The notes under the pieces: model-generated
Database searches by the model: none
Told to the model about the DNA's origin: nothing
The model's input: the letters and a program-made list of their open reading frames with translations, nothing else
Origin: Coriobacteriaceae bacterium EMTCatB1
GTDB taxonomy: Bacteria; Actinomycetota; Coriobacteriia; Anaerosomatales; Anaerosomataceae
Length of the DNA stretch: 64,000 nucleotides
Direction of reading: 5' to 3'
Assembly: GCA_001950395.1 (NCBI GenBank)
Contig: BDLO01000001.1
Span: 843,979-907,978, forward strand
Program-made: the position numbers and the translations under genes
Shown: one piece after another, positions 1-64,000 of the stretch
Layout of the letters: each line of letters opens with the position of its first letter
Numbering within the stretch: the first letter of the stretch is position 1

Positions 1-1438
1 CCTGCGCGAGATGCGTCACGACCAGCACCTGGTGGGAGGCCGAGAGCTCTTTCAGACGGCGACCCACGGCGAGCGCAGTCGCGCCGCCGATCCCTGCGTC
101 GACTTCGTCGAACACCAGCACCGGCGTGCGGTCGGCAGCGCCGAGGATGCTCTTGAGCGCCAGCATCACGCGCGACATCTCGCCACCCGAGGCGATCTTC
201 GCCAAAGGCCGCGGGCGCTCGACCTCCGAGGACGCGAATAGGAACTCGACGCGGTGCGGGCCCTCGCGTGTCCAACGCTCGAACGGAAGGTCCTCGAACG
301 CGACGTCGAAGACCGCTTTCGGGAGCGCCAGGTCTGCGGCCGCATCGCGAAGCGCGCGCGCGAACCGAGACGCCCCCTCGCGCCTGACCGACGCGAACGC
401 CGCGCCCGCCTCCTCGAGCGTCTTCGTCGCCTCCTCGACACGTCGCTCGGCCTCAGCCAGGTCGGCCTCGACAGAGTCGAGCCGATCGAGCTCCGCTTGC
501 GCTGCGGCTGCCGCCTCCAACGCTGACACGAGCGTCCCGCCGTATCGGCGCGCGAGCTGCCGAAGGGCCGCGTGGCGTTCCTCCAAGCGCTCCAGCGCCG
601 CCGGGTCGTGCTCGAGCGCGGCCTCGTAGGACTTGAGCTCGAGACCGATGTCGTTCACCCGCTCGGCGATCGAGCGCACCTCTTCCGCGAGCGCTCCGAG
701 CGAGGGGTCGAGCTGCGCCGCGGAGGCGAGCGAGCGTTCGGCCTGGCCGAGAAGGTCGAGGGCCTGGCCGTCGCCCTTCAGCGCGCTCCACGCCTCCTCC
801 GCAGCGGTGGCGAGCCGGTCGGCGTGCCGCAGACGGGAGAGGCGCTCCTCCAGCTCGGCATCCTCGCCCGGCTTCGGGTCGAGCGCCGTCACTTCGTCCA
901 CCAGGAAGCGCAGCTCCGTCGTGCGCGACTCGCGCACTGCCGCGGCGGCTTTCAGCTCCTCGAGCGCACGCTCGGCCGCTCTTCGCTCGTCGAAAGCGCG
1001 CTGGTACGCGGCGAGGGCAGCTTCGGCTTGCTCGCCCAAGTAACGGTCGAGGAACGCCGCGTGGCGTGCGGGTGAGAGCAGGGACTGGTGCTCGTGCTGG
1101 CCGTGAAGGTCGACCGTCTCGCCGAGCAGCTCGGCGAGCGCACCGACAGTGGCCATCTCGCCGTCGATCTGACAGCGCGAACGCCCGTCGCGCCCGATGC
1201 GCCGTTTCACGACGTGCTCCTCGCCGTCCACGAGGAACCTGCCTTCGACGAGCGCTTCGGCAGCGCCCTCCCTGACTGCAGACGGGTCCGCTCTCTCCCC
1301 GAGAAGCAGCTTGAGCGCCCCGACGAGCACGGTCTTGCCAGCACCGGTCTCGCCGGTGAGCGCGGTCATCCCTGGCCCGAACTCCAGCCAGACCTCCTCC
1401 ACGAGCGCCAGGTCTTTGACGTGCAGCTCGAGCAGCAC
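1..1438 (-). CDS. recN: DNA repair protein RecN (5' part; C-terminal end lies outside the window)
   Basis: SMC-like ATPase of double-strand break repair, acting in the cytoplasm on DNA ends. About 479 N-terminal residues are visible. They include the Walker A motif GETGAGKT at residues 29-36, the RecN signature GQHEHQSLL around residue 115, a long Ala/Glu/Leu-rich coiled-coil centre, and the Walker B region VFDEVDAGIGG followed by VVTHLAQ at the window edge. Family length is about 550-570, so roughly 80-90 residues are missing. The GTG start lies just after the nadK stop, with no real spacer, so the two are probably co-transcribed and translationally coupled. The frame is open to position 1. 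Confidence 0.95.
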   Translation of the reverse strand, partial: MLLELHVKDLALVEEVWLEFGPGMTALTGETGAGKTVLVGALKLLLGERADPSAVREGAAEALVEGRFLVDGEEHVVKRRIGRDGRSRCQIDGEMATVGALAELLGETVDLHGQHEHQSLLSPARHAAFLDRYLGEQAEAALAAYQRAFDERRAAERALEELKAAAAVRESRTTELRFLVDEVTALDPKPGEDAELEERLSRLRHADRLATAAEEAWSALKGDGQALDLLGQAERSLASAAQLDPSLGALAEEVRSIAERVNDIGLELKSYEAALEHDPAALERLEERHAALRQLARRYGGTLVSALEAAAAAQAELDRLDSVEADLAEAERRVEEATKTLEEAGAAFASVRREGASRFARALRDAAADLALPKAVFDVAFEDLPFERWTREGPHRVEFLFASSEVERPRPLAKIASGGEMSRVMLALKSILGAADRTPVLVFDEVDAGIGGATALAVGRRLKELSASHQVLVVTHLAQ

Positions 1439-1439
1439 C

Positions 1440-2288
1440 TCAGCGCTCCAGCAGTTTGGACGCGAGCACCCGATAGAAGTCCTCGCCCTCGATCTTCAGC
1501 AGCGCGGCCTCGCGCGATCCGCTCGTGACGGTGACGCGCTCGAGGTTGCGCCTGCACGGTATCTCGTCTCCATCCACGGTCACGCACGCCTCCGAGCGCG
1601 CGGAGTTCGGGCACGAGACCTCCACCACGTCGCTGGGGCCGGCCACGATCGGCCGAGCCGAGAGCGCATGGGGCGCCACGGGGACGATGAGGATGCCCCG
1701 CACGTCAGGTGAAACGATCGGCCCGCCTGCCGAGAGCGCGTACGCCGTCGAGCCCGTCGGTGTGGCGAGCACGACCCCGTCGCAGATGAAGCGCCACAGC
1801 GCCACGCCGTTTACCGCCACCTCCAGCTCCACGGCGCGCGAGCCGCCGCTCCGACCCACGAAGACCTCGTTCAGCGCGTGGAACGTGCCTGCCTCGCGTC
1901 CGCCCACGACGACAGAGGCTTTGAGCACGCCTCGGCGCTCGACACGGGCCTCGCCCGCAAGAGCCGCTTCGAGCGCTTGCTCGAGGTGTCCGGACTCGGC
2001 TCCAGAGAGAAAGCCCAGCCGGCCCAAGTTCACGCCGAGGAGCGGCACCTCTGGCGAGCCCACGGTGTGGACCGCCTTCAGCATCGTCCCGTCTCCCCCG
2101 AGCGCAACTGCGAGATCGACCTGCCGCGCCTCCGCGCGAGGCATGCCGCGCTGAGGCATGCCGCACGCTTCGGCGTCGCGCGCTTCCAAGACCGCCTCCA
2201 CGCCGCGCTCCGCAAGCCACGTCGCAGCCGCCTGCGCGGCCTCGATCGAGCGCGGGTTGGCGGTGTTCGGTACCAGCAGGACTCTCAC
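1440..2288 (-). CDS. nadK: NAD kinase
   Basis: Phosphorylates NAD to NADP in the cytoplasm. The protein is 282 residues, normal for the family. It shows the GGDGT catalytic/ATP motif at 64-68, the NE pair near 140, and TPTGSTAY at 176-183 in the NAD-binding C-terminal domain. The start is GTG, one base after the tlyA stop. The tlyA-nadK-recN order is the classical Gram-positive and actinobacterial arrangement, which supports all three calls. The product ends one base before the recN start. Confidence 0.96.
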   Translation of the reverse strand: MRVLLVPNTANPRSIEAAQAAATWLAERGVEAVLEARDAEACGMPQRGMPRAEARQVDLAVALGGDGTMLKAVHTVGSPEVPLLGVNLGRLGFLSGAESGHLEQALEAALAGEARVERRGVLKASVVVGGREAGTFHALNEVFVGRSGGSRAVELEVAVNGVALWRFICDGVVLATPTGSTAYALSAGGPIVSPDVRGILIVPVAPHALSARPIVAGPSDVVEVSCPNSARSEACVTVDGDEIPCRRNLERVTVTSGSREAALLKIEGEDFYRVLASKLLER

Positions 2289-2289
2289 G

Positions 2290-3084
2290 TCACTCCCCTA
2301 ACCGGCGATGCGCCTCGACCACGACCTCTGACGGCTGCACGCTCGCAGGCTCGCCGTCCGCGGCGGCCCACACCCAGAACTCTATGTTACCTTCTGGTCC
2401 CTTGAGCGGCGAGAACGTCAGCCCGCGCACGACCCATCCAGCCGAGCGGACGGACTCGACGACGCCCTCGAGCACCTCCTGGTGCAGACCGGGATCGCGA
2501 ACCACGCCCTTCTTACCGACTCGGCCTTTCCCGACCTCGAACTGCGGCTTTACCAGAGCAAGGATGTGTCCTCGCTCGCCAGCCAGCTCGACGAGCCGCG
2601 GCAAGACTGTCCTCAGCGAGATGAACGACACGTCGCACACGACCAGGTCGAACGGCGCGCCGAGCGCGCGTGCGTCTGCCGTTCGCACGTTCGTGCGCTC
2701 GTGCACCGTGACGCGCGGGTCGGTGCGAAGCTCCCACGCCAGCTGCCCGTAGCCGACGTCGACTGCCACCACCGACGCCGCGCCTCGCTTCAGCAGACAG
2801 TCCGTGAATCCGCCCGTAGACGCTCCGACGTCGACCGCTCGAAGACCCCGCACGTCGATGCCGAACGCGTCGAGCGCTCCTTCGAGCTTGTGGCCGCCCC
2901 GCGAGACGTAGCGTTCCTGCTGCGCGACCTCGAGGGCTGCGTCCTCTCCCACAGTGTGGCCTGGCTTGGTGACCACGACGCCGTCGACTTTGACCTCGCC
3001 AGCGAGGATCGCCGCACGGGCCCGCTCGCGCGTCGGGAAGGCGCCCCGCTCAACGAGCGCGACGTCGAGACGTGTGCCCCGCAC
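2290..3084 (-). CDS. tlyA: TlyA family rRNA 2'-O-ribose methyltransferase
   Basis: 264 residues: an N-terminal S4 RNA-binding domain (about residues 1-60, with the motif KVDGVVVTKPG) and an FtsJ-type SAM-dependent methyltransferase domain with DVGASTGGFTDCLL as the SAM loop. In mycobacteria TlyA methylates 16S and 23S rRNA and sets sensitivity to capreomycin. The substrate here is inferred from family. The GTG start lies inside the end of dxs, overlapping by 35 bases. That is long, but the N-terminal alignment (RLDVALVERG) requires it. Confidence 0.93.
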   Translation of the reverse strand: MRGTRLDVALVERGAFPTRERARAAILAGEVKVDGVVVTKPGHTVGEDAALEVAQQERYVSRGGHKLEGALDAFGIDVRGLRAVDVGASTGGFTDCLLKRGAASVVAVDVGYGQLAWELRTDPRVTVHERTNVRTADARALGAPFDLVVCDVSFISLRTVLPRLVELAGERGHILALVKPQFEVGKGRVGKKGVVRDPGLHQEVLEGVVESVRSAGWVVRGLTFSPLKGPEGNIEFWVWAAADGEPASVQPSEVVVEAHRRLGE

Positions 3085-4987
3085 CGGAGCGCCTCTCGCT
3101 TCGAGCCGGAAGATCGAGCAGCCGACCGAGCACGGCGTCTCTGACGCCCTCCGGATCCAGACCGATCTCGCGGAGCAGCACCTCGGTCGCGCCGTGCGTG
3201 ACGAAGCAGTCCGGCGCAGCGAGCCGCAAGACCGGAACCTCGATGCCGAGATCCGAGAGCGCCTCGAGCACCGCAGCGCCGAAGCCGCCGCATCCCGTGT
3301 TCTCCTCGACGGTCACGAGCAAGCGATGCCGGCGGGCCGCTTCTGAGAGCATCTCCAGATCCAGGGGCTTCACCCAGCGCGCGTTCACCACCGTCGCGTC
3401 GACGCCTTCGGACGCGAGAAGATCCGCTGCCTGCTCCGCGACCGGAACCATGCGGCCGACGGCGACGAGCGCAACGTCTGAGCCGACGCGCCGCACCTCG
3501 GACTTCCCTGCCTCCACCACCTCGGGGGTTCCGGGCAGAGCGACCCCGGCTCCGGCCCCTCTCGGATACCGGATCGCCACGGGCCCGTCCAAGGTCACCG
3601 CCGTGTGCAGCATGTGGACCAGCTCGGCCTCGTCAGCGGGCGCCATGATGCTCATCCCAGGTATCGAGCGCAGGTACGTCAGGTCGAACACGCCGTGGTG
3701 CGTCGGGCCGTCCTCCCCGACGAGCCCCGCCCTGTCAAGCGCGAAGACCACGTGCAGCCCCTGCAGCGCGACGTCCATGATGAGCTGGTCGTACGCGCGC
3801 TGGAGGAACGTCGAGTAGATGGCCACGACGGGCAGAAGCCCGCCGGAGGCGAGCCCAGCGGCGAGCCCCACCGCGTGCTCCTCGGCGATCCCCACGTCGA
3901 AGAAACGCTCCGGGAACCGCTCGGCGAAGTACGAAAGCCCGGTTCCCGACGGCATGGCCGCCGTGATCGCCACGATGCGCTCGTCGCGTTCGGCCTCAGC
4001 CACGAGCGCGCGGCCGAACACCTCCGTGTACGAGCGCGCGCCCCCACCTCCGCCGTTCACCTTCCCGCTCTCCACCGAGAACGGGCTGATCCCGTGGAAG
4101 GCGTCGGGGCGGTCCTCGGCGTGCACGTAGCCCTTGCCCTTGCGCGTCACGGCGTGGATCAGGACCGGACCGTCCACGTCCTTGGCAGCACGCACCGCGC
4201 TCTCGACTTGCCCGACGTCGTGGCCGTCGATCGGCCCGACGTACTTGAGCCCGAGCTCCTCGAACAGCATGCCCGGGACGAGCAGCTGCTTGAACGACTC
4301 CTTCGCGGCCTCGCCTGCGGCGACCATTGCGGCGCCGATCTTGGTGCGCGCCAGTGCGGACTCCACGTCGTCACGAAGCCGCCGGTACCGTCGATCCAGC
4401 CTGACGCGGCCCAGGTAGTTCGCGAGCGCACCGACGTTTCGCGAGATGGACATCTCGTTGTCGTTCAGCACGACGATCATCCGCGTCTTGAGGTGGCCGA
4501 GGTGGTTGAGCGCCTCGAAGGCCATGCCGCCCGTGAGCGACCCGTCCCCGATCACCGCCACGATCGTCTCGTCGCCGCCGACGCGGTCGCGGGCGCACGC
4601 GAGCCCAAGCGCCACCGACACCGACGTGGACGCGTGCCCCGTGTCGTGGACGTCGTAGGGGCTCTCGGAGCGCTTCGGGAAGCCGCACACGCCGCCATAG
4701 CTGCGCAGGGTCTCGAAGCGTTCACGCCGCCCGGTCAGGAGCTTGTGGACGTACGCCTGGTGGCCGACGTCCCACACGATCTTGTCCCGAGGGCAGTCGA
4801 GCGCACGGTGCAGCCCGAGAGTGAGCTCGACGACCCCCAGGTTCGGAGCGAGGTGGCCGCCCGTCTTGGAGACCGTCTCGATGAGCGTCTCACGGATCTC
4901 CGCTGCCAGACGCTCGAGCTGCTCGCGGGACAGCTGCTTGAGGTCGGCAGGGGACTCTATCGTATCGAGGATGCGCTCAGCGCACAC
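3050..4987 (-). CDS. dxs: 1-deoxy-D-xylulose-5-phosphate synthase
   Basis: Thiamine-diphosphate enzyme that condenses pyruvate and glyceraldehyde 3-phosphate, the first step of the MEP isoprenoid pathway. 645 residues, full length. The cofactor motif GDGSLTGG is at 147-154, the transketolase pyrimidine-domain motif EEHAVG lies near 370, and a C-terminal transketolase domain follows. The GTG start has a GAAGG ribosome site. The last ~12 codons encode a basic Arg/Ser-rich tail that overlaps tlyA. The 96 bases between dxs and xseB hold only a weak GTAGC/GCTAC hairpin. Confidence 0.97.
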   Translation of the reverse strand: MCAERILDTIESPADLKQLSREQLERLAAEIRETLIETVSKTGGHLAPNLGVVELTLGLHRALDCPRDKIVWDVGHQAYVHKLLTGRRERFETLRSYGGVCGFPKRSESPYDVHDTGHASTSVSVALGLACARDRVGGDETIVAVIGDGSLTGGMAFEALNHLGHLKTRMIVVLNDNEMSISRNVGALANYLGRVRLDRRYRRLRDDVESALARTKIGAAMVAAGEAAKESFKQLLVPGMLFEELGLKYVGPIDGHDVGQVESAVRAAKDVDGPVLIHAVTRKGKGYVHAEDRPDAFHGISPFSVESGKVNGGGGGARSYTEVFGRALVAEAERDERIVAITAAMPSGTGLSYFAERFPERFFDVGIAEEHAVGLAAGLASGGLLPVVAIYSTFLQRAYDQLIMDVALQGLHVVFALDRAGLVGEDGPTHHGVFDLTYLRSIPGMSIMAPADEAELVHMLHTAVTLDGPVAIRYPRGAGAGVALPGTPEVVEAGKSEVRRVGSDVALVAVGRMVPVAEQAADLLASEGVDATVVNARWVKPLDLEMLSEAARRHRLLVTVEENTGCGGFGAAVLEALSDLGIEVPVLRLAAPDCFVTHGATEVLLREIGLDPEGVRDAVLGRLLDLPARSERRSGAGHTSRRRAR

Positions 4988-5083
4988 TGGCCTTCATCTC
5001 CCACGCAGCACAGCCGCGAAGCCGACGGACCTTTGGATGGTAGCACGAGCGCTACGTGCGGCGCCGTCGCGGTCACCGTCCCG

Positions 5084-5362
5084 TCACGTCTCTGGCGCTG
5101 CCTCGGCTTCGGCGTCGTCAGCGCCGCCGTCCCGCCCGTCTTCGGCCTCCCCCGCAGGCGCCGCCTCTTGCGCAGACCCCGCGTCCATGGTCGCCCCGAG
5201 ATCAGTCCGATCCACGAGCTCGGTGCACACGTTCGCGAGCCGGACGCTTTCTTCCAGCAGCTCCAGGCTCTTCTCGAGCGACGTGTCCTTCTTCCGCACG
5301 AGCGAGGCGATCTCCTCCAGCCTCGCTTTCGCCTGCTCGAACGTGTACCGCTCGTCACTCAC
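5084..5362 (-). CDS. xseB: Exodeoxyribonuclease VII small subunit
   Basis: 92 residues. The N-terminal 55 residues form the XseB helical hairpin (FEQAKARLEEI, then LEKSLELLEESVRLANVC). The last 35 are an acidic Ala/Glu/Asp-rich tail unusual for the family. The GTG start follows a clear GGAGG site inside the end of nusB (8-base overlap). XseB normally works with the catalytic subunit XseA, which would usually sit between nusB and xseB. It is absent here. Confidence 0.85.
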   Translation of the reverse strand: MSDERYTFEQAKARLEEIASLVRKKDTSLEKSLELLEESVRLANVCTELVDRTDLGATMDAGSAQEAAPAGEAEDGRDGGADDAEAEAAPET

Positions 5363-5798
5363 GCACGTCCTCCATTGCCTGCGTCTCCACGCCCTCGTGC
5401 TTCTCCGCGATGCGCCCGAGGACGCCGTTTATGAACTTCGAGGAATCCTCGCCGCCGAACACCTTGCCGAGCTCCACCGCCTCGTTGATGGCCACCGAGT
5501 GCGGCACATCGTCTTCGAACATGATCTCGTACACGGCGATGCGCAGGATGTTGCGGTCGACGAGGGGCATCCGGGTGAGCGTCCAATGCTCCGAGGTCTC
5601 CTCGATCTCGGAATCGATGCGGTCCTGGTTGGCCTCCACGCCCGCAAGGATCTGTCGGCAGTACTCGGCGGGCTCACCGTCTTCGAGCGCGTAGCTGCGC
5701 TCAGCGAGGATGCGCGAGACCGGATCGCCTGTGATCTCCCGCTGGTAGAGGATCTGCAACGCTTGCCGCCTCGCGCGGGTCCGCTCGAGCATCATCAT
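5355..5798 (-). CDS. nusB: Transcription antitermination factor NusB
   Basis: 147 residues, all-helical RNA-binding protein that pairs with NusE (S10) on boxA RNA during rRNA transcription. Typical sequence: RRQALQILYQ at the N terminus, RNILRIAVYEI and SVAINEAVELGK centrally, FINGVLGRIA near the C terminus. Three in-frame ATG codons open the gene (5798, 5795, 5792). The first is used here, and no strong ribosome site discriminates among them. The gene lies 16 bases after the Asp23 gene and overlaps xseB. Confidence 0.92.
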   Translation of the reverse strand: MMMLERTRARRQALQILYQREITGDPVSRILAERSYALEDGEPAEYCRQILAGVEANQDRIDSEIEETSEHWTLTRMPLVDRNILRIAVYEIMFEDDVPHSVAINEAVELGKVFGGEDSSKFINGVLGRIAEKHEGVETQAMEDVRE

Positions 5799-5814
5799 CA
5801 CCGCAAGACCGGCA

Positions 5815-6156
5815 TCACTGCTCTGGGAAGACGATGCCGTCGATGAACACGTCCACCGCGCCGACTTCGTGGCCGGTTTGAGCGCGCATGGCATCGGCGA
5901 TCGCGGCCTTCACGTCCTCCGCGACCTGACGCAGCGGCTTCCCATACAGAACGGTGACGTGGACAGCGACCGACAGCGCGCCGCCATCGCCCACTTCGAC
6001 GGACACGCCACGCGAGGACTGCTTCCCCACCAGCCCGGCCACCGGACGGCTCGACACGGCTGCGACGCCCTCGACGCCTTCCGCGGCGAGCGTCGCGATG
6101 GTCTCGAGAACCGAGGGAGCGACGCCGAGCCCCTCGAGCAGGATCTCCTCACCCAT
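5815..6156 (-). CDS. Asp23/Gls24 family envelope stress response protein
   Basis: 113 residues with the Asp23 pattern: a first-half motif GVAAVSSRP, then VSVEVGDGGALSVAVHVTVLYGKPL and a C-terminal GAVDVFIDGIVF. Members are small cytoplasmic or membrane-recruited proteins linked to cell-envelope homeostasis in Gram-positive bacteria. The ATG is preceded by a strong GGAGG site, which fixes the start although the frame stays open another 120 codons upstream. It overlaps accC by 8 bases. A place between accC and nusB is common for this family. Confidence 0.9.
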   Translation of the reverse strand: MGEEILLEGLGVAPSVLETIATLAAEGVEGVAAVSSRPVAGLVGKQSSRGVSVEVGDGGALSVAVHVTVLYGKPLRQVAEDVKAAIADAMRAQTGHEVGAVDVFIDGIVFPEQ

Positions 6157-7546
6157 CGCTTGCCTCCTTACGGTGACCCCGCACGAACGCCTCGAGCGCT
6201 CCGTGGGGGACGTGTTGCTCCACGTAGTCAGTATAGACCTCGCCGCGCACGAAGTGCGGCTCCTCCACCACGAACTGGTGGAACGGGATGGTCGTCGGGA
6301 TGCCCACGATGATGAACTCGTCGAGCGCGCGTCGGGCCCTGGCGATGGCTTCCTCGCGGGTCTCGCCCCACACCACCAGCTTGGCCAGCAGAGAGTCGTA
6401 GTGCGGCGGGACGTGATAGCCAGAGTACACGTGCGAGTCGAACCGGACGCCGAAACCGCCCGGCGGGCCGAACACGTCGATCCGCCCCGGATGCGGACGG
6501 AAGTTGTGCAGCGGGTCCTCGGCATTGATGCGGAACTCGATGGCGTGGCCCGACAGGTGCACGTCGCTTTGCTTGGCGTGCTTCATCGGCTCGCCGGCCG
6601 CGATGCGGATCTGCTCTTTGATGATGTCGACGCCAGTCACCTGCTCGGTGACGGGATGCTCCACCTGCACGCGGGTGTTCATCTCCATGAAGTAGAACCG
6701 CCCGTCGACGTCGAGAAGGAACTCGACGGTCCCTGCGTTCACGTACCCGACAGCGCGGACCGCTTTGATGGCCGCCTCGCCCATCGCAGCGCGGGTCTCG
6801 GGCGTGAGAGCCGGGCTCGGCGCTTCCTCGATGAGCTTCTGATGCCGTCTCTGCACGGAGCAGTCGCGCTCGTACAGGTGCACCGCGTTGCCGTGGGTGT
6901 CGGCAAGGACCTGGATCTCCACGTGACGAGGGCGGGTCAGGTACTTCTCTAGGTACACGGAGTCGTCACCGAATGCGGCTGCCGCCTCCGTTCTGGCGGC
7001 CGTGAAGTTGCGCTCCAGCTCCCCGGGATCGTGCGCCACCCGCATGCCTTTGCCGCCGCCGCCGGCAGCCGCCTTCACCAGCACTGGGTAGCCCACCTCC
7101 GCGGCGAAGGCCAGCGCGTCCGCTATGTCCTCGACGACCCCGTCGCTCCCAGGCACGACCGGCACGCCGGCCGCCATCATCGTCGAGCGAGCGACCGCTT
7201 TGTCGCCCATCTTCTCGATAGCCTCAGGCGACGGCCCGATGAAGGTCAGCCCGGAGTCTGCGACCGCTCTGGCGAACGCCGCCTTCTCGGCGAGGAAGCC
7301 GTAGCCCGGATGGACGGCCTCTGCTCCCGTGATGAGAGCAGCCGACACGATCGCCGGCATCGAAAGGTAGCTCTGCGCGGAGGGCGCGGGGCCGATGCAC
7401 ACGGCTTGGTCCGCCATCTTCGCGTGCAGGCAGTCCCTGTCCGCCTCCGAGTAGACGGCCACCGTGGCGATGCCCATCTCCCTGCACGCGCGGATGATGC
7501 GCAGCGCCACCTCGCCTCTGTTCGCGATGAGTATCTTCTTGAACAT
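6149..7546 (-). CDS. accC: Biotin carboxylase subunit (AccC/PycA type)
   Basis: 465 residues. It carboxylates the biotin of a carrier protein using bicarbonate and ATP. The N terminus FKKILIANRGEVALRI, the ATP-grasp glycine loop GGGGKGM near residue 160, and the catalytic core EMNTRVQVEHPVTE are all intact. The start is two bases after the stop of the carboxyltransferase/BCCP gene, which makes the pair a two-subunit enzyme. Whether the acceptor is pyruvate or acetyl-CoA cannot be told from AccC. The partner points to a pyruvate or oxaloacetate type reaction. Confidence 0.95.
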   Translation of the reverse strand: MFKKILIANRGEVALRIIRACREMGIATVAVYSEADRDCLHAKMADQAVCIGPAPSAQSYLSMPAIVSAALITGAEAVHPGYGFLAEKAAFARAVADSGLTFIGPSPEAIEKMGDKAVARSTMMAAGVPVVPGSDGVVEDIADALAFAAEVGYPVLVKAAAGGGGKGMRVAHDPGELERNFTAARTEAAAAFGDDSVYLEKYLTRPRHVEIQVLADTHGNAVHLYERDCSVQRRHQKLIEEAPSPALTPETRAAMGEAAIKAVRAVGYVNAGTVEFLLDVDGRFYFMEMNTRVQVEHPVTEQVTGVDIIKEQIRIAAGEPMKHAKQSDVHLSGHAIEFRINAEDPLHNFRPHPGRIDVFGPPGGFGVRFDSHVYSGYHVPPHYDSLLAKLVVWGETREEAIARARRALDEFIIVGIPTTIPFHQFVVEEPHFVRGEVYTDYVEQHVPHGALEAFVRGHRKEASDG

Positions 7547-7548
7547 GC

Positions 7549-9423
7549 TCACGCCAGCGGCTCGTAGTAGAACAAGACGGTGCCGTACTCCACGGGCTGC
7601 CCGTTGACGGCGCACACCTGCCGGATGATCCCCGGCTCCTCCGCGGCGATCTCGTTCATGAGCTTCATCGCCTCGAGGATGCAGAGCGTCTGGCCTTCCT
7701 CGACCCGGTCACCGACCTTCACGAACGGGTCGGCTCCCGGGGATGGGGCCTCGTAGAAGGTGCCGACCATCGGCGCGGTGACCGCCTTCCACGTCGAAGG
7801 CGCCTCGCTCGGCTGATTCGCGACGTCGAGCACCTGCGGGGACTCCGGCGACGCAGGCGTCCCCTGCTCTGCCGCGGCCGCTTGGCGAGCGTGCGACGGA
7901 GCGGGCTCGGCCGAGACGCCGCCCTTACGCACGACGATGCGCGTGTCGCCCTCCTCGACCACGATCTCCGTGACGCCTGATTCCTCGACCATCTTCACGA
8001 GCTCACGGATTTGGCTCACGTCCACGGCGTCGTCCTCCTTGACCGTCCGGATCTCTTCTCCCGTGAGGAACACCGCGCGCTCGACGCCTTCGCGGTGCTT
8101 CTGCAAGTACGCCCTCGCCTCGTTCGGGAAGAGCGCGTACATCAGCACGTCCTCTTCGCTTCGTGCGAGATCGCCGATCTCCTCCGCGACCTGCTCGTAG
8201 GTGGTCGTGACGAGGCTTCCTGGACGCACGTCCGGCGGAAGCGGCTTCTCGTCGCCGAGCACGCGCCTGACGACGTCCTCGTCCATCGGCCCCGGCGCCT
8301 TGCCGTACAGGCCGCGGACGTAGTCCTTCATCTCCTGGGGCACCACCGACCAACGGCGGCCGGTGAGCACGTTGATCACCGCTTGCGTGCCCACGATCTG
8401 GGACATCGGCGTGACGAGCGGCGGATAGCCCACCTCTGCTCGCACGCGCGGGATCTCCCGCAGCACGTCTGGCAACCGGTCGCCCGCCTTCTGGAGCTCG
8501 AGCTGGCTCACCAGGTTCGAGAGCATGCCGCCGGGGACCTGGTGGCTGAAGACCTCCATGTGCATGAGCGACGTCACGCCTCGCTTGAGCTTCTTCTCCT
8601 CGCGGACCCGCTCCCAGTACTCGGCGATCTCGAACAGCAGGTCGAGATCCAGACCGGTGTCGTACTGCGACTCCTTGAAAGCGGCGACGATCATCTCCAC
8701 CGCTGGCTGGCTGTTGCCGAACGCGAGCGCGACGACGGCCGTGTCGATGATCTCGGCGCCGGCCTCCGCGGCTTTCAGGTAGTTCATGGGCGCCATGCCG
8801 CCGATGTAGTGGCAGTGGACGTGCACCGGCAGCCCGATCTCCTCTTTCAGCACGCGCACCATGCGTTCTGTGCGGAACGGCGTGAGCATGCCTGCCATGT
8901 CCTTGATGCAGATGGTGTCCGCGCCGAGCTCCTTGAGCTGGTGTGTATACTCGACGTAGGCGTCGAGGGTGTGCACCGGCGACACCGTGTAGCTGATGGC
9001 GCCCTCGAAGTGCCCGCCGCACTCCTTGACGGCCTCCGCGGTGACCTGGACGTTGCGGATGTCGTTGAGGGCGTCGAAGATGCGGAAGACGTCGATGCCG
9101 TTGCGCTTGGCGGCGAACACGAACCGGCGGCAGATGTCGTCCGAGTAGTGGCGGTAGCCGACGAGGTTCTGACCTCTCAGCAGCATCTGGAGCGGCGTGT
9201 TCGGCGCGTGCTGGCGGATGATCCGAAGCCGCTCCCACGGGTTCTCGTCGAGGAACCGCAACGCGGCGTCGAACGTCGCGCCTCCCCACACCTCGAGAGA
9301 CCAGTATCCCACCGAATCCATCTTCGGCAGGATGGGGAGCATGTCTGCGAGAGCCATCCTCGTCGCCCACAGCGACTGATGCGCGTCGCGCAAGGTGGTG
9401 TCCGTGATGCGGATGCGGCTCAT
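7549..9423 (-). CDS. Pyruvate/oxaloacetate carboxyltransferase fused to an AccB-type biotin carrier domain
   Basis: 624 residues. Residues 1-460 are the OadA/PycB carboxyltransferase: DTTLRDAHQS at 8-17, the metal-binding HCHYIGG near 207, and the conserved helical domain ending around LTGEEIRTVKEDD. The C-terminal part is not the usual OadA biotinyl tail. It has the AccB N-terminal segment (IRELVKMVEESGVTEI), a Pro/Ala/Ser linker, and a BCCP domain with AccB hallmarks (APMVGTFYEAPSPGADPFV, then EAMKLMNEI with biotinyl Lys587). This gives a complete carboxylase together with AccC. Membrane subunits OadB/OadG are not in the window, so a sodium pump is not supported. Confidence 0.9.
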   Translation of the reverse strand: MSRIRITDTTLRDAHQSLWATRMALADMLPILPKMDSVGYWSLEVWGGATFDAALRFLDENPWERLRIIRQHAPNTPLQMLLRGQNLVGYRHYSDDICRRFVFAAKRNGIDVFRIFDALNDIRNVQVTAEAVKECGGHFEGAISYTVSPVHTLDAYVEYTHQLKELGADTICIKDMAGMLTPFRTERMVRVLKEEIGLPVHVHCHYIGGMAPMNYLKAAEAGAEIIDTAVVALAFGNSQPAVEMIVAAFKESQYDTGLDLDLLFEIAEYWERVREEKKLKRGVTSLMHMEVFSHQVPGGMLSNLVSQLELQKAGDRLPDVLREIPRVRAEVGYPPLVTPMSQIVGTQAVINVLTGRRWSVVPQEMKDYVRGLYGKAPGPMDEDVVRRVLGDEKPLPPDVRPGSLVTTTYEQVAEEIGDLARSEEDVLMYALFPNEARAYLQKHREGVERAVFLTGEEIRTVKEDDAVDVSQIRELVKMVEESGVTEIVVEEGDTRIVVRKGGVSAEPAPSHARQAAAAEQGTPASPESPQVLDVANQPSEAPSTWKAVTAPMVGTFYEAPSPGADPFVKVGDRVEEGQTLCILEAMKLMNEIAAEEPGIIRQVCAVNGQPVEYGTVLFYYEPLA

Positions 9424-9480
9424 ACCACCGTCCCTTCGGCCGCGGCCGGCGCCGCAAGGTCAGCCGGTCATGGTCGCATT

Positions 9481-9486
9481 AGTATA
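9481..9486 (-). promoter_or_regulatory. Possible -10 box upstream of the carboxylase genes
   Basis: On the minus strand this reads TATACT, five of six matches to TATAAT, between the efp terminator hairpin and the carboxyltransferase ATG 58 bases downstream. No convincing -35 hexamer is present at 16-18 bases. The same TATACT occurs upstream of the relA/spoT gene. Confidence 0.35.
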
Positions 9487-9520
9487 CAGGACGGAGAGCG
9501 CGTCTTCGCTCCCCGTCCTG
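9487..9520 (-). terminator. Hairpin after efp, probable terminator
   Basis: Perfect inverted repeat CAGGACGG/CCGTCCTG, continued after one mismatch by GAGCG/CGCTC around a six-base loop, 30 bases beyond the efp stop. The U tract on the minus strand is weak (TATACTAAT), so termination efficiency is uncertain. It separates efp from the carboxylase genes. Confidence 0.6.
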
Positions 9521-9549
9521 CTCTCGGCAAAGCCGGATCGGCCGACCGG

Positions 9550-10110
9550 TCAGACCCTCGTCACGTAGCGCCCGTCGCGCGTGTCGACCTTGATCACGTC
9601 TCCGGTGTTCACGAACATCGGCACCTGGACGACGGCGCCCGTCTCCAGCGTGGCGGGCTTGCTGCCGCCCTGCACCGTGTCTCCCTTGAATCCGGGCTCG
9701 GTGTCGACCACGGCAAGCTCTACGAACATCGGCGGCTCGACGCCGATCATCTGACCGTCGGCGATCAGCACCTCCGCCTCGTCGTTCTCCTTGAGCCACT
9801 TCGCGGCGTCGCCGACGAAGTCGGCTGCGAGCTCGAACTGCTCGAACGTGTCGGTGTCCATGAAGTGGTACGCAGCACCGTCCGAGTACAGGTACTGCAG
9901 CTTCTTGGTCTCCACACGCACGTCGTCGACCTTCTCACCGGCTCGGAACGTGACGTCGACGACTCGACCGGTCTTCAGCTCCTTGAGCTTCGTCCGGACG
10001 AATGCGCCGCCTTTGCCCGGCTTGACGTGCTGGAACTCCACGATGATCCACATCTTGCCGTCGTGCATGATGCACATGCCGTTCTTGAAGTTGTTGGTGC
10101 TGACAGCCAT
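9550..10110 (-). CDS. efp: Translation elongation factor P
   Basis: 186 residues, full length. Relieves ribosome stalling at polyproline stretches. Domain I carries the loop KPGKGGAFVRTK with the potential modification site Lys33. The C-terminal OB domains follow, with signature-like GDTVQGGSKPATLETG and a VDTRDGRYVTRV end. The ATG is chosen by the family N terminus (STNNFKNG). The longer frame adds 22 residues that do not fit. Several proteins in this window are Pro-rich (27764, 30285, 30993), consistent with a need for EF-P. Confidence 0.96.
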   Translation of the reverse strand: MAVSTNNFKNGMCIMHDGKMWIIVEFQHVKPGKGGAFVRTKLKELKTGRVVDVTFRAGEKVDDVRVETKKLQYLYSDGAAYHFMDTDTFEQFELAADFVGDAAKWLKENDEAEVLIADGQMIGVEPPMFVELAVVDTEPGFKGDTVQGGSKPATLETGAVVQVPMFVNTGDVIKVDTRDGRYVTRV

Positions 10111-10127
10111 CGTGACCGCGCCCTTCC

Positions 10128-11216
10128 TCAGTCGAGCTGGATCAATTCCTTCGGAGATCGCGTTAGGACGCGGCATCCCGCCTCCTCGACGACCACCAAG
10201 TCCTCGATTCTAACACCGAAGGCGCCTTCGAGGTACACGCCCGGCTCGATCGTCACAACCGCGCCGGTGCGGAGCTGATCCCGGCTTTCGGCGTTCAACG
10301 TCGGGAGCTCGTGGATGTCAAGACCGACTCCGTGACCCAGGCCGTGCGTGAAGCGCTCTCCGAACCCTCGCTCCGTCAGGACGCTTCGAGCGGCAGCGTC
10401 CACATCGCTCGCGGCGACGCCTCCTCTGACCGCCGCGAGTCCCGCTTGGTTCGCGGCCAGGACCGCGGCGTACACTTCCTGCTGTCGCTCATCTGCCCTG
10501 CCGACGACGATCGTCCTCGTCATGTCGGCGCGATACCCGTCGACGCACGCTCCGAAATCCAGCTTGAGGAAGTCCCCTGATTGGATGACGCGATCGCTCA
10601 CCGTGGCATGCGGGCGCGACGAGTTCGGGCCGCTCGCGACGATCGGAGCGAACGCGACGCCCTCCGAGCCGTTCTTGCGCATCCAGAACTCGAGCTCGAG
10701 CGCCACCTCGCGCTCCGTCAGCCCCGCCCGGACGTATCCGAGGATGTGTTCGAACGCAGCGTCGGTAAGCCGAGCGGCTTCCTGGATGCGCTCGATCTCC
10801 GCAGCTTCCTTGACCTGCCGGATGCCTTCGACCAGTCCATCGGTGACGCGGACCGACCCGACGAACTGCTCGGATATGAACTTGAAGCGCCCGTACGGGA
10901 CCGAGCTCTCCAGCGCAAGCTGGGCGACCCCTTCCGACTGCAGCTCCCGGCAGATGTCCACGTACATCGAGCCCGACGTCTGACGGACCGTCCAGGGAGT
11001 GCCCTCGGCGGCCGCTCGGGCCGCTTCCGAGTAGCGCGCGTCCGTGTAGAAGCGCGCGTGCTCGCTCGTGACCAGGCACGCCGCGTTGATGCCGTCGTCG
11101 AAAACGCCGTCGAAACCCGTGAGGTAGCGCATGTTCGAGACCCCCGTCACGAGCATCGCCGGGATCTCGTCGTCCGAGAGGATCCGCCTGAGCGCCGCCA
11201 GGCGCCGCTCCACCAT
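10128..11216 (-). CDS. Xaa-Pro aminopeptidase / M24 family metallopeptidase
   Basis: 362 residues with an N-terminal creatinase-like domain (to about residue 130) and a C-terminal pita-bread catalytic domain. Metal ligands are recognisable: Asp in LDFGACVDGY, Asp in ADMTRT, His in HGLGHGVGLDIHE, Glu in TIEPGVY and Glu in RIEDLVVV. Likely cytoplasmic removal of residues N-terminal to proline. A GGAGGCGG ribosome site selects the ATG. The gene overlaps aroQ by one base and lies 17 bases before efp, the usual pepP-efp pairing. Confidence 0.92.
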   Translation of the reverse strand: MVERRLAALRRILSDDEIPAMLVTGVSNMRYLTGFDGVFDDGINAACLVTSEHARFYTDARYSEAARAAAEGTPWTVRQTSGSMYVDICRELQSEGVAQLALESSVPYGRFKFISEQFVGSVRVTDGLVEGIRQVKEAAEIERIQEAARLTDAAFEHILGYVRAGLTEREVALELEFWMRKNGSEGVAFAPIVASGPNSSRPHATVSDRVIQSGDFLKLDFGACVDGYRADMTRTIVVGRADERQQEVYAAVLAANQAGLAAVRGGVAASDVDAAARSVLTERGFGERFTHGLGHGVGLDIHELPTLNAESRDQLRTGAVVTIEPGVYLEGAFGVRIEDLVVVEEAGCRVLTRSPKELIQLD

Positions 11217-11662
11217 CACGACGCCGCCTCCTTCATCGCCGAAACGACCGCGCGCAGCCCAAGCGCGTACGACTGCGCGCCGAAACCCGCTATCAACCCG
11301 ATGCACGCAGGGGCTGTCACGCTCACCGACCGGAAGTCCTCGCGCGCGTGGATGTTGCTCAGGTGGACCTCCACCGCAGGGACGCCGACCGCGAGCAGAG
11401 CGTCTCTGAGCGCGTACGAGTAGTGCGTGAACGCGCCCGGGTTGACAACGATGCCGTCTGCGTCGTCCGCCGCCCGGTGGATCGCGTCGATGAGCTCGCC
11501 CTCGTGGTTCGACTGCACGAACGACACTTGCACCCCGAGCTCTTCAGCAAGACTCACCAACTCGCCTTCGATCTCGGCCAGCGTGACGCTTCCGTACACC
11601 TCCGGCTCGCGCGTCCCCAGCAGATTGAGATTCGGGCCGTTGAGGACGAGCACCCGCTTCAC
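11216..11662 (-). CDS. aroQ: Type II 3-dehydroquinate dehydratase
   Basis: 148 residues, the usual size of the dodecameric type II enzyme that converts 3-dehydroquinate to 3-dehydroshikimate. Motifs: [21 protein letters not shown] at the N terminus (with the catalytic Tyr), [19 protein letters not shown], and [15 protein letters not shown]. The GTG start overlaps the stop of aroKB in a GTGA. Translational coupling with the preceding shikimate genes is therefore likely. Confidence 0.95.
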
Positions 11663-13269
11663 GTCGAAGCACCCCCTTCGTCTGACGCCTCCTGGAGCAT
11701 CTTGAGGAGCACGCTGTCTGGAACCGGCTCGACCTTCCACTCGCCCGGGGCCTTGAGCAGCACGAACCGTATCGCCCCGCCCGACGCCTTCTTGTCCGAC
11801 CGCATCGCTGCCACGAGAGCCTCTGGCTTCAGGTCCGCCATCGGTGCTCTCTCGATGCCGAGCGCGTCGAGCACCGCCCCGACCCTGCTCGCAAGATCCG
11901 GGCTCGCGCCTGCCAGCGCCACGCTCAGACGCACAGCGAAGCGCAGTCCCTCGGCGACTGCGACACCGTGCGGCACGACGCCGTACCCGGCCTCACGCTC
12001 GATGGCGTGCCCGAGCGTGTGTCCCAGGTTGAGGCATTCGCGCACGCCGCTCGATTCGCGTTCGTCTCGCGACACCACGTCCGCCTTGAAGCGGACGCAG
12101 CACTCCACAGCGGACGAGACCGCGTCGTCGTCGCGCGCTGCCAAGTGCGCGACCCCACGCTCCACGACGTCCCAGAACTCGCCGCCCGCGAGGAGGGCCG
12201 TCTTGACCACCTCGGCCCAACCGTTGGCCCACTCGCTGTCTGGCAGCGTGTGCAGGAAGTCCTGGTCTGCGATCACCGCATACGGCTGCCAGAACGTCCC
12301 CGCGAGGTTCTTGCCTGCGACCAGATCCACAGCCGTCTTGCCGCCGATGGAGCTGTCGACCTGCGCGAGCAGCGTGGTCGGCACGTGCACGATCGGGATC
12401 CCTCGCATGTACACGGAAGCCGCGAAGCCGGCGAGGTCCCCGACCACGCCTCCTCCGAGCGCGACCACTGCGCTCGTGCGGTCGAGGCGCGCTTCCGCGA
12501 ACCGCTCGAGCAGAACACCCGCTGATTCCCACGACTTGGACCGCTCGCCGACGGGCACCGCGAACGTGCTCACCGACAGCCCAGCGTTCGCAAGCGCGCT
12601 TTCCACGCGATCGCCGTGAAGCGCGCGCACCGCCTCGTCCGTGACGAGCGCCACCGCACCGCCTGGAGCCGCTTCCGCGACCGCCTCTGGCAGCTGCCGT
12701 ACGGCGCCTCTGCCGACGATCGCCTGATAGCCGGAGCCAGCGCTCACCTCCACGACCAGCAACCCAGGGCCCTGCAGGAGCTTCACGACCTCATCAGCCA
12801 CCTCCTGAGGCGTGCGGCCCGTCGTGTCCACGGTGATGTCGGCAGTCGCGCGATACAGCGCCAGGCGCGCGTCCAAGATGCGCGGGGCTATCGCACGGGC
12901 GTCGCCCGCGAGCAGCGGCCGGTCCGCCGCGTCCCCTATCCGCGCGAGCGCCTCTTCGGCCGACACCGCGAGGTAGACGACTCTGCCGTGCTCCTTCAGC
13001 AGGCGCCGGTTCTCGTCGCTCAGCACCACCCCGCCGCCGCACGCGATCACGGCGTCGTCACGGCGGACCGCATCCGAAAGCGCTCGGCGCTCGGCCGCGC
13101 GGAAACCCTCTTCCCCCTCCGTTCGAAAGATGTCAGCCACGCTCGCGCCGGCGACGCGCTCTATCTCTGCGTCGAGATCCACGAATGGCAGCCCGAGTCG
13201 CTCGGCGACGATCCGACCCACCGTGGACTTCCCAGAGCCCATGAAGCCAGTGAGGAAGACGTGGCTCAT
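11659..13269 (-). CDS. aroKB: Bifunctional shikimate kinase / 3-dehydroquinate synthase
   Basis: 536 residues joining two shikimate-pathway enzymes. Residues 1 to about 165 are shikimate kinase: Walker [28 protein letters not shown] and CGGGVV. Residues ~175-536 are Aro[35 protein letters not shown], and the zinc-binding [14 protein letters not shown]. Both catalytic halves look intact. A fused AroKB is known from Thermotoga maritima. The start ATG overlaps the aroC stop by four bases. The frame is open 47 codons further upstream inside aroC, but the kinase N terminus fixes the start. Confidence 0.93.
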
Positions 13270-14417
13270 CTTGGAAGCCTGTCCTTGTAGCGTTCGAGCG
13301 CTTCCAGCATGTCTGAAAGGCACCGGCCGCCGAAGGCCTCTTGGTACGCGGTGGCGAGCACGAGCGCGACCTCGGCCTCCGCGACGACGGCCGCTGCTGG
13401 CACGGCGCACACGTCCGACCGCTCACGCGCGGCGTCGACAGGTTCGAGGGTCTCAAGGTCTACGCTCGGCAGAGGACGTATGAGCGTCGGGATGGGCTTC
13501 ATCGCGGCACGCATGACGACCGGCTCGCCGTTCGTCATGCCGCCCTCGATGCCGCCTGCCCGGTTGGTCGGCCGGACGATGCCCCTGCCCTTCTCGTATA
13601 CGATCGGGTCGTGGACGAGCGAGCCGGGACGTTGCGCCGCGGCGAACCCGTCGCCGATCTCGACGCCTTTGATCGCAGGTATCGAGAGGACCGCTGCGCC
13701 GAGCCGCGCGTCGAGGCGCTGGTTTGCCTCCGCGTATCCGCCGAGCCCCGGGACGACGCCGAGCGCTGCGACGACGAAGACGCCGCCCACGCTCTCTCCG
13801 TCCGCTCTCGCAGCATCGATTGCCTTCCGCATGTCCTCGGCCACGGAATCGTCCGGGCACCGCACGTCAGACGCCTCGACTGCGTCAGCGTCGATCTCCC
13901 GCGGATCAGGTTCTGTGGCGAGCGCCGCTTCGCCGATGCGCGTCACGAACGACAGCACGCGCACCCCGAGCTGCGTGAGCAGCGCCTTCGCGACCGCACC
14001 AGCAGCCACCCGTGCTGCGGTCTCTCGCGCGCTCGCACGCTCGAGCACGTCCCTGACGTCGCTGGCGCGATTCCGGAGCACGCCGGGCAAGTCCGCGTGC
14101 CCGGGCCGCGGCGCGGTGACCCGCGCGCGATCGACCGGCTCCCCGCTGACGGCCATGACGTCGAGCCACTGGTCCCAGTCCCGGTTCGCGATGACGAGCG
14201 CCACGGGCGAGCCGATGGTCGCGCCGAACCGGACGCCGGAGAGGATCTGCACCTGGTCGCGCTCGATCGCCATGCGCCCGCCGCGCCCGTATCCCTGCTG
14301 GCGTCTCGCGAGATCCCGGTCTATGGCGGCCGCGTCGATGGGCACGCCGGCAGGAACGTCGCTCACGATCGCGACGAGCGCTCTGCCGTGCGACTCTCCT
14401 GCCGTGGTGTAGCGCAT
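13266..14417 (-). CDS. aroC: Chorismate synthase
   Basis: 383 residues, full length. Performs the last step of the shikimate pathway, EPSP to chorismate, with reduced FMN. Conserved elements: TAGESHGRALVAI at the N terminus, RRQQGYGRGGRM, RPGHADLPG, RASARETAARVAAGA, and GGIEGGMTNGEP. The ATG at 14417 is preferred over a GTG three bases earlier, because the AAGGAGGG site leaves a workable spacer only for the ATG. First gene of the aroC-aroKB-aroQ-pepP-efp run, just after the pilus operon hairpin. Confidence 0.96.
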   Translation of the reverse strand: MRYTTAGESHGRALVAIVSDVPAGVPIDAAAIDRDLARRQQGYGRGGRMAIERDQVQILSGVRFGATIGSPVALVIANRDWDQWLDVMAVSGEPVDRARVTAPRPGHADLPGVLRNRASDVRDVLERASARETAARVAAGAVAKALLTQLGVRVLSFVTRIGEAALATEPDPREIDADAVEASDVRCPDDSVAEDMRKAIDAARADGESVGGVFVVAALGVVPGLGGYAEANQRLDARLGAAVLSIPAIKGVEIGDGFAAAQRPGSLVHDPIVYEKGRGIVRPTNRAGGIEGGMTNGEPVVMRAAMKPIPTLIRPLPSVDLETLEPVDAARERSDVCAVPAAAVVAEAEVALVLATAYQEAFGGRCLSDMLEALERYKDRLPR

Positions 14418-14449
14418 CACGCCCTCCTTGCCACGATTCTACCGGAAAT

Positions 14450-14478
14450 GTGAAGCGCCGCATGTACGCGGCGCTCAC
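14450..14478 (-). terminator. Hairpin closing the pilMNO(P) operon
   Basis: Eight-base perfect stem AGCGCCGC/GCGGCGCT with a six-base loop, extended by GTG/CAC past one bulged base. It lies between the last pilus gene and aroC. On the minus strand it is followed by CACATTT, a short U run only. Confidence 0.5.
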
Positions 14479-14538
14479 GGGGTCCTGGTACCGGGCGGGG
14501 CACCCGGGACTGCTTCGTGACTGCGATTGCGTGCGGCG

Positions 14539-15138
14539 CTACTTCTGGATGCCTTGCCCGACGCTCAGCACCACCTGCTGATCGCCGTAGAGCATGACGA
14601 CCGAGGTCGTGCGGATCTCCAGCAGCCGCCACGGAGAATCCGGGATGGCGTCGCCCTCCTGGAGCGTGTACTGCTGCCGATCCCACACCATCACGGCCGA
14701 CGGCGTGTCGCCAGTCGTGCTGATGCTGATGAGGTACAGCGTGTCAGCCGCGTAGTCGGTCACGTCACCCGTGTCGGTGGTCGTCTCGCTCGGCGTCGGC
14801 TCAGCCGAAGTCTCCTCGACCGGCTTGATCAGCGGGTCGAAGATGTCGCGGAAACGGAAGACCTCGTCGTACGAGACCGCGGGCGCCGGAGAAGCCGGCT
14901 GCTCCCCTGGGGTTGTCGTGGCCGGCTTGCTCCCTTGCTGCTGTTGCGGCACGCGGATCTCGATTTCTTGCGGCTGCGGCAGCACCACCTTCAGGACGAA
15001 CGCGACGGCGACGCCTGCGACGATCGCCAGCACAGCAAGCGCTGCCACGACCATGACGATCTTCCCGGTCGAGGTCGAAAAGAAGCCGCCCTTTGCCTGC
15101 TCGGGCTGCTGCGGGGTCTGGATGTTCTCGTCAGCCAC
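14539..15138 (-). CDS. Type IV pilus inner-membrane protein, PilP-like by position
   Basis: 199 residues: a short Gln-rich cytoplasmic N terminus, one membrane helix (about 27-52), a Gln/Pro/Thr-rich linker, then FRFRDIFDPLIKP and a small C-terminal domain ending YGDQQVVLSVGQGIQK. PilP proteins have this plan (anchor, linker, a short R-D-F/I-F-x-P motif and a beta domain) and follow PilM-N-O. Sequence similarity alone would not prove PilP, and lipobox PilP forms differ. The GTG start has a GGGAGG site. Last gene of the operon. Confidence 0.6.
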   Translation of the reverse strand: MADENIQTPQQPEQAKGGFFSTSTGKIVMVVAALAVLAIVAGVAVAFVLKVVLPQPQEIEIRVPQQQQGSKPATTTPGEQPASPAPAVSYDEVFRFRDIFDPLIKPVEETSAEPTPSETTTDTGDVTDYAADTLYLISISTTGDTPSAVMVWDRQQYTLQEGDAIPDSPWRLLEIRTTSVVMLYGDQQVVLSVGQGIQK

Positions 15139-15156
15139 CGTGGCCTCCCGCGTTTC

Positions 15157-15804
15157 CTACTCGGACGGCGTCGCGCCCGCTGGGGGCGTCGACGGCGTCG
15201 ACGGCTGTCCCGTACCGCTCGGGACAGAGGGCTGGACGATAGACATGGTGTAGACCTCGAGCTTGATGACGCCTTCGACGTATGCTGGCTCAGTGTCGGT
15301 CTCTGCTACGTACGTGTACGTGGCATCAGTCACGCGCACACCGCGCTGGAGCTTCGAGAGCCGCCGCAGGTAGTCGATGTGATCCGCCCAAGCGCCCCGG
15401 ACTGTCAGCGCGATCGGGATCTTCGTGAAGCCGAGATCCTTGTTCGATGCATCCACCGCCGGTGCGGGCTCACCAGGCATGATCTGTGCGAAGGTGAGCC
15501 CCGCAGCGTTCGCGGCGTCTTGGAGGTTCACGATCACGGTCGGAAGCTCCGGTGCCTCTGGCACCTCGTTGGCGATGCGCAGCATCTCGACCTGCGCCTC
15601 GGCCGCCTGCGCCTTCGCGCTCATACGGCGCGCGACGAGCGCTTTCTGCGCCTGGATGTCGCTCTCGACCTGAGAGATCTCAGCGTCGATCTGCTTTGCG
15701 CGGTCGAACTGCGGGAGGATTGCAAGGAACACCGCCCCGAGCGTCACGGCGACGATGACGACGATGCCGATGATGAGCTGGTTCTGCGCGGACAGCCGGT
15801 TCAT
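15157..15804 (-). CDS. pilO: Type IV pilus assembly protein PilO
   Basis: 215 residues: cytoplasmic tip, one membrane helix (residues ~9-30), a coiled-coil segment (QIDAEISQVESDIQAQKALV) and a ferredoxin-like domain with TVRGAWADHIDYLRRLSKLQRGV, typical of PilO. The C terminus is a Pro/Ser/Thr-rich tail. PilO pairs with PilN to form the inner-membrane alignment complex linking PilM to the periplasm. It follows pilN with a four-base gap. Confidence 0.85.
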   Translation of the reverse strand: MNRLSAQNQLIIGIVVIVAVTLGAVFLAILPQFDRAKQIDAEISQVESDIQAQKALVARRMSAKAQAAEAQVEMLRIANEVPEAPELPTVIVNLQDAANAAGLTFAQIMPGEPAPAVDASNKDLGFTKIPIALTVRGAWADHIDYLRRLSKLQRGVRVTDATYTYVAETDTEPAYVEGVIKLEVYTMSIVQPSVPSGTGQPSTPSTPPAGATPSE

Positions 15805-15808
15805 CTCG

Positions 15809-16414
15809 TCACCTGCCCCCCGCGCCGGCGGTCGCCGTCGCTGTCGATGCCGGCTTCACGACCGAAGCGGTCACGGTGAACTGCAGCGCCGGCTGATCCT
15901 CCACCTCGGTCTTCACCGAGTTCGAGAGCCAGACGTCTGCGAGCTGCTCAAGCTCCGCCAACCGCACGAGCAGCTTGGCGACCGTCTTGTGCCCATAATC
16001 CGGGGTGTCCGTGGTGTCGACCGAGTACCCGTCGAGCTGCAGCTTCGATTCGGCCGTCGCTGCCAGCGCGGAAAGCCACATGTCCGACGGCAGCACGAGA
16101 GAGATCTCGTCGAAGAGCTTCGCCCAGTTCTGACGCGCGTCAAGCGCGAGCTGCGCGACCGCCTTGCGCCTGGCGAGCTCGGCTTGCTGGAGCTCGAAGA
16201 TCTCGAGCGACGCGGCCTGCTGCTTCACCTGCTGAAGCTCCTGCTGCTTGGCCTCGAGGTCGCGCTGCTTCGAGTTCGCTCTCGTGAAGGCGAAGCCCCA
16301 CACGCCCACGAGCACGAGAGACACGATCACGAGCGCGGCGACCATGTACGCCAAGCGCTTCTCCGCTTTGCGCTTCTCGAGTATCTCCGGCGGGAGCAGG
16401 TTCACGCGGATCAT
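15809..16414 (-). CDS. pilN: Type IV pilus assembly protein PilN
   Basis: 201 residues starting with the MIRVNLLPPE motif that PilN proteins use to dock into PilM. Then come a membrane helix (about 22-44), a coiled coil rich in Gln and Lys, and a C-terminal periplasmic domain. The start ATG overlaps the pilM stop by four bases (ATGA). The preserved N-terminal motif and the order M-N-O make this call firm. Confidence 0.9.
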   Translation of the reverse strand: MIRVNLLPPEILEKRKAEKRLAYMVAALVIVSLVLVGVWGFAFTRANSKQRDLEAKQQELQQVKQQAASLEIFELQQAELARRKAVAQLALDARQNWAKLFDEISLVLPSDMWLSALAATAESKLQLDGYSVDTTDTPDYGHKTVAKLLVRLAELEQLADVWLSNSVKTEVEDQPALQFTVTASVVKPASTATATAGAGGR

Positions 16415-17529
16415 GCCTGCAACCCCCCCATCGCCAGACCGACCGCCGTCACGCAGCCCATGCGGTCCTCAGTGAGCAACGCCTGCAAATTGCCGGGGAT
16501 CTGCAGCCTGTCGAGCGGATCCCCAGGCACGACGCTCGCCTGCAGCCCCTTCTCCAGGTAGCCGATGAGGTTCTTGAGCTTCGCGCCGCTTCCCGTGACG
16601 ACGATCTTCTGGATCGAGCGCACTTGCGACGTCTGCGTCAGGTAGTAGTCGAGCGACCGCCGCACCTCGGCGATGAACTTGTTGACCTCGCGCTCAAGGG
16701 CGTCTTGCACCGCTTGCGCGGTCTGTGCGTCGATCTCGGGCGGCACGTCGCCCACTCCGGTCGCGATGTCCGGCAGCCCGACCTTGATCTTGAGCGCCTC
16801 GGCTTCGTCGAATGTCAGCCCGAGCGCATTCGCGATGGCGTTGGTGAACTGCTCGCCCGCAAGCGAAGAGATGCGGTTGAAGCGCGGGATGCCCCGCTCG
16901 ACCACGGTGATGTTGGTGATGTCCGAAGCGATGTGCACGACGCCGGTGGCGCCGCCCTCGTCTTCGAAGAAACCGCCCGCACCTCCGAGCAGCGCGCGCA
17001 CGATCGCGAACGACGTGACGTCGATCTGCGTAGGCCTGAGCCCGGCGCCTTCCACGGCCGCGACCACGTTGCCGATCATGTCACGCTGGGCCGCGACGAG
17101 CAGCACCTCCATCATGTGCTCGTCAGAGGGCGTCATGTAGTCGCCGAGTATCTGGAAGTCGAGGATGCTCTCCTCGACCGCCATCGGGATGTAGTCCTGG
17201 GCCTGGTACTGGATGGCGCCTTCGAGCTCTGCGCGCTCCATGAACGGGAGGTCGATGAGACGCACGACGACCTTCTGGTTCGCCACGCCGACGCAGACGT
17301 CCTTGCCGCGGACGCCGGAGCGCCGCCACAGCTCCTTGATCGCGCCTGAGACGCTGTCTGGGGCGACGATCTCGCCAGCCACCACCGCCCCCATCGGGAC
17401 GTCGACCAGCCCGTACGCGGACACGGCGAAACCCGCCCCCGACGGACGGAGCTGCGCGACTCTCACGTGATCGGTCCCGATGTCGAGACCTATGGCGGAC
17501 GATCCGCCACCGAAGGAGACGGAAACCAC
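16411..17529 (-). CDS. pilM: Type IV pilus assembly ATPase-fold protein PilM
   Basis: Actin/FtsA-like cytoplasmic protein, about 372 residues. It has AIGLDIGTDHVRVAQL near the N terminus (phosphate loop), the PilM motif YQAQDYIPM, VVHIASDITNITVVE as second phosphate loop, and VVTGSGAKLKNLIGYLEK. A longer frame begins with GTG at 17553, but the AAGGAGGG at 17534-17541 lies inside it and is correctly spaced for the GTG at 17529, which is used here. First gene of pilM-N-O-(P). Confidence 0.9.
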   Translation of the reverse strand: MVSVSFGGGSSAIGLDIGTDHVRVAQLRPSGAGFAVSAYGLVDVPMGAVVAGEIVAPDSVSGAIKELWRRSGVRGKDVCVGVANQKVVVRLIDLPFMERAELEGAIQYQAQDYIPMAVEESILDFQILGDYMTPSDEHMMEVLLVAAQRDMIGNVVAAVEGAGLRPTQIDVTSFAIVRALLGGAGGFFEDEGGATGVVHIASDITNITVVERGIPRFNRISSLAGEQFTNAIANALGLTFDEAEALKIKVGLPDIATGVGDVPPEIDAQTAQAVQDALEREVNKFIAEVRRSLDYYLTQTSQVRSIQKIVVTGSGAKLKNLIGYLEKGLQASVVPGDPLDRLQIPGNLQALLTEDRMGCVTAVGLAMGGLQA

Positions 17530-17651
17530 GCGACCCTCCTTCAACAGTGCCACGACAAGGCTACGACTGGTGCTGGCAGCGTGCTACGTGTACCCCCTCG
17601 TGGTTCCATCCAGGCCTACGAGCGAGCGGCCTTGTGAATGAACGCGTATAC

Positions 17652-17680
17652 ATCGAACCGCAGCATCGGCGCATTGTCAA
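17652..17680 (-). promoter_or_regulatory. Candidate sigma-70 type promoter for pilMNO(P)
   Basis: On the minus strand a perfect TTGACA (-35, 17675-17680) is followed after 17 bases by TTCGAT (17652-17657). That is only a 3/6 match to a -10 box, and TGTATA/TATACG a few bases further on is better but spaced 22-24. The 174-base gap between the pilX-like gene and pilM otherwise holds only an AGGCC/GGCCT hairpin, so a promoter here is plausible. Confidence 0.35.
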
Positions 17681-17703
17681 TACGCAAGCCCTCAAGCAGC
17701 CGT

Positions 17704-19290
17704 TCACCTGCGCGTCCACAGACTAGGCATCAGAAGCCCGCGGTCCGCACCGGGAAGCGACGGCGGCAGGTAGGTCGGCAGCGCCGGGTTGGTCACGAGG
17801 CACATGTTCGGGTGCCGCGAGTCGATTCGGCCCGCTATGACGGAGCCCCGCATGAGCACGTTGTGCATGAATATGACATCGCCCTGCGCGTAGAACGCCC
17901 CAGCGACCGTCGGCTGCGCCGTCCTCGCCTCTTCGAGGTTCGAGTTGCCGCCAAGCGGGTTGTTGTCTTGGGTGGCGACAGTTAGGTTGCCCGGAGTCGC
18001 AAGCCCAAGGGCCCACTTGTTCTGCTCGCCGATCGAGTTGTCACTGCCGTACGGCCTCAACCTGCCGTTCACGTAGATGTTGCCGTTCGCGACGATGGTC
18101 CCGTTGCCGACATACATCATGTCCTTGTCGAAGTACACCGGCCCGTCCACGAACACGGTGCCTTCGATGTACAGGATGTTACGGGCGTCGTCGTACGCAA
18201 AGTCGTCGTGGCTGTTGGCGAGCGTGTAGTGGCCATCGCCAGGCAGCGTCGTGTTGGTCGTCGTGAGCGAGCCCCACGAGCCGAACGACCGGTTGCCGAT
18301 GTGCAGCGCCGTGGTGCCCTGCCCTGGCGCGGAGATGGTGCCGTCCGCGTTGCCGATGAACTTGTAGCAGGCGTTGCGAACCCCGGCGGCACGCGTATCG
18401 GCGTATTGGCGGATCCACGTCGCCGAGTTCGGTGGCTGCATGGTGGTGTAGGTGTTCGGATCGTTGCCGACGGCCTCGAGGTTGGCGACTCGCGGCGAGC
18501 GGTCAGGCGGTCCCATGATGTTGTCGACTGACTCGTCTCGGGCTTTCGTCGCCCAGGCCGCCAGCTGCTCGGCCGTGATGCTCGGCGTCCTGATGTCGGG
18601 CACCGAGCGAGATACCTGGCTTACGAACACGCCTCCGGCGCGGCCTTTCGTGTAGTTTGGCGGCACCGTGCCGTCGCAGAACACCCGGACGTACTGGGTG
18701 GGCGAACCCAGCTGGCCGCTCGAACCCACGCTGATGTTGCCGCCCTTCACGAAGAGCGGTCCTTCAAGGACGGCCATGTTCGCGGCGATGGCGAGGTTCC
18801 CCTTCATGTAGAACGGCCCGACGATGTTGCTCGTCCCCTTCAGGCCGCCCGAACCGCTGATGAGCGTCTGGTCGCCCGTGCCGGCGAAGTTCATCTTCCA
18901 CAGGTTCATGAAGTAGAACTGCTGCGACACGGTCTCCTGGGTGCCGTCTTTCCCGACGCCGACCGACGTCAAGCGGTACTCGCCGTGGTCCAAGTCCTCG
19001 ATCGTCACGGTGTACGAGCCGTCAGGCGTCGTGCCTGAAAGCGGGAACGTCCCGTCCGTCAAGCTCTGCTCGCTGAACGACGCCAAAACGCGCTCAAGGC
19101 CAGAGTTGGCCGCGCGGAACGCCTTCGACTCGTTCTCCACGCGCTTCGTCTCGTGGAGCGACTGGCTCGCGATGGCATACGAACCGACGGCGAGCACCGT
19201 GATGATGGCGATGACGCCCAGCACGGTGAGCATCGCCACGCCCGAATCGTCTCGCATCGTTCTTGGCATGCGCACGAGCATCGCTACCAC
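17704..19290 (-). CDS. PilX-like pilus assembly protein with a beta-rich polymer-type body
   Basis: 528 residues. The N terminus DDSGVAMLTVLGVIAIITVL and the following SKAFRAANSGLERVL match PilX-type minor pilin subunits, which use a prepilin-like helix but lack Glu at +5 (Thr here). The body repeats short Gly-rich beta strands (GPFYMKGNLAI, EGPLFVKGGNISV, IEGTVFVDGPVYF, NGTIVANGNIYVNGR), suggesting a bactofilin-like or right-handed beta-helix fold, probably surface exposed. The exact start is unsure: GTG at 19290, or later ATG codons in the same frame. It follows the pilW-like gene by six bases. Confidence 0.7.
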   Translation of the reverse strand: MVAMLVRMPRTMRDDSGVAMLTVLGVIAIITVLAVGSYAIASQSLHETKRVENESKAFRAANSGLERVLASFSEQSLTDGTFPLSGTTPDGSYTVTIEDLDHGEYRLTSVGVGKDGTQETVSQQFYFMNLWKMNFAGTGDQTLISGSGGLKGTSNIVGPFYMKGNLAIAANMAVLEGPLFVKGGNISVGSSGQLGSPTQYVRVFCDGTVPPNYTKGRAGGVFVSQVSRSVPDIRTPSITAEQLAAWATKARDESVDNIMGPPDRSPRVANLEAVGNDPNTYTTMQPPNSATWIRQYADTRAAGVRNACYKFIGNADGTISAPGQGTTALHIGNRSFGSWGSLTTTNTTLPGDGHYTLANSHDDFAYDDARNILYIEGTVFVDGPVYFDKDMMYVGNGTIVANGNIYVNGRLRPYGSDNSIGEQNKWALGLATPGNLTVATQDNNPLGGNSNLEEARTAQPTVAGAFYAQGDVIFMHNVLMRGSVIAGRIDSRHPNMCLVTNPALPTYLPPSLPGADRGLLMPSLWTRR

Positions 19291-19296
19291 ATCCCA

Positions 19297-19875
19297 TCAT
19301 CTGTTGCGGAACAAGATCGTCTTGGAGTCCGAGAACTGCTTGCCGTCGTAGACCGTCACGACGGTCACCACAGCTCGAATGGCCTTCGACGGCACGTCGC
19401 CCATGTCGGTTATCAGGTTTCCTGCCTTGTCGTAGAACCGGAAGAGCGGCGTGCTTGTCTGCACGTTGTAGTTGTGCGTCGACCACGCGTACGAGATTTG
19501 CGCTCGCTCGTACGAGCCGTCCTGACGGATCTCGGCATTCGAGAGGACGAGCCGGTGGTCTGCGGTGGCCGTGATCTCCCACACTTCACGATTGCCGTCG
19601 TTGTCGGCGTCGGTCTCGCACTTGATGCGATACGCCGTCACGCCAGGGGACGTCGAGTCGATGCGGTACTGCTGCTGCAAGACCCGCTCGATCTGAAGCA
19701 ACGGCGCGCTCACCTCGCGGGCGAACCAGCCCTGGCGGTCTGAGAGGCGGCTGTAGTTGTGCGATGCCTGGAATCCAGCCCAGGTTGCTGCAAGGATGAT
19801 CCCAAGCAGCCCGAGCGCCGCCACCAGCTCCGAGAGCGTGAAGCCTTCGTCTGTGCGTAGCCGCCTCATCGTCAT
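19297..19875 (-). CDS. Type IV minor pilin, PilW-like
   Basis: 192 residues with a class III prepilin leader: RTDEG|FTLSELVAALGLLGIILA, cleavage after Gly11 and Glu16 at +5. The C-terminal domain is beta-rich (ICETDADND-like loop, SWSTHNYNV region, DGKQFSDSKTILF end). A single ATG at 19875 shares its first base with the stop of the preceding gene. The frame extends 110 codons upstream but only as antisense-like sequence within pilV. PilV-W-X order suggests a minor pilin tip complex. Confidence 0.8.
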   Translation of the reverse strand: MTMRRLRTDEGFTLSELVAALGLLGIILAATWAGFQASHNYSRLSDRQGWFAREVSAPLLQIERVLQQQYRIDSTSPGVTAYRIKCETDADNDGNREVWEITATADHRLVLSNAEIRQDGSYERAQISYAWSTHNYNVQTSTPLFRFYDKAGNLITDMGDVPSKAIRAVVTVVTVYDGKQFSDSKTILFRNR

Positions 19876-21350
19876 CACCAGATCACCGGAAGTGGAGAGG
19901 TGCCGGAAGGCCCGACGATGTTGGAGCGGATCGTCACGGGCGTCGGCGCGGGCAACCGCCCACCCGCGGTGCCGGTCGGCGTCACCGTCACCTCGAACTG
20001 GTAGTAATAGTCCGTCGTCTTCTTGAACGTGTTCGAGTAGGTGTTGCTCGCAGCCGTCGCCAAGAACGCGAGGGCCGTCGGCGAGGTGCCGCGGTACACC
20101 TTGTAGGTGATCGATGAATACGGGAACTGGGGGGTCGAGCACGTCAAGGTGACGGTTCGATTCGAGCCGCTCGTGGTGCTTGTGCCCGAGAGCGCCGGCC
20201 GGCTGACCCACGCCACCGGGTGGTAGTACCAGTCAACAGGATCCAGCTCGTCACGCGGGCTGTGCGCCTGCATCCTCATGTAGTACCGCGAGAACGGCTG
20301 GGTCGCGAAAAGGCCCGACGTGCCCTTGTAGATGTACGTGCCGCCCACGTAGCCCGCAGGCGTCCAGGTTTCCGGAAGAGACTGAGACTGCACGTAGCCC
20401 TCGACGCGGTAGTGATCCGCCGGCGTGGTGCCGTCCATGACCTCGCCCCAGGAGATGCGCGTTTCGGTCGCAGTCAACGGCTCGACGGTCGAGGTGGTCG
20501 GCAGCGGCGGCGCCACGTTGTCCACGAGGAAGTGCCGCACGGTGTACTTGCTGACGCCGCCTGAATCGAGCACGTACGCGCTTATGGTCCTGTATCCGTC
20601 GACGATCACCGTGTTGCCGTACTCGTCGGTCTGCCGGGTGTTCCACACGAAGGACGGGGTCGTGAAGGACTGCTGGTCGATGTTCGCCCAGGAGCCGAGG
20701 TTGCCCATCGTGTCCTTCAAAACGAACTGGTCGTCGCACCACAGAACGACGGAGCTCACCGCCCTGCCTTCCCCGGCTTCGGCTTTCGCGCCGATCGTCA
20801 GCGCACCCCCGGCGTACTGGCTTCCCCACACCACGGTGCCTTCTGGCGGGGTCGTGTTGGTGAACGCGATCGTCGGGTCGGTCTGCGGACTGCTGACTGC
20901 CTGAGTCAAGAAGGTGTCCCTGTCGCGGATGAGCACCTCGGTGGTGTACGAAATCGGGTTCGCTCCGCCGCGAGTGACGGTGACCTGAAGGCGCAGGCGC
21001 TTCAGGTTAGGGTCGTCCTGCGAGGTCATCGTCGTCGGGATGGAGACAGTCGGGCGGATGACCACCGTGTACTCGCCGACCGTCTGCGTCTCCACCTCGG
21101 AGAGCGCTCCCCCCTCGCTCACGAGCGCCACCTGCGAGAACGGCATCGCGCTCACGCGCTCGACGTAGGCGTTGATGGCGTTCGTCATGACCGCCCGCTG
21201 CTTGGCCGCGAGACTCATCTGCGTGGTGGTGCCGAGCAGGCCGAGCACAGCGGTGAGCACGAAGAAGAAGATGACGGCCGAGACGACGATCTCGAGCATG
21301 CCGAGACCGTCGTCGGCAGAAAGCCGCTTCAAGATCGTCGCTTTGCGCAT
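19875..21350 (-). CDS. PilV-like minor pilin with large C-terminal Ig/fibronectin-type region
   Basis: 491 residues. The prepilin leader DDG|LGMLEIVVSAVIFFFVL gives Glu20 at +5. About residues 40-200 are an ordinary pilin-like head. From ~200 onward come repeated beta-sandwich signatures (AYVLDSGGVSKYTV, then PTTSTVEPLTATETRISWGE, then SRPALSGTSTTSGSNRTVTLTC, and a TYKVYRGTSPTA segment) typical of Ig-like and fibronectin type III modules. It is much longer than usual PilV proteins, so a pilus-tip adhesin role is possible but inferred. First gene of the pilV-W-X set. Confidence 0.75.
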   Translation of the reverse strand: MRKATILKRLSADDGLGMLEIVVSAVIFFFVLTAVLGLLGTTTQMSLAAKQRAVMTNAINAYVERVSAMPFSQVALVSEGGALSEVETQTVGEYTVVIRPTVSIPTTMTSQDDPNLKRLRLQVTVTRGGANPISYTTEVLIRDRDTFLTQAVSSPQTDPTIAFTNTTPPEGTVVWGSQYAGGALTIGAKAEAGEGRAVSSVVLWCDDQFVLKDTMGNLGSWANIDQQSFTTPSFVWNTRQTDEYGNTVIVDGYRTISAYVLDSGGVSKYTVRHFLVDNVAPPLPTTSTVEPLTATETRISWGEVMDGTTPADHYRVEGYVQSQSLPETWTPAGYVGGTYIYKGTSGLFATQPFSRYYMRMQAHSPRDELDPVDWYYHPVAWVSRPALSGTSTTSGSNRTVTLTCSTPQFPYSSITYKVYRGTSPTALAFLATAASNTYSNTFKKTTDYYYQFEVTVTPTGTAGGRLPAPTPVTIRSNIVGPSGTSPLPVIW

Positions 21351-21413
21351 AGCAATCGCCCCTGATGTCTAGTCGCGTCGCTTCTCGGTGTATCGGCGCG
21401 TCCGTTGCAGGTC

Positions 21414-21435
21414 TTGAGCGTTCCGTGACGCTCAA
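21414..21435 (-). other. Hairpin between pilD and the pilV-like gene
   Basis: Inverted repeat TTGAGCG/CGCTCAA with an eight-base loop. It lies downstream of pilD and also downstream of the TACAAT box at 21446-21451. It could be an attenuated terminator for pilD or a leader structure of the pilV-W-X transcript. Confidence 0.4.
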
Positions 21436-21445
21436 CACACTCTCA

Positions 21446-21451
21446 ATTGTA
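21446..21451 (-). promoter_or_regulatory. Possible -10 box for pilV-W-X
   Basis: Reads TACAAT on the minus strand, five of six consensus matches, in the 110-base gap after pilD. A TTGCGG lies 20 bases upstream, so the -35 match and spacing are poor. Confidence 0.3.
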
Positions 21452-21460
21452 CCCCCGCTG

Positions 21461-22261
21461 TCACGCGAGACCCGCAAGCCGAAGATACGCGGCGAACAGC
21501 CGCTCGCCCCACAGCGCCGTGATGACGGCGCCTGCAGCCAGGTACGGCCCGAAGGGTATCGCCGCGTCTCGGCTCCGACCACGCGCGGCAAGCCCCACGA
21601 TCGACCCCAAGATGCTGCCGAGAAAAAGCGCGATGAGCACGTGCGGCCCGAGGAACAGTCCGAGGGCTGCGAGCAGCTTCACGTCCCCCATCCCGAGGCC
21701 GGCGCGGCCGCGGATGCGCTCGTACGCGAGCGCCGCAAGGAGCGGCACGCCGCCGCCGAGAAGCAGGCCGACTGCGGCGTCGCGGACAGCCGCGAGCCCT
21801 GTGGCCGCTCCCGTGAGCGGGCAGCCAGGAAGCCCGAACGCGCTTGCCACGACGCCTGCGGTCCCGAAGGCGGCCAGCAGCACGACGAGAGGGTTCGGGA
21901 GCCGCCGGTGATCGAGGTCGATGAAGGTGAGGATGAGCAGCAGGTAGAACAGCGCGACGCCGAGAAGCGTCCTCAATGAGAACCCCCACCGCAGCGCCGC
22001 AGCCGCCCACAGCAGCCCTGATGACGCCTCGACGAACGGATACCTCGGGGAGATGGGCTCCCCGCACGCCCGACACCGACCTCGCAGCAGCAGCCACGAG
22101 AGCACCGGGACATTGTCGCGCCACGTGATCGGCGTGCTGCACGTCGGGCAGTGAGACCCAGGAGACGACAGCGACTCCCCTCGCGGCAGCCGCCAGATGA
22201 CGACGTTCGCGAACGAGCCGAAGACGAGGCCGAGAATCGCAAGGAGTGCGATCGCCGCCAC
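21461..22261 (-). CDS. pilD: Prepilin peptidase / N-methyltransferase PilD
   Basis: 266-residue polytopic membrane protein. N-terminal cytoplasmic domain with zinc tetrad CPTC...CRAC, which belongs to the methyltransferase-type class. The two active-site aspartates of the aspartyl protease are in FIDLDHRRLPN and GMGDVKLLA. Cleaves the leaders of the four prepilin-like proteins nearby and methylates their new N termini. It is separated from pilA by a terminator hairpin. Confidence 0.93.
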   Translation of the reverse strand: MAAIALLAILGLVFGSFANVVIWRLPRGESLSSPGSHCPTCSTPITWRDNVPVLSWLLLRGRCRACGEPISPRYPFVEASSGLLWAAAALRWGFSLRTLLGVALFYLLLILTFIDLDHRRLPNPLVVLLAAFGTAGVVASAFGLPGCPLTGAATGLAAVRDAAVGLLLGGGVPLLAALAYERIRGRAGLGMGDVKLLAALGLFLGPHVLIALFLGSILGSIVGLAARGRSRDAAIPFGPYLAAGAVITALWGERLFAAYLRLAGLA

Positions 22262-22342
22262 GGACCCTCCTCACCTCACTGAAGCGACGTGCAGCACATC
22301 TTCGCACGAAACGACTGTTCGCACACCTGCCCCCAGAACACT

Positions 22343-22374
22343 GAAGGCGGCCGGCACATACGCCAGCCGCCTTC
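22343..22374 (-). terminator. Terminator-type hairpin after the major pilin
   Basis: Nine-base perfect stem GAAGGCGGC/GCCGCCTTC around a 14-base loop, about 20 bases past the pilA stop. There is no long U run. The position is consistent with limiting read-through from a strongly expressed pilin gene into pilD. Confidence 0.55.
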
Positions 22375-22394
22375 CGAGGAGCGCTCACGTCGGC

Positions 22395-22739
22395 CTAGAA
22401 GTGACCGTGCACGCTGCAGGTGACAGTCTTGGCGGTGTCGTCGAAGGTGTAGGTACCGCCCTCGGGGCATGTGGGCTCGGCCTTGATGTAATCAGGCACG
22501 AGCTTGCCCATGATCGCGTCCCAGTCGTCTCCGGTGACGGTGTAGTTCGGGTCGGCCGCGAGATACTGCTCGACTGCGCCCTCGACGGTGCGCTCGTTCG
22601 AGTGGCAGGTGCGCTCACGCGCGGTCTTCGTGGCTGCGTTGAACACCGGGATAGCGATGGCGACAAGGATACCGATAATAAGCACGACCACCATGAGCTC
22701 GACGAGAGTGAAGCCCTCGTCCCTTCTGAACATCCGCAT
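22395..22739 (-). CDS. pilA: Type IV major pilin
   Basis: 114-residue precursor. Leader RRDEG, cleavage before Phe10, Glu14 at +5, then a hydrophobic helix and a compact C-terminal head with Cys45, Cys91 and Cys108. A Cys91-Cys108 pair would form the usual D-region disulphide, leaving Cys45 odd. The mature pilin would be about 105 residues, short for this class. An AGGAGGTG site seven bases before ATG fixes the start. The leader holds a GGGGC/GCCCC hairpin (22762-22775) close to the ribosome site. Flanking terminators suggest a monocistronic pilin transcript. Confidence 0.92.
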   Translation of the reverse strand: MRMFRRDEGFTLVELMVVVLIIGILVAIAIPVFNAATKTARERTCHSNERTVEGAVEQYLAADPNYTVTGDDWDAIMGKLVPDYIKAEPTCPEGGTYTFDDTAKTVTCSVHGHF

Positions 22740-22840
22740 GGATGCCCACCTCCTCTTCCTCGGGGCTCCCGCCCCAACTGCCTACGTCGCTTGTATCGGC
22801 ATTACTGCACGCCACTTTAGGCGCAATCCGGAAGATTCCC

Positions 22841-22857
22841 GAAAACGGCCCCGCCGT
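22841..22857 (-). terminator. Short intrinsic terminator at the end of pilC
   Basis: ACGGC/GCCGT stem with a three-base loop directly overlapping the pilC stop codon, followed on the minus strand by TTTTC. It would isolate pilA from the pilB-T-C transcript. Confidence 0.5.
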
Positions 22858-24071
22858 CACTTCACGAGCGTGATGACTTGGAACATCGGCATATACAGCG
22901 CGATGACGATGCCGCCGACGACGACGGCCAGCGTGGCCATCATCAGCGGTTCGATCACCGAGGTAAGACCGTCCACAGCCGTGCTGACCTCTTCGTCGTA
23001 GAAGTCAGCGATCTTGGTGAGCATGGCGTCTAGCGCGCCCGTCTCTTCGCCTACGGCGATCATCTGCACGAGCATCGACGGGAAGATCGGATTCTCGCCG
23101 AGCGGCTTGGCGATCGTCTCGCCTTCTTTGATCGCGGAGCGCACCTTCTTCACCGCTTCGGCGATGACCTCGTTGCCAGAGGTGTCAGCGACGATGTCGA
23201 GCGCCGAGAGGATCGGCACGCCAGCCGCCACAAGCGTTCCGAACGTGCGAGTGAACCGCGCAAGCGACATCTTCCGGACGAGCGGCCCGACGATCGGCAT
23301 CCTCAGCTTGATGCCGTCCCAGATGAGGCGACCAGAAGCCGTGCTCTTCCAGGTGCGGAACGCGATGGTGCCGGCGATGACTGCCACGAGCGTGATCAAA
23401 CCCGGTAGACCGCGTGCGCCTTCCGAGATGTTCACGAGGATCTGCGTGGGAAGCGGCAGCGTGCCTCCCATGTCAGCGAACATCTTCTGGAAGGTCGGCA
23501 CGACGAAGATCATCATCGCCACCAGCACGAGGAACACCAGCGCCGCCATGGCGACCGGATACGTCATCGCTGACTTGATGCGCCCCTTGAGCTTGGCGTC
23601 GTTCTCGAAGTGGTCCGCCACACGGAGCAGAACCTCGTCGAGCACACCGCCGGTCTCGCCGGCGCGCACCATGTTGATGAAGATCGGCGGGAAGATCTTC
23701 GGGTGCTTGGCCATCGCTTCCGACAACGACTGGCCAGCTTCGACGTCTCTCCCGACCTGCGCGATGACCTCTCGAAGCTCCTTGCTCTCCGACTGATCGG
23801 CAAGGATCGACAAGCACTTGGTGAGCGAGAGGCCGGCATTGATCATGGTCGCGAACTGCCGAGCGAAGATCGTGATGTCCTTGGTCTTGACCGAGGTGCC
23901 GAACTGGATCTTATTCAGAGCAGCGAGCCGATCTTCGCTCAGGTCGAGGACGATGTAGCCCATCTGGCGGAGCTTCGCGGCGACCGCATCCCTGCTCTCG
24001 CCTTCGAGCCTGCCGCTTGCGACCTTGCCGGTCTTGTCCCGGACTGTGTACTTGAAGGTGATGGTGGCCAT
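22857..24071 (-). CDS. pilC: Type IV pilus inner-membrane platform protein PilC
   Basis: 404 residues, two repeated GspF domains, each with cytoplasmic helices and membrane segments. Characteristic stretches: FARQFATMINAGLSL, SEAMAKHPKIFPPIFINMVRAGETGG, and RFTRTFGTLVAAGVPIL in the second half with MIAVGEETG. The platform connects PilB/PilT ATPases to pilin polymerisation and retraction. It follows pilT after 48 bases. Confidence 0.94.
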   Translation of the reverse strand: MATITFKYTVRDKTGKVASGRLEGESRDAVAAKLRQMGYIVLDLSEDRLAALNKIQFGTSVKTKDITIFARQFATMINAGLSLTKCLSILADQSESKELREVIAQVGRDVEAGQSLSEAMAKHPKIFPPIFINMVRAGETGGVLDEVLLRVADHFENDAKLKGRIKSAMTYPVAMAALVFLVLVAMMIFVVPTFQKMFADMGGTLPLPTQILVNISEGARGLPGLITLVAVIAGTIAFRTWKSTASGRLIWDGIKLRMPIVGPLVRKMSLARFTRTFGTLVAAGVPILSALDIVADTSGNEVIAEAVKKVRSAIKEGETIAKPLGENPIFPSMLVQMIAVGEETGALDAMLTKIADFYDEEVSTAVDGLTSVIEPLMMATLAVVVGGIVIALYMPMFQVITLVK

Positions 24072-24119
24072 CGTGCGCCCCTTCTTTCCTGCTGCGACTG
24101 CCGCTGCGTTTCCTGGTGT

Positions 24120-25181
24120 TTATCGGCTCCTAGCGAGCAACTGCTTGAGCGTATTCTGATCAATCGCCCGCTGAAGCGCCGTCTCCGCGGAAATCAGCCC
24201 GCGCCTGCAGAGCTCTGCGAGGCATTGATCCATCGTGACCATACCATACTGCTGGCCGGACTGCATCGCCGTGGTGAGCTGGTGCGTCTTGCCCTCGCGG
24301 ATGAGGTTGCGGATGCCAGGCGTCGGCACGAGCACCTCGCACGCGAGCACACGACCGCGACCGTCGGCCGTCGGCAGCAGCTGCTGGCTCACGATGCCTT
24401 GCAGCGTGCCGGCCAGCTGCACCCTCACTTGCGCCTGCTGGTGCGGCGGGAACACGTCGACGATGCGGTCGACCGTCTGCACAGCGTCTTGGGTGTGCAG
24501 CGTCGCGAGCACCAGGTGCCCCGTCTCGGCGGCGGTCAGCGCAGCCGAGACGGTCTCGAGGTCCCGCATCTCCCCGATGAGGATCACGTCGGGGTCTTGC
24601 CTGAGCACGTACTTCAGCGCCATCGAGAAGCTCTTGGTGTCCGATCCCACCTCACGCTGGTTCACCATCGCCTTCTTGTGGTGGTGCAGGTACTCGATGG
24701 GGTCTTCGACCGTGATGATGTGCACCTCGTGATGCTCGTTGATGTGGTCGACCATCGCGGCGAGCGTCGTCGACTTTCCCGAACCCGTGGGGCCGGTGAC
24801 GAGCACGAAGCCGCGAGGCCGGTCGCACAGCTCGGCCACGACCGGCGGCAGCCCCAGCGCTTCGAACCCGCGGATTTCCGCAGGGATGTGGCGGAACGCC
24901 GCCCCGACGCTCGCCCGCTGGTAGTAGGCGTTCACTCGGAACCGCGCGACGCCGGGAAGCGAGTACGCGAAGTCGAACTCCCACTCGCGCTCGAGCCGCT
25001 CACGCTGGTCTTGCGTGAGGATGGAGTACACCAGCTCCTTCGTGTCGCGGCTGGTGAGTCTCGGCCGCTCCGTCGCCACGAGGCTCCCGTTGATCCTGAG
25101 CACTGGAGGCATGCCGACCGTCAGATGCAGGTCGGACGCCTCTCGCTCGACGAGCTCGACCAGAAGCTCTGTGAGATCCAT
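24120..25181 (-). CDS. pilT: Pilus retraction ATPase PilT
   Basis: 353-residue hexameric AAA-like ATPase that depolymerises the pilus. It has the PilT start (LLVELVEREASDLHLTVG), Walker A GPTGSGKSTT, Asp box ITVEDPIEYLH, Walker B LIGEMRD, and His box LATLHTQDA. The short C terminus and MVNQREVGSDT region distinguish it from PilB. It lies 11 bases after pilB. Confidence 0.93.
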   Translation of the reverse strand: MDLTELLVELVEREASDLHLTVGMPPVLRINGSLVATERPRLTSRDTKELVYSILTQDQRERLEREWEFDFAYSLPGVARFRVNAYYQRASVGAAFRHIPAEIRGFEALGLPPVVAELCDRPRGFVLVTGPTGSGKSTTLAAMVDHINEHHEVHIITVEDPIEYLHHHKKAMVNQREVGSDTKSFSMALKYVLRQDPDVILIGEMRDLETVSAALTAAETGHLVLATLHTQDAVQTVDRIVDVFPPHQQAQVRVQLAGTLQGIVSQQLLPTADGRGRVLACEVLVPTPGIRNLIREGKTHQLTTAMQSGQQYGMVTMDQCLAELCRRGLISAETALQRAIDQNTLKQLLARSR

Positions 25182-25192
25182 GCTCCCCCCGA

Positions 25193-26860
25193 TCAGACGA
25201 CGACGCGCGCGATCTCCTCCAGCGACGTGAGCCCCAGGCGGACCTTCTCGAGTCCGTCTTGCCTGAGCGTGAGCATCCCCTGCTCGATGGCGACCTGCCG
25301 TATCTTCTCCGCAGTCGCCTCCTTCACGGTGAGGTCAGAGATCTCCTCGCTCACCAGCATGACCTCGTGGATGCCCATTCGGCCTTTGTATCCGGTGCCT
25401 CCGCACTTCTTGCAGCCGACTGCCCGGTAGATGCGCTCCGGCAGGTTGTCCTCCGGGAAGCCGGCGTCGATGAGGGCCTGCTTCGGCGGCGTGTACTCCT
25501 CCTTGCAGTCCTTGCAGAGGCGACGCGCGAGACGCTGCGCCAGCACGCAGTCGACGGCGGACGCCACGAGGAAGGGCTCCACCCCCATCTCGATGAGCCG
25601 CGTGATCGCACCCGGTGCGTCGTTGGTGTGCAGCGTAGAGAGCACCAGGTGACCGGTGAGCGCGGACTCGATGGCGATCTTCGCCGTCTCCTGGTCGCGG
25701 ATCTCGCCGACGAGGATGACGTCGGGCGAGCAGCGCAGGAACGAGCGTAGCGCCCGGGCGAACGTGAGCCCTGCCTTCGGGTTCGTCTGCACCTGGTTGA
25801 CACCCGGCAGACGGTACTCCACCGGGTCCTCGGCGGTGATGATGTGCCGCGAAGGTTCATTGAGGACGTTGACGGCCGCGTACAGGGTGGTGGACTTGCC
25901 CGAACCCGTCGGGCCCGTCACCAGGATGGCGCCGTACGGCTTGCGGAAGGACGACTCGAACCGCTCGAGCGACTGAGGCAGGAAGCCCAGGTCCTCGAGC
26001 TTCAGCATGATGTTGTCCTTGCGCAGGATACGAAGCACCACCCGCTCGCCGTACACGGTCGGCAGCGTCGAGACGCGGAAGTCCATCTTGTGCCCGCCGA
26101 TCGTGAGCGCCGTATGACCGTCCTGCGGCTTGCGCGACTCGGCGATGTCCATGTCGGACATGATCTTGAAGCGGCTTATGATGGCTTGTTGCGTAGACTT
26201 CGGGCTCCGCATCATCTCGTGCAGCACGCCGTCGATGCGGTAGCGGACACGGAGATCCTTCTCTTGCGGCTCGATGTGGATGTCTGAGGCCCTGTCCGCG
26301 ACGGCTTTGTTGATGATGTAGTTGACGAGCTTGACGATGGGCGCTTCGTCGACGAGCTCCGTGAGCTGCGAAAGATCGATCTCCTCTTCTTCCACAGCGC
26401 CAGCGTCCACGTCGATCTGCTCGGCGACGCGGTAGTACTCGTTGATGGCAGCGACGATGTCGTCTTTCGTCGAGATACCGGGCTTGATCTCGTAGCCGGT
26501 GATGATCCTCAAATCGTCGAGCGCAAGCACGTTGTGCGGGTCGGCCATCGCGACGACGAGACGCCCCTCCTCGTCGAACTCGACCGGCATGAGCGTGTAG
26601 CGGTTCGCGAGGTCTTTCGGGACGACGGCGATCGCCGCGGGATCGGGCTTCTGCTGCGCGAAGTCGATGTACGGGATGCCGATCTGACGCGCCATGACCG
26701 AGAGGATCGCGCCTTGCGAGGCGTATCCGAGGTCCACGAGGACGCGGCCGAGCGGGCTTCCAGTGGCCTTGTGCACTTCGAGGGCGTCGTTCAGCTGGCG
26801 CTCGGTGATGATTCCCGCGCGCACCAACAGCAGACCGAGACGTTCACCAGCTTCTGCCAA
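25193..26860 (-). CDS. pilB: Pilus extension ATPase PilB
   Basis: 555 residues. An N-terminal MshEN/GspE-N domain, known in some relatives to bind cyclic di-GMP, with GLLLVRAGIITERQL, is followed by the GspE ATPase: Walker A GPTGSGKSTT, Asp box AEDPVEYRLPG, Walker B LVGEIRD and the zinc motif CKDC...CKKC. TTG is the apparent start codon, with a weak GGGGGT site nine bases away. The 79-base upstream gap has a GCGCC/GGCGC hairpin. Paralogue of the gene at 31115-32797. Confidence 0.93.
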   Translation of the reverse strand: MAEAGERLGLLLVRAGIITERQLNDALEVHKATGSPLGRVLVDLGYASQGAILSVMARQIGIPYIDFAQQKPDPAAIAVVPKDLANRYTLMPVEFDEEGRLVVAMADPHNVLALDDLRIITGYEIKPGISTKDDIVAAINEYYRVAEQIDVDAGAVEEEEIDLSQLTELVDEAPIVKLVNYIINKAVADRASDIHIEPQEKDLRVRYRIDGVLHEMMRSPKSTQQAIISRFKIMSDMDIAESRKPQDGHTALTIGGHKMDFRVSTLPTVYGERVVLRILRKDNIMLKLEDLGFLPQSLERFESSFRKPYGAILVTGPTGSGKSTTLYAAVNVLNEPSRHIITAEDPVEYRLPGVNQVQTNPKAGLTFARALRSFLRCSPDVILVGEIRDQETAKIAIESALTGHLVLSTLHTNDAPGAITRLIEMGVEPFLVASAVDCVLAQRLARRLCKDCKEEYTPPKQALIDAGFPEDNLPERIYRAVGCKKCGGTGYKGRMGIHEVMLVSEEISDLTVKEATAEKIRQVAIEQGMLTLRQDGLEKVRLGLTSLEEIARVVV

Positions 26861-26939
26861 CTCAGACGACCCCCGTCACGCATCTCGCGCCCGACGGCGC
26901 ACAAGCCCACATAATGCTACGACGAAGATGCGGCGATTG

Positions 26940-27764
26940 CTACTGCTGAGCGCGCGACTGTGCTTGCTTGAGCTCGCTCAAGAGCGCGTTCGCGAGCCTT
27001 TGGAACTCGTCGTGCGTCCGGGTGCCGGGCCGGACGCCGATGCGGCCGGATCCCTGGGTGAAGTGCAGCTCCACGGGCGCCACGAGACGGTACTCGGGAG
27101 CAGGCGGGGCGGCTGCTGCCGGGACGGCAGCTGCGGGCGGAACGGCGGGTGGTGGGACGGCGGCCGCGGGTGGGACGGTGGCCGCGGGCGGGACGGCAGC
27201 TGTCGGCGGCGCGGTTATCGCAGGCGGGACGGCAGCCGCTGGTGGGGCAGCAGCCGCGGCCTGGTCGCTGATCGCCGACGGCGCCACAGGCGCCGGCGCC
27301 TGTGCGGCGGCGAGCTCTCGCTCGGCCTGCTCCTGCAAAGACGCGAGCAGGGCAGCGATGCGCTCGGTCTCGTCAGTCGGAGTCGACGCAACCGTGACGG
27401 CGGACGGCTCCTCAGGGCGAGCTTCCAGAATGGCGGGCGACAACTGCACCGATGGCTCAGGTGGCGTCGCTTGATTGGTCGCCGCGGGCTCGAAAGCATC
27501 AGCCGCGGCTTCCCCGCGCGTCTCGGACCCTGTCTCTCGCGTCCTGGAAGGCGCGAACGGGTCGGCGTCGAGGACGGGGGGAGGACCGCCAGGAACGATC
27601 GGCTCCGGAATCGCCTCGACCTCGCCTGAGGGCTGAGCGACCGCTTGCCGTCGGCGAGCTCGTGCTGCACCCGAGACGTAGCCGACGACCGCGGCTACGA
27701 GATACAAGACCGCCACGACCGACAAGAACGCGAGCCCGCCAAGGATGTACAGTCGCGGATCCAA
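26940..27764 (-). CDS. Membrane-anchored protein with Pro/Ala-rich linker, function unknown
   Basis: 274 residues: one N-terminal membrane helix (about 6-31), a basic stop-transfer (ARARRR), then a long low-complexity region of Ala, Pro and Val with short AAVPP-type repeats, and a C-terminal ~45-residue segment (VELHFTQGSGRIGVRPGTRTHDEFQRLANALLSEL) that looks folded. TTG start, four bases after the stop of the MglA-like GTPase, so co-expressed with the pilus control genes. It may tether a cytoplasmic partner to the membrane. This is speculation from layout. Confidence 0.6.
   Translation of the reverse strand: MDPRLYILGGLAFLSVVAVLYLVAAVVGYVSGAARARRRQAVAQPSGEVEAIPEPIVPGGPPPVLDADPFAPSRTRETGSETRGEAAADAFEPAATNQATPPEPSVQLSPAILEARPEEPSAVTVASTPTDETERIAALLASLQEQAERELAAAQAPAPVAPSAISDQAAAAAPPAAAVPPAITAPPTAAVPPAATVPPAAAVPPPAVPPAAAVPAAAAPPAPEYRLVAPVELHFTQGSGRIGVRPGTRTHDEFQRLANALLSELKQAQSRAQQ
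27121..27258 (+). repeat. Short imperfect tandem repeats (15-21 bp) in a Pro/Ala linker
   Basis: About eight GGGACGGCAGCCGCGGGT-like units of 15, 18 or 21 bases, all in phase with codons of the membrane-anchored protein, encoding A-V-P-P-A type repeats. Probably prone to length variation between strains. Confidence 0.75.
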
Positions 27765-27768
27765 AGCC

Positions 27769-28296
27769 TCAGCTCATGCTTTCCAGGATGCGATAGAGCA
27801 GTCCAAGCAATACGGCCTTCACGCTTTCCTTGCTGCGAGCATCGCACGGCAGTAGAGGCACGTCGGCCGACAACCCGAGCTCGGATCGGATGCGGGCGAG
27901 CGATGCTGTGTCGTCCGCCTCCACTTTGTTCGCCGCCACGACGAAGGGCACGTCAGACATGTTCGTGAAGAAGTCGATCATCGAGCGTGCGTCAGAGATC
28001 GAGTCGGCGGACAGCCCGTCGACGAGAAGCACGAATCCGAGCATGCCCTCGGAAAGCGTCTCCCACATGAACGAGAACCGCTCCTGGCCAGGAGTGCCGA
28101 AGAGGTACAGGACCACGTCGTCGGAGATCGTGATGCGGCCGAAGTCCATCGCGACCGTCGTCTCGCCGCCGCCTTCGCCGGAGATGTCGCTGACCTGCCG
28201 CTCCGTGGACAGCACGGTGATCTCGCTCACCGCCTTGATGAAGGTGGTCTTACCAGCGTTGAACGGGCCCGTGACGACGACTTTCACTGACTGCAT
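27769..28296 (-). CDS. MglA-like small GTPase
   Basis: 175-residue Ras-like GTPase. P-loop GPFNAGKTTF at 9-18, switch region with Thr-containing ETTVAMDFGRI, switch II FGTPGQERFSF and the base-specificity motif ANKVE (N/TKxD variant). Bacterial proteins of this family control polarity (MglA in Myxococcus) or act with roadblock partners in Streptomyces conservons. Here the roadblock and DUF4388 proteins are just upstream and the pilus motor genes just downstream, which supports a role in positioning or gating pili. This role is inferred. Confidence 0.8.
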   Translation of the reverse strand: MQSVKVVVTGPFNAGKTTFIKAVSEITVLSTERQVSDISGEGGGETTVAMDFGRITISDDVVLYLFGTPGQERFSFMWETLSEGMLGFVLLVDGLSADSISDARSMIDFFTNMSDVPFVVAANKVEADDTASLARIRSELGLSADVPLLPCDARSKESVKAVLLGLLYRILESMS

Positions 28297-28314
28297 GCGG
28301 GTTCCGCTCCTCGT

Positions 28315-30285
28315 CTACAGCTTCTCGATGCCATCGATGATCTTGAGCACCAGGTCCCGGTCGACGAGCCGGTCTCGGTGGATAGAGGGCTGCTCCCCCG
28401 GCTCAGGCAGCTTGGAGACCGTGGCCGTCGGACGCGGCCTGGACGTGCCGCCGCCCGTCAGCGCCGTGATCTCGTCGGTGAGAGCGCTCGTGAGCGTCAC
28501 GTCGCTCTCGAACTCCGCGAGGTACGCGTCCGTCGAAATGACCTTCGGCGCTTCCTCGGGCTCGGAAGACGCTGTAGTCTCTTCTTCCCCTCCGAGCGAG
28601 CGCAGCAGCTCCGAGAGCACGGCGTCTGTGGACACCTGCTCGACTGCCGGCTGCCCCGCTTCCTGAGCCCCCAGCGGTTCGCGGACTGCGGGTTCGCCCG
28701 CGTCTTGCGTCCCGAGCGCCTCGCTGGCCGCGGGCTCCTCCGCCTCCACGGTTCCCAGGGGCTCGCTGATTTCTTGCTCTTCCGCAGGGAACTCTCCGAG
28801 CCCGAGCGCGAGCAGGTCTTTCTCGAGGTCGCCGGTGGGAACGAACGACGGCGTCGGAGGCACCGGCGGCTGCTCGACCGACTGCGCTTCCTCCTCGAGC
28901 ACGGGCGCGACGGGGATCTCGCCGAGCTCAGCCGGCGAGATAGGCCCTGCAGCCGCAACCGGTTCCGCTTCGAGTGGCATCTCAGCTAGGGACGTCTCAG
29001 GCCACGTGGGCTGCAGCTCCTCGATGGCAGGCCCAAGGACCGCCTCTTCTGCCACAGGCTCGGCTGTTGCCTGCGGCACGGCCTCGACCTCCTGCGGTGG
29101 CGCCGACACTTCCGGAGCCGCGGCAGGCGCCTCGAAGCCAGCGGTGATGCTCTGCTCTTCCGTCGGGAGCTCGATCACAGGCGCCGCCTGCTCTTCAGGA
29201 ACCTCGACGCCCGCCGGCTCCGGATGCGGCTTCAGTACCGCGCCCATGACCTGCTCGAACACCGCCATGTCGTCTGCGCTCGGCGCCGCCTTGGGACCGG
29301 CGAGGAACTCGGGTTCCTCGACCGGCTCGCGAGGCGGAGCAGCAGGCGCCTCCGCGGCCTCCGCCTGCGTGGCCTCCGGCTCGGGCGCCGCCTCGACCGC
29401 TGGTTCAGGAGCAGCAAGGACCTCCGTCTCGGGAGCGGCGGGCGCAGGAACGGCTGGCTCTGGAGCGGCCGTCGCTGCAGCTGCTTGAAGCTTCGCCGCC
29501 TCGGCGGCTTGCGCTGCGCGGCGCGCCTCGCGCTCCGCGCGTTCTGCGCGCAAGCGCTCGACCTCGTCGTCGGAGGCTACCTCCAGCAGTCCCGCTGAGA
29601 AGAGACCGTAGATGACGCGCGCGACCTCGAAGTCGGTCTTTCCGAGGTCACGAGCGAGCTCGGCCACGCTGCGCGTGCCGTCCGTCAGAAGGAGCAGGTT
29701 CCATTCCGTGGGCTTGAGCGAGATCTCGAAGGTTCCCTCGCCGGGCGCGGTGGCCATCTTGAAGACCATGTCCATCGAGGGGACCTTCTTCTTGATGCGG
29801 TTCCACTCCTCGATGCGACGGCTGCCCTCCATCACGATGTTCTCGACTGACACCGACAGACCGATGTCCTCGTCGACGACCTCTGGCAGTATCTCGAAGT
29901 CGAACTCGCCCTCGTCCCACCGCATCAGGTCGAAGATGGTGTCTTGGATCTGCTCCTGGACGAACGCTTCGAGAACGGGCTGGGTGATGTAGCCCTCGTC
30001 CACGAGGATCTGCCCGAGACGGCGGCCGCCGGCAGGCTCCTGAGAGCGGATCTCGATCGCCTTGGCAAGCGCGCTCGGAGTGATGCGCCCCGCGTTCACG
30101 AGACGCTGACCAAGGGGCTCGCGATTCCAGTCCGATTGCGCGAAGAACACCTCTCCGTCGCGGAACCAGATCGAGCCCTCCGCGTCAGAACGCTTGATGC
30201 GCAGAACCCCCGTCTTCTTGCTCAGCTGGACCAGCTGGAAGACATCTGGAAGACTGAAGTCTCTGAGGTTGCCGCGAAGCGCCAT
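28315..30285 (-). CDS. DUF4388 (PATAN) domain protein with long acidic disordered C-terminal half
   Basis: 656 residues. Residues 1-~240: a DUF4388 domain (GNLRDFSLPDVFQLVQLSKKTGVLRI, DGEVFFAQ), followed by an MshEN-like segment (RLGQILVDEGYITQPVLEAF) and a winged-helix-like piece (LLLLTDGTRSVAELARDLG). Residues ~250-600 are Ala/Glu/Pro-rich, low complexity, with three 14-residue repeats. DUF4388 proteins occur with MglA/roadblock modules and in two-component output. Cytoplasmic. It follows the roadblock gene by 60 bases. Confidence 0.75.
   Translation of the reverse strand: MALRGNLRDFSLPDVFQLVQLSKKTGVLRIKRSDAEGSIWFRDGEVFFAQSDWNREPLGQRLVNAGRITPSALAKAIEIRSQEPAGGRRLGQILVDEGYITQPVLEAFVQEQIQDTIFDLMRWDEGEFDFEILPEVVDEDIGLSVSVENIVMEGSRRIEEWNRIKKKVPSMDMVFKMATAPGEGTFEISLKPTEWNLLLLTDGTRSVAELARDLGKTDFEVARVIYGLFSAGLLEVASDDEVERLRAERAEREARRAAQAAEAAKLQAAAATAAPEPAVPAPAAPETEVLAAPEPAVEAAPEPEATQAEAAEAPAAPPREPVEEPEFLAGPKAAPSADDMAVFEQVMGAVLKPHPEPAGVEVPEEQAAPVIELPTEEQSITAGFEAPAAAPEVSAPPQEVEAVPQATAEPVAEEAVLGPAIEELQPTWPETSLAEMPLEAEPVAAAGPISPAELGEIPVAPVLEEEAQSVEQPPVPPTPSFVPTGDLEKDLLALGLGEFPAEEQEISEPLGTVEAEEPAASEALGTQDAGEPAVREPLGAQEAGQPAVEQVSTDAVLSELLRSLGGEEETTASSEPEEAPKVISTDAYLAEFESDVTLTSALTDEITALTGGGTSRPRPTATVSKLPEPGEQPSIHRDRLVDRDLVLKIIDGIEKL
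28642..28767 (-). repeat. Three 42-bp imperfect tandem repeats inside the DUF4388 gene
   Basis: Encodes three 14-residue units of the form S-E-P-L-G-T-x-E-A-x-E-P-A-V, one after another. In-frame and acidic, within the disordered region. It is a coding repeat, not a CRISPR array. Confidence 0.75.
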
Positions 30286-30345
30286 GTCGCCTGCGTTCGC
30301 CCTTCCCGTCTGCGCTGCCTCCGCCGCGCGCGGCGGCCTCCCCCG

Positions 30346-30993
30346 CTACCCGAGGATCTCCGCTACCTGCGCTGCGGCCGTCTTCATATCGTACAGGACA
30401 AGCCCGAGCTTGGCTTGCGCGCTCGCCATCACGGTCAGGACCGCGCGCGAACCAGCAGCCACCAACAGCACGTACCCGTCCTCCCCCTCGATGAACACTT
30501 GCGAAAGGTGACCCCTGCCCAGCTCCGCCGCAGCCCGCTCGCCGAGGCCGAGGATAGCGGCTGACATAGCGCCGACTCGGTCGGACTGCATACCTGCCGG
30601 AAGGGCTGCAGCCATGGTGAAACCGTCGAGACTCACGAGCGCAGCGGCTTGGATGTCAGGATCGCCCTGGATGAGCCCGTCGAGAACAGCAGCGAGCCGC
30701 TCCTCACGAGACGCCGGTTGGCCGACGGTCGCGACGGGCCGCGACGTGATCGGCGGCGCGATCGGCGCTTGCGGCGCAGGAGCCGACGGCGGCGCAGCGG
30801 CGACTGCAGGAGCAGGGGGCGCCTGCTGCGGCGCAGGGGGCGCTACCGGAGCGGCGGCAGCGCTCGGCGCGGCAGCCGCCGGCGCGGTCGCCTGATGCGG
30901 GATCACGACCGGCGGTTTGAGCAGGTCGTCGTCCTCGATCGGTTGCACGTCGGCATCGCTGATGAAGTAGTCGCCGACTCCTTGGTCGACCAT
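30346..30993 (-). CDS. Roadblock/LC7 domain protein
   Basis: 215 residues. An acidic N terminus (DADVQPIEDDDLLKPP), an Ala/Pro linker of about 60 residues, and a C-terminal roadblock domain (~98-215; AALVSLDGFTMAAALP, LSQVFIEGEDGYVLLV, LGLVLYDMK). Roadblock proteins are the usual GTPase-activating partners of MglA-like GTPases. The GGAGG at the upstream end is spaced eight bases from the ATG at 30993, which is chosen over a GTG that overlaps the site. The 121-base gap upstream shows no clear promoter. Confidence 0.85.
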   Translation of the reverse strand: MVDQGVGDYFISDADVQPIEDDDLLKPPVVIPHQATAPAAAAPSAAAAPVAPPAPQQAPPAPAVAAAPPSAPAPQAPIAPPITSRPVATVGQPASREERLAAVLDGLIQGDPDIQAAALVSLDGFTMAAALPAGMQSDRVGAMSAAILGLGERAAAELGRGHLSQVFIEGEDGYVLLVAAGSRAVLTVMASAQAKLGLVLYDMKTAAAQVAEILG

Positions 30994-31114
30994 CCCATAC
31001 ACCTCCGAGCGCGGGTCGTGCGCGAAAGCCGCGACGCGAACGCACAGCGTCTACGCTGCGCGAACGTGCTCAGTTTCTCACGCTTGGCAGACTGATACAA
31101 CAGCCAGGGGGCGG

Positions 31115-32797
31115 CTACACGACGACGCGCAGCACTTCTTCAATCGAAGTGAGCCCCATCCGCACCTTCTCGAAGCCATCGTCCCTGAGCGTGCGCATCC
31201 CCTGCGATACCGCGATCCGCTTGATCTCGTCGCCTGAAGCGTGCTCCACGCACGCCCGCTCGATCTCCTCGGTGACCGTCATGACCTCGTGGATGCCCAT
31301 ACGGCCCTTGTAGCCGATGTTGTTGCACTTGTTGCAGCCCACCGGCCTGTACAGAGTCGGGATGTTGCCTGGCTCGTACGGGAATCCGACTCGGTCGAGC
31401 GTCTCTGGATCCGGCGTGTACGGCTGCTTGCACTCCTTGCACAGCCGCCTCGCGAGACGCTGGGCAAGCACGCAGTTCACCGCCGATGCCGTGAGGAACG
31501 GCTCGACGCCCATCTCGGTGAGCCGTGTGAGCGCAGACGGCGCGTCGTTGGTGTGCAGGGTCGACAGAACGAGATGGCCCGTGAGCGCGGCTTCGATGGC
31601 GATCGTGGCGGTCTCCTTGTCACGGATCTCGCCGATCATCACCACGTCCGGGTCCTGGCGCAGTATCGAGCGCAGCGCAGCGGCGAAGGTGAGCCCCGCC
31701 TTCTCGTTCACCTGCACTTGCGAGAGGCCCGCAAGGCGGTACTCGACCGGGTCCTCGACCGTGATGAGGTTGACGGTGGGCTTCGTCGTACGGTTGATCG
31801 CCGCGTACAGCGTGGTCGACTTGCCTGACCCCGTCGGGCCGGTGACGAGGATCGCGCCGTACGGCTTGTCGAGCGCGGCGAGCAGCTTCTGCATCGGCTC
31901 GTCGAGGAAGCCGAGGTCTTCGAGGCCGAGCATGATCGCGTCCTTGCGCAGGAGACGCATGACGGACATCTCGCCGTTGACCGCGGGGAGCACCGCCACA
32001 CGGAAGTCGACTTCCTTGCCGTCCAGCACGACGCCGAACCGGCCGTCTTGCGGGATGCGCTTCTCCGCGATGTCCATGCCCGAGGCGATCTTGATGCGGC
32101 TGATGAGCTGACGGTGCAGCTTCTTTGGCGCGCGCATCACTTCCTGACACACGCCGTCGATGCGGTACCTGACGCGGAGATCGTTCTCGAGCGGCTCCAC
32201 GTAGATGTCGCCAGCGCCCTGGCGGATCGCCTCGGTCACGATGATGTTCATGAGCTTGGCAACCGGGGCGCTCTCGTCAGCGGCCTCTTCCTCGGCTTCT
32301 CGCTCGGCCTCGACGGTCGTGCCCTCCAAGTCGCCCACCATGCGGTCGACGTCTTGGTGCATCGTCGCGAACTTCTCGATGGCCGAGAGCACGTCGCTTT
32401 CCGTAGCTACGACGGGCCTGACCTCGTAGCCCGTAACGATGCGCAGGTCGTCGATGGCGAAGATGTTGGCCGGGTCGGCCATCGCGACCAAGAGCTCGTC
32501 TTCCTCGATCTTGATCGGCAGCGCTTTGTGCCGTTTCGCCAGGTCAGGGCTGAGCATCATGGCCGCGTTGGGGTCGATCTCGTAACCACCGAGGTCGACG
32601 AAGGCGAGCCCCATGTTCTCGGCCACGGCCTGCGCGATGCGCTGCTCGCTCGCAAGACCCATCTCGACGAGGACGGAGGTGAGCGAGACGTCTTCTGCCT
32701 CGCTCTTCTTGAGCGCCTCCTCCAGCTGCTCAGGCGTGCAGACGCCGGCCTGCACGAGGATCTTGCCGAGGCGCCGTCCTGAAGCCGCCGCCGTCAT
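31115..32797 (-). CDS. Second PilB/GspE-type ATPase
   Basis: 560 residues with the same architecture as the PilB at 25193: MshEN domain (LGKILVQAGVCTPEQL), GspE ATPase with GPTGSGKSTT, VEDPVEYRLAG, MIGEIRD, STLHTNDAP and the zinc pair CKEC...CNKC. The C termini of the two are almost interchangeable (KVRMGLTSIEEVLRVVV here). All catalytic motifs are intact, so this is not a decayed copy. It overlaps aroE by four bases and leads into the roadblock gene. Confidence 0.9.
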   Translation of the reverse strand: MTAAASGRRLGKILVQAGVCTPEQLEEALKKSEAEDVSLTSVLVEMGLASEQRIAQAVAENMGLAFVDLGGYEIDPNAAMMLSPDLAKRHKALPIKIEEDELLVAMADPANIFAIDDLRIVTGYEVRPVVATESDVLSAIEKFATMHQDVDRMVGDLEGTTVEAEREAEEEAADESAPVAKLMNIIVTEAIRQGAGDIYVEPLENDLRVRYRIDGVCQEVMRAPKKLHRQLISRIKIASGMDIAEKRIPQDGRFGVVLDGKEVDFRVAVLPAVNGEMSVMRLLRKDAIMLGLEDLGFLDEPMQKLLAALDKPYGAILVTGPTGSGKSTTLYAAINRTTKPTVNLITVEDPVEYRLAGLSQVQVNEKAGLTFAAALRSILRQDPDVVMIGEIRDKETATIAIEAALTGHLVLSTLHTNDAPSALTRLTEMGVEPFLTASAVNCVLAQRLARRLCKECKQPYTPDPETLDRVGFPYEPGNIPTLYRPVGCNKCNNIGYKGRMGIHEVMTVTEEIERACVEHASGDEIKRIAVSQGMRTLRDDGFEKVRMGLTSIEEVLRVVV

Positions 32798-33687
32798 CGC
32801 TCGCTCTCCGCTGCGCTCGGTCGGGCGAGCGCCTCCTCAGCCGCTCGCCGCATCACGTCGCGTGGCACTTTCAGCTGCGAGGCTCCGCTCCAGATCTCGA
32901 TCGCGAGAGCGCCCTGCTCCACGAGCATCGGCAGCCCGCCTATAACGGTCGCCCCGGCATCTCGGGCCACGCGCATGAGGTCCGTCTCGGGACGCTGGTA
33001 GATCATGTCGCACACCACCTGGCCCTCGTGCAGCCACTCGGGCGGCACCGGGCTTGGGTCGCCGTCCACCATGCCCACAGGCGTCGCATTGATGACGAGA
33101 TCTGCCGACTCGACCGCCTCGCGTGCGTCCCGGTCGAGCGGAAGAGCGACCGCTGACGCCCCTCGCAAGTACGGACGCATGCGCTCCACGATCGCCTCAG
33201 CGCGCTCCACCGAGCGGTTCACGACGGCGACGCTCGAGGCCTTCCCGACGATGAGACCCACCACTGCGGCCCCAGCGGCCCCACCAGCGCCGATGACGAC
33301 TGCCTTCTTGCCAGCGGGATCGAAACCGACCTCCGCTTTCAGGGCATCGATGAGCCCCCGTCCGTCCGTGTTGTATCCCACGAGCGTTCCGTCCACGCAG
33401 TGCACGGTGTTCACCGCGTCCGCCATCTGCGCGAACATCGCGACCTCGTCGCACAGCGGGAGGATCGCTTGCTTGTATGGCATCGTGACGTTGAAGCCGA
33501 CGAATGGCAGCGCGCGCACCGCGTCCACGAACCGCACGAGCCCGCCCTGGTCCTGCACCGGGAATGGCAGGTACACCCAGTTCAGCTCGAGCGCCTCGTA
33601 CGCGGCGTTGTGCATCGCCGGCGACAGCGTGCGGTCGATCGGCCACCCTACGACGCCTGCGAGCCTCGTCCGTCCGTCTATCCGCAT
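32794..33687 (-). CDS. aroE: Shikimate dehydrogenase
   Basis: 297 residues. Reduces 3-dehydroshikimate with NADPH. N-terminal substrate site SPAMHNAAYEAL, catalytic Lys in NVTMPYKQAI, Asp in GYNTDGRG, and the NADP loop VIGAGGAAGAAV are present. The ATG has a clear GAGGAG site. The frame is open 60 codons further upstream but does not fit the family. It begins inside the end of the YqeG gene (10-base overlap). Confidence 0.95.
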   Translation of the reverse strand: MRIDGRTRLAGVVGWPIDRTLSPAMHNAAYEALELNWVYLPFPVQDQGGLVRFVDAVRALPFVGFNVTMPYKQAILPLCDEVAMFAQMADAVNTVHCVDGTLVGYNTDGRGLIDALKAEVGFDPAGKKAVVIGAGGAAGAAVVGLIVGKASSVAVVNRSVERAEAIVERMRPYLRGASAVALPLDRDAREAVESADLVINATPVGMVDGDPSPVPPEWLHEGQVVCDMIYQRPETDLMRVARDAGATVIGGLPMLVEQGALAIEIWSGASQLKVPRDVMRRAAEEALARPSAAESER

Positions 33688-34190
33688 GAGGACTCCTCTG
33701 ATGCGCGCTCTGCAGCGCTCTTCCCCATTATGAGCGACTCGAGCCGTCGAAGCATCAAGGTGTGCGGCAAGTCGTACGACGAGCGAGGCGGGACCATGAT
33801 GGACGTACACCCGACGATCCGCGCACCGAGCACGTCGGTGAAGAGCTGATCGCCGATGACCACGCACTCGCGCGCCCTGACGCCAAGGATCGCTAGCGCG
33901 CGCCAGAAGGCGAACGGCAGCGGCTTGATCGCTTTGGCGACGAGCGGCAATCCGAGCTCGGCCGCGACCTCCCTAGCCCTCTCGTGCCAGTTGTTCGAGA
34001 CGAGGCACACGCGAAAACCGGCTGCTTGCACCTTCGCGAGCCATTCGCGCACGGATGCGGGCACGTCGTCTTGGTCGCGAGGCAGAAGCGTGTTGTCGAG
34101 GTCGACGATCGCGACCGAAGCACCCATCGACGCGAGGCGCTCCGGCGCGATGCTCTCGACGTTCGCACAGAACCTGTCGGGTCGCAGCAC
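33678..34190 (-). CDS. YqeG family HAD-type phosphatase
   Basis: 170 residues, HAD type IIIA. The nucleophile motif DLDNTLLPRD gives the two catalytic aspartates, followed by SNNWHERAREVA and a C-terminal GDQLFTDVLGAR (motif IV). Sits directly before aroE, where yqeG-aroE is a common neighbour pair. The natural substrate is not established for the family. Confidence 0.88.
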   Translation of the reverse strand: MLRPDRFCANVESIAPERLASMGASVAIVDLDNTLLPRDQDDVPASVREWLAKVQAAGFRVCLVSNNWHERAREVAAELGLPLVAKAIKPLPFAFWRALAILGVRARECVVIGDQLFTDVLGARIVGCTSIMVPPRSSYDLPHTLMLRRLESLIMGKSAAERASEESSCG

Positions 34191-34196
34191 TGGGCC

Positions 34197-34880
34197 TCAC
34201 TCGCCGTCGTGATGGTGCTCGTTCGCAGCGTCCTCGCCGGCCTCGATACGGGCGCCGATCTCGCGCATCCTCGCCTCCACGTCGCGCGCCTCGGCCTCGA
34301 GACCGTTGGCCCGCAAGATGTCGCGCACGAACGCGTACGCCTCGAACTGCTCTTCGAGCGAGCGCCACGACATCTCGGGCCCCAGGGCCATTTCAGCGTA
34401 GGAAAGCGCGCCCTTCGCGTCGTGGTGGAAGAGGTACAGCATCTGCGCGTACGACGCCGCGAGCAGCCCCGATCGCGGGTTGGCCTCCATGCCCTTGCGA
34501 GCCAGCGCTACGCCCTCCTCCACCTTGCCGTTCCGCGCGACGATCCACGATCCGACGTACCACGGATCCAGCAGCGACGGATCGAGCGAGGTGACCAGCG
34601 CGATCCACGGAAGCATGTAGCGTTGCTCGTCGAGAGGCACGTCACGGTAGTACGAGTGGAATATCGGCTCGATCCGGTTCCACATCACCGCCGCCGCGAA
34701 CGTTCGCAAACCGCCGAGGTACGACCATCCCGCTCTGGCGACGACGCGCGTGGTGGTGGTGCGTTCGGCCGACGGGAAGACGGTCTCGCCCGCGAGCTGC
34801 CCTAGGAAGGCCAGCGCGAGGAAGCACGCGCCCAGAGCGACAGCGAGCACGCGGTGGTTCGCCCTGAGAGCACTCGTCAT
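34197..34880 (-). CDS. Membrane-anchored TPR-like protein of the ABC exporter operon
   Basis: 227 residues: N-terminal membrane helix (about 11-31), then helical segments resembling tetratricopeptide repeats (SLLDPWYVGSWIVARNGKVEEGVALARKGMEANP; LLAASYAQMLYLFHHDAKGALSYAEM) and an acidic, His-rich C terminus (EHHHDGE). No catalytic motif. It overlaps the ABC permease by four bases, so it is probably an accessory subunit. The family is not recognised by name. Confidence 0.65.
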   Translation of the reverse strand: MTSALRANHRVLAVALGACFLALAFLGQLAGETVFPSAERTTTTRVVARAGWSYLGGLRTFAAAVMWNRIEPIFHSYYRDVPLDEQRYMLPWIALVTSLDPSLLDPWYVGSWIVARNGKVEEGVALARKGMEANPRSGLLAASYAQMLYLFHHDAKGALSYAEMALGPEMSWRSLEEQFEAYAFVRDILRANGLEAEARDVEARMREIGARIEAGEDAANEHHHDGE

Positions 34881-35611
34881 AGGTCTCTGCCTCCGAACAG
34901 AGCCGCGCCGATGACGAGCAGCACACCCACGAACCCGACGAACACGACGACCATGCTCGCCAGATAGAGCGGCGGCACGCCGTTGCCGTGCGTCACCGGA
35001 GCGACGACGTTGAACGCGTCGAGCGACGGGTAGAACGCCTTGAGCGCGAGAGCCCCCTCTTCGCCCACGAGCGTCGCTTTCGAGTGCCCCACGAAGAGGA
35101 AGGCGGCTTCCGCGACGGTAGCCGTCACTGGAGAGACCACCGTGGAGACCGCGATGCCGAAGGCCGCGACGACGCCCATCTCGAGCCAGATCCCGAGGGC
35201 GCCGATCATAAGCTTCCACAGCAAGGTCCCGTACACGGCAGCGCCCACCGCCACGTCGACGGCAGCGAAGGCGCCGACGAGGACGCCCACCATCGCGAAG
35301 GTCCCGAGCCACGTGCCGACGAGGTACTGCCATCGCGCGACCGGGCGCGCAAGCACGGCGTAGACGGTGCGCCGCTCGACCTCGCTCGGCACGCGCGTCA
35401 CAGACAACCCGAGCGTGACGACGAGCGAGGCGACGAAGGTGACGGCGAGCGCGATCTCGCCGAAGACCGCTTTTTCGACCCCGAGCCTGTAGTCAGGCAA
35501 GGACGGGATCAGCGCCACCATGACGCCGGCGAACACGAGCACGGCGAGCAGGATCCGACGTCGGATGCTGTCGAAGAAGACGGCCTTGGAGACGGTGAGC
35601 ACGCTCCTCAT
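34877..35611 (-). CDS. ABC transporter permease (ABC-2 type)
   Basis: 244 residues, about six hydrophobic helices, with an N-terminal amphipathic segment (VSKAVFFDSIRRR) and internal SEVERRTVYAVLARPVARWQYLVGTWLGTF, which is characteristic of ABC-2 or NatB-like permeases. Pairs with the ATPase encoded upstream (one-base overlap, TGATG). Substrate unknown. An efflux or membrane-remodelling transporter is likely. Confidence 0.85.
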   Translation of the reverse strand: MRSVLTVSKAVFFDSIRRRILLAVLVFAGVMVALIPSLPDYRLGVEKAVFGEIALAVTFVASLVVTLGLSVTRVPSEVERRTVYAVLARPVARWQYLVGTWLGTFAMVGVLVGAFAAVDVAVGAAVYGTLLWKLMIGALGIWLEMGVVAAFGIAVSTVVSPVTATVAEAAFLFVGHSKATLVGEEGALALKAFYPSLDAFNVVAPVTHGNGVPPLYLASMVVVFVGFVGVLLVIGAALFGGRDL

Positions 35612-36558
35612 CAGGCCACCTCCTCGCTCGCGCTCGCAAGCAAGCGAGCGAAGTAGTCCTCGAGCGACTCCCGCTTCGGCTGCACCGCGAGCACGACGCC
35701 GCCCGCGTCGTCGATCGCATCCACGACTGCGCGGACGGATTCGTCGGGCACCGAGAACGCCCACACGCTGCCGGAGAACGCGACGTCGTCGGCGATCGCC
35801 GCAACTGCGTCTGGAAGCGCTTCGATGCCGCGCGCACGGACGCTCGTCTTGCCCTCGACGTTCAGCAGCCGGTCGATGTGGTCCTCGGCCGCCACCACGC
35901 CGCGGTTGATGATCGTCACGCGGTCGCACACGGCCTCGACCTCTGAAAGCTGATGCGAGCTCAAGAGCACCGTCGTGCCGTTCGCGCGCAGGTCCAGCAT
36001 GAGGTTCCTGACGTCGCGCTGGCCGATCGGGTCGAGGCCAGACGCGGGCTCGTCCAGCACCACCACGGACGGCGAACCAAGGAGTGCCTGAGCGATGCCG
36101 AGACGTTGCAGCATGCCGCGCGAGAACTTGCGAAGCTCGACCCGCGCGGCATCCGCAAGTCCGACTCGCGCAAGCAGCGTGGCGGCCTCCTCGTCGAGCG
36201 TGTCCGCGGGAACGCCCGTGAGCGCCCCGTAGAACCGCATCGCCTGCATCGCGGTCAGGTGCACCGGGAAGTACGGCTGCTCCGGCAGGAATCCCACGTG
36301 CCTCCGGCTGCTCAAGACGCGTGCGTCAGCGCCCATGATCTCGAATCGTCCCGCGCTCGGACGCACCAAGCCGAGCAGCATCTTGAGCGTGGTCGTCTTG
36401 CCAGCGCCGTTCGGACCGAGCACACCGTGGATGGTGCCGCGCGCCACGGTGATGGAGACGTCGCGCACGGCCTCCTTTTCCTTCCCGAGGAACGAGCGGT
36501 AGACCTTGCGCGCCCCTTCGATGCGGATCGCGACGTCGCCGGCCGCCGTCTGGCTCAC
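35611..36558 (-). CDS. ABC transporter ATP-binding protein
   Basis: 315 residues. Walker A GPNGAGKTTT at ~48-57, Q-loop LPEQPYFP, signature KFSRGMLQRLGIAQ, Walker B VVVLDEPASGLDP and H-loop SSHQLSE. C-terminal extension of ~90 residues of the DUF4162-like kind (IEALPDAVAAIADDVAFSGSVW) is common in CcmA/NatA-type exporters. Overlaps mltG by four bases. Confidence 0.93.
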   Translation of the reverse strand: MSQTAAGDVAIRIEGARKVYRSFLGKEKEAVRDVSITVARGTIHGVLGPNGAGKTTTLKMLLGLVRPSAGRFEIMGADARVLSSRRHVGFLPEQPYFPVHLTAMQAMRFYGALTGVPADTLDEEAATLLARVGLADAARVELRKFSRGMLQRLGIAQALLGSPSVVVLDEPASGLDPIGQRDVRNLMLDLRANGTTVLLSSHQLSEVEAVCDRVTIINRGVVAAEDHIDRLLNVEGKTSVRARGIEALPDAVAAIADDVAFSGSVWAFSVPDESVRAVVDAIDDAGGVVLAVQPKRESLEDYFARLLASASEEVA

Positions 36559-37724
36559 GGTATCACCTCCTTCGACTTCGCCTTCGCGCGCTGGAACTCC
36601 TCGTAGGTCGTGCAGAACGTATGCGAGCCGTCTTTGCTGGTCAGCACGTAGTACAGGTATGGAGTGTCGGCCGGCTGCGCCGCCGCTTTGAGAGACGCGA
36701 GCCCTGGGTTCGAGATGGGCCCGATCGGAAGCCCGGGATACAGGTAGGTGTTGTACGGGCTGTCGATCTTCAGGTGCTTGTTCAGCAACCGGGGCCGGTT
36801 GCCCGGCAAGATGTACTCGATCGTGGCGTCGATCTCCAGCTTCATCCCTTTGCGCAGCCGGTTATAGATGACCGACGATACGAGAGGCCGCTCGCGATCC
36901 AACCTCGCTTCCCGCTCGACCATCGACGCGATGATGACGACGTCGTGCAGCGTCAGGTTCTTGCTCGCCGCATAACTCAAATCGACCTGGGCGATCTCCT
37001 TGTCGAATTGCTCGAGCATGGTGCGCACCACGTCGTCTGCCGTCATGCCTTCGGTGATCCGGTACGTCTTCGGGAAGAGGTACCCCTCAAGCGATCCGTT
37101 CTTGACGTTGCGCAGGTACGGACGCTCGGCGGCGTACCGCTCGGCCCCCTTCTTCGCAAGCGCGAGGAACTCGTCTGCAGGGATGCCCGCCTTCTCCTCC
37201 AATCGGGCGGCGATCTGGTCGACCGTGAAGCCCTCGGGGATCGTGACGTCCACATATGCGACGGGCGGTCCTGCCACGAGCCGCTTCACGAGCTCGTCGT
37301 AGGGCATGCGCGTGGCGAGCTCGTACGTGCCTGGCTTGAGCGTCCCGTCGACGCCGTCGAGCCGTGCGCGGAGCCGGAACATCTGCGCGTTCTCGACCAC
37401 GCCCGCCTGCGCGAGGATGCGTGCGATGTCGGCGGTCCCGGAGCCCTCTGGGACCGTCACCGTCACCGGCCGGCCCGCCTCGACGCGGACGTCCGGCTTG
37501 AGGAGCAGCGTGTAGGCCGTGAACGCCGGCACGCCGACGGCGATCAGGATCCCCACGAGCACCACGGTGGCGAGCAGCGTCTTGCGGCGCTGCACGCGCT
37601 CCTCCGGATGCAGCCGCCCCACCACAGCTGTCTCGCCTGAGGCCGCCAGCCGCTCCTCGGGCACGGGCCGACGCCGCGCCGCGCGCGGCACGCGCCGCTC
37701 GTCTCGCCTGCGGTCACTTCCCAT
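36555..37724 (-). CDS. mltG: Endolytic transglycosylase MltG
   Basis: 389 residues: basic cytoplasmic N terminus, one membrane helix (~50-72), a LysM-like/DUF domain, and the YceG catalytic domain with VIIASMVEREA (catalytic Glu) and PYNTYLYPGLPIGPISNPG. Cleaves nascent peptidoglycan glycan strands at the outer face of the membrane. Located between ruvX and the ABC operon, its usual context. Overlaps ruvX by 11 bases. Confidence 0.93.
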   Translation of the reverse strand: MGSDRRRDERRVPRAARRRPVPEERLAASGETAVVGRLHPEERVQRRKTLLATVVLVGILIAVGVPAFTAYTLLLKPDVRVEAGRPVTVTVPEGSGTADIARILAQAGVVENAQMFRLRARLDGVDGTLKPGTYELATRMPYDELVKRLVAGPPVAYVDVTIPEGFTVDQIAARLEEKAGIPADEFLALAKKGAERYAAERPYLRNVKNGSLEGYLFPKTYRITEGMTADDVVRTMLEQFDKEIAQVDLSYAASKNLTLHDVVIIASMVEREARLDRERPLVSSVIYNRLRKGMKLEIDATIEYILPGNRPRLLNKHLKIDSPYNTYLYPGLPIGPISNPGLASLKAAAQPADTPYLYYVLTSKDGSHTFCTTYEEFQRAKAKSKEVIP

Positions 37725-38145
37725 CGGAACGCCTCGCCTTCCGCGAGTCGAGGTAGGCTTGCAGCATCAGGGCGGCGGCCGCCGCGTCGATCCGGCCGCG
37801 CTGATCGCGGGTCTTCACGCCGCCCGACCGCATTGCGGCGCTTGCCTCAGCACTGGTGAGCCGCTCGTCGAAGTACTCCACGGGCACGCCGAGCGCCGCA
37901 CCCAGCGCGTCACCCGCCGACCTCGCCCGGTCGGCCTGGGGCCCCTCTTCGCCCGCCATGGTCACCGGGAGACCGACCACGAGAAGCCCGACACCTTCGT
38001 CCTCGACGATCGCCTTCAGCTCGCTCGGGTCGTCGAACAGGCGCTTGGCGTCGAGCACCGTGCGTGGCACGGCGACGGATCCGCTGGGGTCAGAGATCGC
38101 CACGCCGACCCGAACGCTTCCGATGTCGAGCCCAAGCACGCGCAC
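37714..38145 (-). CDS. ruvX: Holliday junction resolvase-like RuvX/YqgF
   Basis: 143 residues of the YqgF RNase H-like fold: MRVLGLDIGSVRVGVAISD (first acidic residue), GLPVTMAGEEGPQADRAR, YFDERLTSAEA and DAAAAALMLQAYLDSR with the last acidic residue. Known in E. coli as a factor for 16S rRNA 5' maturation and suggested as a resolvase. It sits between alaS and mltG, as usual. Confidence 0.93.
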   Translation of the reverse strand: MRVLGLDIGSVRVGVAISDPSGSVAVPRTVLDAKRLFDDPSELKAIVEDEGVGLLVVGLPVTMAGEEGPQADRARSAGDALGAALGVPVEYFDERLTSAEASAAMRSGGVKTRDQRGRIDAAAAALMLQAYLDSRKARRSDGK

Positions 38146-38151
38146 CGCTCA

Positions 38152-40758
38152 TCAGGTCCCGAGCGCAGCACGCACGGCAGCCAAAGCTTCGTCGACTGCA
38201 GCCGGATTCTTGCCGCCGGCCTGCGCGAAGGCTGGCTTCCCGCCGCCGCCGCCGCCGACGATGCGAGCGGCCTCGCGCACGAGCGCACCCGCGTCGAAGC
38301 CCTTCGCGACCGCCTCGTCAGTACCCGCCGCCACGAGCAGGACGGCGCCCTCGTGCACGCTCGCGAGGAAGACGGCGTCGGAGACCGTGCGGAGCTCGTC
38401 GGCAAGCGTCCGGAGCGCGCCGGCGTCGAGCCCGTCGACCCGCCCAACACGCACGGAATAGCCCGCCGCGGCCACGGCTTGTGGCACGGAGCTCGCGTCG
38501 ACGGCGCGACTGGCCGCCGCCTTCGCACGCGCCTCTGCCTGCTTGACGCGCTCGAGCAGCGCCTCGACCTTCGCGGGCAGCTCGGCCGTGCGCGCCTTGA
38601 GCACCCGTTCGAGCTCGGCCAGCACCGCTTCCTCGCGGTACACGTGCTCGAGAGCGTCGAAGGAGGTGACCGCTTCGATGCGGCGCAGGTTCGCGCCGAC
38701 GCTGCCCTCGGAGACGATCTTCAAGAACCCGATCTCGCTCGTCCGGCCGACGTGCGTGCCGCCGCAGAGCTCCTTGCTGAAGTTGCCGACCTCGAGCACT
38801 CTGACGATGTCTCCATACTTCTCGCCGAAGAGCGCCGTCACGCCCATCTCACGCGCCGTCGCAAGCGACGTCTCGTAGTTGCGCACCGGGTGGTTCTCCA
38901 TGATCTTGGCGTTGACGAGGCGCTCGATCTTGACGAGCGCGTCTGCGCCAGGCGCCTCGAAGTGCGTGAAGTCGAACCGCAGGCGGTCAGGCGCGACAAG
39001 CGAGCCGGACTGCCGCACGTGCTCGCCGAGCACCGTGCGAAGCGCCCAGTGCAAGATGTGCGTCGCGGTGTGGTTCCTGCGGATGCGCTCTCGACGAGCG
39101 ACGTCGATCGCCGCGTGCACGCGGTCCCCGACCGACAGCGTGCCGCTCTCTACGACGCCGACGTGCGAGATGACGCCCGGCGCAGGGATCCTCGTGTCAC
39201 GCACGACGAAGCGCGCACCTTCGGCCCCGATGACGCCGGTGTCGCCGACCTGCCCGCCCTGCTCGCCGTAGAACGGCGTGGCATCGAGCACGACTTCCGC
39301 CTCGGCGCCGGCCTCGACGCGTTCGACCTGGTCGCCTCCGACGACGATGCCGGCGACAACCGCGTCGCACTCGTTCTTCGCGTAGCCGACGAACTCGACG
39401 CCGCCCAGCCGCTTGCCGATCTCGGCGAATGCAGCGCTGATGCCGCTCCAAGATTCGTCCTGGACGGCAGCGCGCGCCCGCTCGCGCTGCTCACGCATGT
39501 TGCGCTCGAATGCCTCGTGGTCGACCGTAAGCCCTGACTCCCCCGCGATCTCGGCCGTGAGCTCGAAGGGGAAGCCGTAGGTGTCGTGCAGCATGAAGGC
39601 GAAACCGCCGTCCAACACGGCGCCGCCTTCCGCCTTCGTCCGCTCGACCTCGGTCGTCAGCAGCGCGAGCCCCTGCTTGAGCGTCGCCCCGAATCGCTCT
39701 TCCTCGCTCAAGACGATGCGCTTGACGAGGTCGTGATGCTCGACGATCTCCGGGTACGCATCGCCCATGCGCTGAACGACCTCGTCGACGAGGTCGCCCA
39801 TGAACGGCCTCTCGACGCCGAGGAGCCGTCCGTGGCGGACGGCGCGGCGCAGCAGGCGCCGAAGCACGTAGCCGCGGCCCTCGTTCGAGGGCAGCACGCC
39901 GTCGGCGATGAGGAAGGTCACCGCACGCGCGTGGTCCGTCAGGATGCGGAGCGAGGTATCCGTCTTCGCCGAGCTGCCGTACTCGACGCCTGAGATGCGC
40001 TCGGCGACCGCCAAGATACCGCGCAAGATGTCGGTCTCGAAGTTCGAGTGGACGCCTTGCATGATCGCCGCGACTCGCTCGAGCCCCATGCCGGTGTCGA
40101 TGTTCTTCTTCGGCAGCGGCACGAGCGTGCCGTCTTCCTGGCGGTCGTACTGCATGAACACGAGGTTCCAGTACTCCAGGAACCGATCGCAGTCGCAGCC
40201 GGGCGCGCAGTCGGGCGAGCCGCATCCGACCTCGGGCCCCTGGTCGTAGTAGAGCTCCGAGCACGGGCCGCACGGACCCGTCGGACCGGCGCTCCAGAAG
40301 TTGTCCTTCGCGCCCATCCGCACGATCCGCTCGGCCGGCACGCCGACCTCGTCCCGCCACACCGCCTCGGCCTCGTCGTCGTCCTCGTAGACCGAGAACC
40401 AGAGCCGGTCGGGGTCGAGCCCGAGCACCTTCGTCGAGTACTCGTACGCCCACGCGCACGCCTCGCTCTTGAAGTAGTCGCCGAAGCTGAAGTTGCCGAG
40501 CATCTCGAAGAAGCTGTGATGGCGGCCGGTGGTGCCGATGATGTCGATGTCGGTCGTCCGCGCACACTTCTGGCACGTCGTCGCACGGGTGTAGCCCGGG
40601 TCGACGAGACCCAGGAACACCGGCTTGAACTGCACCATGCCCGCCGAGGTGAGCAGAAGCGACGGGTCGTCGGGGACGAGCGACGAAGACGGCACCCTCG
40701 TGCAACCCTTGCCTTCGAAGAACTGCAGGAAGCTCTCTCGAATCTCCGCTGACTTCAC
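38152..40758 (-). CDS. alaS: Alanyl-tRNA synthetase
   Basis: 868 residues, full length. Class II catalytic core with KCARTTDIDIIGTTGRHHSFFEMLGNFSFGDYFK-type motif region near 70, editing domain with HTATHILHWALR and CGGTHVGRT (Zn ligands), and a C-terminal C-Ala oligomerisation region with DHHA1-like GGGGGGKPAFAQAGG. Starts ATG AAG TCA with an adjacent ribosome site, seven bases from ruvX. Confidence 0.97.
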   Translation of the reverse strand: MKSAEIRESFLQFFEGKGCTRVPSSSLVPDDPSLLLTSAGMVQFKPVFLGLVDPGYTRATTCQKCARTTDIDIIGTTGRHHSFFEMLGNFSFGDYFKSEACAWAYEYSTKVLGLDPDRLWFSVYEDDDEAEAVWRDEVGVPAERIVRMGAKDNFWSAGPTGPCGPCSELYYDQGPEVGCGSPDCAPGCDCDRFLEYWNLVFMQYDRQEDGTLVPLPKKNIDTGMGLERVAAIMQGVHSNFETDILRGILAVAERISGVEYGSSAKTDTSLRILTDHARAVTFLIADGVLPSNEGRGYVLRRLLRRAVRHGRLLGVERPFMGDLVDEVVQRMGDAYPEIVEHHDLVKRIVLSEEERFGATLKQGLALLTTEVERTKAEGGAVLDGGFAFMLHDTYGFPFELTAEIAGESGLTVDHEAFERNMREQRERARAAVQDESWSGISAAFAEIGKRLGGVEFVGYAKNECDAVVAGIVVGGDQVERVEAGAEAEVVLDATPFYGEQGGQVGDTGVIGAEGARFVVRDTRIPAPGVISHVGVVESGTLSVGDRVHAAIDVARRERIRRNHTATHILHWALRTVLGEHVRQSGSLVAPDRLRFDFTHFEAPGADALVKIERLVNAKIMENHPVRNYETSLATAREMGVTALFGEKYGDIVRVLEVGNFSKELCGGTHVGRTSEIGFLKIVSEGSVGANLRRIEAVTSFDALEHVYREEAVLAELERVLKARTAELPAKVEALLERVKQAEARAKAAASRAVDASSVPQAVAAAGYSVRVGRVDGLDAGALRTLADELRTVSDAVFLASVHEGAVLLVAAGTDEAVAKGFDAGALVREAARIVGGGGGGKPAFAQAGGKNPAAVDEALAAVRAALGT

Positions 40759-41925
40759 CTAGCGCTCCTCGTCTGTCGCACTGCGATCGTCGGCCTCACA
40801 CGGCGCCGCGCTCCGGAACAGCGCCCCGTTCTCCGTCGCCAGCCTCGACTCGGTCCACTTCTCGAAGTAGTAGACGAACAGACCCTTGGCGATCGCGGCT
40901 ACCGGGATGGCGAGCACCATCCCGACGATGCCCGCCAGCGCCGCGCCGGTGAGCAGCGAGAATATCACGAGCACGGGATGCAGGTCGACCTGCTCGGACA
41001 TCACGCGCGGCGTGATGAACATGTCCGTGATCTGCTGAGCGCCCATCACGACGAGGACGGCTCCGGGAGCGAGCCAGGGGCTGACAAACGCCGCGGCGAT
41101 CGCGGAGATGATCTCCGCGACGAGCGGACCGAACCACGGCACCACGTTGAGAGCGCCCGCGAGAAGCCCGAGGACCAGCGCGTACGGGACGCCCAGGATC
41201 GTGAACCCGATGGTGACGATCACCGCGGTCACCGCAGACACGATCGCCTGGCCGCGGAGATACCCGCTTAGGACCGTCGAGACCTTCCCCATCACCACGG
41301 ACGCCTCTTCGCGGCGCTTGGGACCCGCAAGCATCACGAACTCGCGCTTGATGACCTCCATGTCTTTGAGCAGCCAGAAGGCCACGACGAGCGCCAAGAA
41401 GCCGTTCAACAGGAACGTGAGCGCGCCGCCGCCGACCGAGAAGATCTCCTTCGCGAGATTCGTCGACCACGCCGCAAGCTGCTTGGCGAGCTCGTCACGG
41501 ATGCCGACGAGCGCCTGGTCGAGCCAGGCGGGCCACGCTACGGCGCTGTACTGCTGCTGCAGCTGCTCCCACAGGTGGAGCACCTTGTCGTAGTACCTCG
41601 GGAAGGCATCGAGGAATTGGCGCACCTGGTCCACGAGCGGCGGGACGATGAAGAGTCCCGCGACCACCAGCGCGCCCAGGATGGCGACGTAGCACACCGC
41701 CACCGCCAGCCCCCGCTTCAGGCCGCGCCGCTCGAGCATCGCGACCGGCGACCTCAGGAGGAACACGATGATGAGCGCAAGCCCGAACGGCACGAGAGCC
41801 GACGAGATCCTGACGAGCGCGAACGTCGCGGCTGCAGCGAGCACGAGCATCCCGACGAGCGCCCACGACACCGTAAGGGCCCGACGCCACCGTTCAAGCG
41901 ACGCCGCACGATCGGCCACGGTCAC
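40759..41925 (-). CDS. AI-2E family transporter
   Basis: 388 residues with about eight membrane helices. Signature parts: LVPFGLALIIVFLLRSPVAMLERRGLKRGLAV, VPPLVDQVRQFLDAFP, and the C-terminal PRVMSEQVDLHPVLVIFSLLTGAALAGIVGMVLAIP. Family members export or conduct small molecules or ions, and the AI-2 name is historical. Start ambiguous between GTG at 41925, overlapping the sigma stop, and GTG at 41919, better spaced from AGAGGGGG. Directly upstream of alaS with no gap. Confidence 0.88.
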   Translation of the reverse strand: MTVADRAASLERWRRALTVSWALVGMLVLAAAATFALVRISSALVPFGLALIIVFLLRSPVAMLERRGLKRGLAVAVCYVAILGALVVAGLFIVPPLVDQVRQFLDAFPRYYDKVLHLWEQLQQQYSAVAWPAWLDQALVGIRDELAKQLAAWSTNLAKEIFSVGGGALTFLLNGFLALVVAFWLLKDMEVIKREFVMLAGPKRREEASVVMGKVSTVLSGYLRGQAIVSAVTAVIVTIGFTILGVPYALVLGLLAGALNVVPWFGPLVAEIISAIAAAFVSPWLAPGAVLVVMGAQQITDMFITPRVMSEQVDLHPVLVIFSLLTGAALAGIVGMVLAIPVAAIAKGLFVYYFEKWTESRLATENGALFRSAAPCEADDRSATDEER

Positions 41926-42710
41926 ACCCCCTCTGGAACGAGCGCCTCACGAAGGACGCGGAGCGTCTTTCGCAGCATGCGCGAGACCTGCATCTGCGAG
42001 ACGCCGAGACGCGAAGCGATCTCGGTCTGCGTGAGCCCCTCGAAGAAGCGCAGGTAAAGCACCTGCTGCTCAAGGGGCGTGAGCTGCTTGAGCCCCTCCG
42101 CGAGCAGCGCTCTGTCCTCCACGACGTCGATCAGGTGGTCGTTCTTCCCGATGTACTCGAGGATCGAGAAGGTCGAGTCCTGGGTCTCGCTGTTGCGATC
42201 GCCCTCGAGCGAGACGAAGTTGTACGCCTCGCTCGATTCGAGCGCCTCGAGCACCTCTTCTGCCGTGGCGCCGACGCGCTCGCCGATCTCCTCTATGGTC
42301 GGAGCACGCTGCAACTCCTGCGTGAGCGAATCAAGCGACTGGTTCACCTTGAAGGACAGCTCTTGCAGCCGCCGCGGCACTTTCACCGCCCACCCCTTGT
42401 CGCGGAAGTGGCGCTTGATCTCCCCCACGATGGTGGGCGTGGCGTATGTGGTGAACTCCACGTCCCTGTCCACGTCGAACCGGTCGATGGCCTTGATCAG
42501 CCCGATCGTGCCGACTTGTACGAGGTCGTCGAGCGGCTCGCCGCGGTTCCGGAACCGGCTCGCAAGGTAACGGACGAGGTTCAGGTACATCGAGACGAGC
42601 TCGTCCCGAGCCGCCTCGTCGCCGTGATCCCGGTACCGGCGGAACAGCTCCCGGGTCCGGGCCTTGTCCCACACGAGACGCCGCGCGGGCTTCTTCGAGG
42701 AGCCGGACAC
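41922..42710 (-). CDS. SigB/SigF/SigG-type RNA polymerase sigma factor
   Basis: 262 residues: region 2 (DDLVQVGTIGLIKAIDRFD and FTTYATPTIVGEIKRHFRDKGW), region 3 (VPRRLQELSFKVNQSL, VGATAEEVLEAL) and region 4 (LEQQVLYLRFFEGLTQTEIASRLGVSQMQVSRML). The TTYATPTIVGEIKR segment is characteristic of the SigB/F group that is controlled by anti-sigma factors. Start by GAGGAG five bases before GTG at 42710. Two bases after the anti-sigma stop, so the pair is one unit. Confidence 0.93.
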   Translation of the reverse strand: MSGSSKKPARRLVWDKARTRELFRRYRDHGDEAARDELVSMYLNLVRYLASRFRNRGEPLDDLVQVGTIGLIKAIDRFDVDRDVEFTTYATPTIVGEIKRHFRDKGWAVKVPRRLQELSFKVNQSLDSLTQELQRAPTIEEIGERVGATAEEVLEALESSEAYNFVSLEGDRNSETQDSTFSILEYIGKNDHLIDVVEDRALLAEGLKQLTPLEQQVLYLRFFEGLTQTEIASRLGVSQMQVSRMLRKTLRVLREALVPEGV

Positions 42711-42712
42711 AG

Positions 42713-43108
42713 TCACTCCTCGTCGCCAGACGCGCGCTTGACGATGCGCAGACGCGTCCCGTCGTCGCCTGGCTCCACGACGAACGTGTCGCAGACGGCC
42801 TCCAAGATGAACGCTGCGTAGCGGCCTTGCGCATCGTCGAGCGGAGATCCGGACCCCTGCTCCTGGCTGATGGGACCCACGCACATGGTGAGCGCGTCGC
42901 CTGCGAGCTCGAACTGGAAGACGACGGTTCCTTCGGGGCCCGACCGAGCGCACGCGTACACGAAGGCCTCGTCCGCGGCCATGCGCACGTCCTCGATGCG
43001 GTCATAAGCCATGCCGAGTCGGACGGCCAGCTCGGATGCGGTCATCCGAACGGTCCGCGCGTATTCGCTGCGCGCCGGTACTGTGAGCGTGACTTGCTCT
43101 GGCGACAT
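42713..43108 (-). CDS. RsbW/SpoIIAB-type anti-sigma factor (serine kinase fold)
   Basis: 131 residues, HATPase-like fold. The N-box DVRMAADEAFVYACARSG is clear. G1/G2 boxes are partial (SPLDDAQGRYAAFILEAVCD). It binds the sigma factor encoded directly downstream. No RsbV/SpoIIAA antagonist gene is next to it, so release of the sigma factor would depend on a protein encoded elsewhere. Confidence 0.87.
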   Translation of the reverse strand: MSPEQVTLTVPARSEYARTVRMTASELAVRLGMAYDRIEDVRMAADEAFVYACARSGPEGTVVFQFELAGDALTMCVGPISQEQGSGSPLDDAQGRYAAFILEAVCDTFVVEPGDDGTRLRIVKRASGDEE

Positions 43109-43129
43109 GCTTCCTCCGTTCCGCGCGGC

Positions 43130-43462
43130 CTACGATCGGCGCGCCCGCGAGATGGCGCGTGCGATCCTGCCGCCAAGGGAGCTCAACGCCTCCACGGGCG
43201 ATCTGATGACCTCTGTCGCGCTCGACACGGTGTCAGACACGTTCTCGACGTCGCTGACGATGCCGTCGATGCGCAAGAGCTCGACGTTCACAGCGTCGAC
43301 CGCGACGTCGATCTTCTCCACGAGCGGCGGCAGCGCCTCTTCGAGATGCGCGATGACGCGCTCTGCACGGCGAGCGAGCCGGATGACCTCCACCCCCGCG
43401 TAGATGGCCACGCCGAGCGCGACCGCACCGAGAACCGCCAAGACGATCGATACCCTGTCCAT
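43130..43462 (-). CDS. DUF948-like membrane protein
   Basis: 110 residues: one N-terminal membrane helix (SIVLAVLGAVALGVAIYAGVEVI), then a long amphipathic coiled-coil helix (IAHLEEALPPLVEKIDVAVDAVNVELLRID...) and a short basic tail. DUF948 proteins have this shape and sit at the cytoplasmic face of Gram-positive membranes. It is encoded just upstream of the sigma/anti-sigma genes, but a functional link is not shown. Confidence 0.7.
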   Translation of the reverse strand: MDRVSIVLAVLGAVALGVAIYAGVEVIRLARRAERVIAHLEEALPPLVEKIDVAVDAVNVELLRIDGIVSDVENVSDTVSSATEVIRSPVEALSSLGGRIARAISRARRS

Positions 43463-43521
43463 GCCCTCACGAGCCCTTCCCGCTGATGTGCGCTGCGGTT
43501 CCAGTGTAGCAAACGGCGCGC

Positions 43522-44823
43522 CTATCGCTGCGCGTCGTGTGCGCCCCCGGCGGCGTCTCCTGAGCTCTCCTTCGGCCGGTAGAAGCGCCGGCCTGCAAGC
43601 TCCGGCGGCAGGTAGGACTGACGCGCGGCCTCTTCCGGCCGATCGTGAGGATAGACGTACTCGGGGTACGACTCGGCTCCAGGGCGGTGACGGTCGCGCA
43701 GGTGCTCGGGAACGGCGGCCGCGGGACCTTTCTCGACTTCTGCGAGCGCTTCGTCGATGGCCCGATAGCAGGCGTTGGACTTCGGCGCGAGCGCAAGGTA
43801 GATCGCGGCGTGCGCGAGGTTGATGCGGCACTCGGGAAGCCCCACGAACTCGGCCGCCTTCACCGCAGCGTGAGCGACAAGCAGCGCCTGCGGATCCGCC
43901 ATCCCGACGTCCTCGGACGCGAAGATCAGCATCCTTCGCGCGATGAACTTGGGATCCTCGCCGCCGGCGATCATCCGCGCAAGGTAGTAGACGGCCGCGT
44001 CCGAGTCGCTCCCGCGCATCGACTTGATGAAGGCCGAGGCGAGGTCGTAGTGCTCGTCGCCTGCCCGGTCGTAGCGCAGGTGCCGCGTCTGGGTCACCTC
44101 CGCGACGTGCTCGACGGTCACGCGAGCCACGCCGCTTTCGGTGCGCTCAGCGATGGATGCTGCAAGCTCCAATGCCGTGAGCGCAGCACGGGCGTCGCCG
44201 GAAGCCACGAGCACGATCCGGTCCTCTGCTTCCGGCTCGAGCTCGACCCGGCCGCCGAAACCGCGCTCGGGGTCTTCGAGAGCGATCCGGACGATCGTCC
44301 GGATCGCGTCGTCGGACAGCGCCCGCATCACGATCACCCGCGAGCGGCTGATGAGCGGCGCAGCAACCTCGAAGAACGGATTCTCGGTGGTCGCCCCCAC
44401 GAGCACGATGAGCCGATCCTCCACGGCGTGCAGCAACGCGTCTTGCTGCGTCTTGTTGAAGCGGTGGATCTCGTCGATGAAGACGATGGTCCGCTTCCCC
44501 GTCATGGCGAGCCGGTCCCGGGCCTCGTCGATGAGCGCACGCACTTCCTTCACGCCAGACGTCACCGCGGAGATCTCAGCGAAGTGCGCGTCGCTCGCCT
44601 GCGCGATGACGCGGGCAAGCGTCGTCTTGCCGCACCCCGGAGGGCCGTAGAGGATGATGGAGGTCAGCGAATCGCTCTCGACCGCATGCCTGAGAAACGT
44701 GCCGGGGCCGACGACGTCGTCCTGGCCGACGATCTCGTCCAGCGTGCGCGGACGCATCCTCACCGCAAGCGGAGCCGATGCCGCAAGCGCGTCCTGGGCG
44801 CTGGCAGAGAACAGGTCGTCCAT
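43522..44823 (-). CDS. rarA: Replication-associated recombination protein A (RarA/MgsA)
   Basis: 433 residues. AAA+ clamp-loader-like ATPase acting at stalled forks. N-terminal DLFSASA, RMRPRTLDEIVGQDDVVG, Walker A GPPGCGKTTLA, sensor region FIDEIHRFNKTQQD and the MgsA C-terminal domain (SDVGMADPQALLVA, EHLRDRHRPGAESYPEYVYPHD). ATG at 44823 is used because homologues begin MDLFS. A GTG at 44841 overlapping the previous stop is the other possibility. Confidence 0.92.
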   Translation of the reverse strand: MDDLFSASAQDALAASAPLAVRMRPRTLDEIVGQDDVVGPGTFLRHAVESDSLTSIILYGPPGCGKTTLARVIAQASDAHFAEISAVTSGVKEVRALIDEARDRLAMTGKRTIVFIDEIHRFNKTQQDALLHAVEDRLIVLVGATTENPFFEVAAPLISRSRVIVMRALSDDAIRTIVRIALEDPERGFGGRVELEPEAEDRIVLVASGDARAALTALELAASIAERTESGVARVTVEHVAEVTQTRHLRYDRAGDEHYDLASAFIKSMRGSDSDAAVYYLARMIAGGEDPKFIARRMLIFASEDVGMADPQALLVAHAAVKAAEFVGLPECRINLAHAAIYLALAPKSNACYRAIDEALAEVEKGPAAAVPEHLRDRHRPGAESYPEYVYPHDRPEEAARQSYLPPELAGRRFYRPKESSGDAAGGAHDAQR

Positions 44824-44837
44824 CGTCTCGCGCCGGG

Positions 44838-45392
44838 TCACTGCGTGGCGCGCAGCACCTCGCGCTCGATGACGTCGCGGTCGACGAAGCCCAGCCAGCG
44901 CCAGGTGATGAAGCCGTTGCGATCCACCACGATGATGTATGGCGTGGCTTTCACGCCGAGGTCGGCAGCAAGCATCGCGGCTTGCTTCGCGGCATCCGTC
45001 GCCTGCCCAGAGTCGCCGCCCTTGACGTCGAAGGCGACCAGATCGATCAGCCCACGGTACTCGCCTAGGACCGCATCGATCTCGGCTCGCTGCTCCTTCG
45101 TCTCAGGCTCGTCAGAATCGTAGAAGAACATGAGCATCGGACGCCCCGCGTCGAGCTTCGACTTGACGGCGCTCGGAAGGTCGGTGGACAACGCAGAGGG
45201 GAACGGCACGAGCGTCGGGGTCTCGACCGGCGAGCGATCGACGACTTGGGGCTGCTGCTGCTTGGCGGGGGCTGCCTGCTGGGCTGGGGCTTGCTGCTGC
45301 GTCTCCTGCTGGCCGCCGCCTCCTCCACCGCCGCATCCCACGAGCGTCAGCGCGAACACGGCGACGACGACGGCTGTGATGGTCCTGCGCAT
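44838..45392 (-). CDS. Thioredoxin-fold lipoprotein without a CXXC motif
   Basis: 184 residues. Lipoprotein signal TAVVVAVFALTLVGC (Cys at position 20), a Gly/Gln-rich linker, then a thioredoxin-like core (MLMFFYDSDEPETKEQRAEID, VAFDVKGG, LGVKATPYIIVVDRNGFITWRWLGFVD). The cis-Pro loop (TPYIIV) is present but the redox site is replaced by DSDEPE, so a disulphide exchange role is unlikely. ATG at 45392 follows GGGAGG. The frame is open to 45608 without lipoprotein logic. Long structured leader upstream. Confidence 0.8.
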   Translation of the reverse strand: MRRTITAVVVAVFALTLVGCGGGGGGGQQETQQQAPAQQAAPAKQQQPQVVDRSPVETPTLVPFPSALSTDLPSAVKSKLDAGRPMLMFFYDSDEPETKEQRAEIDAVLGEYRGLIDLVAFDVKGGDSGQATDAAKQAAMLAADLGVKATPYIIVVDRNGFITWRWLGFVDRDVIEREVLRATQ

Positions 45393-45620
45393 CGACACCC
45401 TCCCGACCTCGGCACAGTAGGAACTCCGCCTCGCGCGCCCCGGCAGGTGAACCTGCCTCAGCAGGTGGGTGCCCGCACCCCGGCTTCGCGCTTCCCCGGC
45501 GAGGGGGATACCGTTCCGCCGAGGGATCGTTAGGGCTCCCTGTTCAGTGGTGTTGGTTCGACCATTTTGGCCGAAGCAGCGCAAGGCGAAGCAGTTGTAT
45601 CGTAGCACCAGCCGGCCAGC
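45393..45620 (-). promoter_or_regulatory. Structured leader RNA with mutually exclusive hairpins
   Basis: The ~230-base region before the lipoprotein contains, in transcript order, hairpin C (GGGTG/CACCC, 45467-45480), hairpin A (ACCTGC/GCAGGT, 45451-45466) and hairpin B (GGCAGGT/ACCTGCC, 45442-45457). B shares its GCAGGT arm with A, so only one can form. Outer arms GCGCG (45487-45491) and CGCGC (45433-45437) could close the set. This is a switch-like arrangement without a clear U run, so translational control is more likely than termination. The class is not recognised. No ORF or tRNA is seen here. Confidence 0.4.
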
Positions 45621-45634
45621 GGTGCCACCGATGC

Positions 45635-45943
45635 CTACTTCTGCTGCTCGGATCCTTCAGGCGCCCCCTCGGTGAGCTGACGCGTGAGCGCCACGTGCAT
45701 CCGCACGTACCCGAACGCGGCGGCGAACGAACCCAGGACGATCGCGACCGCGACGGCTGGGTCCGATCTGCGCGACCACGCAGCGACGGCAGCGAGCGCC
45801 ACTAGCGTGACGGCTCCGATCGCGCGCATCGCGTACGCATTCGTGCGCGAGGTGAGGTCCCAACGGGTGATCGTCCCGGCGACCACGAAAGCCGCCGAGG
45901 ACAGGATCACGATCGCGACAGCCGCGACGAGCTCGACAGACAT
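45635..45943 (-). CDS. Small membrane protein, function unknown
   Basis: 102 residues with three predicted membrane helices (VELVAAVAIVILSSAAFVVAG; AMRAIGAVTLVALAAVAAW; VAVAIVLGSFAAAFGYVRM) and a short polar C terminus ending EGSEQQK. No recognised family. It lies between aspS and the lipoprotein leader, 20 bases after aspS. Confidence 0.6.
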   Translation of the reverse strand: MSVELVAAVAIVILSSAAFVVAGTITRWDLTSRTNAYAMRAIGAVTLVALAAVAAWSRRSDPAVAVAIVLGSFAAAFGYVRMHVALTRQLTEGAPEGSEQQK

Positions 45944-45963
45944 CGTCCCCCCCTTCTCGCACG

Positions 45964-47733
45964 CTACTCAGGCCGCAGGTGCACCTCGCGCAGCTGCCGC
46001 GCGGAGACTGGCCCCGGAGCTCCGGTGAGCGGGCACGCCCCCGACGAGGTCTTCGGGAACGCGATGACGTCCCGGATCGAGTGCTTGTGCGCGAGCAGCA
46101 TCACGAGGCGGTCGAGGCCGAGCGCGATTCCTCCGTGCGGCGGCGCGCCGTAGGTGAGCGCGTCCAGCAGGAAACCGAACTGCTCGCGCGCCTCGTCCTC
46201 TGCGATGCCGAGCACCTTGAGCACGCGACGCTGCAGGTCGGCGTCGTGGATGCGCAACGTGCCGCCCCCCACCTCGATGCCGTTGATCACGAGGTCGTAC
46301 GAGTACGAAAGCACTGACGCCGGATCCGACTCGATCAGATCGAGGTGCTCGTCGAACGGCCGCGTGAACGGGTGGTGGTTCGCGCTCCACTTGTCCTCTT
46401 CGGTGTCCCACTTGAACAGCGGGAAGTCCACGACCCACAAGCACGCGAAGCCCTCTTTGGCGAGGTCGAGCTCGCCCGCGAGGTGCGTACGGAGGGCGCC
46501 CAGCACCTCGTTCGCCGTCATTCGGGCGTCTGCGGCGAACAGCACGAGGTCTCCGGGCTCCACGGCCAGGCGCTCTCGCACCGCCGCCATCTCTTCTTCG
46601 CGCAAGAACTTGGCGATCGGCGAGCGCACCTCGCCTTCGGACGAGAACGCGATCCACGCAAGCCCCTTGGCGCCCGCCTCAGCAGCCACGGGCGCAAGCG
46701 CGTCGATGCGCCCGCGGCTCCAATCGCCCGCGCCCTTGGCGCAGATCGCCTTCACAACGCCGCCGCTCGCCAGCGCGGACGCGAAGACCTTGAACTCCGT
46801 GCCGGCGAATACGTCCGAGAGGTCCACGAGCTCCATGCCGAAGCGCAAGTCGGGGCGGTCGCTGCCGAACCGGTCCATCGCCTCGGCGTACGTCAGACGC
46901 GGCAGCGGGATCGGAAGGTCCACGCTCGCCTCGCGGAGCACCTCGCGCATGACCTCCTCCATCATCGCGAGGAGGTCGTCTTGCGTGACGAAGGACATCT
47001 CGATGTCGACTTGCGTGAACTCCGGCTGACGGTCGGCGCGCAGGTCCTCGTCGCGGAAGCAGCGCGCGATCTGGTAGTAGCGCTCCAGGCCGCCCACCAT
47101 GAGCAGCTGCTTATACAGCTGGGGCGACTGCGGAAGCGCGTAGAACTTGCCGGGGTTGAGGCGGCTCGGCACGATGAAGTCGCGCGCTCCTTCAGGGGTG
47201 GACCGGCCGAGCATCGGCGTCTCCACCTCGATGAAGCCGCGGTGCTCCAGCGACTTGCGGAAGCGCTGCGTGATACGGTCGCGCAGCGCGAGCGCGTCGA
47301 GCACCTCGGGGCGTCGCATGTCGATGTAGCGGTACTTGAGCCGGAGCGTCTCGTCGGTGGCGATGGCGCTCTCCACCTCGAACGGCGGCGTCTCGCTGCG
47401 GTTGAGGACTTCGGCCTCCGTCACGAGCACCTCGACCTCGCCCGTGGCGAGCCCTGGATTCTCGGTGCCAGGCGGGCGCTTGCGCACGACGCCCGAGAGC
47501 TTCACCACCCACTCGGGCCGCACCGACTCCGCAACGACGAAGGCCGCCTTCGAATCCTCGGGGTCGAACACGCACTGCACGAGACCGCTTCGGTCGCGCA
47601 GGTCCACGAAGATGAGCCCGCCGTGGTCGCGCCTCCTGTGGACCCAGCCCGCGAGCGTGACTTCCACGCCAGCGTCGGCAGCGCGAAGGGCGCCGGCCAC
47701 GTGCGTCCGGATCGAGTATCGAGCGTCGAACAT
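45964..47733 (-). CDS. aspS: Aspartyl-tRNA synthetase
   Basis: 589 residues, bacterial-type AspRS: N-terminal anticodon OB domain (TLAGWVHRRRDHGGLIFVDLRD), class II core (IEVETPMLGRSTPEGARDF, CFRDEDLRADRQPEFTQVDIEMSF), the bacterial GAD insertion, and motif 3 GGIALGLDRLVMLLA. The AGGAAGG site precedes ATG at 47733, 11 bases after hisS. The long upstream extension of the frame overlaps hisS and is rejected. Confidence 0.96.
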   Translation of the reverse strand: MFDARYSIRTHVAGALRAADAGVEVTLAGWVHRRRDHGGLIFVDLRDRSGLVQCVFDPEDSKAAFVVAESVRPEWVVKLSGVVRKRPPGTENPGLATGEVEVLVTEAEVLNRSETPPFEVESAIATDETLRLKYRYIDMRRPEVLDALALRDRITQRFRKSLEHRGFIEVETPMLGRSTPEGARDFIVPSRLNPGKFYALPQSPQLYKQLLMVGGLERYYQIARCFRDEDLRADRQPEFTQVDIEMSFVTQDDLLAMMEEVMREVLREASVDLPIPLPRLTYAEAMDRFGSDRPDLRFGMELVDLSDVFAGTEFKVFASALASGGVVKAICAKGAGDWSRGRIDALAPVAAEAGAKGLAWIAFSSEGEVRSPIAKFLREEEMAAVRERLAVEPGDLVLFAADARMTANEVLGALRTHLAGELDLAKEGFACLWVVDFPLFKWDTEEDKWSANHHPFTRPFDEHLDLIESDPASVLSYSYDLVINGIEVGGGTLRIHDADLQRRVLKVLGIAEDEAREQFGFLLDALTYGAPPHGGIALGLDRLVMLLAHKHSIRDVIAFPKTSSGACPLTGAPGPVSARQLREVHLRPE

Positions 47734-47744
47734 GAGCTGCCTTC

Positions 47745-49013
47745 CTAGCCGATGAGCGCCGCGACGCGCGCAGGCACGTCCACGAGCGCGACCCGTCGTT
47801 CGTCCTTCGTGAGCATGTCGCGCACCGTCGCTTCGCCCGAGGCCAGCTCGTCTGGGCCGACGATGACGGCGACGCGGGCGCCGAGCTTGTCGGCGTGCTT
47901 GAGCTGCGCCTTGAGACTCCGCCCGCGGTGGTCGAGCTCTGCAGCCACGCCCGCGTCCCGAAGCGCCATAGCCAGCCCGAAGACGGCGTCTCGCGCGCTC
48001 TCGTCGACGGCCGCGACGTACGCGGCCACGCCCTCGGCGGCCCCTGGCTCCACGCCAGCGGCTCTCAGCGCGAGCAGCGTGCGCTCGAAGCCCAGCGCAA
48101 AGCCGAGCCCAGGCGTCGGCGGGCCGCCCAGCGTCGCGAAGAGCCCGTCGTACCGACCGCCGCCGCCGATGGCGTTCTGGGCCCCGAGCCCCTCTGCCTG
48201 CACCTCGAAGACGGTGCGCGTGTAGTAGTCGAGCCCGCGCACGAGACGCGGCTCCTCCTCGTAGGCGACACCGAGCGCGTCTAAACGCCGCTTCACGGCC
48301 TCGTAGTGCGCCCTGCACTCGTCACACAGCGCGTCCGAGATGCGAGGCGCGCCAGCCATCACTGCCTGGCAACTCTCGTTCTTGCAGTCGAACGCGCGCA
48401 GCGGGTTCGCGTCCGCGCGGCGGCGGCACTCCTCGCACAGGCCGTCTTCGTGCGCGCGGATGTATGCCGCGACCGAATCGCGATACGCAGGACGGCACGC
48501 CTCGTCCCCCATGCTGTTCACGAGCAGCCGCCTGCGCTCGCGCGGGAGCCCGAGCGACTCGAAGTACCGCACCAGCAGCGCGATTACCTCGGCATCCGCG
48601 CTCGGCTCGGCCGCGCCGAGGAGCTCGACACCGATCTGCCAGAACTGGCGCATGCGGCCCTTCTGAGGCCGCTCGTATCGGAACATCGGACCGGCGTAGT
48701 AGAACTTCGCCACTGAGCCCTGCGGCACGAGCGAATGCTCGATCGCGGCCCGGACGACGCCTGCGGTGCCCTCCGGGCGCAGCGTGAGCGAGCGGCCAGA
48801 GCGGTCTGCGAACGTGTACATCTCCTTGGTCACGATGTCCGTCGCCTCGCCGATGCCGCGCGCAAATAGCTCGGTGTGCTCGAACAGCGGCGTGTAGATG
48901 GGCTCGTAGCCGTAGCGCGCGAAGAGCGCATGCGCCGTCTTGGACAGCCGCTCCCATGCGCGAGCGGCGTCGGGCAGCATGTCAACGGTGCCTTTGGGGG
49001 CACGAAGCTCCAC
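47745..49013 (-). CDS. hisS: Histidyl-tRNA synthetase
   Basis: 422 residues. ELRAPKGTVDMLP start, LTLRPEGTAGVVRAAIEH, motif 2 RYERPQKGRMRQFWQIGVELLG, histidine motif LVRGLDYYTRTVFEV, motif 3 GLGFALGFERTLLAL, and the anticodon domain at the C terminus. GTG start after AAAGG. The hisS-aspS order is standard. The 62-base gap upstream separates it from the cytochrome operon, with only a weak TACACT box. Confidence 0.95.
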   Translation of the reverse strand: MELRAPKGTVDMLPDAARAWERLSKTAHALFARYGYEPIYTPLFEHTELFARGIGEATDIVTKEMYTFADRSGRSLTLRPEGTAGVVRAAIEHSLVPQGSVAKFYYAGPMFRYERPQKGRMRQFWQIGVELLGAAEPSADAEVIALLVRYFESLGLPRERRRLLVNSMGDEACRPAYRDSVAAYIRAHEDGLCEECRRRADANPLRAFDCKNESCQAVMAGAPRISDALCDECRAHYEAVKRRLDALGVAYEEEPRLVRGLDYYTRTVFEVQAEGLGAQNAIGGGGRYDGLFATLGGPPTPGLGFALGFERTLLALRAAGVEPGAAEGVAAYVAAVDESARDAVFGLAMALRDAGVAAELDHRGRSLKAQLKHADKLGARVAVIVGPDELASGEATVRDMLTKDERRVALVDVPARVAALIG

Positions 49014-49075
49014 GGGGTGCCTTTCTGGACGGTTGCGGTGCGGTATCCGAGTGTACCGGAAGCAGCGCGCTCCTG

Positions 49076-50491
49076 CTATGCGTCGGGGGCCGGGGGCGAA
49101 GCGGCAGCCGCGTCCTCCCGCCGCGCCTCGGCCGCACGCTGGAACGCCTCGAGCGCTGCCTCCCCGCGTTCGCGCGCTTCGGCGTCTTCGGCGCCCGCCA
49201 CGAGCTCCTCGACGACAGCAGGGCACGACAGCGTCACATCCTCGTCGCCCTGCTCGCGCCGCAGCTCGAGGTAGTCGGTTTTGGGAGAGCGGCTTGAGAC
49301 CAGCATCGACTTGAACTTGATCGAGAAGTTCACGTATGCCTCGAGCAGTCGGAACGTGCCGGTGTCTCCAAGCGGGCCCACCGAGCGGTCGCTCACCGCG
49401 AGCTCGGCCCTCTCGTTCACGACCCTCGCGCGGCCCACGATCTCGAAGCCGCCCCGCTCGTCAGTCCATCCGAGGTTGTCGGTCTGCACCGCGATGACCG
49501 TCGGAAGGTTCGCGAGATCGTAGTGGCAGAGCAGCCCCAACTCTCCGTGCGGCAACGGATCCCCCGTCGCGGGATCGATGGCGATCACCCGCGTCCACGG
49601 CGGCGCGGGCTTGTGCCGCTTCCCGCTGCGCCCAAGGACGGCGTTGCGGAGGGTGTCGTCGAAGTAGTTCGTGGCGCTCTCGGCCATCCCGAGCGTGTTG
49701 ATACACCAGGCCTCCTCGATGCCGAAGGTCTCGAACGCCATGGCGTAGAAGTCCTCGCGCGTCATCTCACCGAACCGTCCACGGTACCCGCCGCCGTCGC
49801 ACAGCCGGCTGCCCGGTGGCAGGCAGAAACGGATGCGCTTGCGCAGGCACACCTGCATGAAGTACACGAACGCCGAGGTCGCTCCGACCATCGCCACCGG
49901 CGTGCCGTCCGACTCGGACTGCCGCAGCATGGCGATCATGCGCTTCACGTCGACGCCGGCGCGCCCCACCAGAAACGCGCTGTCCTCCGTCCCGAACCGC
50001 TTGCGCGTCTCGTCCATGCCGATCGCCATGCCCATCGTCGGAGCGAGGTCGGGCCCAGGGGTCAGCAGCAGCAGCCGCAATCGACCCGTCTTCTCCCTGT
50101 CCGGGAACAGGTAGCTCCCCGTCATGACCGCGTTCGCGGAGAGAATCAGGCGCCGGCCCACCTCGTCCCTGAAGATCTGCCCGCGCTGGTTGGGCGAGGT
50201 CGTCCCGCTGGTGATGTTCGCCATCACCGCCTCTGAGAGCGGGAACGACGTCACGATGTCGCGCTTGAACGCCTCCGTCGGATACGCCGGGATGTCGCGC
50301 CAGCTCTCAGCGGACGCGGGCGTCTTGCCCGCGGCGTCGCAAAACGCGCGGTACGGCTCGTTGTGGGCGTACTGGTAGCTGAAGACCTCGATGGCAAGCG
50401 CATCGAATGCTGCGAAATCGCCGTCCACGCCCGCCTCGATCATCGCGACGACGGCGTGCGCGAGGCGCTCCCTATCGTCACGTGCGACCAT
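49076..50491 (-). CDS. LuxE-like acyl-protein synthetase / adenylate-forming protein
   Basis: 471 residues. Similar in plan to LuxE and phenylacetate-CoA ligase-like enzymes: SGTTSPNQRGQIFRD as the ATP phosphate loop, TLGMAESATNYFDD as the substrate/AMP region, GELGLLCHYDLANLPTVIAVQTDN (aspartate for AMP), and an acidic disordered C terminus. In LuxE a Cys accepts the acyl group. Cys residues near the C terminus (LSCPAVVEEL) might serve, unproven. It overlaps the 126-residue membrane protein gene by 14 bases and is the last gene of the cytochrome operon. Confidence 0.75.
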   Translation of the reverse strand: MVARDDRERLAHAVVAMIEAGVDGDFAAFDALAIEVFSYQYAHNEPYRAFCDAAGKTPASAESWRDIPAYPTEAFKRDIVTSFPLSEAVMANITSGTTSPNQRGQIFRDEVGRRLILSANAVMTGSYLFPDREKTGRLRLLLLTPGPDLAPTMGMAIGMDETRKRFGTEDSAFLVGRAGVDVKRMIAMLRQSESDGTPVAMVGATSAFVYFMQVCLRKRIRFCLPPGSRLCDGGGYRGRFGEMTREDFYAMAFETFGIEEAWCINTLGMAESATNYFDDTLRNAVLGRSGKRHKPAPPWTRVIAIDPATGDPLPHGELGLLCHYDLANLPTVIAVQTDNLGWTDERGGFEIVGRARVVNERAELAVSDRSVGPLGDTGTFRLLEAYVNFSIKFKSMLVSSRSPKTDYLELRREQGDEDVTLSCPAVVEELVAGAEDAEARERGEAALEAFQRAAEARREDAAAASPPAPDA

Positions 50492-50858
50492 CTCGCTCCT
50501 TGACCAGCGTCATCAGCCGTTTCCTCGTCCGTACCCACATCGCGAAGCCCGCGATGACGGCCGCCGCCATGAGCGCGTGCTTGACGAGGAGCGCCGGCAC
50601 GATCCCCTTGACCACCGCGGGATCCCACTCGTAGCGCGTGAAGAAGATCGTCCGCGGGATCCCGCCGACCACGATCCACACGAGCGCGACACGGGCGAAC
50701 CGTGTGAGAGCGGGGTACGAGCGCTCAAGCGCGGCAAGCGCCTCTGGCGCCTGCTCGGCCTGCCGTTCGAGCACGCGCAAGATCACGGCGCTCGACAAGA
50801 GAACCGCCGTGGCCACGTCGTGGAAGTAGTTGTTGAGGATGACGAGGATCGCGGTCAT
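50478..50858 (-). CDS. Four-helix membrane protein in the cytochrome maturation operon
   Basis: 126 residues, about four helices: VILNNYFHDVATAVLLSSAVIL, RFARVALVWIVVGGIP, and IVPALLVKHALMAAAVIAGFAMWV, with two conserved-looking membrane histidines (His14, His95). The layout resembles small CopD- or DUF2214-type membrane proteins. The family is not certain. ATG overlaps the preceding lipoprotein stop (ATGA). The two histidines could hold a haem b, which is speculation. Confidence 0.65.
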   Translation of the reverse strand: MTAILVILNNYFHDVATAVLLSSAVILRVLERQAEQAPEALAALERSYPALTRFARVALVWIVVGGIPRTIFFTRYEWDPAVVKGIVPALLVKHALMAAAVIAGFAMWVRTRKRLMTLVKERDGRT

Positions 50859-51349
50859 GGAGCGGTCCTTTCGCTCGCCGCCCCCTCGTCGCGCGAGACG
50901 ACGTCGCTCACCAGCCACACGTCGCCGCTCTTCACGAGCTCGTACCGCAGGCGGTACACCACGCCGCTCTCTTGACGGATGGTCTGGCTCGTGTCGAGCG
51001 AGACGTGCTTGTAGTCCCACGTCTCGGTTGTGTCCACGCTGGCGCTTGTCGTCTCTGAGAACCGCACAGGCCCGAACTCGACCCTCACCAGGTGAGCGAC
51101 CATCCGCGCTCGACCTTCGCCGAGCGCGGACATGAGCACGTACTCCTTGATGGCCTGCTCGGGCGTGGCGACACCGCGAAGCTCGTCCATGTCCATCATG
51201 GCGTACCCGCGCACAAGCGCCTCGTTGTACGCACGGACGGCGTCCTTGACGCGTTCGGCCTCGTCGTCGACGCCCGACGGCGAACAGCCGGCAAGAAGGG
51301 CTCCGCAGAGCGCCGCTGCCAGCACGAAGAACCACGACCGTGACGTCAT
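50855..51349 (-). CDS. Lipoprotein of unknown function
   Basis: 164 residues. Signal peptide with lipobox LLAGC (Cys22), then a helical/alpha-beta domain resembling an NTF2-like or DUF4878-type fold (AYNEALVRGYAMMDMDELRGVATPEQ; LVRVEFGPVRFSETTASV; YRLRYELVKSGDVWLVSDV). Membrane-bound outside the cell. Four-base overlap with ccsA (ATGA) and with the next gene. Never seen as a standard part of system II maturation, so an associated role is likely. Confidence 0.7.
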   Translation of the reverse strand: MTSRSWFFVLAAALCGALLAGCSPSGVDDEAERVKDAVRAYNEALVRGYAMMDMDELRGVATPEQAIKEYVLMSALGEGRARMVAHLVRVEFGPVRFSETTSASVDTTETWDYKHVSLDTSQTIRQESGVVYRLRYELVKSGDVWLVSDVVSRDEGAASERTAP

Positions 51350-52170
51350 GACCGGAAGTATACGGAGTGGACGGAACGCGTGATGAGCGAGGTGCCGAAC
51401 AGGGACATCAGAGCAAGCGCAAAGCACACCACGAGCAGCACCGCTGCCTTGCGTCCGCTCCACGCGTAGAAGCGCCTCAAGTGCAAGTACGCAGCGAACA
51501 AGAGCCAGGTGATGAGCGACCAGGTCTCCACCGGATCCCATCCCCAGTACCGGCCCCACGCATGGTTGGCCCAGATGGAGCCCGTGAGCATGCCGATCCC
51601 CCAGAAGGTGAACGCGAGGCCTGCGTAGCGGTACGACAGCTCGTCCAGCGCCGCTGTGTCGCCGATGCGAGCCGTAAGCGCGCCTTTGAAGCGGTCGCCA
51701 ACCATGAGCAGCGCCGCCGCTGCCACTCCCGTTGCAGCCGTGCCGAACGCGAGGAAATAGAAGCCCGCGTGCAAGACGAGCCACACTCCGGTGAACGTCG
51801 GAGGCAGCGACGACGGCTGCTGTCCGGAATACAGCGCGATCCCGAGCATGATGAACGCGACCGGGAGCAGCACGAGCCGCACCGCTCCGAGGTCCCGGCG
51901 CCTCTCAGCGATGACCACGCCAAGCGCAGCTGAGACGAATGCGTAGGACGAAAGGTTCTCGAAGCGGGTCACGACCGGCCCGTGGCCCGTGGCTGCCCAC
52001 AGCGCAGCGATGCCCGCCGCATGCATGGCGAGCCCAGCGAAACCAAGCACCCGCGCGGGCCCGTCGGCACGCAGAGCCGATGCCGCGCGCAGCGTCACCG
52101 CGACGAACGCACATGCGTACAGCACGGCGGCTCCAAGGTGCAGAAGCACCGCGATCTGCGCCAGCGCCAT
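51346..52170 (-). CDS. ccsA: Cytochrome c biogenesis protein CcsA/ResC
   Basis: 274 residues, about eight helices. Contains the tryptophan-rich haem-handling motif WGRYWGWDPVETWSLITWL at ~185-200, plus histidines in flanking helices (LLHLGAAVLYACAF; GLVLHAGFYF-like) typical of CcsA. Works with ResB to export haem and ligate it to apocytochromes. One-base overlap with resB (TGATG). Confidence 0.93.
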   Translation of the reverse strand: MALAQIAVLLHLGAAVLYACAFVAVTLRAASALRADGPARVLGFAGLAMHAAGIAALWAATGHGPVVTRFENLSSYAFVSAALGVVIAERRRDLGAVRLVLLPVAFIMLGIALYSGQQPSSLPPTFTGVWLVLHAGFYFLAFGTAATGVAAAALLMVGDRFKGALTARIGDTAALDELSYRYAGLAFTFWGIGMLTGSIWANHAWGRYWGWDPVETWSLITWLLFAAYLHLRRFYAWSGRKAAVLLVVCFALALMSLFGTSLITRSVHSVYFRS

Positions 52171-53459
52171 CAGCGACGACCTCCTTCAGCCGCGCCGCGC
52201 AAGGAATCCAACTCAGACCGGTACAGCTCGTGGAAGCGCGGAACGTACCAGTCGGCCCACACCGACCCGTCTTCGCGACGATACACGGTGAGCTCTCGTG
52301 GAACGGAAGCGTACAGCAAGACACCTCCTGCGAACACGACGAAGAAGCTAGAAAAGAGCAGACCGTATCCCCTGCTCTGGTCGATCGTCAGGACGGCCCA
52401 CCGCCGCACGCCGTCGAGCGAGACGCTCCACGCCCCGATCTTCGCTGCGTCGCCTTCAGTGAGCGATGCCTCGCCGATCTGCCGCCCCTGGCGCAGGAGG
52501 CGCAGCGTCAGCCGCGGCTGGGAGCCCGCAGGCTCGTCTACGTCGCACCGCGCCTTGAGCACGCTCGCATCCGGGAGCGCGCGCTCGACGTACGACGGCT
52601 CCGTCGGGGACTGCGGCTGCGGAAGGTCGAGCCTGATCTTCTGCGCGTCGTGTGGCTGGCTCAGCGTCACGAAGAACGCGTATCCCACGCGGCCTTCTTG
52701 GTGGTAGCGGGTCTGTTCGAAGGTGCGCGGCGAGTTCGTCGTGATCTCCAGGCGCGCCGCCTTCGGCCCGTCCCCGATCACGTACACGCCCGTGTACCGC
52801 CTGGGCTCCCCTGTGTCCCAGAAGCGCGCGATGACCCGCTCGAGCGTGATCGTCTTCGGCACGGCTGCAGCTGGCCCGAGCGGTCCGTGCGAGGGATCCG
52901 CAAGCGCTGAGCCTTTCGGCAAAGTCTGGCCTTCTACGAGCGTCAGCAGACCGACGCTCCGCGTGAGCGTGACTATGACCACCCCGAGCCCCGCGAGCAG
53001 CAGACCCGCGTGCAGGATCGTGGCTCCGAGCAGCCCCCACGGATGCTTGACGAAGCGGCTCTCAGCCGGGCTCCGTCGCACGCGCACATAGCCACGTCGC
53101 TTCACCTCGCGCGAAAGCGCGCCCGCATCGACCACCTCGAATCGCTCGCCCGCTGGGCCGCGCGGCCGCACGAGCCGACGGATGTCACGCCGCGTGATGC
53201 GGAGCGTAGCGCACACGATCTGGAGCAGCGCCACGCAGACGAGCGCCCGGAAGCTCCAGGTGGTGACGACGTGGTCGAGACCGAGCGTCGAGACAGCGTC
53301 AACAGTTGAGGCGCCCGCCTGCGGTTGCTGCGGCACGAGCGCGATCACGAGACCGTACGCCACGGCAAGCGCAGAAACGCTCAGAACCGCGCGGCGAGAG
53401 GTCAGCAAGGCGATCATGGAGCGCTGCGATGGACGCATCGAAACGCGGCTGACACGCAT
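52170..53459 (-). CDS. resB: Cytochrome c biogenesis protein ResB/Ccs1
   Basis: 429 residues. N-terminal helix (AVLSVSALAVAYGLVIALVP), a further helix (RALVCVALLQIVCATL), a conserved WGLLGATILHAGLLLAGLGVVIV stretch and a large extracytoplasmic beta domain, ending in a membrane helix (YGLLFSSFFVVFAGGVLLYASVP). ATG at 53459 shares a base with the cytochrome stop (TGATG). A GTG three bases earlier is possible. With CcsA it forms the system II cytochrome c synthetase. Confidence 0.92.
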   Translation of the reverse strand: MRVSRVSMRPSQRSMIALLTSRRAVLSVSALAVAYGLVIALVPQQPQAGASTVDAVSTLGLDHVVTTWSFRALVCVALLQIVCATLRITRRDIRRLVRPRGPAGERFEVVDAGALSREVKRRGYVRVRRSPAESRFVKHPWGLLGATILHAGLLLAGLGVVIVTLTRSVGLLTLVEGQTLPKGSALADPSHGPLGPAAAVPKTITLERVIARFWDTGEPRRYTGVYVIGDGPKAARLEITTNSPRTFEQTRYHQEGRVGYAFFVTLSQPHDAQKIRLDLPQPQSPTEPSYVERALPDASVLKARCDVDEPAGSQPRLTLRLLRQGRQIGEASLTEGDAAKIGAWSVSLDGVRRWAVLTIDQSRGYGLLFSSFFVVFAGGVLLYASVPRELTVYRREDGSVWADWYVPRFHELYRSELDSLRGAAEGGRR

Positions 53460-56400
53460 CACCAGTTGCCTGATGCTGATGAGTTGCTATGCCCCCTGCA
53501 ACCGCTCGCAGTCGTCACAAAGCAGTTGCTCCGGTTGTTCCCATCACCACCGATATAGGCCGACACGAAGAGATTGCTCTTCACGTTGTTGTACGCGTAC
53601 CGCGAAGGCATGTTGCTGTTCGCGTCGCCTATCAAGCCCTGAAGACCACCGCCATGCGGAACCACGATGTGGCACCGGTAACACGGCTGACTCTGGTGGT
53701 TGTTGTTCCGGTGCACTGATGGACCGGTAGTGATGCTGACTTGGTGGCACCTCGCACAGAGCAATCCTGTCTTGTCCCCTGCAAGCGTGTACGGGGTGCC
53801 GCTCGAGTTCAGCGGCCAGCGTCCCTTCAAGACATGTTTGACGACGGATCCGTGCGGACCGGCCGCCGCACCGCTGAAGTCGCCGTGGCAGTCGGAGCAC
53901 GTCATCGTCTGGTTCGCCACATTCTGCCACTGAGCAAGCATCCAGCCACTGTACGTAGCCGCACTGTTGGTCGTTTTCGCGAATACCGGGTGATACGACG
54001 CGTTGTTGGGGTTGAACTCGAGCGCGACGTCTGTCCAGGCATCAGCGCCCGTGCCGCCCCAGCTCGAAAGCGCAGCGTTCGTGCCGGTCGTGTGGCACTT
54101 GAGGCAGATCTGGTACTCGTAGGTCACGCTGGTGACGAGCGAGTACCTGCTCGCAGTCGGGGTCGTCCAAGCCGAGAGCCCGCTCGTGTCGATCGCGTAA
54201 CCCCACACGCTGGCCAGCGCCGGTCCGGCGACGTTGCCGTTCCCGCCGCCGATCGTGTGGGTCCCCCGCTTGGCAGCGTGGGGGTTGTGGCAGTCCGCGC
54301 ACTCGATGTGCTTGCTTTGCGCCTGGCCGATGTACGCAGTCGTCTCGTCGGACGGGGACGCCTTGTGCTTCGCCGAGTAGCTCTGGACCTTATGGCCGTA
54401 CGATAGCTGCATCTGCCCGTACACCGCGACGGAGGTCGCGCTCATCGACGCGACGCCGTAACGGTCGTACTGGTACGACGCGGTCCACGTCGCACCCTGG
54501 CCGTCTGAGGCCCTGCTGTGGCACTTGTAGCAGAACTGCTCCTCGTACGGATTGCTTATCGCGCCGCCAAGAGAAGCCAGGATGCGAGCCTCCGCGCTCA
54601 GGTGCACGCCGAACGTCGCAAGGGTTCCGAGGGGGCTCCCCTCATCCTGGTACTGCTTTTGCATCGTGTCGTTGTGACACTTGACGCAATCCGCCCTGAA
54701 AGGCGAGGCCGTGAAGGTCGCCGTGGCGGTGTAGCGGTGCTGAGAAGCAGCGTACCCCGTCGCGTCGACGCTCACCGTGTACGTGGTGCCGCTGGATTTC
54801 TGGTCAGCGTTCTGCTTCACGCGAGCCACGGAATGACATGACACGCAGACGCCCGGAGCGCCGGCCGTTCCCGGAGCGATGAAGTCTGTGTTCGTGGCCG
54901 TGCCGCTTGCCGAGGCAACCGTCGTCCGCAGGTTCGCACCCTTGTTGCTGTTGAACAGATCGTGATCCACATGGCACGAGACGCAGTACACGTCGGTCAC
55001 AGTCGTCGGATACTGAGAGCTGGCGGCAGGCGCGAAATCGCCCTCGTACGTCGTCGAACCGAGCACGTGGTGGTAGTACGAGAGGCGACTTGCGCCGCCC
55101 GTCACCGAACCGATGCTGTCTTCCATCGGCTGGTATTCGCTGTGACAGCCGTAACACGACACCTTGCCGGAAGAGATCCCCATCGTCGGGGCATGGACAT
55201 TCGGAGATCCCGCTCCCGAATAAGTGCCTCCGTGACAGTCGTAGCAACTCTTGGTCGACGAGGAGGAGTGAGGATCGCCGCCCCCGAGCGCCTTCAGACG
55301 AAGGTAGTTCTGGCCCAGCGAGTACCCGCTCGGGCGCGTCTGCCCTGGAAGCAGCGTGCCATCACGCCTGAGCCCATAAAACAGCATGTCGGACGTCACG
55401 CTCACGTACGAGGACGCACCGGAGTCCCACACCTTGCCGTCTGACGAAGCGTGGCAGGCGAAGCAGAGTTTCCGCACTTGCGTAGCCGCCGTCACGACTT
55501 GACCGCTGCTGCTTACCGTGGCGTCGAGACTGCCGCCAAGAGTGTCTGCGATGAGCATCTTGTTGCCGCGTGTCGACCCGTGCGGGTTGTGGCACTCGTA
55601 ACACGGCAGCGGCGAGTTCACGGGCAAGACGGCCCCGCCAGTCTTGATCCGGTGGCCATTCGTCGCTGAGGCATCGTCCGGTGACTTCGTCGCGTACTGC
55701 TTGATGTCCACCGCGCCAGAGGCGACCCACGAGCCGCCCCCGTGGCACGCGAAGCACGCCGCCGCGTAGTCGCCGTTCGTGCGATCCAACGCCGCCGTCT
55801 CTGTCGCCGGCGGGCTGTACGTCGCTAGCAGGCTGTCGTATCTGCTCGGTCCGCGATGGCCGGCATGGCACCACAAGCAGTCACCGCGTCCTCGCACGAC
55901 CGTCGCAGTAGCCACCAGCGGATCGGGCACGGTGCCGGTGGGTATGCGCGAGTGCGCGTTTGCAGTCGAGCTCGTGTAGACGCTCTGCCCTGGGAACGTT
56001 CCGTACACGGGGTACTGCGTCTCGTCACGGGAGGGCGAAGACATGGACGGATACGCCGTGCTGGTCGTCGAGCACCACCAGTCCTGCGAGTCGTTGTGAC
56101 ACGCAAAACACCACGTATTGTCATTGGTGGCTGAAACGACGTGGGTCCCCGACGAGGTCACGATGGACGGCCTCGGCAGCCGCGGCGCCGTGGTGTAATC
56201 GCGATGCGGAGAGTGGCAGCTGTCGCAGTCGTGCGTCAGGTCTCGAGGAGACGCAGCGCTCGTTGCGAGCTGATGCCCGCTCGCCAAGCTGAAGGAGTTC
56301 GCTGCTCCTGTCTGGACATTCGTCCTCGCGCCCGCCTGCGCAGAGCCGCTGTGGCACGAGTAGCAGAATCCAGTGACTCCAACGTCGGAGTCCGGCGTCG

Positions 56401-56611
56401 ACGTGGTAAGAAGGAGAGCCGAGGGAGCAGCATGCGGCTTGTGACACATCCCGCAAGCGCTGGTACCAGAAGAAAAACCGACGTGAGGCGCGTCCTGCGC
56501 CATCGCATGAGGAGCAGGGCGTAGCGCCACTAAAGAGACGAAAAGGGCGACCGTTACGACACCGCGCACCGGCCTGGCGCTCCGCCTCTCTGTTTGAGGA
56601 CGATTTCCCAA
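53459..56611 (-). CDS. Exported 19-haem c-type cytochrome
   Basis: 1050 residues with a signal peptide (RGVVTVALFVSLVAL, cleavage near AMAQD) and 19 CXXCH motifs, starting at residues 53, 83, 129, 168, 245, 286, 337, 383, 456, 486, 543, 589, 642, 694, 771, 836, 905, 952 and 977. Many are followed by Pro-His or another distal His. The C terminus has Cys1030 and Cys1038 in an atypical CX7CXGH. Extracytoplasmic, likely cell-surface electron carrier. TTG start with AGGGC site. A strong extended -10 (TGCTATAAT) lies upstream. Overlaps resB. Its family is the doubled-CXXCH multihaem group. Confidence 0.93.
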   Translation of the reverse strand: MGNRPQTERRSARPVRGVVTVALFVSLVALRPAPHAMAQDAPHVGFSSGTSACGMCHKPHAAPSALLLTTSTPDSDVGVTGFCYSCHSGSAQAGARTNVQTGAANSFSLASGHQLATSAASPRDLTHDCDSCHSPHRDYTTAPRLPRPSIVTSSGTHVVSATNDNTWCFACHNDSQDWWCSTTSTAYPSMSSPSRDETQYPVYGTFPGQSVYTSSTANAHSRIPTGTVPDPLVATATVVRGRGDCLWCHAGHRGPSRYDSLLATYSPPATETAALDRTNGDYAAACFACHGGGSWVASGAVDIKQYATKSPDDASATNGHRIKTGGAVLPVNSPLPCYECHNPHGSTRGNKMLIADTLGGSLDATVSSSGQVVTAATQVRKLCFACHASSDGKVWDSGASSYVSVTSDMLFYGLRRDGTLLPGQTRPSGYSLGQNYLRLKALGGGDPHSSSSTKSCYDCHGGTYSGAGSPNVHAPTMGISSGKVSCYGCHSEYQPMEDSIGSVTGGASRLSYYHHVLGSTTYEGDFAPAASSQYPTTVTDVYCVSCHVDHDLFNSNKGANLRTTVASASGTATNTDFIAPGTAGAPGVCVSCHSVARVKQNADQKSSGTTYTVSVDATGYAASQHRYTATATFTASPFRADCVKCHNDTMQKQYQDEGSPLGTLATFGVHLSAEARILASLGGAISNPYEEQFCYKCHSRASDGQGATWTASYQYDRYGVASMSATSVAVYGQMQLSYGHKVQSYSAKHKASPSDETTAYIGQAQSKHIECADCHNPHAAKRGTHTIGGGNGNVAGPALASVWGYAIDTSGLSAWTTPTASRYSLVTSVTYEYQICLKCHTTGTNAALSSWGGTGADAWTDVALEFNPNNASYHPVFAKTTNSAATYSGWMLAQWQNVANQTMTCSDCHGDFSGAAAGPHGSVVKHVLKGRWPLNSSGTPYTLAGDKTGLLCARCHQVSITTGPSVHRNNNHQSQPCYRCHIVVPHGGGLQGLIGDANSNMPSRYAYNNVKSNLFVSAYIGGDGNNRSNCFVTTASGCRGHSNSSASGNW

Positions 56612-56655
56612 GCGCTGCCCTATCGACTGCGACTTGCGGAAGAGTTCACAAACGA

Positions 56656-56664
56656 ATTATAGCA
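56656..56664 (-). promoter_or_regulatory. Extended -10 promoter element for the cytochrome operon
   Basis: TGCTATAAT on the minus strand, a full consensus -10 with the TGN extension, 45 bases before the start codon. A -35 hexamer is not evident, which is common for extended -10 promoters. The flanking TCGG...CCGA short palindrome may be an operator or chance. Confidence 0.6.
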
Positions 56665-56701
56665 GGTCGGTCAATGCCGACGATGCCCAAGACTCCCTGC
56701 C

Positions 56702-57316
56702 TCACGCGCGCGGGAAGAACGGGTTTATCCTGCGCTCGCGGCCGATGGTCGTGTCGGGGCCGTGGCCCGGGTGGACGAGGGTGTCGTCAGGCAAGCCAGC
56801 CAGCCGGGCGATCGATCTCGCCATTGCCTTTGGGTCTCCGCCTTCAAAGTCGGTGCGACCGACGCTCCCCGAGAACAGCGTGTCGCCGCTGAACAGGTGG
56901 CCGCTTCCGAGAAGGCAGATCGAGCCCGGCGTGTGCCCCGGCGTGTGCAGGACGGCGAGCTCGACGCCACCCGCCTTCACGACGTCGCCGTCTGCAAGCA
57001 GCCGATCAGGAGCCGGAGCTTCCACGTCGAAGCCGAAGGCCCGGCCGCCGTTGCGATCCGCGGAGGAGATGGCGCCGGCATCCGCCTCGTGCACCGCAAC
57101 CGGCGCTCCCGTTTGCGCCGCGAGTGCAGCGACGGCGCCGATGTGGTCGAAGTGCCCGTGCGTCAGCACGATCGCCTCGACGGAGCTCTCCCCGACGATC
57201 TGGAGCAGGCGCACCGGCTCGCCTGCCGGATCGACGACCACCAGACGCTGCCCGTCGCCGGACACGAACCAGCAGTTCGTCTCAAGGGGACCCACGATGA
57301 GGCGCTCCACGATCAC
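56702..57316 (-). CDS. Metallo-beta-lactamase fold hydrolase (GloB/YcbL-like)
   Basis: 204 residues. Metal site THGHFDHIG (HXHXDH), plus HTPGHTPGS, GDTLFSGSVGR and the terminal LVHPGHGPDT that supplies the remaining ligands. Members hydrolyse glutathione or other thioesters, and the substrate is unknown here. GTG start overlaps the relA/spoT stop by four bases (GTGA), with GAGGAG six bases upstream. The neighbour pair relA-MBL is common. Confidence 0.9.
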   Translation of the reverse strand: MIVERLIVGPLETNCWFVSGDGQRLVVVDPAGEPVRLLQIVGESSVEAIVLTHGHFDHIGAVAALAAQTGAPVAVHEADAGAISSADRNGGRAFGFDVEAPAPDRLLADGDVVKAGGVELAVLHTPGHTPGSICLLGSGHLFSGDTLFSGSVGRTDFEGGDPKAMARSIARLAGLPDDTLVHPGHGPDTTIGRERRINPFFPRA

Positions 57317-59526
57317 GTCCGGCTCCTCTTGCGCCCGTTCGGCTCCGGCAGGCTCCGCCGCGCGTCGAAGACGCCGCCGACCGACCGCACCGAGCCCAGC
57401 ACCTTCGTGAGCTGGTCCATGCTGCCGAGCTCGAGCAAGAACCGCATGGTGGCGATGCCCTGGCGGTCGGTGGAGACCGACGCTGAAAGCACGTTCACGC
57501 CCGCGTCGGCGAGCGCGATTGACACATCTTGCAACAGGCGTGTGCGGTCGAGCGCCTCGATGATGATCTCGACCTGGTAGACGCTTGCAACACCCGTGTC
57601 CCACTCCACCGCGATGATCCGCTCGGGCTGCGCCAGGAGCTCGCGCGCGTTCGGGCAGTCCTTGCGGTGCACCGACACGCCACGCCCTCGCGTCACGAAG
57701 CCGACGATCTCGTCTCCCGGCACCGGATTGCAACACCGCGCGAGCCGGATGAGCAGGTCGTCGACCCCCGCGACGCGCACGCCCGCGGTCGAGCGCCTGC
57801 GCTTGGCCCGCGGCGGTGTCATCGGCTTGTCGAGCGGCAGCCCCGCCGGCTTCTCCTCTGCCGGCAGCTGGACGACCCCCTCGCGCGCGAGGTGCTTGAT
57901 GAGCTTGGTGGCGACCTGCCTCGGGCTCTGCTTGCCAGCGCCGATCTGCGCGAGCAAGTCGTCCGCGCTCGCGAGGTTCATCTCCTTGGCGACGGCTTCG
58001 AGCGCCTTGGCCGCGCCGTGGCTGCCCAGCCCGAGGCCGTGCTTGCGGAGCGCTTTGAGGAGCTCCTCCCGGCCGGCCTGCAGGTCGTCAGTGCGCGCGA
58101 CCTTGCTGAAGTACGCCTTGATCTTCGAGCGCGCAGACGACGTCTTGACGATCGCGAGCCAATCGCGCGAGGGGCTGGCGCTCTTCGAGGTGAGGATCTC
58201 GACGCGGTCGCCCATCTGCAGCTCGTACGACAGCGGCACGATGCTGCCGTTGACCTTCGCTCCGACGCAGTGATGGCCGACCTCGGTGTGGATGGCGTAC
58301 GCGAAGTCGATCGGCGTCGATCCGCGGCGAAGCGAGATCACGTCGCCTTTCGGCGTGAAGACGAAGACCTCGTCCTCGAACAGGTCGATCTTGAGCGCCT
58401 CCATGAACTCACGCGGGTCCTTGAGCTCGGTCTGCCACTCGAGCATCTGCCGCAGCCACGCGAGCCGCTCGTCGAACGACTCGTCCTTGCCGCCTTCCTT
58501 GTAGCGCCAGTGCGCCGCGATGCCGTACTCGGCCGTGCGGTGCATCTCCTCGGTGCGGATCTGGATCTCGAGCGGCCGGCCCGCAGGCCCGATGACCGTG
58601 GTGTGCAGCGACTGGTACATGTTGAACTTGGGCATGGCCACGTAGTCTTTGAAGCGCCCCGGGACCGGCTTCCAGATGGAGTGCACCGTGCCGAGCGCGC
58701 CGTAGCAGTCCTTCACGGAGCCCACGATGACGCGCAGCGCGATGAGGTCGTAGATCTCCGAGAAGTCCTTCCCGCGCTGCGTCATCTTCTGGTAGATGCT
58801 GTAGAGGTGCTTCGGCCGTCCCGAGATCTCGGACTCGATGCCGACCGCCTCGAGCTCGCTTCTCAGCTGCTGGATGACCTGCTCGAGGTACGCCTCGCGC
58901 GCCGCACGGCTCTCCGCCACCATGCGCTGGATCTGGTTGAACTTCTTCGGCTCCAAGTAGAAGAACGCCAGGTCCTCGAGCTCCCACTTGATCTGCGAGA
59001 TCCCGAGGCGATGCGCGAGCGGCGCGTAGATCTCCATCGTCTCGATGGCTTTCTCGCGCTGCTTCTCTGGCGGAAGCGCCGAGAGCGTGCGCATGTTGTG
59101 CAGGCGGTCGGCGAGCTTGATCAAGATGACGCGGATGTCCTTGGCCATCGCGACCAGCATCTTGCGGAGGTTCTGCGACTGGGCTTCTGCGACCGTCGAG
59201 TACTTGATGCGCCCCAGCTTGGTGACGCCGTCGACGAGGGAGGCGACCTCTGAACCGAACCGCGAACGGATCTCTGAGAGCTTCACCCCGCTGTCTTCGA
59301 CCACGTCGTGCAGGAGCGCCGCCTGCAGCGTGATGGTGTCGAGGTGGAGCTCCGCGAGGATCTTCGTGACTTCGAGCGGGTGCGAGATGTACTCCTCGCC
59401 GGAGCGACGCTGTTGTCCCGCGTGCTTCTCGAGCGCGAACTCGTAGGCAGCCCGCAGCCCTGCCAGGTCTGCACCTGGGCTGTACGACTGAACGATCGCC
59501 TCGATGGACTCGATGGTCGCCGTCAC
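57313..59526 (-). CDS. rel: Bifunctional (p)ppGpp synthetase/hydrolase (RelA/SpoT, Rel type)
   Basis: 737 residues. HD hydrolase with GEEYISHPLEVTKIL and LLHDVVEDSG. Synthetase with IYDLIALRVIV and RFKDYVAMPKFNMYQSLHTTVIG. TGS domain with FTPKGDVISLRRGSTPIDFAYAIHT, a helical region, then a zinc-finger-like CCNPVPGD and an ACT domain at the C terminus (ALDRTRLLQDVSIAL). All hydrolase residues (HDxxED) are present, so it is likely bifunctional. GTG start after GAGGA. A TATACT -10 lies 60 bases upstream. Confidence 0.95.
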   Translation of the reverse strand: MTATIESIEAIVQSYSPGADLAGLRAAYEFALEKHAGQQRRSGEEYISHPLEVTKILAELHLDTITLQAALLHDVVEDSGVKLSEIRSRFGSEVASLVDGVTKLGRIKYSTVAEAQSQNLRKMLVAMAKDIRVILIKLADRLHNMRTLSALPPEKQREKAIETMEIYAPLAHRLGISQIKWELEDLAFFYLEPKKFNQIQRMVAESRAAREAYLEQVIQQLRSELEAVGIESEISGRPKHLYSIYQKMTQRGKDFSEIYDLIALRVIVGSVKDCYGALGTVHSIWKPVPGRFKDYVAMPKFNMYQSLHTTVIGPAGRPLEIQIRTEEMHRTAEYGIAAHWRYKEGGKDESFDERLAWLRQMLEWQTELKDPREFMEALKIDLFEDEVFVFTPKGDVISLRRGSTPIDFAYAIHTEVGHHCVGAKVNGSIVPLSYELQMGDRVEILTSKSASPSRDWLAIVKTSSARSKIKAYFSKVARTDDLQAGREELLKALRKHGLGLGSHGAAKALEAVAKEMNLASADDLLAQIGAGKQSPRQVATKLIKHLAREGVVQLPAEEKPAGLPLDKPMTPPRAKRRRSTAGVRVAGVDDLLIRLARCCNPVPGDEIVGFVTRGRGVSVHRKDCPNARELLAQPERIIAVEWDTGVASVYQVEIIIEALDRTRLLQDVSIALADAGVNVLSASVSTDRQGIATMRFLLELGSMDQLTKVLGSVRSVGGVFDARRSLPEPNGRKRSRT

Positions 59527-59584
59527 GCCTGTTCCTCGTCGCGCATCTGCACGCTCGCAGCCGTCGCGGGCGAGCGGTAGCCGT

Positions 59585-59590
59585 AGTATA
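59585..59590 (-). promoter_or_regulatory. Possible -10 box upstream of rel
   Basis: TATACT on the minus strand in the 100-base gap after the recJ fusion gene. No good -35 match (CCCAAG at the expected spacing). The same hexamer occurs upstream of the carboxylase gene at 9481. Confidence 0.35.
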
Positions 59591-59626
59591 CGCGCTGGAA
59601 GAGCGGACTTGGGTGGACGCGGGCGC

Positions 59627-62600
59627 CTATCCTGCACGCGACGGCAGGATCGGGCGGTTGACGCGTGCGAGCAGCTCGTCTGCGCTGGCCGTGAGCACCC
59701 ACTGCTTGAACTGAGCGAACTCCGCCACCGCACGCTTGCCTTCCGCGTAGCGGACCGAGCTGTCGAGGTCGACCTTCCCGCCGCCGGCGTCCAGAAGCTC
59801 GATGCGGCGATACGCGGCGATCCCGCTCGAGCGCACGAGCCCGAGCTCGCGGAACACCGCGAGCGCCGTCGAGACGCCAGACTCGTCGAGCCGCGAGGTC
59901 GGACGCTTTCGCTTCGCCGCCTCGGCGAGCTCCGCGTTCGTGGCCTCGATGCCGCCATCTTCCGCGCCGCGCGCCATGTCGCGGAGGGCGAGGTACAGCG
60001 CAGCGAGGTCGTCGCGCTCGGGAGCGAGCGAGCCCACGATGGACTCGTTGATCCGCGCATCGCGCTCACAGAAGAGCAGGTGGATGGATGCCGGCGCCCC
60101 GTCTCGGCCCGCACGGCCGCACAGCTGATTGAACTCCACCGAGGAGAAGGGCACGTGGTACAGCACCACACGGCGTACGTCGGGGACGTTCACGCCCTCG
60201 CCGAACGCGCTCGTCGCGACGACCGTCCGCACCGAGCCCTCGCGGAACGCCTCTTCCACGGCGTGGCGCATCGACCGGCCCAGGCCGCCGTGGTAGAACG
60301 CAACGGCGTCACGCACCCTCGGCGCCGTGCGGCGCAGGTGCGCGGCGAGGCGCACCGCCTCCTCGCGGCTGTTCACGTACACGACGCTCTTCTCGCCGTC
60401 TGCGAGAAGCGAGGCGAGCGCGGTGCGCTTGTCGGGCGCTCCCCGGCGGTCGTCGATCTTAAGGTTGCTTCGCACCGTCGGATCCAACACTCTGCGCGTC
60501 ACGCCGAGCGCCTGCTCGATCGCATCCGCGACGTCGTCGTCAGCGGTCGCCGTGGTGGCGAGCACCTCGCGCACGCCGGCCGCGTCGAACGCCTCCGCCA
60601 GCCGCGCGTACGCAGGCCGATGCCCGCGCCGGGCCGCTCCCACGTGATGTGCTTCGTCGACGACCGCGAATCCGACGCGGCCCGTTGCGCCGAAGCGCCC
60701 CGCATGCCGCTCGAAGAACTCCGGCGTCGTCAGCACGACGTCGATGCAGCCGTCCGCGAGCGCCTGAAACACCTCGTCGCGCTCGCTCGGGCTCGACTCG
60801 CCCGTCAGCACCGCTGCGCGGCAGCCGGCGCGCGCGAGCGTGCCCGCGAGGTGGTACGCCTGATCAGCGACGAGCGACCGCAGGGGGTAGATGAACGCCG
60901 ACGCCTCGCTGCGCTCGATCGCCCGCCTGACTGCGTGCGCGTGGAACACGAGCGACTTCCCACGGCCCGTCGCCATGACGAGCAGAGTCCGCTCCCCCGC
61001 CTCAAGCGCCGCGAGCGCCTCTCGCTGCGCCTCGTGCAGCGTCACGCCCGGGGCGATCGCCTCGATGACGCCTTCGAGCAGCCGCTCGCCGGGAAGCTTC
61101 GCGATGCGGTCGCGCGCATCCGCCGCCTCGGACGCTTCCTTTGCGCCCTCGTCCTCTGCGTCCGCCTTTCGCACGAGCACGTTCACGCCCAGCGCGCCGT
61201 CACGGGCATCGCCCGTGACCTCGCTCACCACGACCTCGTAGACCGCACCCGCGTCGATGTGGGGGGCGAGCGCCGCGGCGAGCCGGCGGTTGAAGTACCC
61301 CACGCGCGCTCCGCTGGGGTCGTGCAGCGCGCACGCGAACGGGTCGTGCGGGTTGTCCGGCTCGCGCACGATCCGAAGCGGCGTGCCCGGCTCCAGCTTC
61401 GCGACAACCTCCTGCCGCCCCTCGAAGGTCACTCCCGCGAGCTTGGTGTGGAACGCGGGCTCCTCGGCGATCGTCGCGTACTCGCTCCTGTCGAGCGACG
61501 CCTCGGCGCCGTCGAAGAGCGCCTCCACGAGCTCGCGCGCAGGAGCTTCGGGGGACGGGGCGTGCGGGTGCACTCCCCTGACGAGCAGCCGCACACGGTC
61601 GCGACCTCGCCACGACGAGCGCTCCAGCTCTGCGACGACGTCGGCGGCGGTCTCGTGCGCGACGAGCGAGTCGGGATCCGGGCAGCGGAACATGATCGCG
61701 TCCGCGCGCGCGATGCCGTCGTGGACTTCCATCATCAGGTGCCGCCCGTCGGAGCCCACGAGCCGGCAGCGGTCCAGGAACACGCCTGGGAGCGCGAACG
61801 TCGGCCGCGGATTCCCGAACCCGAAGGGCTCGAGCAGCTGGATCTCAGCCGCCGCCTCGATCCCGACGTCAGAGAGGCGCGCAACCGCGTCGACCACGGC
61901 GACGCGCGGCCCAAGACGAGCCACGTCCGCCGCAAGCGCGTCAGCGATCGCCGCGCGGAACGCGTCGATGCTCGCGGACGGCAGCGCGAAGCCGACTGCC
62001 GCTTCGTGACCCCCGAACCGCGTGAGCAACGCCTCCGTGCGGGCGAGCACGCCGTACAAGTCGACGCCCGGCACTGAACGGCCCGAGCCCACGGCCTCGT
62101 CGCCCTCGACGCACAGCACCAGCGCCGGCAGCCCGAACCGCTCCACGAGGCGCGACGCGACGATGCCGCGGACGCCCTCGTGCCAGCCCTCCCCCGCCAC
62201 GACGATCACGGGCGGCTGCGCCCCGCCGTCTGCCTCGAGGCTCGCCAGCGCCGCCTCGAAGACCTCGGCTTCCACCGACTGCCTCACGCGATTGTGCTCG
62301 TCGAGCACGCGCGCCAGCTCCTCGGCTTCGCTCTCGTCGGTCGTCATCAGCAAGCGCAACGCAAGCACCGGGTCGGCCATACGGCCGGCAGCGTTCAGCC
62401 GCGGCGCGAGACCGAACGCCACGCGCTCAGCCGTAAGCTCGGCGAGATCGATCCCGGCGACGGCCGCGAGCGCACGGATGCCGGGCCGGTCCGTCGACCG
62501 CAGCGCGGCGATGCCGGCCGCGACGAGCGCGCGGTTCGGGCCCGTGAGCGGCACGACGTCCGCGACCGTCCCGATCGCCGCGAGGTCGGCGAAGCGCAGC

Positions 62601-63253
62601 CACCCGTCGCCGTCTCCGAGCCGCTCCCCCACCGCTCGAGCGAGCGCGAGCGCGACGCCAGCGCCGGAAAGCTCCGGACCCTCCGCCACGAGCTTCGGGT
62701 CCGCGACCGGAACGCCGTCGGGCACGAGCGCTCCCGGCTCGTGGTGGTCGGTAACCACGACGTCGACGCCGTGCTTCTGCAACACACGCACTTCTGCCGC
62801 CGACGAGATGCCGCAATCGACCGTGACCACGAGGTCGGGGCTCGCCGCCAGCACGCGTTCGAGCACGGCCTCGGTGAGGCCGTACCCCTCGCGGAAGCGG
62901 TGCGGGACGATCGGCGTCGCGTCGGCGCCGAGCCCCTCAAGGGCCAGAGAGAGCAGCGCCGCCGCAGACACGCCGTCCAAGTCGAAGTCGCCGAACACGA
63001 CGACGCGCTCGCTCTCGCGCACCGCGCGCGCGACGCGCTCAGCCGCTTCCGCAAGCCCGGGGATCGCCTGCTCATCAGGCCAGTCGCGCACGAGGGAGGG
63101 CGTGAGAAAGCGGCGGGCCTCGCTTTCTGCGGCCATCCCTCGGGCAAGGAGGATCGATGCCGTCAGCCGCGAGACGCCGAGGGCATCGGAGAGCCGCTCC
63201 GCATCCGCAGCCTCGACCTCACGCCGAAGACGCCATCCGCTGGTACCGCTCAT
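59627..63253 (-). CDS. recJ: RecJ exonuclease - HIRAN - RecQ-like helicase fusion
   Basis: 1208 residues, about twice a normal RecJ. Residues 1-560: RecJ core, with GDFDLDG at 88-94, VTVDCGIS near 145, DHH motif TDHHEPG at 168-174, PRLNAAGRM at 284-292, GGHEAAVGF at 414-422 and an OB region. Residues ~600-695: HIRAN domain (FHTKLAGVTFEGR, EPDNPHDPFACAL, VGYFNRRLA). Residues ~715-1055: superfamily 2 helicase with MATGRGKS (760-767), VVDEAHH (864-870), ATTATA (899-904), VVATSAFGEGVN and NQLCGRAGRDG (motif VI). No four-Cys RecQ zinc domain is seen. The C terminus (DLDSSVRYAEGKRAV, FKQWVL) resembles the tail of Firmicutes RecJ. ATG with GGAG site. Confidence 0.93.
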   Translation of the reverse strand: MSGTSGWRLRREVEAADAERLSDALGVSRLTASILLARGMAAESEARRFLTPSLVRDWPDEQAIPGLAEAAERVARAVRESERVVVFGDFDLDGVSAAALLSLALEGLGADATPIVPHRFREGYGLTEAVLERVLAASPDLVVTVDCGISSAAEVRVLQKHGVDVVVTDHHEPGALVPDGVPVADPKLVAEGPELSGAGVALALARAVGERLGDGDGWLRFADLAAIGTVADVVPLTGPNRALVAAGIAALRSTDRPGIRALAAVAGIDLAELTAERVAFGLAPRLNAAGRMADPVLALRLLMTTDESEAEELARVLDEHNRVRQSVEAEVFEAALASLEADGGAQPPVIVVAGEGWHEGVRGIVASRLVERFGLPALVLCVEGDEAVGSGRSVPGVDLYGVLARTEALLTRFGGHEAAVGFALPSASIDAFRAAIADALAADVARLGPRVAVVDAVARLSDVGIEAAAEIQLLEPFGFGNPRPTFALPGVFLDRCRLVGSDGRHLMMEVHDGIARADAIMFRCPDPDSLVAHETAADVVAELERSSWRGRDRVRLLVRGVHPHAPSPEAPARELVEALFDGAEASLDRSEYATIAEEPAFHTKLAGVTFEGRQEVVAKLEPGTPLRIVREPDNPHDPFACALHDPSGARVGYFNRRLAAALAPHIDAGAVYEVVVSEVTGDARDGALGVNVLVRKADAEDEGAKEASEAADARDRIAKLPGERLLEGVIEAIAPGVTLHEAQREALAALEAGERTLLVMATGRGKSLVFHAHAVRRAIERSEASAFIYPLRSLVADQAYHLAGTLARAGCRAAVLTGESSPSERDEVFQALADGCIDVVLTTPEFFERHAGRFGATGRVGFAVVDEAHHVGAARRGHRPAYARLAEAFDAAGVREVLATTATADDDVADAIEQALGVTRRVLDPTVRSNLKIDDRRGAPDKRTALASLLADGEKSVVYVNSREEAVRLAAHLRRTAPRVRDAVAFYHGGLGRSMRHAVEEAFREGSVRTVVATSAFGEGVNVPDVRRVVLYHVPFSSVEFNQLCGRAGRDGAPASIHLLFCERDARINESIVGSLAPERDDLAALYLALRDMARGAEDGGIEATNAELAEAAKRKRPTSRLDESGVSTALAVFRELGLVRSSGIAAYRRIELLDAGGGKVDLDSSVRYAEGKRAVAEFAQFKQWVLTASADELLARVNRPILPSRAG

Positions 63254-63273
63254 CGACTCCGTATCCTAACGCG

Positions 63274-63306
63274 CAGGGCCGACACGCGAGGCGCGCATCG
63301 GCCCTG
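63274..63306 (-). terminator. Hairpin after secF
   Basis: Nine-base perfect inverted repeat CAGGGCCGA/TCGGCCCTG with a 15-base loop, 24 bases after the secF stop and 20 bases before the recJ-fusion start. It has no U run on the minus strand. It may act as a transcript-stabilising end or a partial terminator. Confidence 0.5.
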
Positions 63307-63329
63307 TCGATCGACCAGAGTGTGCCTTG

Positions 63330-64000
63330 CTACGAAGCCTTCGCCGGCTTGCCCGCTTGCTTCTTGCGGAGCGCCTGGTAGCGCGGCTCGGTCTCCTTCC
63401 ACACTGAGTAGACGGTGCTTGCCACGCCCACCGAGGAGTACGCGCCGGAGATCATGCCGACGAGCAGCGCGAACGCGAAGTCCTTGAGCGTCTCGCCGCC
63501 GAACAGGAACAGCATCGTCACCGGGATGATCGACGTCAGGCTCGTGTTGATCCAGCGGGCGAGCACCTGGTTGATGGAGTCGTTCGCCGCCTCGGTGAAC
63601 GTCTTCTTCGTGAGCGTCCGCGTGTTCTCCCGGATGCGGTGGAACACGACGATGGTGTCGTAGAGCGAGTATCCGAGGATCGTCAGCAGCGCCGCGATGG
63701 TGTTCGGCGTCACCTCGCGTCCTAAGATCGCGTAGATGCCGAGCACGATGAGCGCGTCGTGCACGAGCGCAAGCACCGCAGTCAATGACATCTTATACTC
63801 GAAGCGCACCGAGATGTAGAGCAGGATCGCGAAGATCGAGATCGCAAGCGCCGTGAGCGCAGAGCGCGTGACGCTGCGGCCCCACCCCGGACCGATGGTC
63901 GTGACGGTGACTTCTTGCTCCGGAAGCTTCAGCTCGTCGACGACCTTCAAGAACGCCTCTTCCGCTTTCTGCGGATCCGATTCAGACGTCCGCACGAGGA
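63330..64000 (-). CDS. secF: Protein translocase subunit SecF (C-terminal part; 5' end outside the window)
   Basis: About 223 residues visible. Ends of the periplasmic domain (DPQKAEEAFLKVV), then the RND-type membrane bundle: SVRFEYKMSLTAVLALVHDALIVLGIYAI, TILGYSLYDTIVVFHRIREN, and NTSLTSIIPVTMLFLFGGETLKDFAFALLVGMISGAYSSV. Works with SecD to use proton motive force in protein export. The frame is open at the window edge, so the start is not seen. The secF-recJ-rel order is typical. Confidence 0.95.
   Translation of the reverse strand, partial: LVRTSESDPQKAEEAFLKVVDELKLPEQEVTVTTIGPGWGRSVTRSALTALAISIFAILLYISVRFEYKMSLTAVLALVHDALIVLGIYAILGREVTPNTIAALLTILGYSLYDTIVVFHRIRENTRTLTKKTFTEAANDSINQVLARWINTSLTSIIPVTMLFLFGGETLKDFAFALLVGMISGAYSSVGVASTVYSVWKETEPRYQALRKKQAGKPAKAS

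Follow-up and report, generated by a model that had tools for sequence, protein, structure and literature searches.

A probable 6S RNA gene upstream of a thioredoxin-fold lipoprotein gene in an Anaerosomatales bacterium

The minus-strand feature at approximately positions 45593-45419 of the window, by which we mean the entire 64,000-nucleotide stretch of DNA that was analyzed, is almost certainly the 6S RNA gene (ssrS) of a bacterium of the Anaerosomatales, an order of the class Coriobacteriia within the Actinomycetota. 6S RNA is a well-known promoter mimic that parks the RNA polymerase of the cell. The gene (45419..45593, minus strand) comprises ~175 nt, with predicted ends that are accurate to within a few nucleotides. 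The 6S RNA family is already known, and the copy described here sits in a lineage where the Rfam cut-off misses most copies. Membership in this family suggests that the RNA would bind RNA polymerase holoenzyme and would have the function that is ascribed to other 6S RNAs.

Sequence and structural evidence for a 6S RNA

The initial annotation of this region had described a structured, switch-like minus-strand RNA that lies upstream of and in line with a lipoprotein gene, and this description held up, with conservation and covariation of the RNA among relatives. The Infernal search of Rfam that it had proposed for the minus strand returned 6S RNA. Specifically, a covariance-model scan of positions 45000-46000 identified a match to RF00013 at 45585-45419 (minus strand) that extended over model positions 1-187, with a score of 44.4 bits and an E-value of 1.8e-7. 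The sequence-structure match that characterizes the 6S family was therefore found across the whole family model, although the score falls 2 bits below the gathering score of 46.4 bits. This was the sole convincing RF00013 match in the 1.84-Mb genome, the next-best having an E-value of 8.46. A search of Rfam at the gathering threshold over the whole 64-kb window yielded 0 matches, and such a search therefore misses the 6S gene.

A likeness to the B12 box of cobalamin riboswitches had also been suggested, yet no match to the cobalamin family (RF00174) was detected at E-values up to 10, and a known riboswitch, whether of the B12 or another type, was rejected for want of an Rfam match. The proposal of an unclassified riboswitch gives way to a 6S RNA that is matched over its whole model, with no metabolite riboswitch. 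The other option that had been raised, a protein-binding leader, fits insofar as 6S RNAs bind RNA polymerase, a property that would extend to this copy through its family, but the RNA is a known one rather than an unclassified one. Likewise, the region had been considered free of genes on both strands; open reading frames of at least 80 aa in the mechanical list cross it on both strands, but none was taken as a gene inside it.

When folded with its predicted ends (45593-45419, minus strand), the RNA yielded a z-score of -3.62, with 0 of 200 shuffled sequences as good. The minus strand of the more generous interval 45380-45630 yielded a z-score of -2.02 (6/200 shuffles). The plus strand of that interval yielded a z-score of -0.39 (69/200 shuffles), and an RNA on that strand was rejected. 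The predicted length of 175 nt, together with a conserved -10-like element, compares with a free-standing transcript of ~180 nt as a trait of the family.

Covariation among homologs, which had likewise been proposed as a check, was evaluated with 35 of the 38 matching copies from the genome and its relatives (G014, G018, and G021 were omitted by eye as near-duplicates) and with a structure, comprising a closing stem, helix P2, a terminal arm, and an apical hairpin, that was drawn up manually from a single row of the alignment with the Rfam drawing in view. Among the 35 aligned copies, 93.5% of 1645 pair cells were kept, and two-sided changes were observed in 22 of 47 pairs (81 cells), the count of pairs with such changes being the measure that is least exposed to bias from kinship or from derivation of the structure. 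The covariation score was 0.276 versus 0.172 in shuffled alignments, and on each of the five measures taken, 0 of 500 shuffles equaled the real alignment, bearing in mind that related sequences can beat shuffles. Sliding the partners by 1-3 columns lowered the paired cells to 39-51%, a comparison in which a structure derived from the same sequences has an advantage over its slid versions. Collectively, these observations indicate that the 6S rod, in which a closing stem and a terminal arm flank a large central bubble, is backed by covariation.

Outer arms GCGCG/CGCGC, which had been proposed to enclose the hairpins, proved to be part of a longer closing stem (P1) that pairs 45592-45577 with 45438-45423 on the minus strand. 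Its 5' strand (45577..45592) occupies columns 2-19 and its 3' strand (45423..45438) columns 175-192 of alignment A2, with some of the pairs absent in the copy in the window. The inner end of this stem is poorly kept (21/35 copies for columns 19-175 and 15/35 for columns 24-172). In the terminal arm, the 5' strand of helix P4 (GGGAGCCC; 45533..45540, minus strand) and its 3' strand (GGGCACCC; 45467..45474, minus strand) were paired with each other in 100% of cells. A 5' hairpin at 45575-45557 that appears in the minimum-energy fold was kept out of the structure, since all of its pairs are possible in just 8 of 35 copies.

Genomic neighborhood and putative transcript

The predicted RNA is followed on the same strand by a ribosome-binding site seen in the sequence (GGGAGGG, 45398..45404) and by a gene for a lipoprotein with a thioredoxin-like domain that starts at ATG 45392 (44838..45392; PF13098, E-value 8.3e-6, 26.5 bits against a cut-off of 27). 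The lipoprotein lacks a CxxC motif, and its single cysteine is that of a lipobox-like VGCG. The list of open reading frames starts this gene at a GTG 72 codons further upstream (44838-45608, minus strand, 256 aa), such that it takes in the whole 6S gene, which is a likely annotation trap. Further downstream lies rarA, which codes for replication-associated recombination protein A (43522..44841, minus strand; PF12002, E-value 7.5e-62). On the other side lies aspS (45964..47740, minus strand; PF00152, E-value 1.3e-120), with a 5' end that is approximate and placed by eye and an open reading frame call that over-extends to 48318. Between aspS and the 6S gene is a 102-aa open reading frame (45635-45943, minus strand) that is hydrophobic by eye and has no Pfam or NCBIfam match; tblastn at an E-value of 1e-4 detected it next to 6S in 17/37 relatives.

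In all 37 relatives the lipoprotein gene follows 6S on the same strand and starts 16-50 nt past the end of the Rfam match, as estimated from protein alignments, and a script detected a Shine-Dalgarno-like motif in 33 of 35 downstream stretches. Homologs of rarA were present in the stretches from 34/37 relatives, and those of aspS and hisS in 35/37. The lack of aspS and hisS in G037 and of rarA in G033 and G030 represents real absences from the stretch, given that the fetched sequence continues, while the stretches from G021 and G022 stop at contig ends.

This arrangement resembles that of the Bacillus subtilis 6S-1 (bsrA) type, where aspS and rarA also lie close by. According to excerpts of PMC8414754, 6S and rarA are close together in lactic acid bacteria as well as in B. 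subtilis, where, unlike in the window, rarA runs in the opposite direction relative to 6S, and an excerpt of PMC11077062 places aspS and yrvM at the flanks of bsrA. The gene order aspS-6S-rarA echoes that of the Bacillota, and such a neighborhood is a supporting rather than a defining trait of the 6S family.

An extended -10 promoter-like element seen in the sequence (TGCTACGAT; 45599..45607, minus strand) precedes the 6S gene. The best -10 hexamer near this site, picked by script as the best match and therefore favoring the consensus, had the form TAnnnT in 34 of 35 copies (CACAAT in the remaining one) and was TACGAT in 15; TG was present at the extended position in 23/35 copies, and the -35 region is weak. 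A generic scan of positions 45300-46050 returned no sigma-70 consensus promoter and no terminator, and only 1 of 35 copies has five consecutive T in the first 30 nt downstream. This makes read-through beyond 6S likely. In this respect the window differs from lactic acid bacteria, whose 6S genes are mostly followed by a terminator according to an excerpt of PMC8414754; in the window, no terminator is seen and a protein gene comes directly after.

The lack of a visible terminator, together with the ribosome-binding site of the lipoprotein gene ~15 nt later, suggests that 6S RNA is probably excised from a longer transcript, which would comprise 6S, the lipoprotein gene, and possibly rarA. Since it lies 16-50 nt before the lipoprotein gene in all 37 relatives, 6S probably also heads the lipoprotein mRNA. 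A dicistronic arrangement is known from ssrS-ygfA of Escherichia coli, where 6S RNA heads a transcript with a protein gene, as it probably does here, that gene being ygfA rather than one for a thioredoxin-fold lipoprotein. An excerpt of PMC11077062 reports that 6S-1 binds the sigma-A holoenzyme even when extended by neighboring mRNA, and this would fit a 6S RNA inside a longer transcript.

To cross-check the assignment, a second model (R1) was built from the 35 aligned copies of the order Anaerosomatales. Across 80 rarA loci from titled records, R1 yielded 16 matches at E-values up to 1, and these comprised two training copies (L070 and L071), nine loci from Bacillota (including Marinithermofilum, Laceyella, Tuberibacillus, and three from Brevibacillus), four of Coriobacteriia type, and one other from the Actinomycetota (L081). 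Twelve of the 16 loci were run through Rfam at the gathering threshold, and seven of these were assigned to RF00013, each at the place identified by R1: six from Bacillota (all six tested of the nine) and training copy L071. The four Coriobacteriia-type records and L081 fell below the Rfam cut-off. In three Coriobacteriia-type records (L072, L075, and L076), the 6S match and rarA are adjacent but occupy opposite strands, indicating that the order has changed while the linkage has been kept.

It is very unlikely that the RNA is a cis-acting leader, either a riboswitch or a protein-binding element, with the lipoprotein gene as its sole target. In favor of such a leader are the position of the RNA 16-50 nt before the lipoprotein start on the same strand in 37/37 relatives, the absence of a terminator from the window scan and of a five-T run from all but one of 35 copies, and the competing hairpins described below. 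Yet the 6S match covers the whole RF00013 model, and the other two Rfam matches in the region have E-values above 1. Moreover, some homologs lie so close upstream of rarA (~180 nt in L074; ~90 nt in L081, L090, and L096) that a lipoprotein gene would not fit between them, and others lie opposite to rarA in strand (L072, L075, and L076), all of which argues against such a leader.

Distribution of 6S RNA homologs among Actinomycetota

Among the genome and 40 relatives, 38 of 41 had a match to RF00013, 30 of which were over the cut-off; the remaining three (G026, G034, and G039), with assemblies of 320-520 contigs, yielded no copy with either RF00013 or R1. Across the class Coriobacteriia, 270 of 296 genomes had a match at E-values up to 0.01, with 52 over the cut-off, in a scan that scored fewer candidates, such that G031, which was matched in the scan of 41 genomes, was lost there and regained by R1. 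When applied to the 20 listed of the 26 genomes missed in the class, R1 matched nine, with the matches in G081 and G137 covering only part of the model. In those two genomes, which belong to genus g30, the loci concerned (L175 and L174, respectively) match R1 within model positions 46-136. The other 11 of the 20 stayed unmatched, including G162, an assembly of one contig that is 99% complete.

In a draw from the phylum, 131 of 396 genomes had a match, 90 of them over the cut-off, and from the listing we counted 93 of these 131 as members of other classes than Coriobacteriia. In 20 further genomes that were reached through named loci, R1 and RF00013 picked identical places in the same seven, namely five of six Coriobacteriia-type records (all except L073), L081, and L085. 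Neither model matched at E-values up to 0.01 in any of ten named Actinomycetes genomes, including Mycobacterium simulans, and neither matched in L101 or L104, with the caveat that large genomes had their first-look candidates scored only in part.

Excerpts of two reports address this distribution. One states that 6S RNA is unidentified in actinobacteria save for one candidate in Streptomyces (PMC11077062), and the other that 6S RNA is widespread except in Actinobacteria, with mention of a Streptomyces candidate that shows synteny with Firmicutes 6S-1 (PMC9130861). The statements of absence agree with the ten Actinomycetes genomes screened here but not with the Coriobacteriia. Weinberg et al. 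(2010) report an expansion of the 6S RNA collection (PMC2864571). In the open-licence literature, no report linking 6S RNA to Coriobacter, Rubrobacter, or Eggerthella was found, and Collinsella and 6S RNA co-occur only in unrelated passages.

The affiliation of the genome with the Actinomycetota raises the alternative of an RNA of the Ms1 kind, a partner of the sigma-free RNA polymerase core in Mycobacterium and Streptomyces, given that Ms1, which is structurally related to 6S RNA, is a known polymerase-binding RNA of this phylum in the excerpt of PMC9130861. We consider this highly improbable. The neighbors are aspS, the lipoprotein gene, rarA, and a small open reading frame without a family match, with no HAD hydrolase of the kind that the same excerpt describes at Ms1 loci; R1 cross-matches 6S RNAs of Bacillota; and neither model matches at E-values up to 0.01 among the candidates scored in the ten named Actinomycetes genomes, a comparison in which Ms1 was judged by its description rather than its sequence.

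Central-bubble hairpins, pRNA template, and implications

Three perfect hairpins that share one arm had drawn attention to this region. All three are present on the minus strand, and the first (45442..45457; 6 bp, loop of 4) and second (45451..45466; 6 bp, loop of 4) overlap and exclude each other, but the third (45467..45480; 5 bp, loop of 4) lacks the shared arm. At least two such 6-bp hairpins occur in 16% of 1000 dinucleotide shuffles and in 24% of 1119 tiles of the window, and 5.2% of shuffles attain the hairpin count at 5 bp; with counts this ordinary, hairpin density was dropped as evidence. The chance of these being fortuitous hairpins in GC-rich intergenic DNA, with which such counts would be compatible, is nonetheless negligible in view of the covariation (two-sided changes at 22/47 pairs, equaled by 0/500 shuffles) and of the conservation of the RNA both within an order and outside it.

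Presence in relatives differs among the hairpins. The second, which is the 3' central-bubble hairpin, is possible in 35/35 copies when G-T pairs are allowed and is the only general one of the three; it shares bases with P2, and covariation is silent on it because its sequence is almost invariant. The first, an alternative that pairs the 3' central bubble with the strand beside helix P2, can form all six pairs in 9/35 copies and is perfect in four members of the genus and in G006. In the window it is predicted to be the stronger (-11.1 kcal/mol versus -6.3 kcal/mol for the general hairpin) and is the one present in the minimum-energy fold. The third is possible in 4/35 copies (G-T allowed) and is not general because bases 45467-45474 belong to helix P4.

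The 5' central bubble holds a pRNA template of the kind found in the 6S family, in the form of a template sequence rather than a pRNA. The predicted pRNA (45552..45569, plus strand) starts GUUGG, compared to GUUCGG in B. subtilis (PMC12005410, in excerpt), and its template, as counted by alignment column, is CCAAC in all but one of the 35 copies, the exception having CCAAT. The base just upstream of the predicted start is A in 32/35 copies and G in 3/35. An A that precedes the start and GG at positions 4/5 are pRNA hallmarks in an excerpt of PMC8414754; both agree with the window, and these hallmarks, together with an alignment with Bacillota copies, were used to place the start at 45552. The whole-model match, the 3' central-bubble hairpin, the A just upstream of the pRNA start, and the early GG all liken the RNA to B. 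subtilis 6S-1 as excerpted.

As a member of this family, the RNA would mimic an open promoter and bind the RNA polymerase holoenzyme that carries the housekeeping sigma factor, chiefly in slowing cells. The polymerase would then copy a short pRNA (predicted as GUUGGUUCGACC...) from the 5' central bubble, upon which 6S RNA would be released. Synthesis of the pRNA would open helix P2 and allow the 3' side to refold, and the two mutually exclusive hairpins sit there, in the 3' central bubble, the refolding region of 6S RNA. According to excerpts of PMC8876501, B. subtilis 6S-1, whose 3' central bubble contains a hairpin, is bound at its central bubble by the holoenzyme, which transcribes a short pRNA, whereupon P2 opens and refolding and release follow. 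In the same excerpts, a second 3' hairpin hindered release in B. subtilis, whereas release in E. coli is driven by an extended hairpin that arises during this step and joins the 3' central bubble to the 3' strand of P2. The genus-level alternative hairpin at 45442-45457 distinguishes the window from B. subtilis 6S-1 and resembles the extended release hairpin of E. coli as described in those excerpts.

A broader proposal, which taken as a whole we regard as speculative and rather improbable, has three parts. The 6S RNA of Anaerosomatales might act as a global polymerase regulator while also serving a stress operon (the thioredoxin-fold lipoprotein gene and rarA) as its obligate 5' leader, and cutting or folding of 6S would set the output of that operon. 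In the genus of the window, the stronger hairpin at 45442-45457 might swap a B. subtilis-type release for an E. coli-type release or lock the RNA on the polymerase. Finally, 6S RNA might have persisted in several classes of the Actinomycetota, with Ms1 taking its place in the class Actinomycetes alone.

Of the 270 Coriobacteriia genomes with a match, 218 fall below the Rfam cut-off, which leaves a practical gap. The probable 6S RNA gene described here lies in a phylum that is described, in the excerpts cited above, as lacking 6S RNA, and if the distribution holds, the exchange of 6S RNA for Ms1 would have happened inside one phylum, where it would be traceable.

Follow-up and report, generated by a model that had tools for sequence, protein, structure and literature searches.

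A single-chain RecJ, HIRAN and RecQ-like helicase fusion in Coriobacteriia, and a possible origin for the C-terminal domains of other RecJ proteins

The locus raises the question of whether a single long frame that appears to join a RecJ nuclease, a HIRAN domain and a RecQ-like helicase encodes one genuine protein, and what such a protein would do. The frame lies within a 64,000-nucleotide stretch of the genome of Coriobacteriaceae bacterium EMTCatB1 (the window; the genome is labelled G000 and its congeners G001, G002 and G003), which is complete and consists of one contig. The features of the locus, in window coordinates and in residues of the protein, were as follows.

57313..59526, minus strand: relA/spoT-type gene, downstream of the fusion gene; GTG start at 59526, 100 bp past the recJ stop
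59627..63253, minus strand: whole recJ-HIRAN-helicase fusion gene; single ATG-to-stop frame of 1208 codons, 1208 aa
63330..63998, minus strand: secF, upstream of the fusion gene on the same strand; runs off the window
62567..63007, minus strand: RecJ DHH domain, aa 83-229; Pfam PF01368, E 9e-18; GDFDLDG at 88-94, TDHH at 168-171
61931..62212, minus strand: RecJ DHHA1 domain, aa 348-441; Pfam PF02272; GGH at 414-416, R392
61577..61894, minus strand: RecJ OB domain, aa 454-559; Pfam PF17768 (RecJ_OB), E 7e-22
61208..61447, minus strand: HIRAN domain, aa 603-682; Pfam PF08797, E 1.2e-10; 41.5 bits against a cut-off of 24.7
61049..61168, minus strand: loose linker from HIRAN to motor, aa 696-735; dN/dS 0.73; block of low pLDDT
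60524..61033, minus strand: helicase lobe 1, aa 741-910; Pfam PF00270 (DEAD), E 2e-20; Walker A ATGRGKS at 761-767, DEAHH at 866-870, TAT at 901-903
60098..60430, minus strand: helicase lobe 2, aa 942-1052; Pfam PF00271 (Helicase_C), E 4e-23; QLCGRAGR at 1043-1050
59630..60028, minus strand: C-terminal domain (CTD), predicted to contain a winged helix, aa 1076-1208; helices and a strand pair in the AF2 model; conserved in relatives

The frame occupies exactly positions 59627-63253, as the earlier note had it; its minus-strand orientation was absent from that note. The sequence GGAG lies a few bases 5' of the ATG start, and the base composition along the gene was uniform. No defence or CRISPR-like neighbours were present among the genes adjoining the fusion gene.

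Genuineness and spread of the fusion

Our results showed RecJ and helicase in one frame in 52 of the 61 relatives, in agreement with the earlier observation that no frameshift or stop marks the join. Among the other nine, the gene was broken only at contig ends in three, encoded RecJ alone in two, and was missing from the assembly in four incomplete genomes (64-86%). A strong match was found in all 221 good genomes of the class Coriobacteriia. Among isolates, RecJ-HIRAN-helicase occurred, for example, in Olsenella porci and Parafannyhessea umbonata, and RecJ-helicase without HIRAN in Collinsella stercoris, C. massiliensis and C. tanakaei. The fusion is thus the architecture of nearly the whole class: it had first been taken as one odd protein, and of that view the genuineness stood while the singularity did not. 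Outside the class, the whole fusion occurred in families f29 and f82 at ~40% identity; the wider genome scan covered the best 80 of 549 relatives, all Actinomycetota by their titles. The possibility that two adjacent genes were merged by an assembly error or a frameshift was rejected as having practically no chance of being correct: the source genome is complete in a single contig, and dozens of independently assembled genomes, as well as isolates, have the fusion.

The gene of congeners G002 and G003 stops after RecJ (568 and 566 aa), with the secD-secF-recJ-relA gene order identical, the same flanks and less than 110 bp to relA; HIRAN and helicase have been cleanly lost from both. No HIRAN or RecQ-like match was found in either of these genomes; therefore, the coupling to a helicase is not universally needed.

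Purifying selection acts on every domain of the fusion. Between G000 and G001, dN/dS was 0.16 for RecJ, 0.10 for HIRAN, 0.20 for lobe 1, 0.10 for lobe 2 and 0.18 for the CTD. Residue conservation was read from 121 distinct fused proteins, of which 81 have HIRAN and 40 do not, at covered positions and setting aside single undetermined letters.

Domains of the fusion protein

Every Pfam match of the protein (DHH, DHHA1, RecJ_OB, HIRAN, DEAD and Helicase_C) exceeded its curated cut-off. Membership of the N-terminal half in RecJ was indicated by DHH, DHHA1 and OB in that order and by the NCBIfam RecJ equivalog TIGR00644, which the protein matched with 438.3 bits against a cut-off of 396.9. All the RecJ motifs reported earlier were recovered, GDFDLDG and TDHH at the positions listed above and GGHEA at 414-418. 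D89, D91, D93, D146, D169, H170, H171, D232, R392 and G414-H416 did not vary among the 121 fused proteins, and H358 had one variant. The fusion shares the DHH-DHHA1-OB nuclease and all catalytic residues with the RecJs of D. radiodurans (5f54-5f56), S. aureus (8y30) and T. thermophilus (2zxo) and with TIGR00644, whereas it carries ~640 extra residues (HIRAN, a complete SF2 motor and the CTD) in place of the short C-terminal domain of the PDB RecJs. From its sequence, the RecJ half is predicted to be a 5'->3' ssDNA exonuclease. The NCBI model for RecJ classes the entire chain as RecJ, and this probably conceals the motor in annotations.

The AF2 model of residues 10-1208 had a pLDDT of 89 and a pTM of 0.76. 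Using VIA-align, it matched D. radiodurans RecJ with a Z of 54 (515 residues, 3.0 A) and RecQL4, WRN and BLM with a Z of ~32. The S. aureus RecJ match spanned the C-terminus of the model, with an overall rmsd of 18.6 A that makes it suggestive only.

The HIRAN-like segment that had been noticed between nuclease and motor is a Pfam HIRAN domain, and its closest PDB relative was the HIRAN domain of HLTF (E 0.0025). A chance match was rejected, as the Pfam score lies above the cut-off and HLTF HIRAN is the best PDB match. In HLTF, Y72 and Y93 of this domain stack an ssDNA dinucleotide (PMC4666394). The equivalent of Y72 is F610 (F or Y in 79 of the 81 HIRAN-bearing proteins, the alignment around Y72 being made by hand) and that of Y93 is H636 (Y, H or F in 64 of 81), while the equivalents of R71 and Y73 are not conserved. 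R613, Q614, N634 and D637 were kept in 79-80 of the 81. The residues of a putative pocket for 3'-OH ssDNA ends are therefore conserved in part. The domain is the same as in HLTF/Rad5, with the N and D of the NPxD motif conserved and aromatics at the Y72 and Y93 positions; HLTF, however, joins it to an SNF2 motor and a RING domain, whereas in the fusion its neighbours are RecJ and a RecQ-like motor, and neither SNF2 nor RING gave a Pfam match at E<=1 in the fusion protein. When HIRAN presence was mapped on a tree of 118 motors, four changes were obtained, three of them forced by well-supported branches, and one apparent loss (L136) was a contig end. Since HIRAN is present in the earliest-branching families, it has been lost at least three times, in Eggerthellaceae, in Collinsella and in some Atopobiaceae, whose fused proteins are without it. 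The fusion persisted after these losses; therefore, HIRAN is helpful to it and not essential.

The motor carries the full set of SF2 motifs ending in QxxGRxGR that had been read from the translation. T762, G765, K766, S767, D866, E867, H869, Q1043, R1047 and R1050 were unvarying in the 121 fused proteins, by which a degenerate ATPase was rejected; with the RecJ residues above, this upholds the view that both catalytic halves are intact. In the profile search, RecQ came first (190.8 bits, E 4e-55), far ahead of Hel308 (114.5), and the best PDB matches were RecQ, WRN, RecQL4 and BLM. By profile and fold, the nearest SF2 family is therefore that of the RecQ helicases (E. coli 1oyw, C. sakazakii 4tmu, WRN, BLM and RecQL4), which share the SF2 core with all its motifs. 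Membership of the RecQ family itself was rejected on architecture and scores. The curated RecQ scores were 162.7 bits against 219.8 for TIGR00614 and 160.9 against 640.2 for TIGR01389. No Pfam match to the RQC, RecQ zinc-binding or HRDC domain was obtained in the fusion protein, while three true RecQs of relatives, used as controls, matched all three strongly; HRDC is common in RecQ helicases, if not universal. Only two Cys residues lie past residue 1044, the CTD is different from that of RecQ, and the aromatic-rich loop that follows the DEAH box in RecQ has been lost (DEAHHVGAARRGHRPAY in the fusion, DEAHCISQWGHDFRPEY in RecQ). The motor is thus RecQ-like, as described earlier, without having the architecture of a RecQ. 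Because the loop, RQC, zinc-binding and HRDC are absent, the polarity and substrate preference of the motor may differ from those of RecQ. The fused motor is the sole RecQ-like helicase of the complete G000 genome (no other match at E<=1e-30), where the next helicase is a DEAD-box protein; a true RecQ above the cut-off was found in 15 of 41 relatives and not in G000.

Proposed function and competing explanations

A genuine fusion with conserved active sites and purifying selection throughout reads most naturally as a coupled helicase-nuclease. From sequence, models and analogy, we consider it probable that the fusion is a coupled unwind-and-degrade resection enzyme composed of a RecJ exonuclease, HIRAN and an active RecQ-like SF2 motor. 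RecQ is a 3'->5' helicase, and RecJ needs RecQ to start at blunt or 3'-tailed ends; the two are known to cooperate as separate proteins, with no direct contact shown in D. radiodurans (PMC4846377). We infer the polarity, end recognition, coupling, substrate and biological role of the fusion as follows. HIRAN, the motor or both would engage the 3'-ended strand, and the motor would move 3'->5' like RecQ, opening the duplex. The freed 5'-ended strand would pass to the RecJ active site for degradation, leaving a 3' tail or a widened gap for the loading of RecA. One chain would thereby do the work of separate RecQ and RecJ in the RecF pathway.

G000 and nearly all relatives also have an AddAB-like gene pair with PD-(D/E)XK domains; therefore, the fusion is not the cell's only resection route, and double-strand breaks are no likelier a substrate than gaps or stalled forks. 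AddAB and RecBCD resemble the fusion in coupling helicase and nuclease for resection, but they do so with an unrelated PD-(D/E)XK nuclease and SF1 motors, neither of which was matched in the fusion protein by Pfam, and the AddAB-type pair of the same genome is separate. The proposal of a self-contained end-resection machine with an end-recognition module is therefore kept in part: the genuine fusion, the intact sites and the selection speak for it, while the dispensable HIRAN, the two RecJ-only congeners and the AddAB-type genes qualify it.

That double-strand ends are already covered by AddAB-type genes also fits a second explanation, in which HIRAN and motor would bind the nascent 3' end and reverse or clear stalled forks like HLTF or RecG, RecJ would trim the nascent lagging strand, and the motor would be more a translocase than a processive unwinder. 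The accessory domains that RecQ uses in unwinding are absent, and the pairing of HIRAN with an SF2 motor is reminiscent of HLTF, in which HIRAN drives the reversal of forks (PMC4666394). However, the motor is RecQ-like and not SNF2, and many fused proteins are without HIRAN; such fork remodelling is possible, if rather unlikely.

A role in defence or invasion, with a phage-type HIRAN-helicase captured by RecJ and aiding the degradation of foreign DNA, appears very improbable. It draws on a stand-alone HIRAN-helicase-CTD protein of 648 aa encoded near an SSB gene in the viral contig IMGVR_UViG_2837169743 (L188), which has the same HIRAN, motor and CTD as the fusion (43% identity over the full motor part) and is not fused to RecJ, and on a weak similarity to the helicase DpdF, whose model scored 119.6 bits where the cut-off is 550. 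Among the matches listed from phage and plasmid collections, only a generic RecQ-like core and no HIRAN-helicase was seen. Against such a role stand the vertical, housekeeping-like spread through the entire class, with secDF and relA at the locus, the ordinary composition across the gene, and adjacent genes without defence functions.

The C-termini of other RecJ proteins

The fusion protein ends in a CTD that is also informative about RecJs without a motor. The RecJs of other actinobacterial families mostly continue for 220-360 residues past the OB domain. In hhalign (score 112, E 6e-15, 230 columns), the profile of these tails aligned with the lobe 2 and CTD portion of the motor; by part, lobe 2 alone scored 53 and the CTD alone 57, and the controls (lobe 1, the RecJ core, a reversed alignment and 15 column shuffles) scored 10.7-17. 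The CTD of the fusion matched the C-termini of other actinobacterial RecJs with an hhalign E of 2e-8. These tails are without lobe 1, Walker A, the DEAH box and QxxGRxGR; therefore, no ATPase is possible in them. In the AF2 model of one tail (pLDDT 86), the best VIA-align match was to lobe 2 and the following residues of BLM and RecQ1, at a modest Z of 10, and Foldseek with the same model gave helicases only at E ~1e-3, S. aureus RecJ not being among the matches listed. Sequence and model comparisons thus give good support to the view that the tails of other actinobacterial RecJs are inactive remnants of lobe 2 and the CTD.

PF10141 (ssDNA-exonuc_C), the C-terminal family of Firmicutes RecJ, gave matches below its cut-off both to active motors (10 of 28, with a best E of 3.6e-5) and to dead tails (4 of 18, with a best E of 2.6e-4); the matches to motors and tails were colinear where their ranges were read, and true RecQs gave none. 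In the RecJs of Firmicutes (PF10141) and of other Actinomycetota alike, the C-terminus thus corresponds colinearly to the last part of lobe 2 and the CTD in the fusion helicase, and sequence matching is suggestive of PF10141 being a remnant of the same parts. Decay would be a simpler direction than build-up, because half a motor is unlikely to precede a whole one. We see an even chance that an active RecJ-helicase fusion was ancestral to a large bacterial group, of which Coriobacteriia and a few sister actinobacterial families would have retained the machine in working form; in other Actinomycetota and in Firmicutes, only a dead lobe 2 and CTD would be left, serving anew as a platform for binding or regulation. 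The C-terminal domain of Deinococcus RecJ was reported to have no definable homologue by HHpred, yet it binds HerA and SSB (PMC4663267).

No RecJ-RecQ or RecJ-HIRAN fusion, and no account of PF10141, was described in the open literature searched; one paper goes no further than to say that HIRAN in bacteria can be joined to nucleases or phosphoesterases. The RecJ-HIRAN-helicase fusion seems undescribed. It provides a natural one-chain version of RecQ and RecJ under selection, in a class to which the gut Collinsella and Eggerthellaceae belong, and makes the coupling of helicase and nuclease directly testable. Its dead half-helicase relatives offer an origin for RecJ C-terminal domains; if the ancestral scenario is true, what many studied RecJs carry as an uncharacterised C-terminal domain would be the fossil of a helicase that was once built in.

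Congeners carrying RecJ alone

Two congeners, G002 and G003, encoded a short RecJ of 566-568 aa from which the HIRAN domain and the helicase were cleanly absent:

L062 (G002), 7233-8939, short RecJ
L063 (G003), 5484-7184, short RecJ

No RecQ-like gene was present elsewhere in either genome. On the motor tree, the branch of the window genus (L001 and L004) was long, at 0.82, and this was the same genus in which the two members lost the motor. Selection on the fused gene between G000 and its congener G001 was purifying despite the long motor branch.

Split and separate forms

In genome G236 the fused gene lay in two frames (L078, 2594-3802 and 3838-6321) with the break inside RecJ, which may reflect a frameshift, a sequencing error or a real split. 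The viral contig IMGVR_UViG_2837169743 encoded a HIRAN-RecQ-like helicase as a separate protein without RecJ (3572-5518), near an SSB gene and a PAPS-reductase-like gene. In the window, one large frame carried 19 CxxCH motifs and resembled a multihaem cytochrome:

53459-56611, minus strand, multihaem cytochrome-like frame

RecJ extensions in other Actinomycetota

The C-terminal extensions of RecJ in other Actinomycetota (L079, L080, L162-L170, L172-L175 and L177-L181) look like an inactive helicase lobe 2 followed by the CTD of the same helicase family.

Follow-up and report, generated by a model that had tools for sequence, protein, structure and literature searches.

The window, that is the whole stretch of 64,000 nucleotides analysed here, belongs to the genome of Coriobacteriaceae bacterium EMTCatB1, a single contig of 1.84 Mb. 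It carries on its minus strand a complete ORF (59627..63253) coding for a protein of 1208 residues in which RecJ, a HIRAN domain, a helicase and a C-terminal winged-helix-like domain (WH) are fused, as deduced from the ORF itself, its Pfam and NCBIfam domains and homologous ORFs in the class; all features of this gene lie on the minus strand. The RecJ core is made of a DHH nuclease domain (residues 83-229, 62567..63007; PF01368, 65.2 bits for a cut-off of 28.1), a DHHA1 domain (residues 348-441, 61931..62212; PF02272, 43.9 bits for a cut-off of 25.9) and the RecJ OB fold (residues 454-559, 61577..61894; PF17768, 78.1 bits for a cut-off of 27). With these three domains above their cut-offs, the protein also exceeded the curated threshold of the RecJ model TIGR00644 (438.3 versus 396.9 bits). 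The HIRAN domain (residues 603-682, 61208..61447; PF08797, 41.5 bits for a cut-off of 24.7) is followed by the two motor domains of the helicase. RecA1 (residues 741-910, 60524..61033; PF00270, 73.5 bits, the DEAD match covering residues 741-910) contains, according to our motif table, motif I ATGRGKS (60953-60973) and motif II VDEAHH (60644-60661), and RecA2 (residues 930-1066, 60056..60466; PF00271, 82.4 bits, the Helicase_C match covering residues 942-1052) contains motif VI NQLCGRAGRDG (60098-60130). The two-RecA fold of this helicase, together with its motifs I, II, III, V and VI, places it in SF2. We named it RecQ-like only, because its scores against the NCBIfam models recQ_fam TIGR00614 (162.7 bits) and TIGR01389 (160.9 bits) were below the curated RecQ cut-offs (219.8 and 640.2, respectively). 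The WH occupies residues about 1070-1206 (59636..60046) and is homologous to the C-terminal half of PF10141; the final 140 residues of the protein had no match in Pfam.

A RelA/SpoT-type gene identified with Pfam (57313..59547, minus strand, with a provisional start), the sign of a recJ-relA locus that Bacillota also have, lies directly downstream of the fusion, and the C-terminal part of SecF (63330..63995, minus strand; PF02355, 199.8 bits) is its upstream neighbour. In Bacillota, apt often sits between recJ and relA; the gap between the two genes of the window (59547-59627) has no apt gene. Elsewhere in the window, an ORF of 1050 amino acids with many CxxCH motifs and a signal peptide-like start (53459-56611, minus strand) apparently encodes a multihaem c-type cytochrome. 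Scanning with a RecJ-core consensus yielded 80 named loci, in which the length of the tail beyond the core fell in steps. The relA gene was downstream of recJ in 69 of these 80 loci, among intact, intermediate and decayed forms, and we therefore consider them as one orthologous locus; secF was upstream in 18 of the 80, many loci being cut by contig ends.

The fusion is widespread in the class of the window, Coriobacteriia, with matches in 145 of 149 genomes, and corresponded, where contigs permitted, to a single ORF of about 1100-1400 amino acids, sometimes devoid of HIRAN. The C-terminal tail was kept together with the fusion throughout the class, and in a wider sample of the phylum the fusion was confined to Coriobacteriia and one further family. 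HIRAN was detected in 33 of 48 intact fusion sequences. Many coriobacterial loci (L047-L054, L061-L071 and others) had no HIRAN beside an intact motor, and this domain was therefore gained or lost independently of the motor.

The original prediction proposed that the end of this protein (59627-60130, minus strand, residues 1042-1208 of the ORF) resembles the C-terminus of Firmicutes RecJ, based on four strings occurring in the same order. All four are indeed present in order between residues 1057 and 1187: IHLLFCERD (residues 1057-1065, 60059-60085), VFRELGLVRSSGI (residues 1133-1145, 59819-59857), VDLDSSVRYAEG (residues 1161-1172, 59738-59773) and FKQWVL (residues 1182-1187, 59693-59710), all on the minus strand. 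The counterparts of the first three in Bacilli RecJ tails are IYAHF, VFFDLKFV and KKDLSESRTYQ, and that of FKQWVL is LKTWF, with a less secure alignment. The IHLLF segment is the end of RecA2 and the remaining strings fall in the WH. Pfam PF10141 (gathering threshold 26.4 bits) did not match the window protein or its genome at E <= 10, and this model also misses L090, an intact fusion from Clostridia. We thus did not file the window tail as a member of PF10141, and homology rests on profile-profile comparisons and intermediates. We compared with hhalign the C-termini of 11 Bacilli RecJ, PF10141 being confirmed in L073 and L100, with the Coriobacteriia tail. The Bacilli profile aligned with RecA2 plus WH over 138 colinear columns (Prob 96.9, P 1.7e-10) with a score of 75.4, the controls (reversed profiles, 20 column shuffles per target and RecA1, HIRAN, OB and DHH decoys) all remaining at or below 20.3, which puts the likeness far beyond chance. 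The alignment with the WH alone reached P 9e-10 for the Bacilli tails and P 2.2e-14 for the short tails of Oscillospirales. RecA2 by itself, compared with no more than these 11 Bacilli rows, stayed below its shuffles (19.7 versus 20.3).

Bacillota exhibited all stages between the two ends. Among 149 sampled genomes, 141 contained RecJ, and 13 of these 141 encoded the intact fusion in ORFs of 1197-1255 amino acids, L090, a Clostridia MAG, having for instance a full RecJ-HIRAN-helicase of 1211 amino acids; many others had RecJ tails of intermediate length. These forms can be arranged in a series in which the catalytic helicase motifs are lost, followed by RecA1, then by a part of RecA2 (Bacilli, PF10141), leaving finally the WH alone (Oscillospirales). 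Motifs I, II, III, V and VI (e.g., ATGRGKS, VDEAHH, GRAGRDG) were conserved across the intact forms and absent in 18 forms still showing a match to RecA1 or to the long tail. In a set of 75 intermediates, none of which was placed inside the clade that the Bacilli form in the core tree, Pfam detected PF10141 in 23 (best 1.4e-10) and Helicase_C in 22 (best 3.1e-8). Both models matched overlapping residues in L166 and L172, Helicase_C only at 0.01 and 0.0065, and DEAD, Helicase_C and PF10141 followed each other along a single tail in L176; L169 retained a HIRAN match together with weak helicase matches. The tail of L089 matched RecA2 plus WH of the intact Bacillota fusion L090 at 2.3e-19 in a single frame. 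L089 comes from a MAG labelled Armatimonadetes, a label that may be wrong; its RecJ groups with that of Desulfoscipio (L082) and relA is downstream. Finally, a profile of the 75 decayed tails retrieved from the PDB both SF2 RecA2 domains (Hera 5e-14, RecQ 4TMU 2e-10, WRN about 1e-9) and residues 565-733 of the Staphylococcus aureus RecJ 8Y30 (2.7e-7). HHpred-type and structural PDB comparisons of PF10141 with the tail, in which the absence of any match had been named beforehand as counting against the prediction, thus gave the opposite outcome, the profile alignments being significant for both halves of PF10141.

The two halves of the Bacilli tail could be traced separately. Once trimmed of the WH, the N-terminal half of 31 Bacilli tails aligned end-to-end with RecA2 of the intact fusions (columns 4-99 on 2-136; Prob 95.1, P 3.3e-8, score 45.9), the maximum of 60 shuffles being 20.4 and the decoys scoring 9-13.5, and with RecA2 of 34 intermediates it reached 52.8 for a shuffle maximum of 11.1. 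HMMs built from intact forms detected RecA2 in 35 of 76 intermediates, and the WH in almost every tail. The WH model recovered in a first pass 22 of 31 Bacilli tails and 35 of 39 short Oscillospirales tails, without any reversed tail, and after one iteration 31/31 Bacilli tails. The RecA2 model without intermediates detected none of the 31 Bacilli; when intermediates were added it detected 20 of 31, mostly over the last third of the domain, immediately before the WH. Reversed tails gave no match with these HMMs, and RecJ cores at most three stray matches in later iterations. As the WH is the most widespread part (all 31 Bacilli and all 39 short tails) and many RecJ carry it without any motor, one could suppose that it is an old RecJ appendage and that the helicase was inserted later between the OB fold and the WH in some lineages. 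We find this scenario quite improbable: the Bacilli have a remnant of RecA2 in the right register between OB and WH, and there are motor-dead forms with RecA1 and RecA2, and decayed motors must derive from working ones. In addition, the WH resembles the region following RecA2 in four stand-alone helicases of the DEDD-RecQ type (score 28.8 versus 12.5, P 6.1e-5), which suggests that it arrived together with the motor. Long stand-alone RecQ-like proteins (L265-L268, ORFs up to about 1600 amino acids) have an exonuclease-like part at their N-terminus and a winged-helix-like region after RecA2; this family is a possible source of the fused helicase.

Structural models were in line with decay from a fused helicase. 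The AlphaFold2 model of the Bacilli tail, built from Bacilli rows only (pLDDT 85.9), was validated by its match to residues 559-756 of the solved structure 8Y30 (Z 17.7). The model of the window helicase and WH (pLDDT 87.6) had a Z of about 34 to WRN and RecQ over 357-373 residues. The secondary structures of the two models, read from their two DSSP strings, pair in order. The RecA2 of the window (E233 H244 E258 H265 [E286 H295 E312] E330 H340 E357) corresponds to E5 H12 E27 H34 [missing] E67 H77 E91 in Bacilli, the missing piece being the central beta-alpha-beta of RecA2, and the WH (H382 E403 H408 H426 E442 E450 H469 H493) to H110 E125 H128 H143 E159 E165 H181 H201. A mixed WH profile also found residues 648-755 of PDB 8Y30 at 4.7e-21. 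In the fold search with the Bacilli model, generic winged helices at Z 7-8 dominated after 8Y30. WRN RecA2 entries had a Z of about 6.5-6.8 (6.8 over 150 residues, along the full length of the model), a level at which chance arrangements occur, and such matches may be taken as supportive only. The structural comparison suggested in the original prediction is thus consistent with RecA2 (WRN Z 6.8), with modest support. Winged helices are common, and Foldseek listed many unrelated ones, so that the likeness might in principle be due to chance or convergence among common winged-helix and Rossmann folds. We judge this exceedingly improbable, since the profile alignments of the sequences score far higher than shuffles and decoys, graded intermediates join both ends, these bridging sequences already contradicting chance, and both forms share the position in the gene and the locus.

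We are thus confident that PF10141 of Bacilli is composed of an eroded RecA2, without the central beta-alpha-beta and motifs V and VI, followed by the WH, that Oscillospirales have only retained the WH, and that the window gene is an intact form. In this explanation, homology, colinear order, loss of ATPase and helicase motifs and in-between stages were directly demonstrated, whereas the roles in resection and binding are those that we infer below. The view of the Firmicutes RecJ C-terminus as the shrunken remnant of a fused helicase is supported by the profile alignments of both PF10141 halves and by the intermediates, and can be refined to RecA2 plus winged helix, RecA1 and HIRAN having been lost. 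The window protein is not literally the "ancestor" of the prediction but an intact relative that has survived, and some Bacillota themselves still have intact fusions.

The distances between RecJ cores were correlated with those between helicases (r 0.79, permutation maximum 0.24), also in a subset of 20 sequences with two coriobacterial rows (r 0.815, permutation maximum 0.39), indicating from these sequence distances that the core and the helicase evolved together. In RecJ core trees, intact forms occupied 8-9 positions, some of them adjoining decayed forms (L145 with L166, support 95-96; L146 with L189), which favours an intact ancestor and repeated loss. An alternative is that intact recJ-helicase genes spread horizontally, for instance between Bacillota and Coriobacteriia, the scattered intact copies being transfers and the decay one or a few old events. 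Coriobacteriia RecJ cores were placed among Bacillota in the core trees, and a single clade of intact forms was not rejected by the AU test (p 0.109), which speaks for such transfers; nevertheless, the 8-9 positions of the intact forms, some next to decayed ones, and the retained relA synteny make us regard this alternative as rather unlikely, and even if true it would leave the PF10141 tail a decayed helicase. The fuller version of the repeated-loss reading is, in our opinion, evenly balanced: the RecJ from which those of Bacillota and Coriobacteriia descend may have been a one-chain nuclease-helicase resection engine with an end-binding HIRAN, whose motor died many times independently, the leftover RecA2-WH being kept in Bacillus and Staphylococcus for, e.g., binding of DNA or a partner.

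The intact fusion could work as a one-chain machine for end or gap resection, combining a 5'-3' ssDNA exonuclease, HIRAN, a RecQ-like SF2 helicase and the WH. The motor would travel 3'-5' along the 3'-ended strand, displacing the 5'-ended strand, which would be fed to the RecJ nuclease, while HIRAN would hold the DNA end and the WH would help to part the strands. For the HIRAN of HLTF, binding to the 3' ends of DNA has been reported (Kile 2015, as cited in PMC4666394), and in Escherichia coli, resection of blunt or 3'-tailed ends needs the 3'-5' helicase RecQ and RecJ (PMC4846377). The eroded Bacilli tail lacks anything needed for ATP hydrolysis, so that survival as a DNA- or partner-binding platform seems the most likely role. 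At E <= 1e-30, the window genome had no stand-alone RecQ-family helicase, the RecJ fusion being the sole RecQ-like match, and RecQ was above the cut-off in 85 of 149 Coriobacteriia genomes. In Bacillota, a separate RecQ was present in 6 of 13 genomes with an intact fusion versus 47 of 136 others, so that it is not more often lacking with the fusion. The idea that the fusion simply replaces RecQ was thus unsupported in this phylum, and motor loss does not simply track the presence of a separate RecQ.

We found in the open-licence literature no earlier description of the origin of PF10141, of a RecJ with HIRAN or of a RecJ-RecQ fusion. Our results account for the origin of a functionally unassigned domain that Bacillus and Staphylococcus carry in a core repair enzyme, with many intermediates showing the decay of a motor inside a housekeeping protein. 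The winged helix and the RecA2 remnant offer concrete residues to target in Bacillus subtilis RecJ, and the living intact forms of Coriobacteriia and some Bacillota are candidates for carrying out the RecQ plus RecJ reaction with one polypeptide.

Among known systems, PF10141, solved in S. aureus RecJ (8Y30, 559-756), resembles the window tail in both colinear halves, an eroded RecA2 then the WH, but unlike the window protein with its full motor and HIRAN it has no RecA1, no motifs V and VI and a shortened RecA2. RecQ, WRN and RECQL4 share the SF2 motor and the same motifs with the window helicase, whose model is at a Z of about 34 from WRN and RecQ; the window helicase differs from the RecQ family by its fusion to RecJ and its score under the recQ_fam cut-off. 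The WH of the window protein had no profile match with the Zn/RQC region in the tested Bacillota RecQ set, although the winged helices may still be structurally equivalent. The RecJ of E. coli, Thermus and Deinococcus have the same DHH-DHHA1-OB core as the window protein but no fused helicase. The Deinococcus-Thermus RecJ has a C-terminal domain of its own, reported to be without HHpred homologue (PMC4663267); it was not retrieved in our PDB search with the WH profile, in which only 8Y30 was significant. In E. coli, end resection is performed by separate RecQ and RecJ (Morimatsu and Kowalczykowski 2014, as cited in PMC4846377), that is by two proteins, whereas the fusion of the window is predicted to bring the same two activities to 3'-tailed or blunt ends in one chain.
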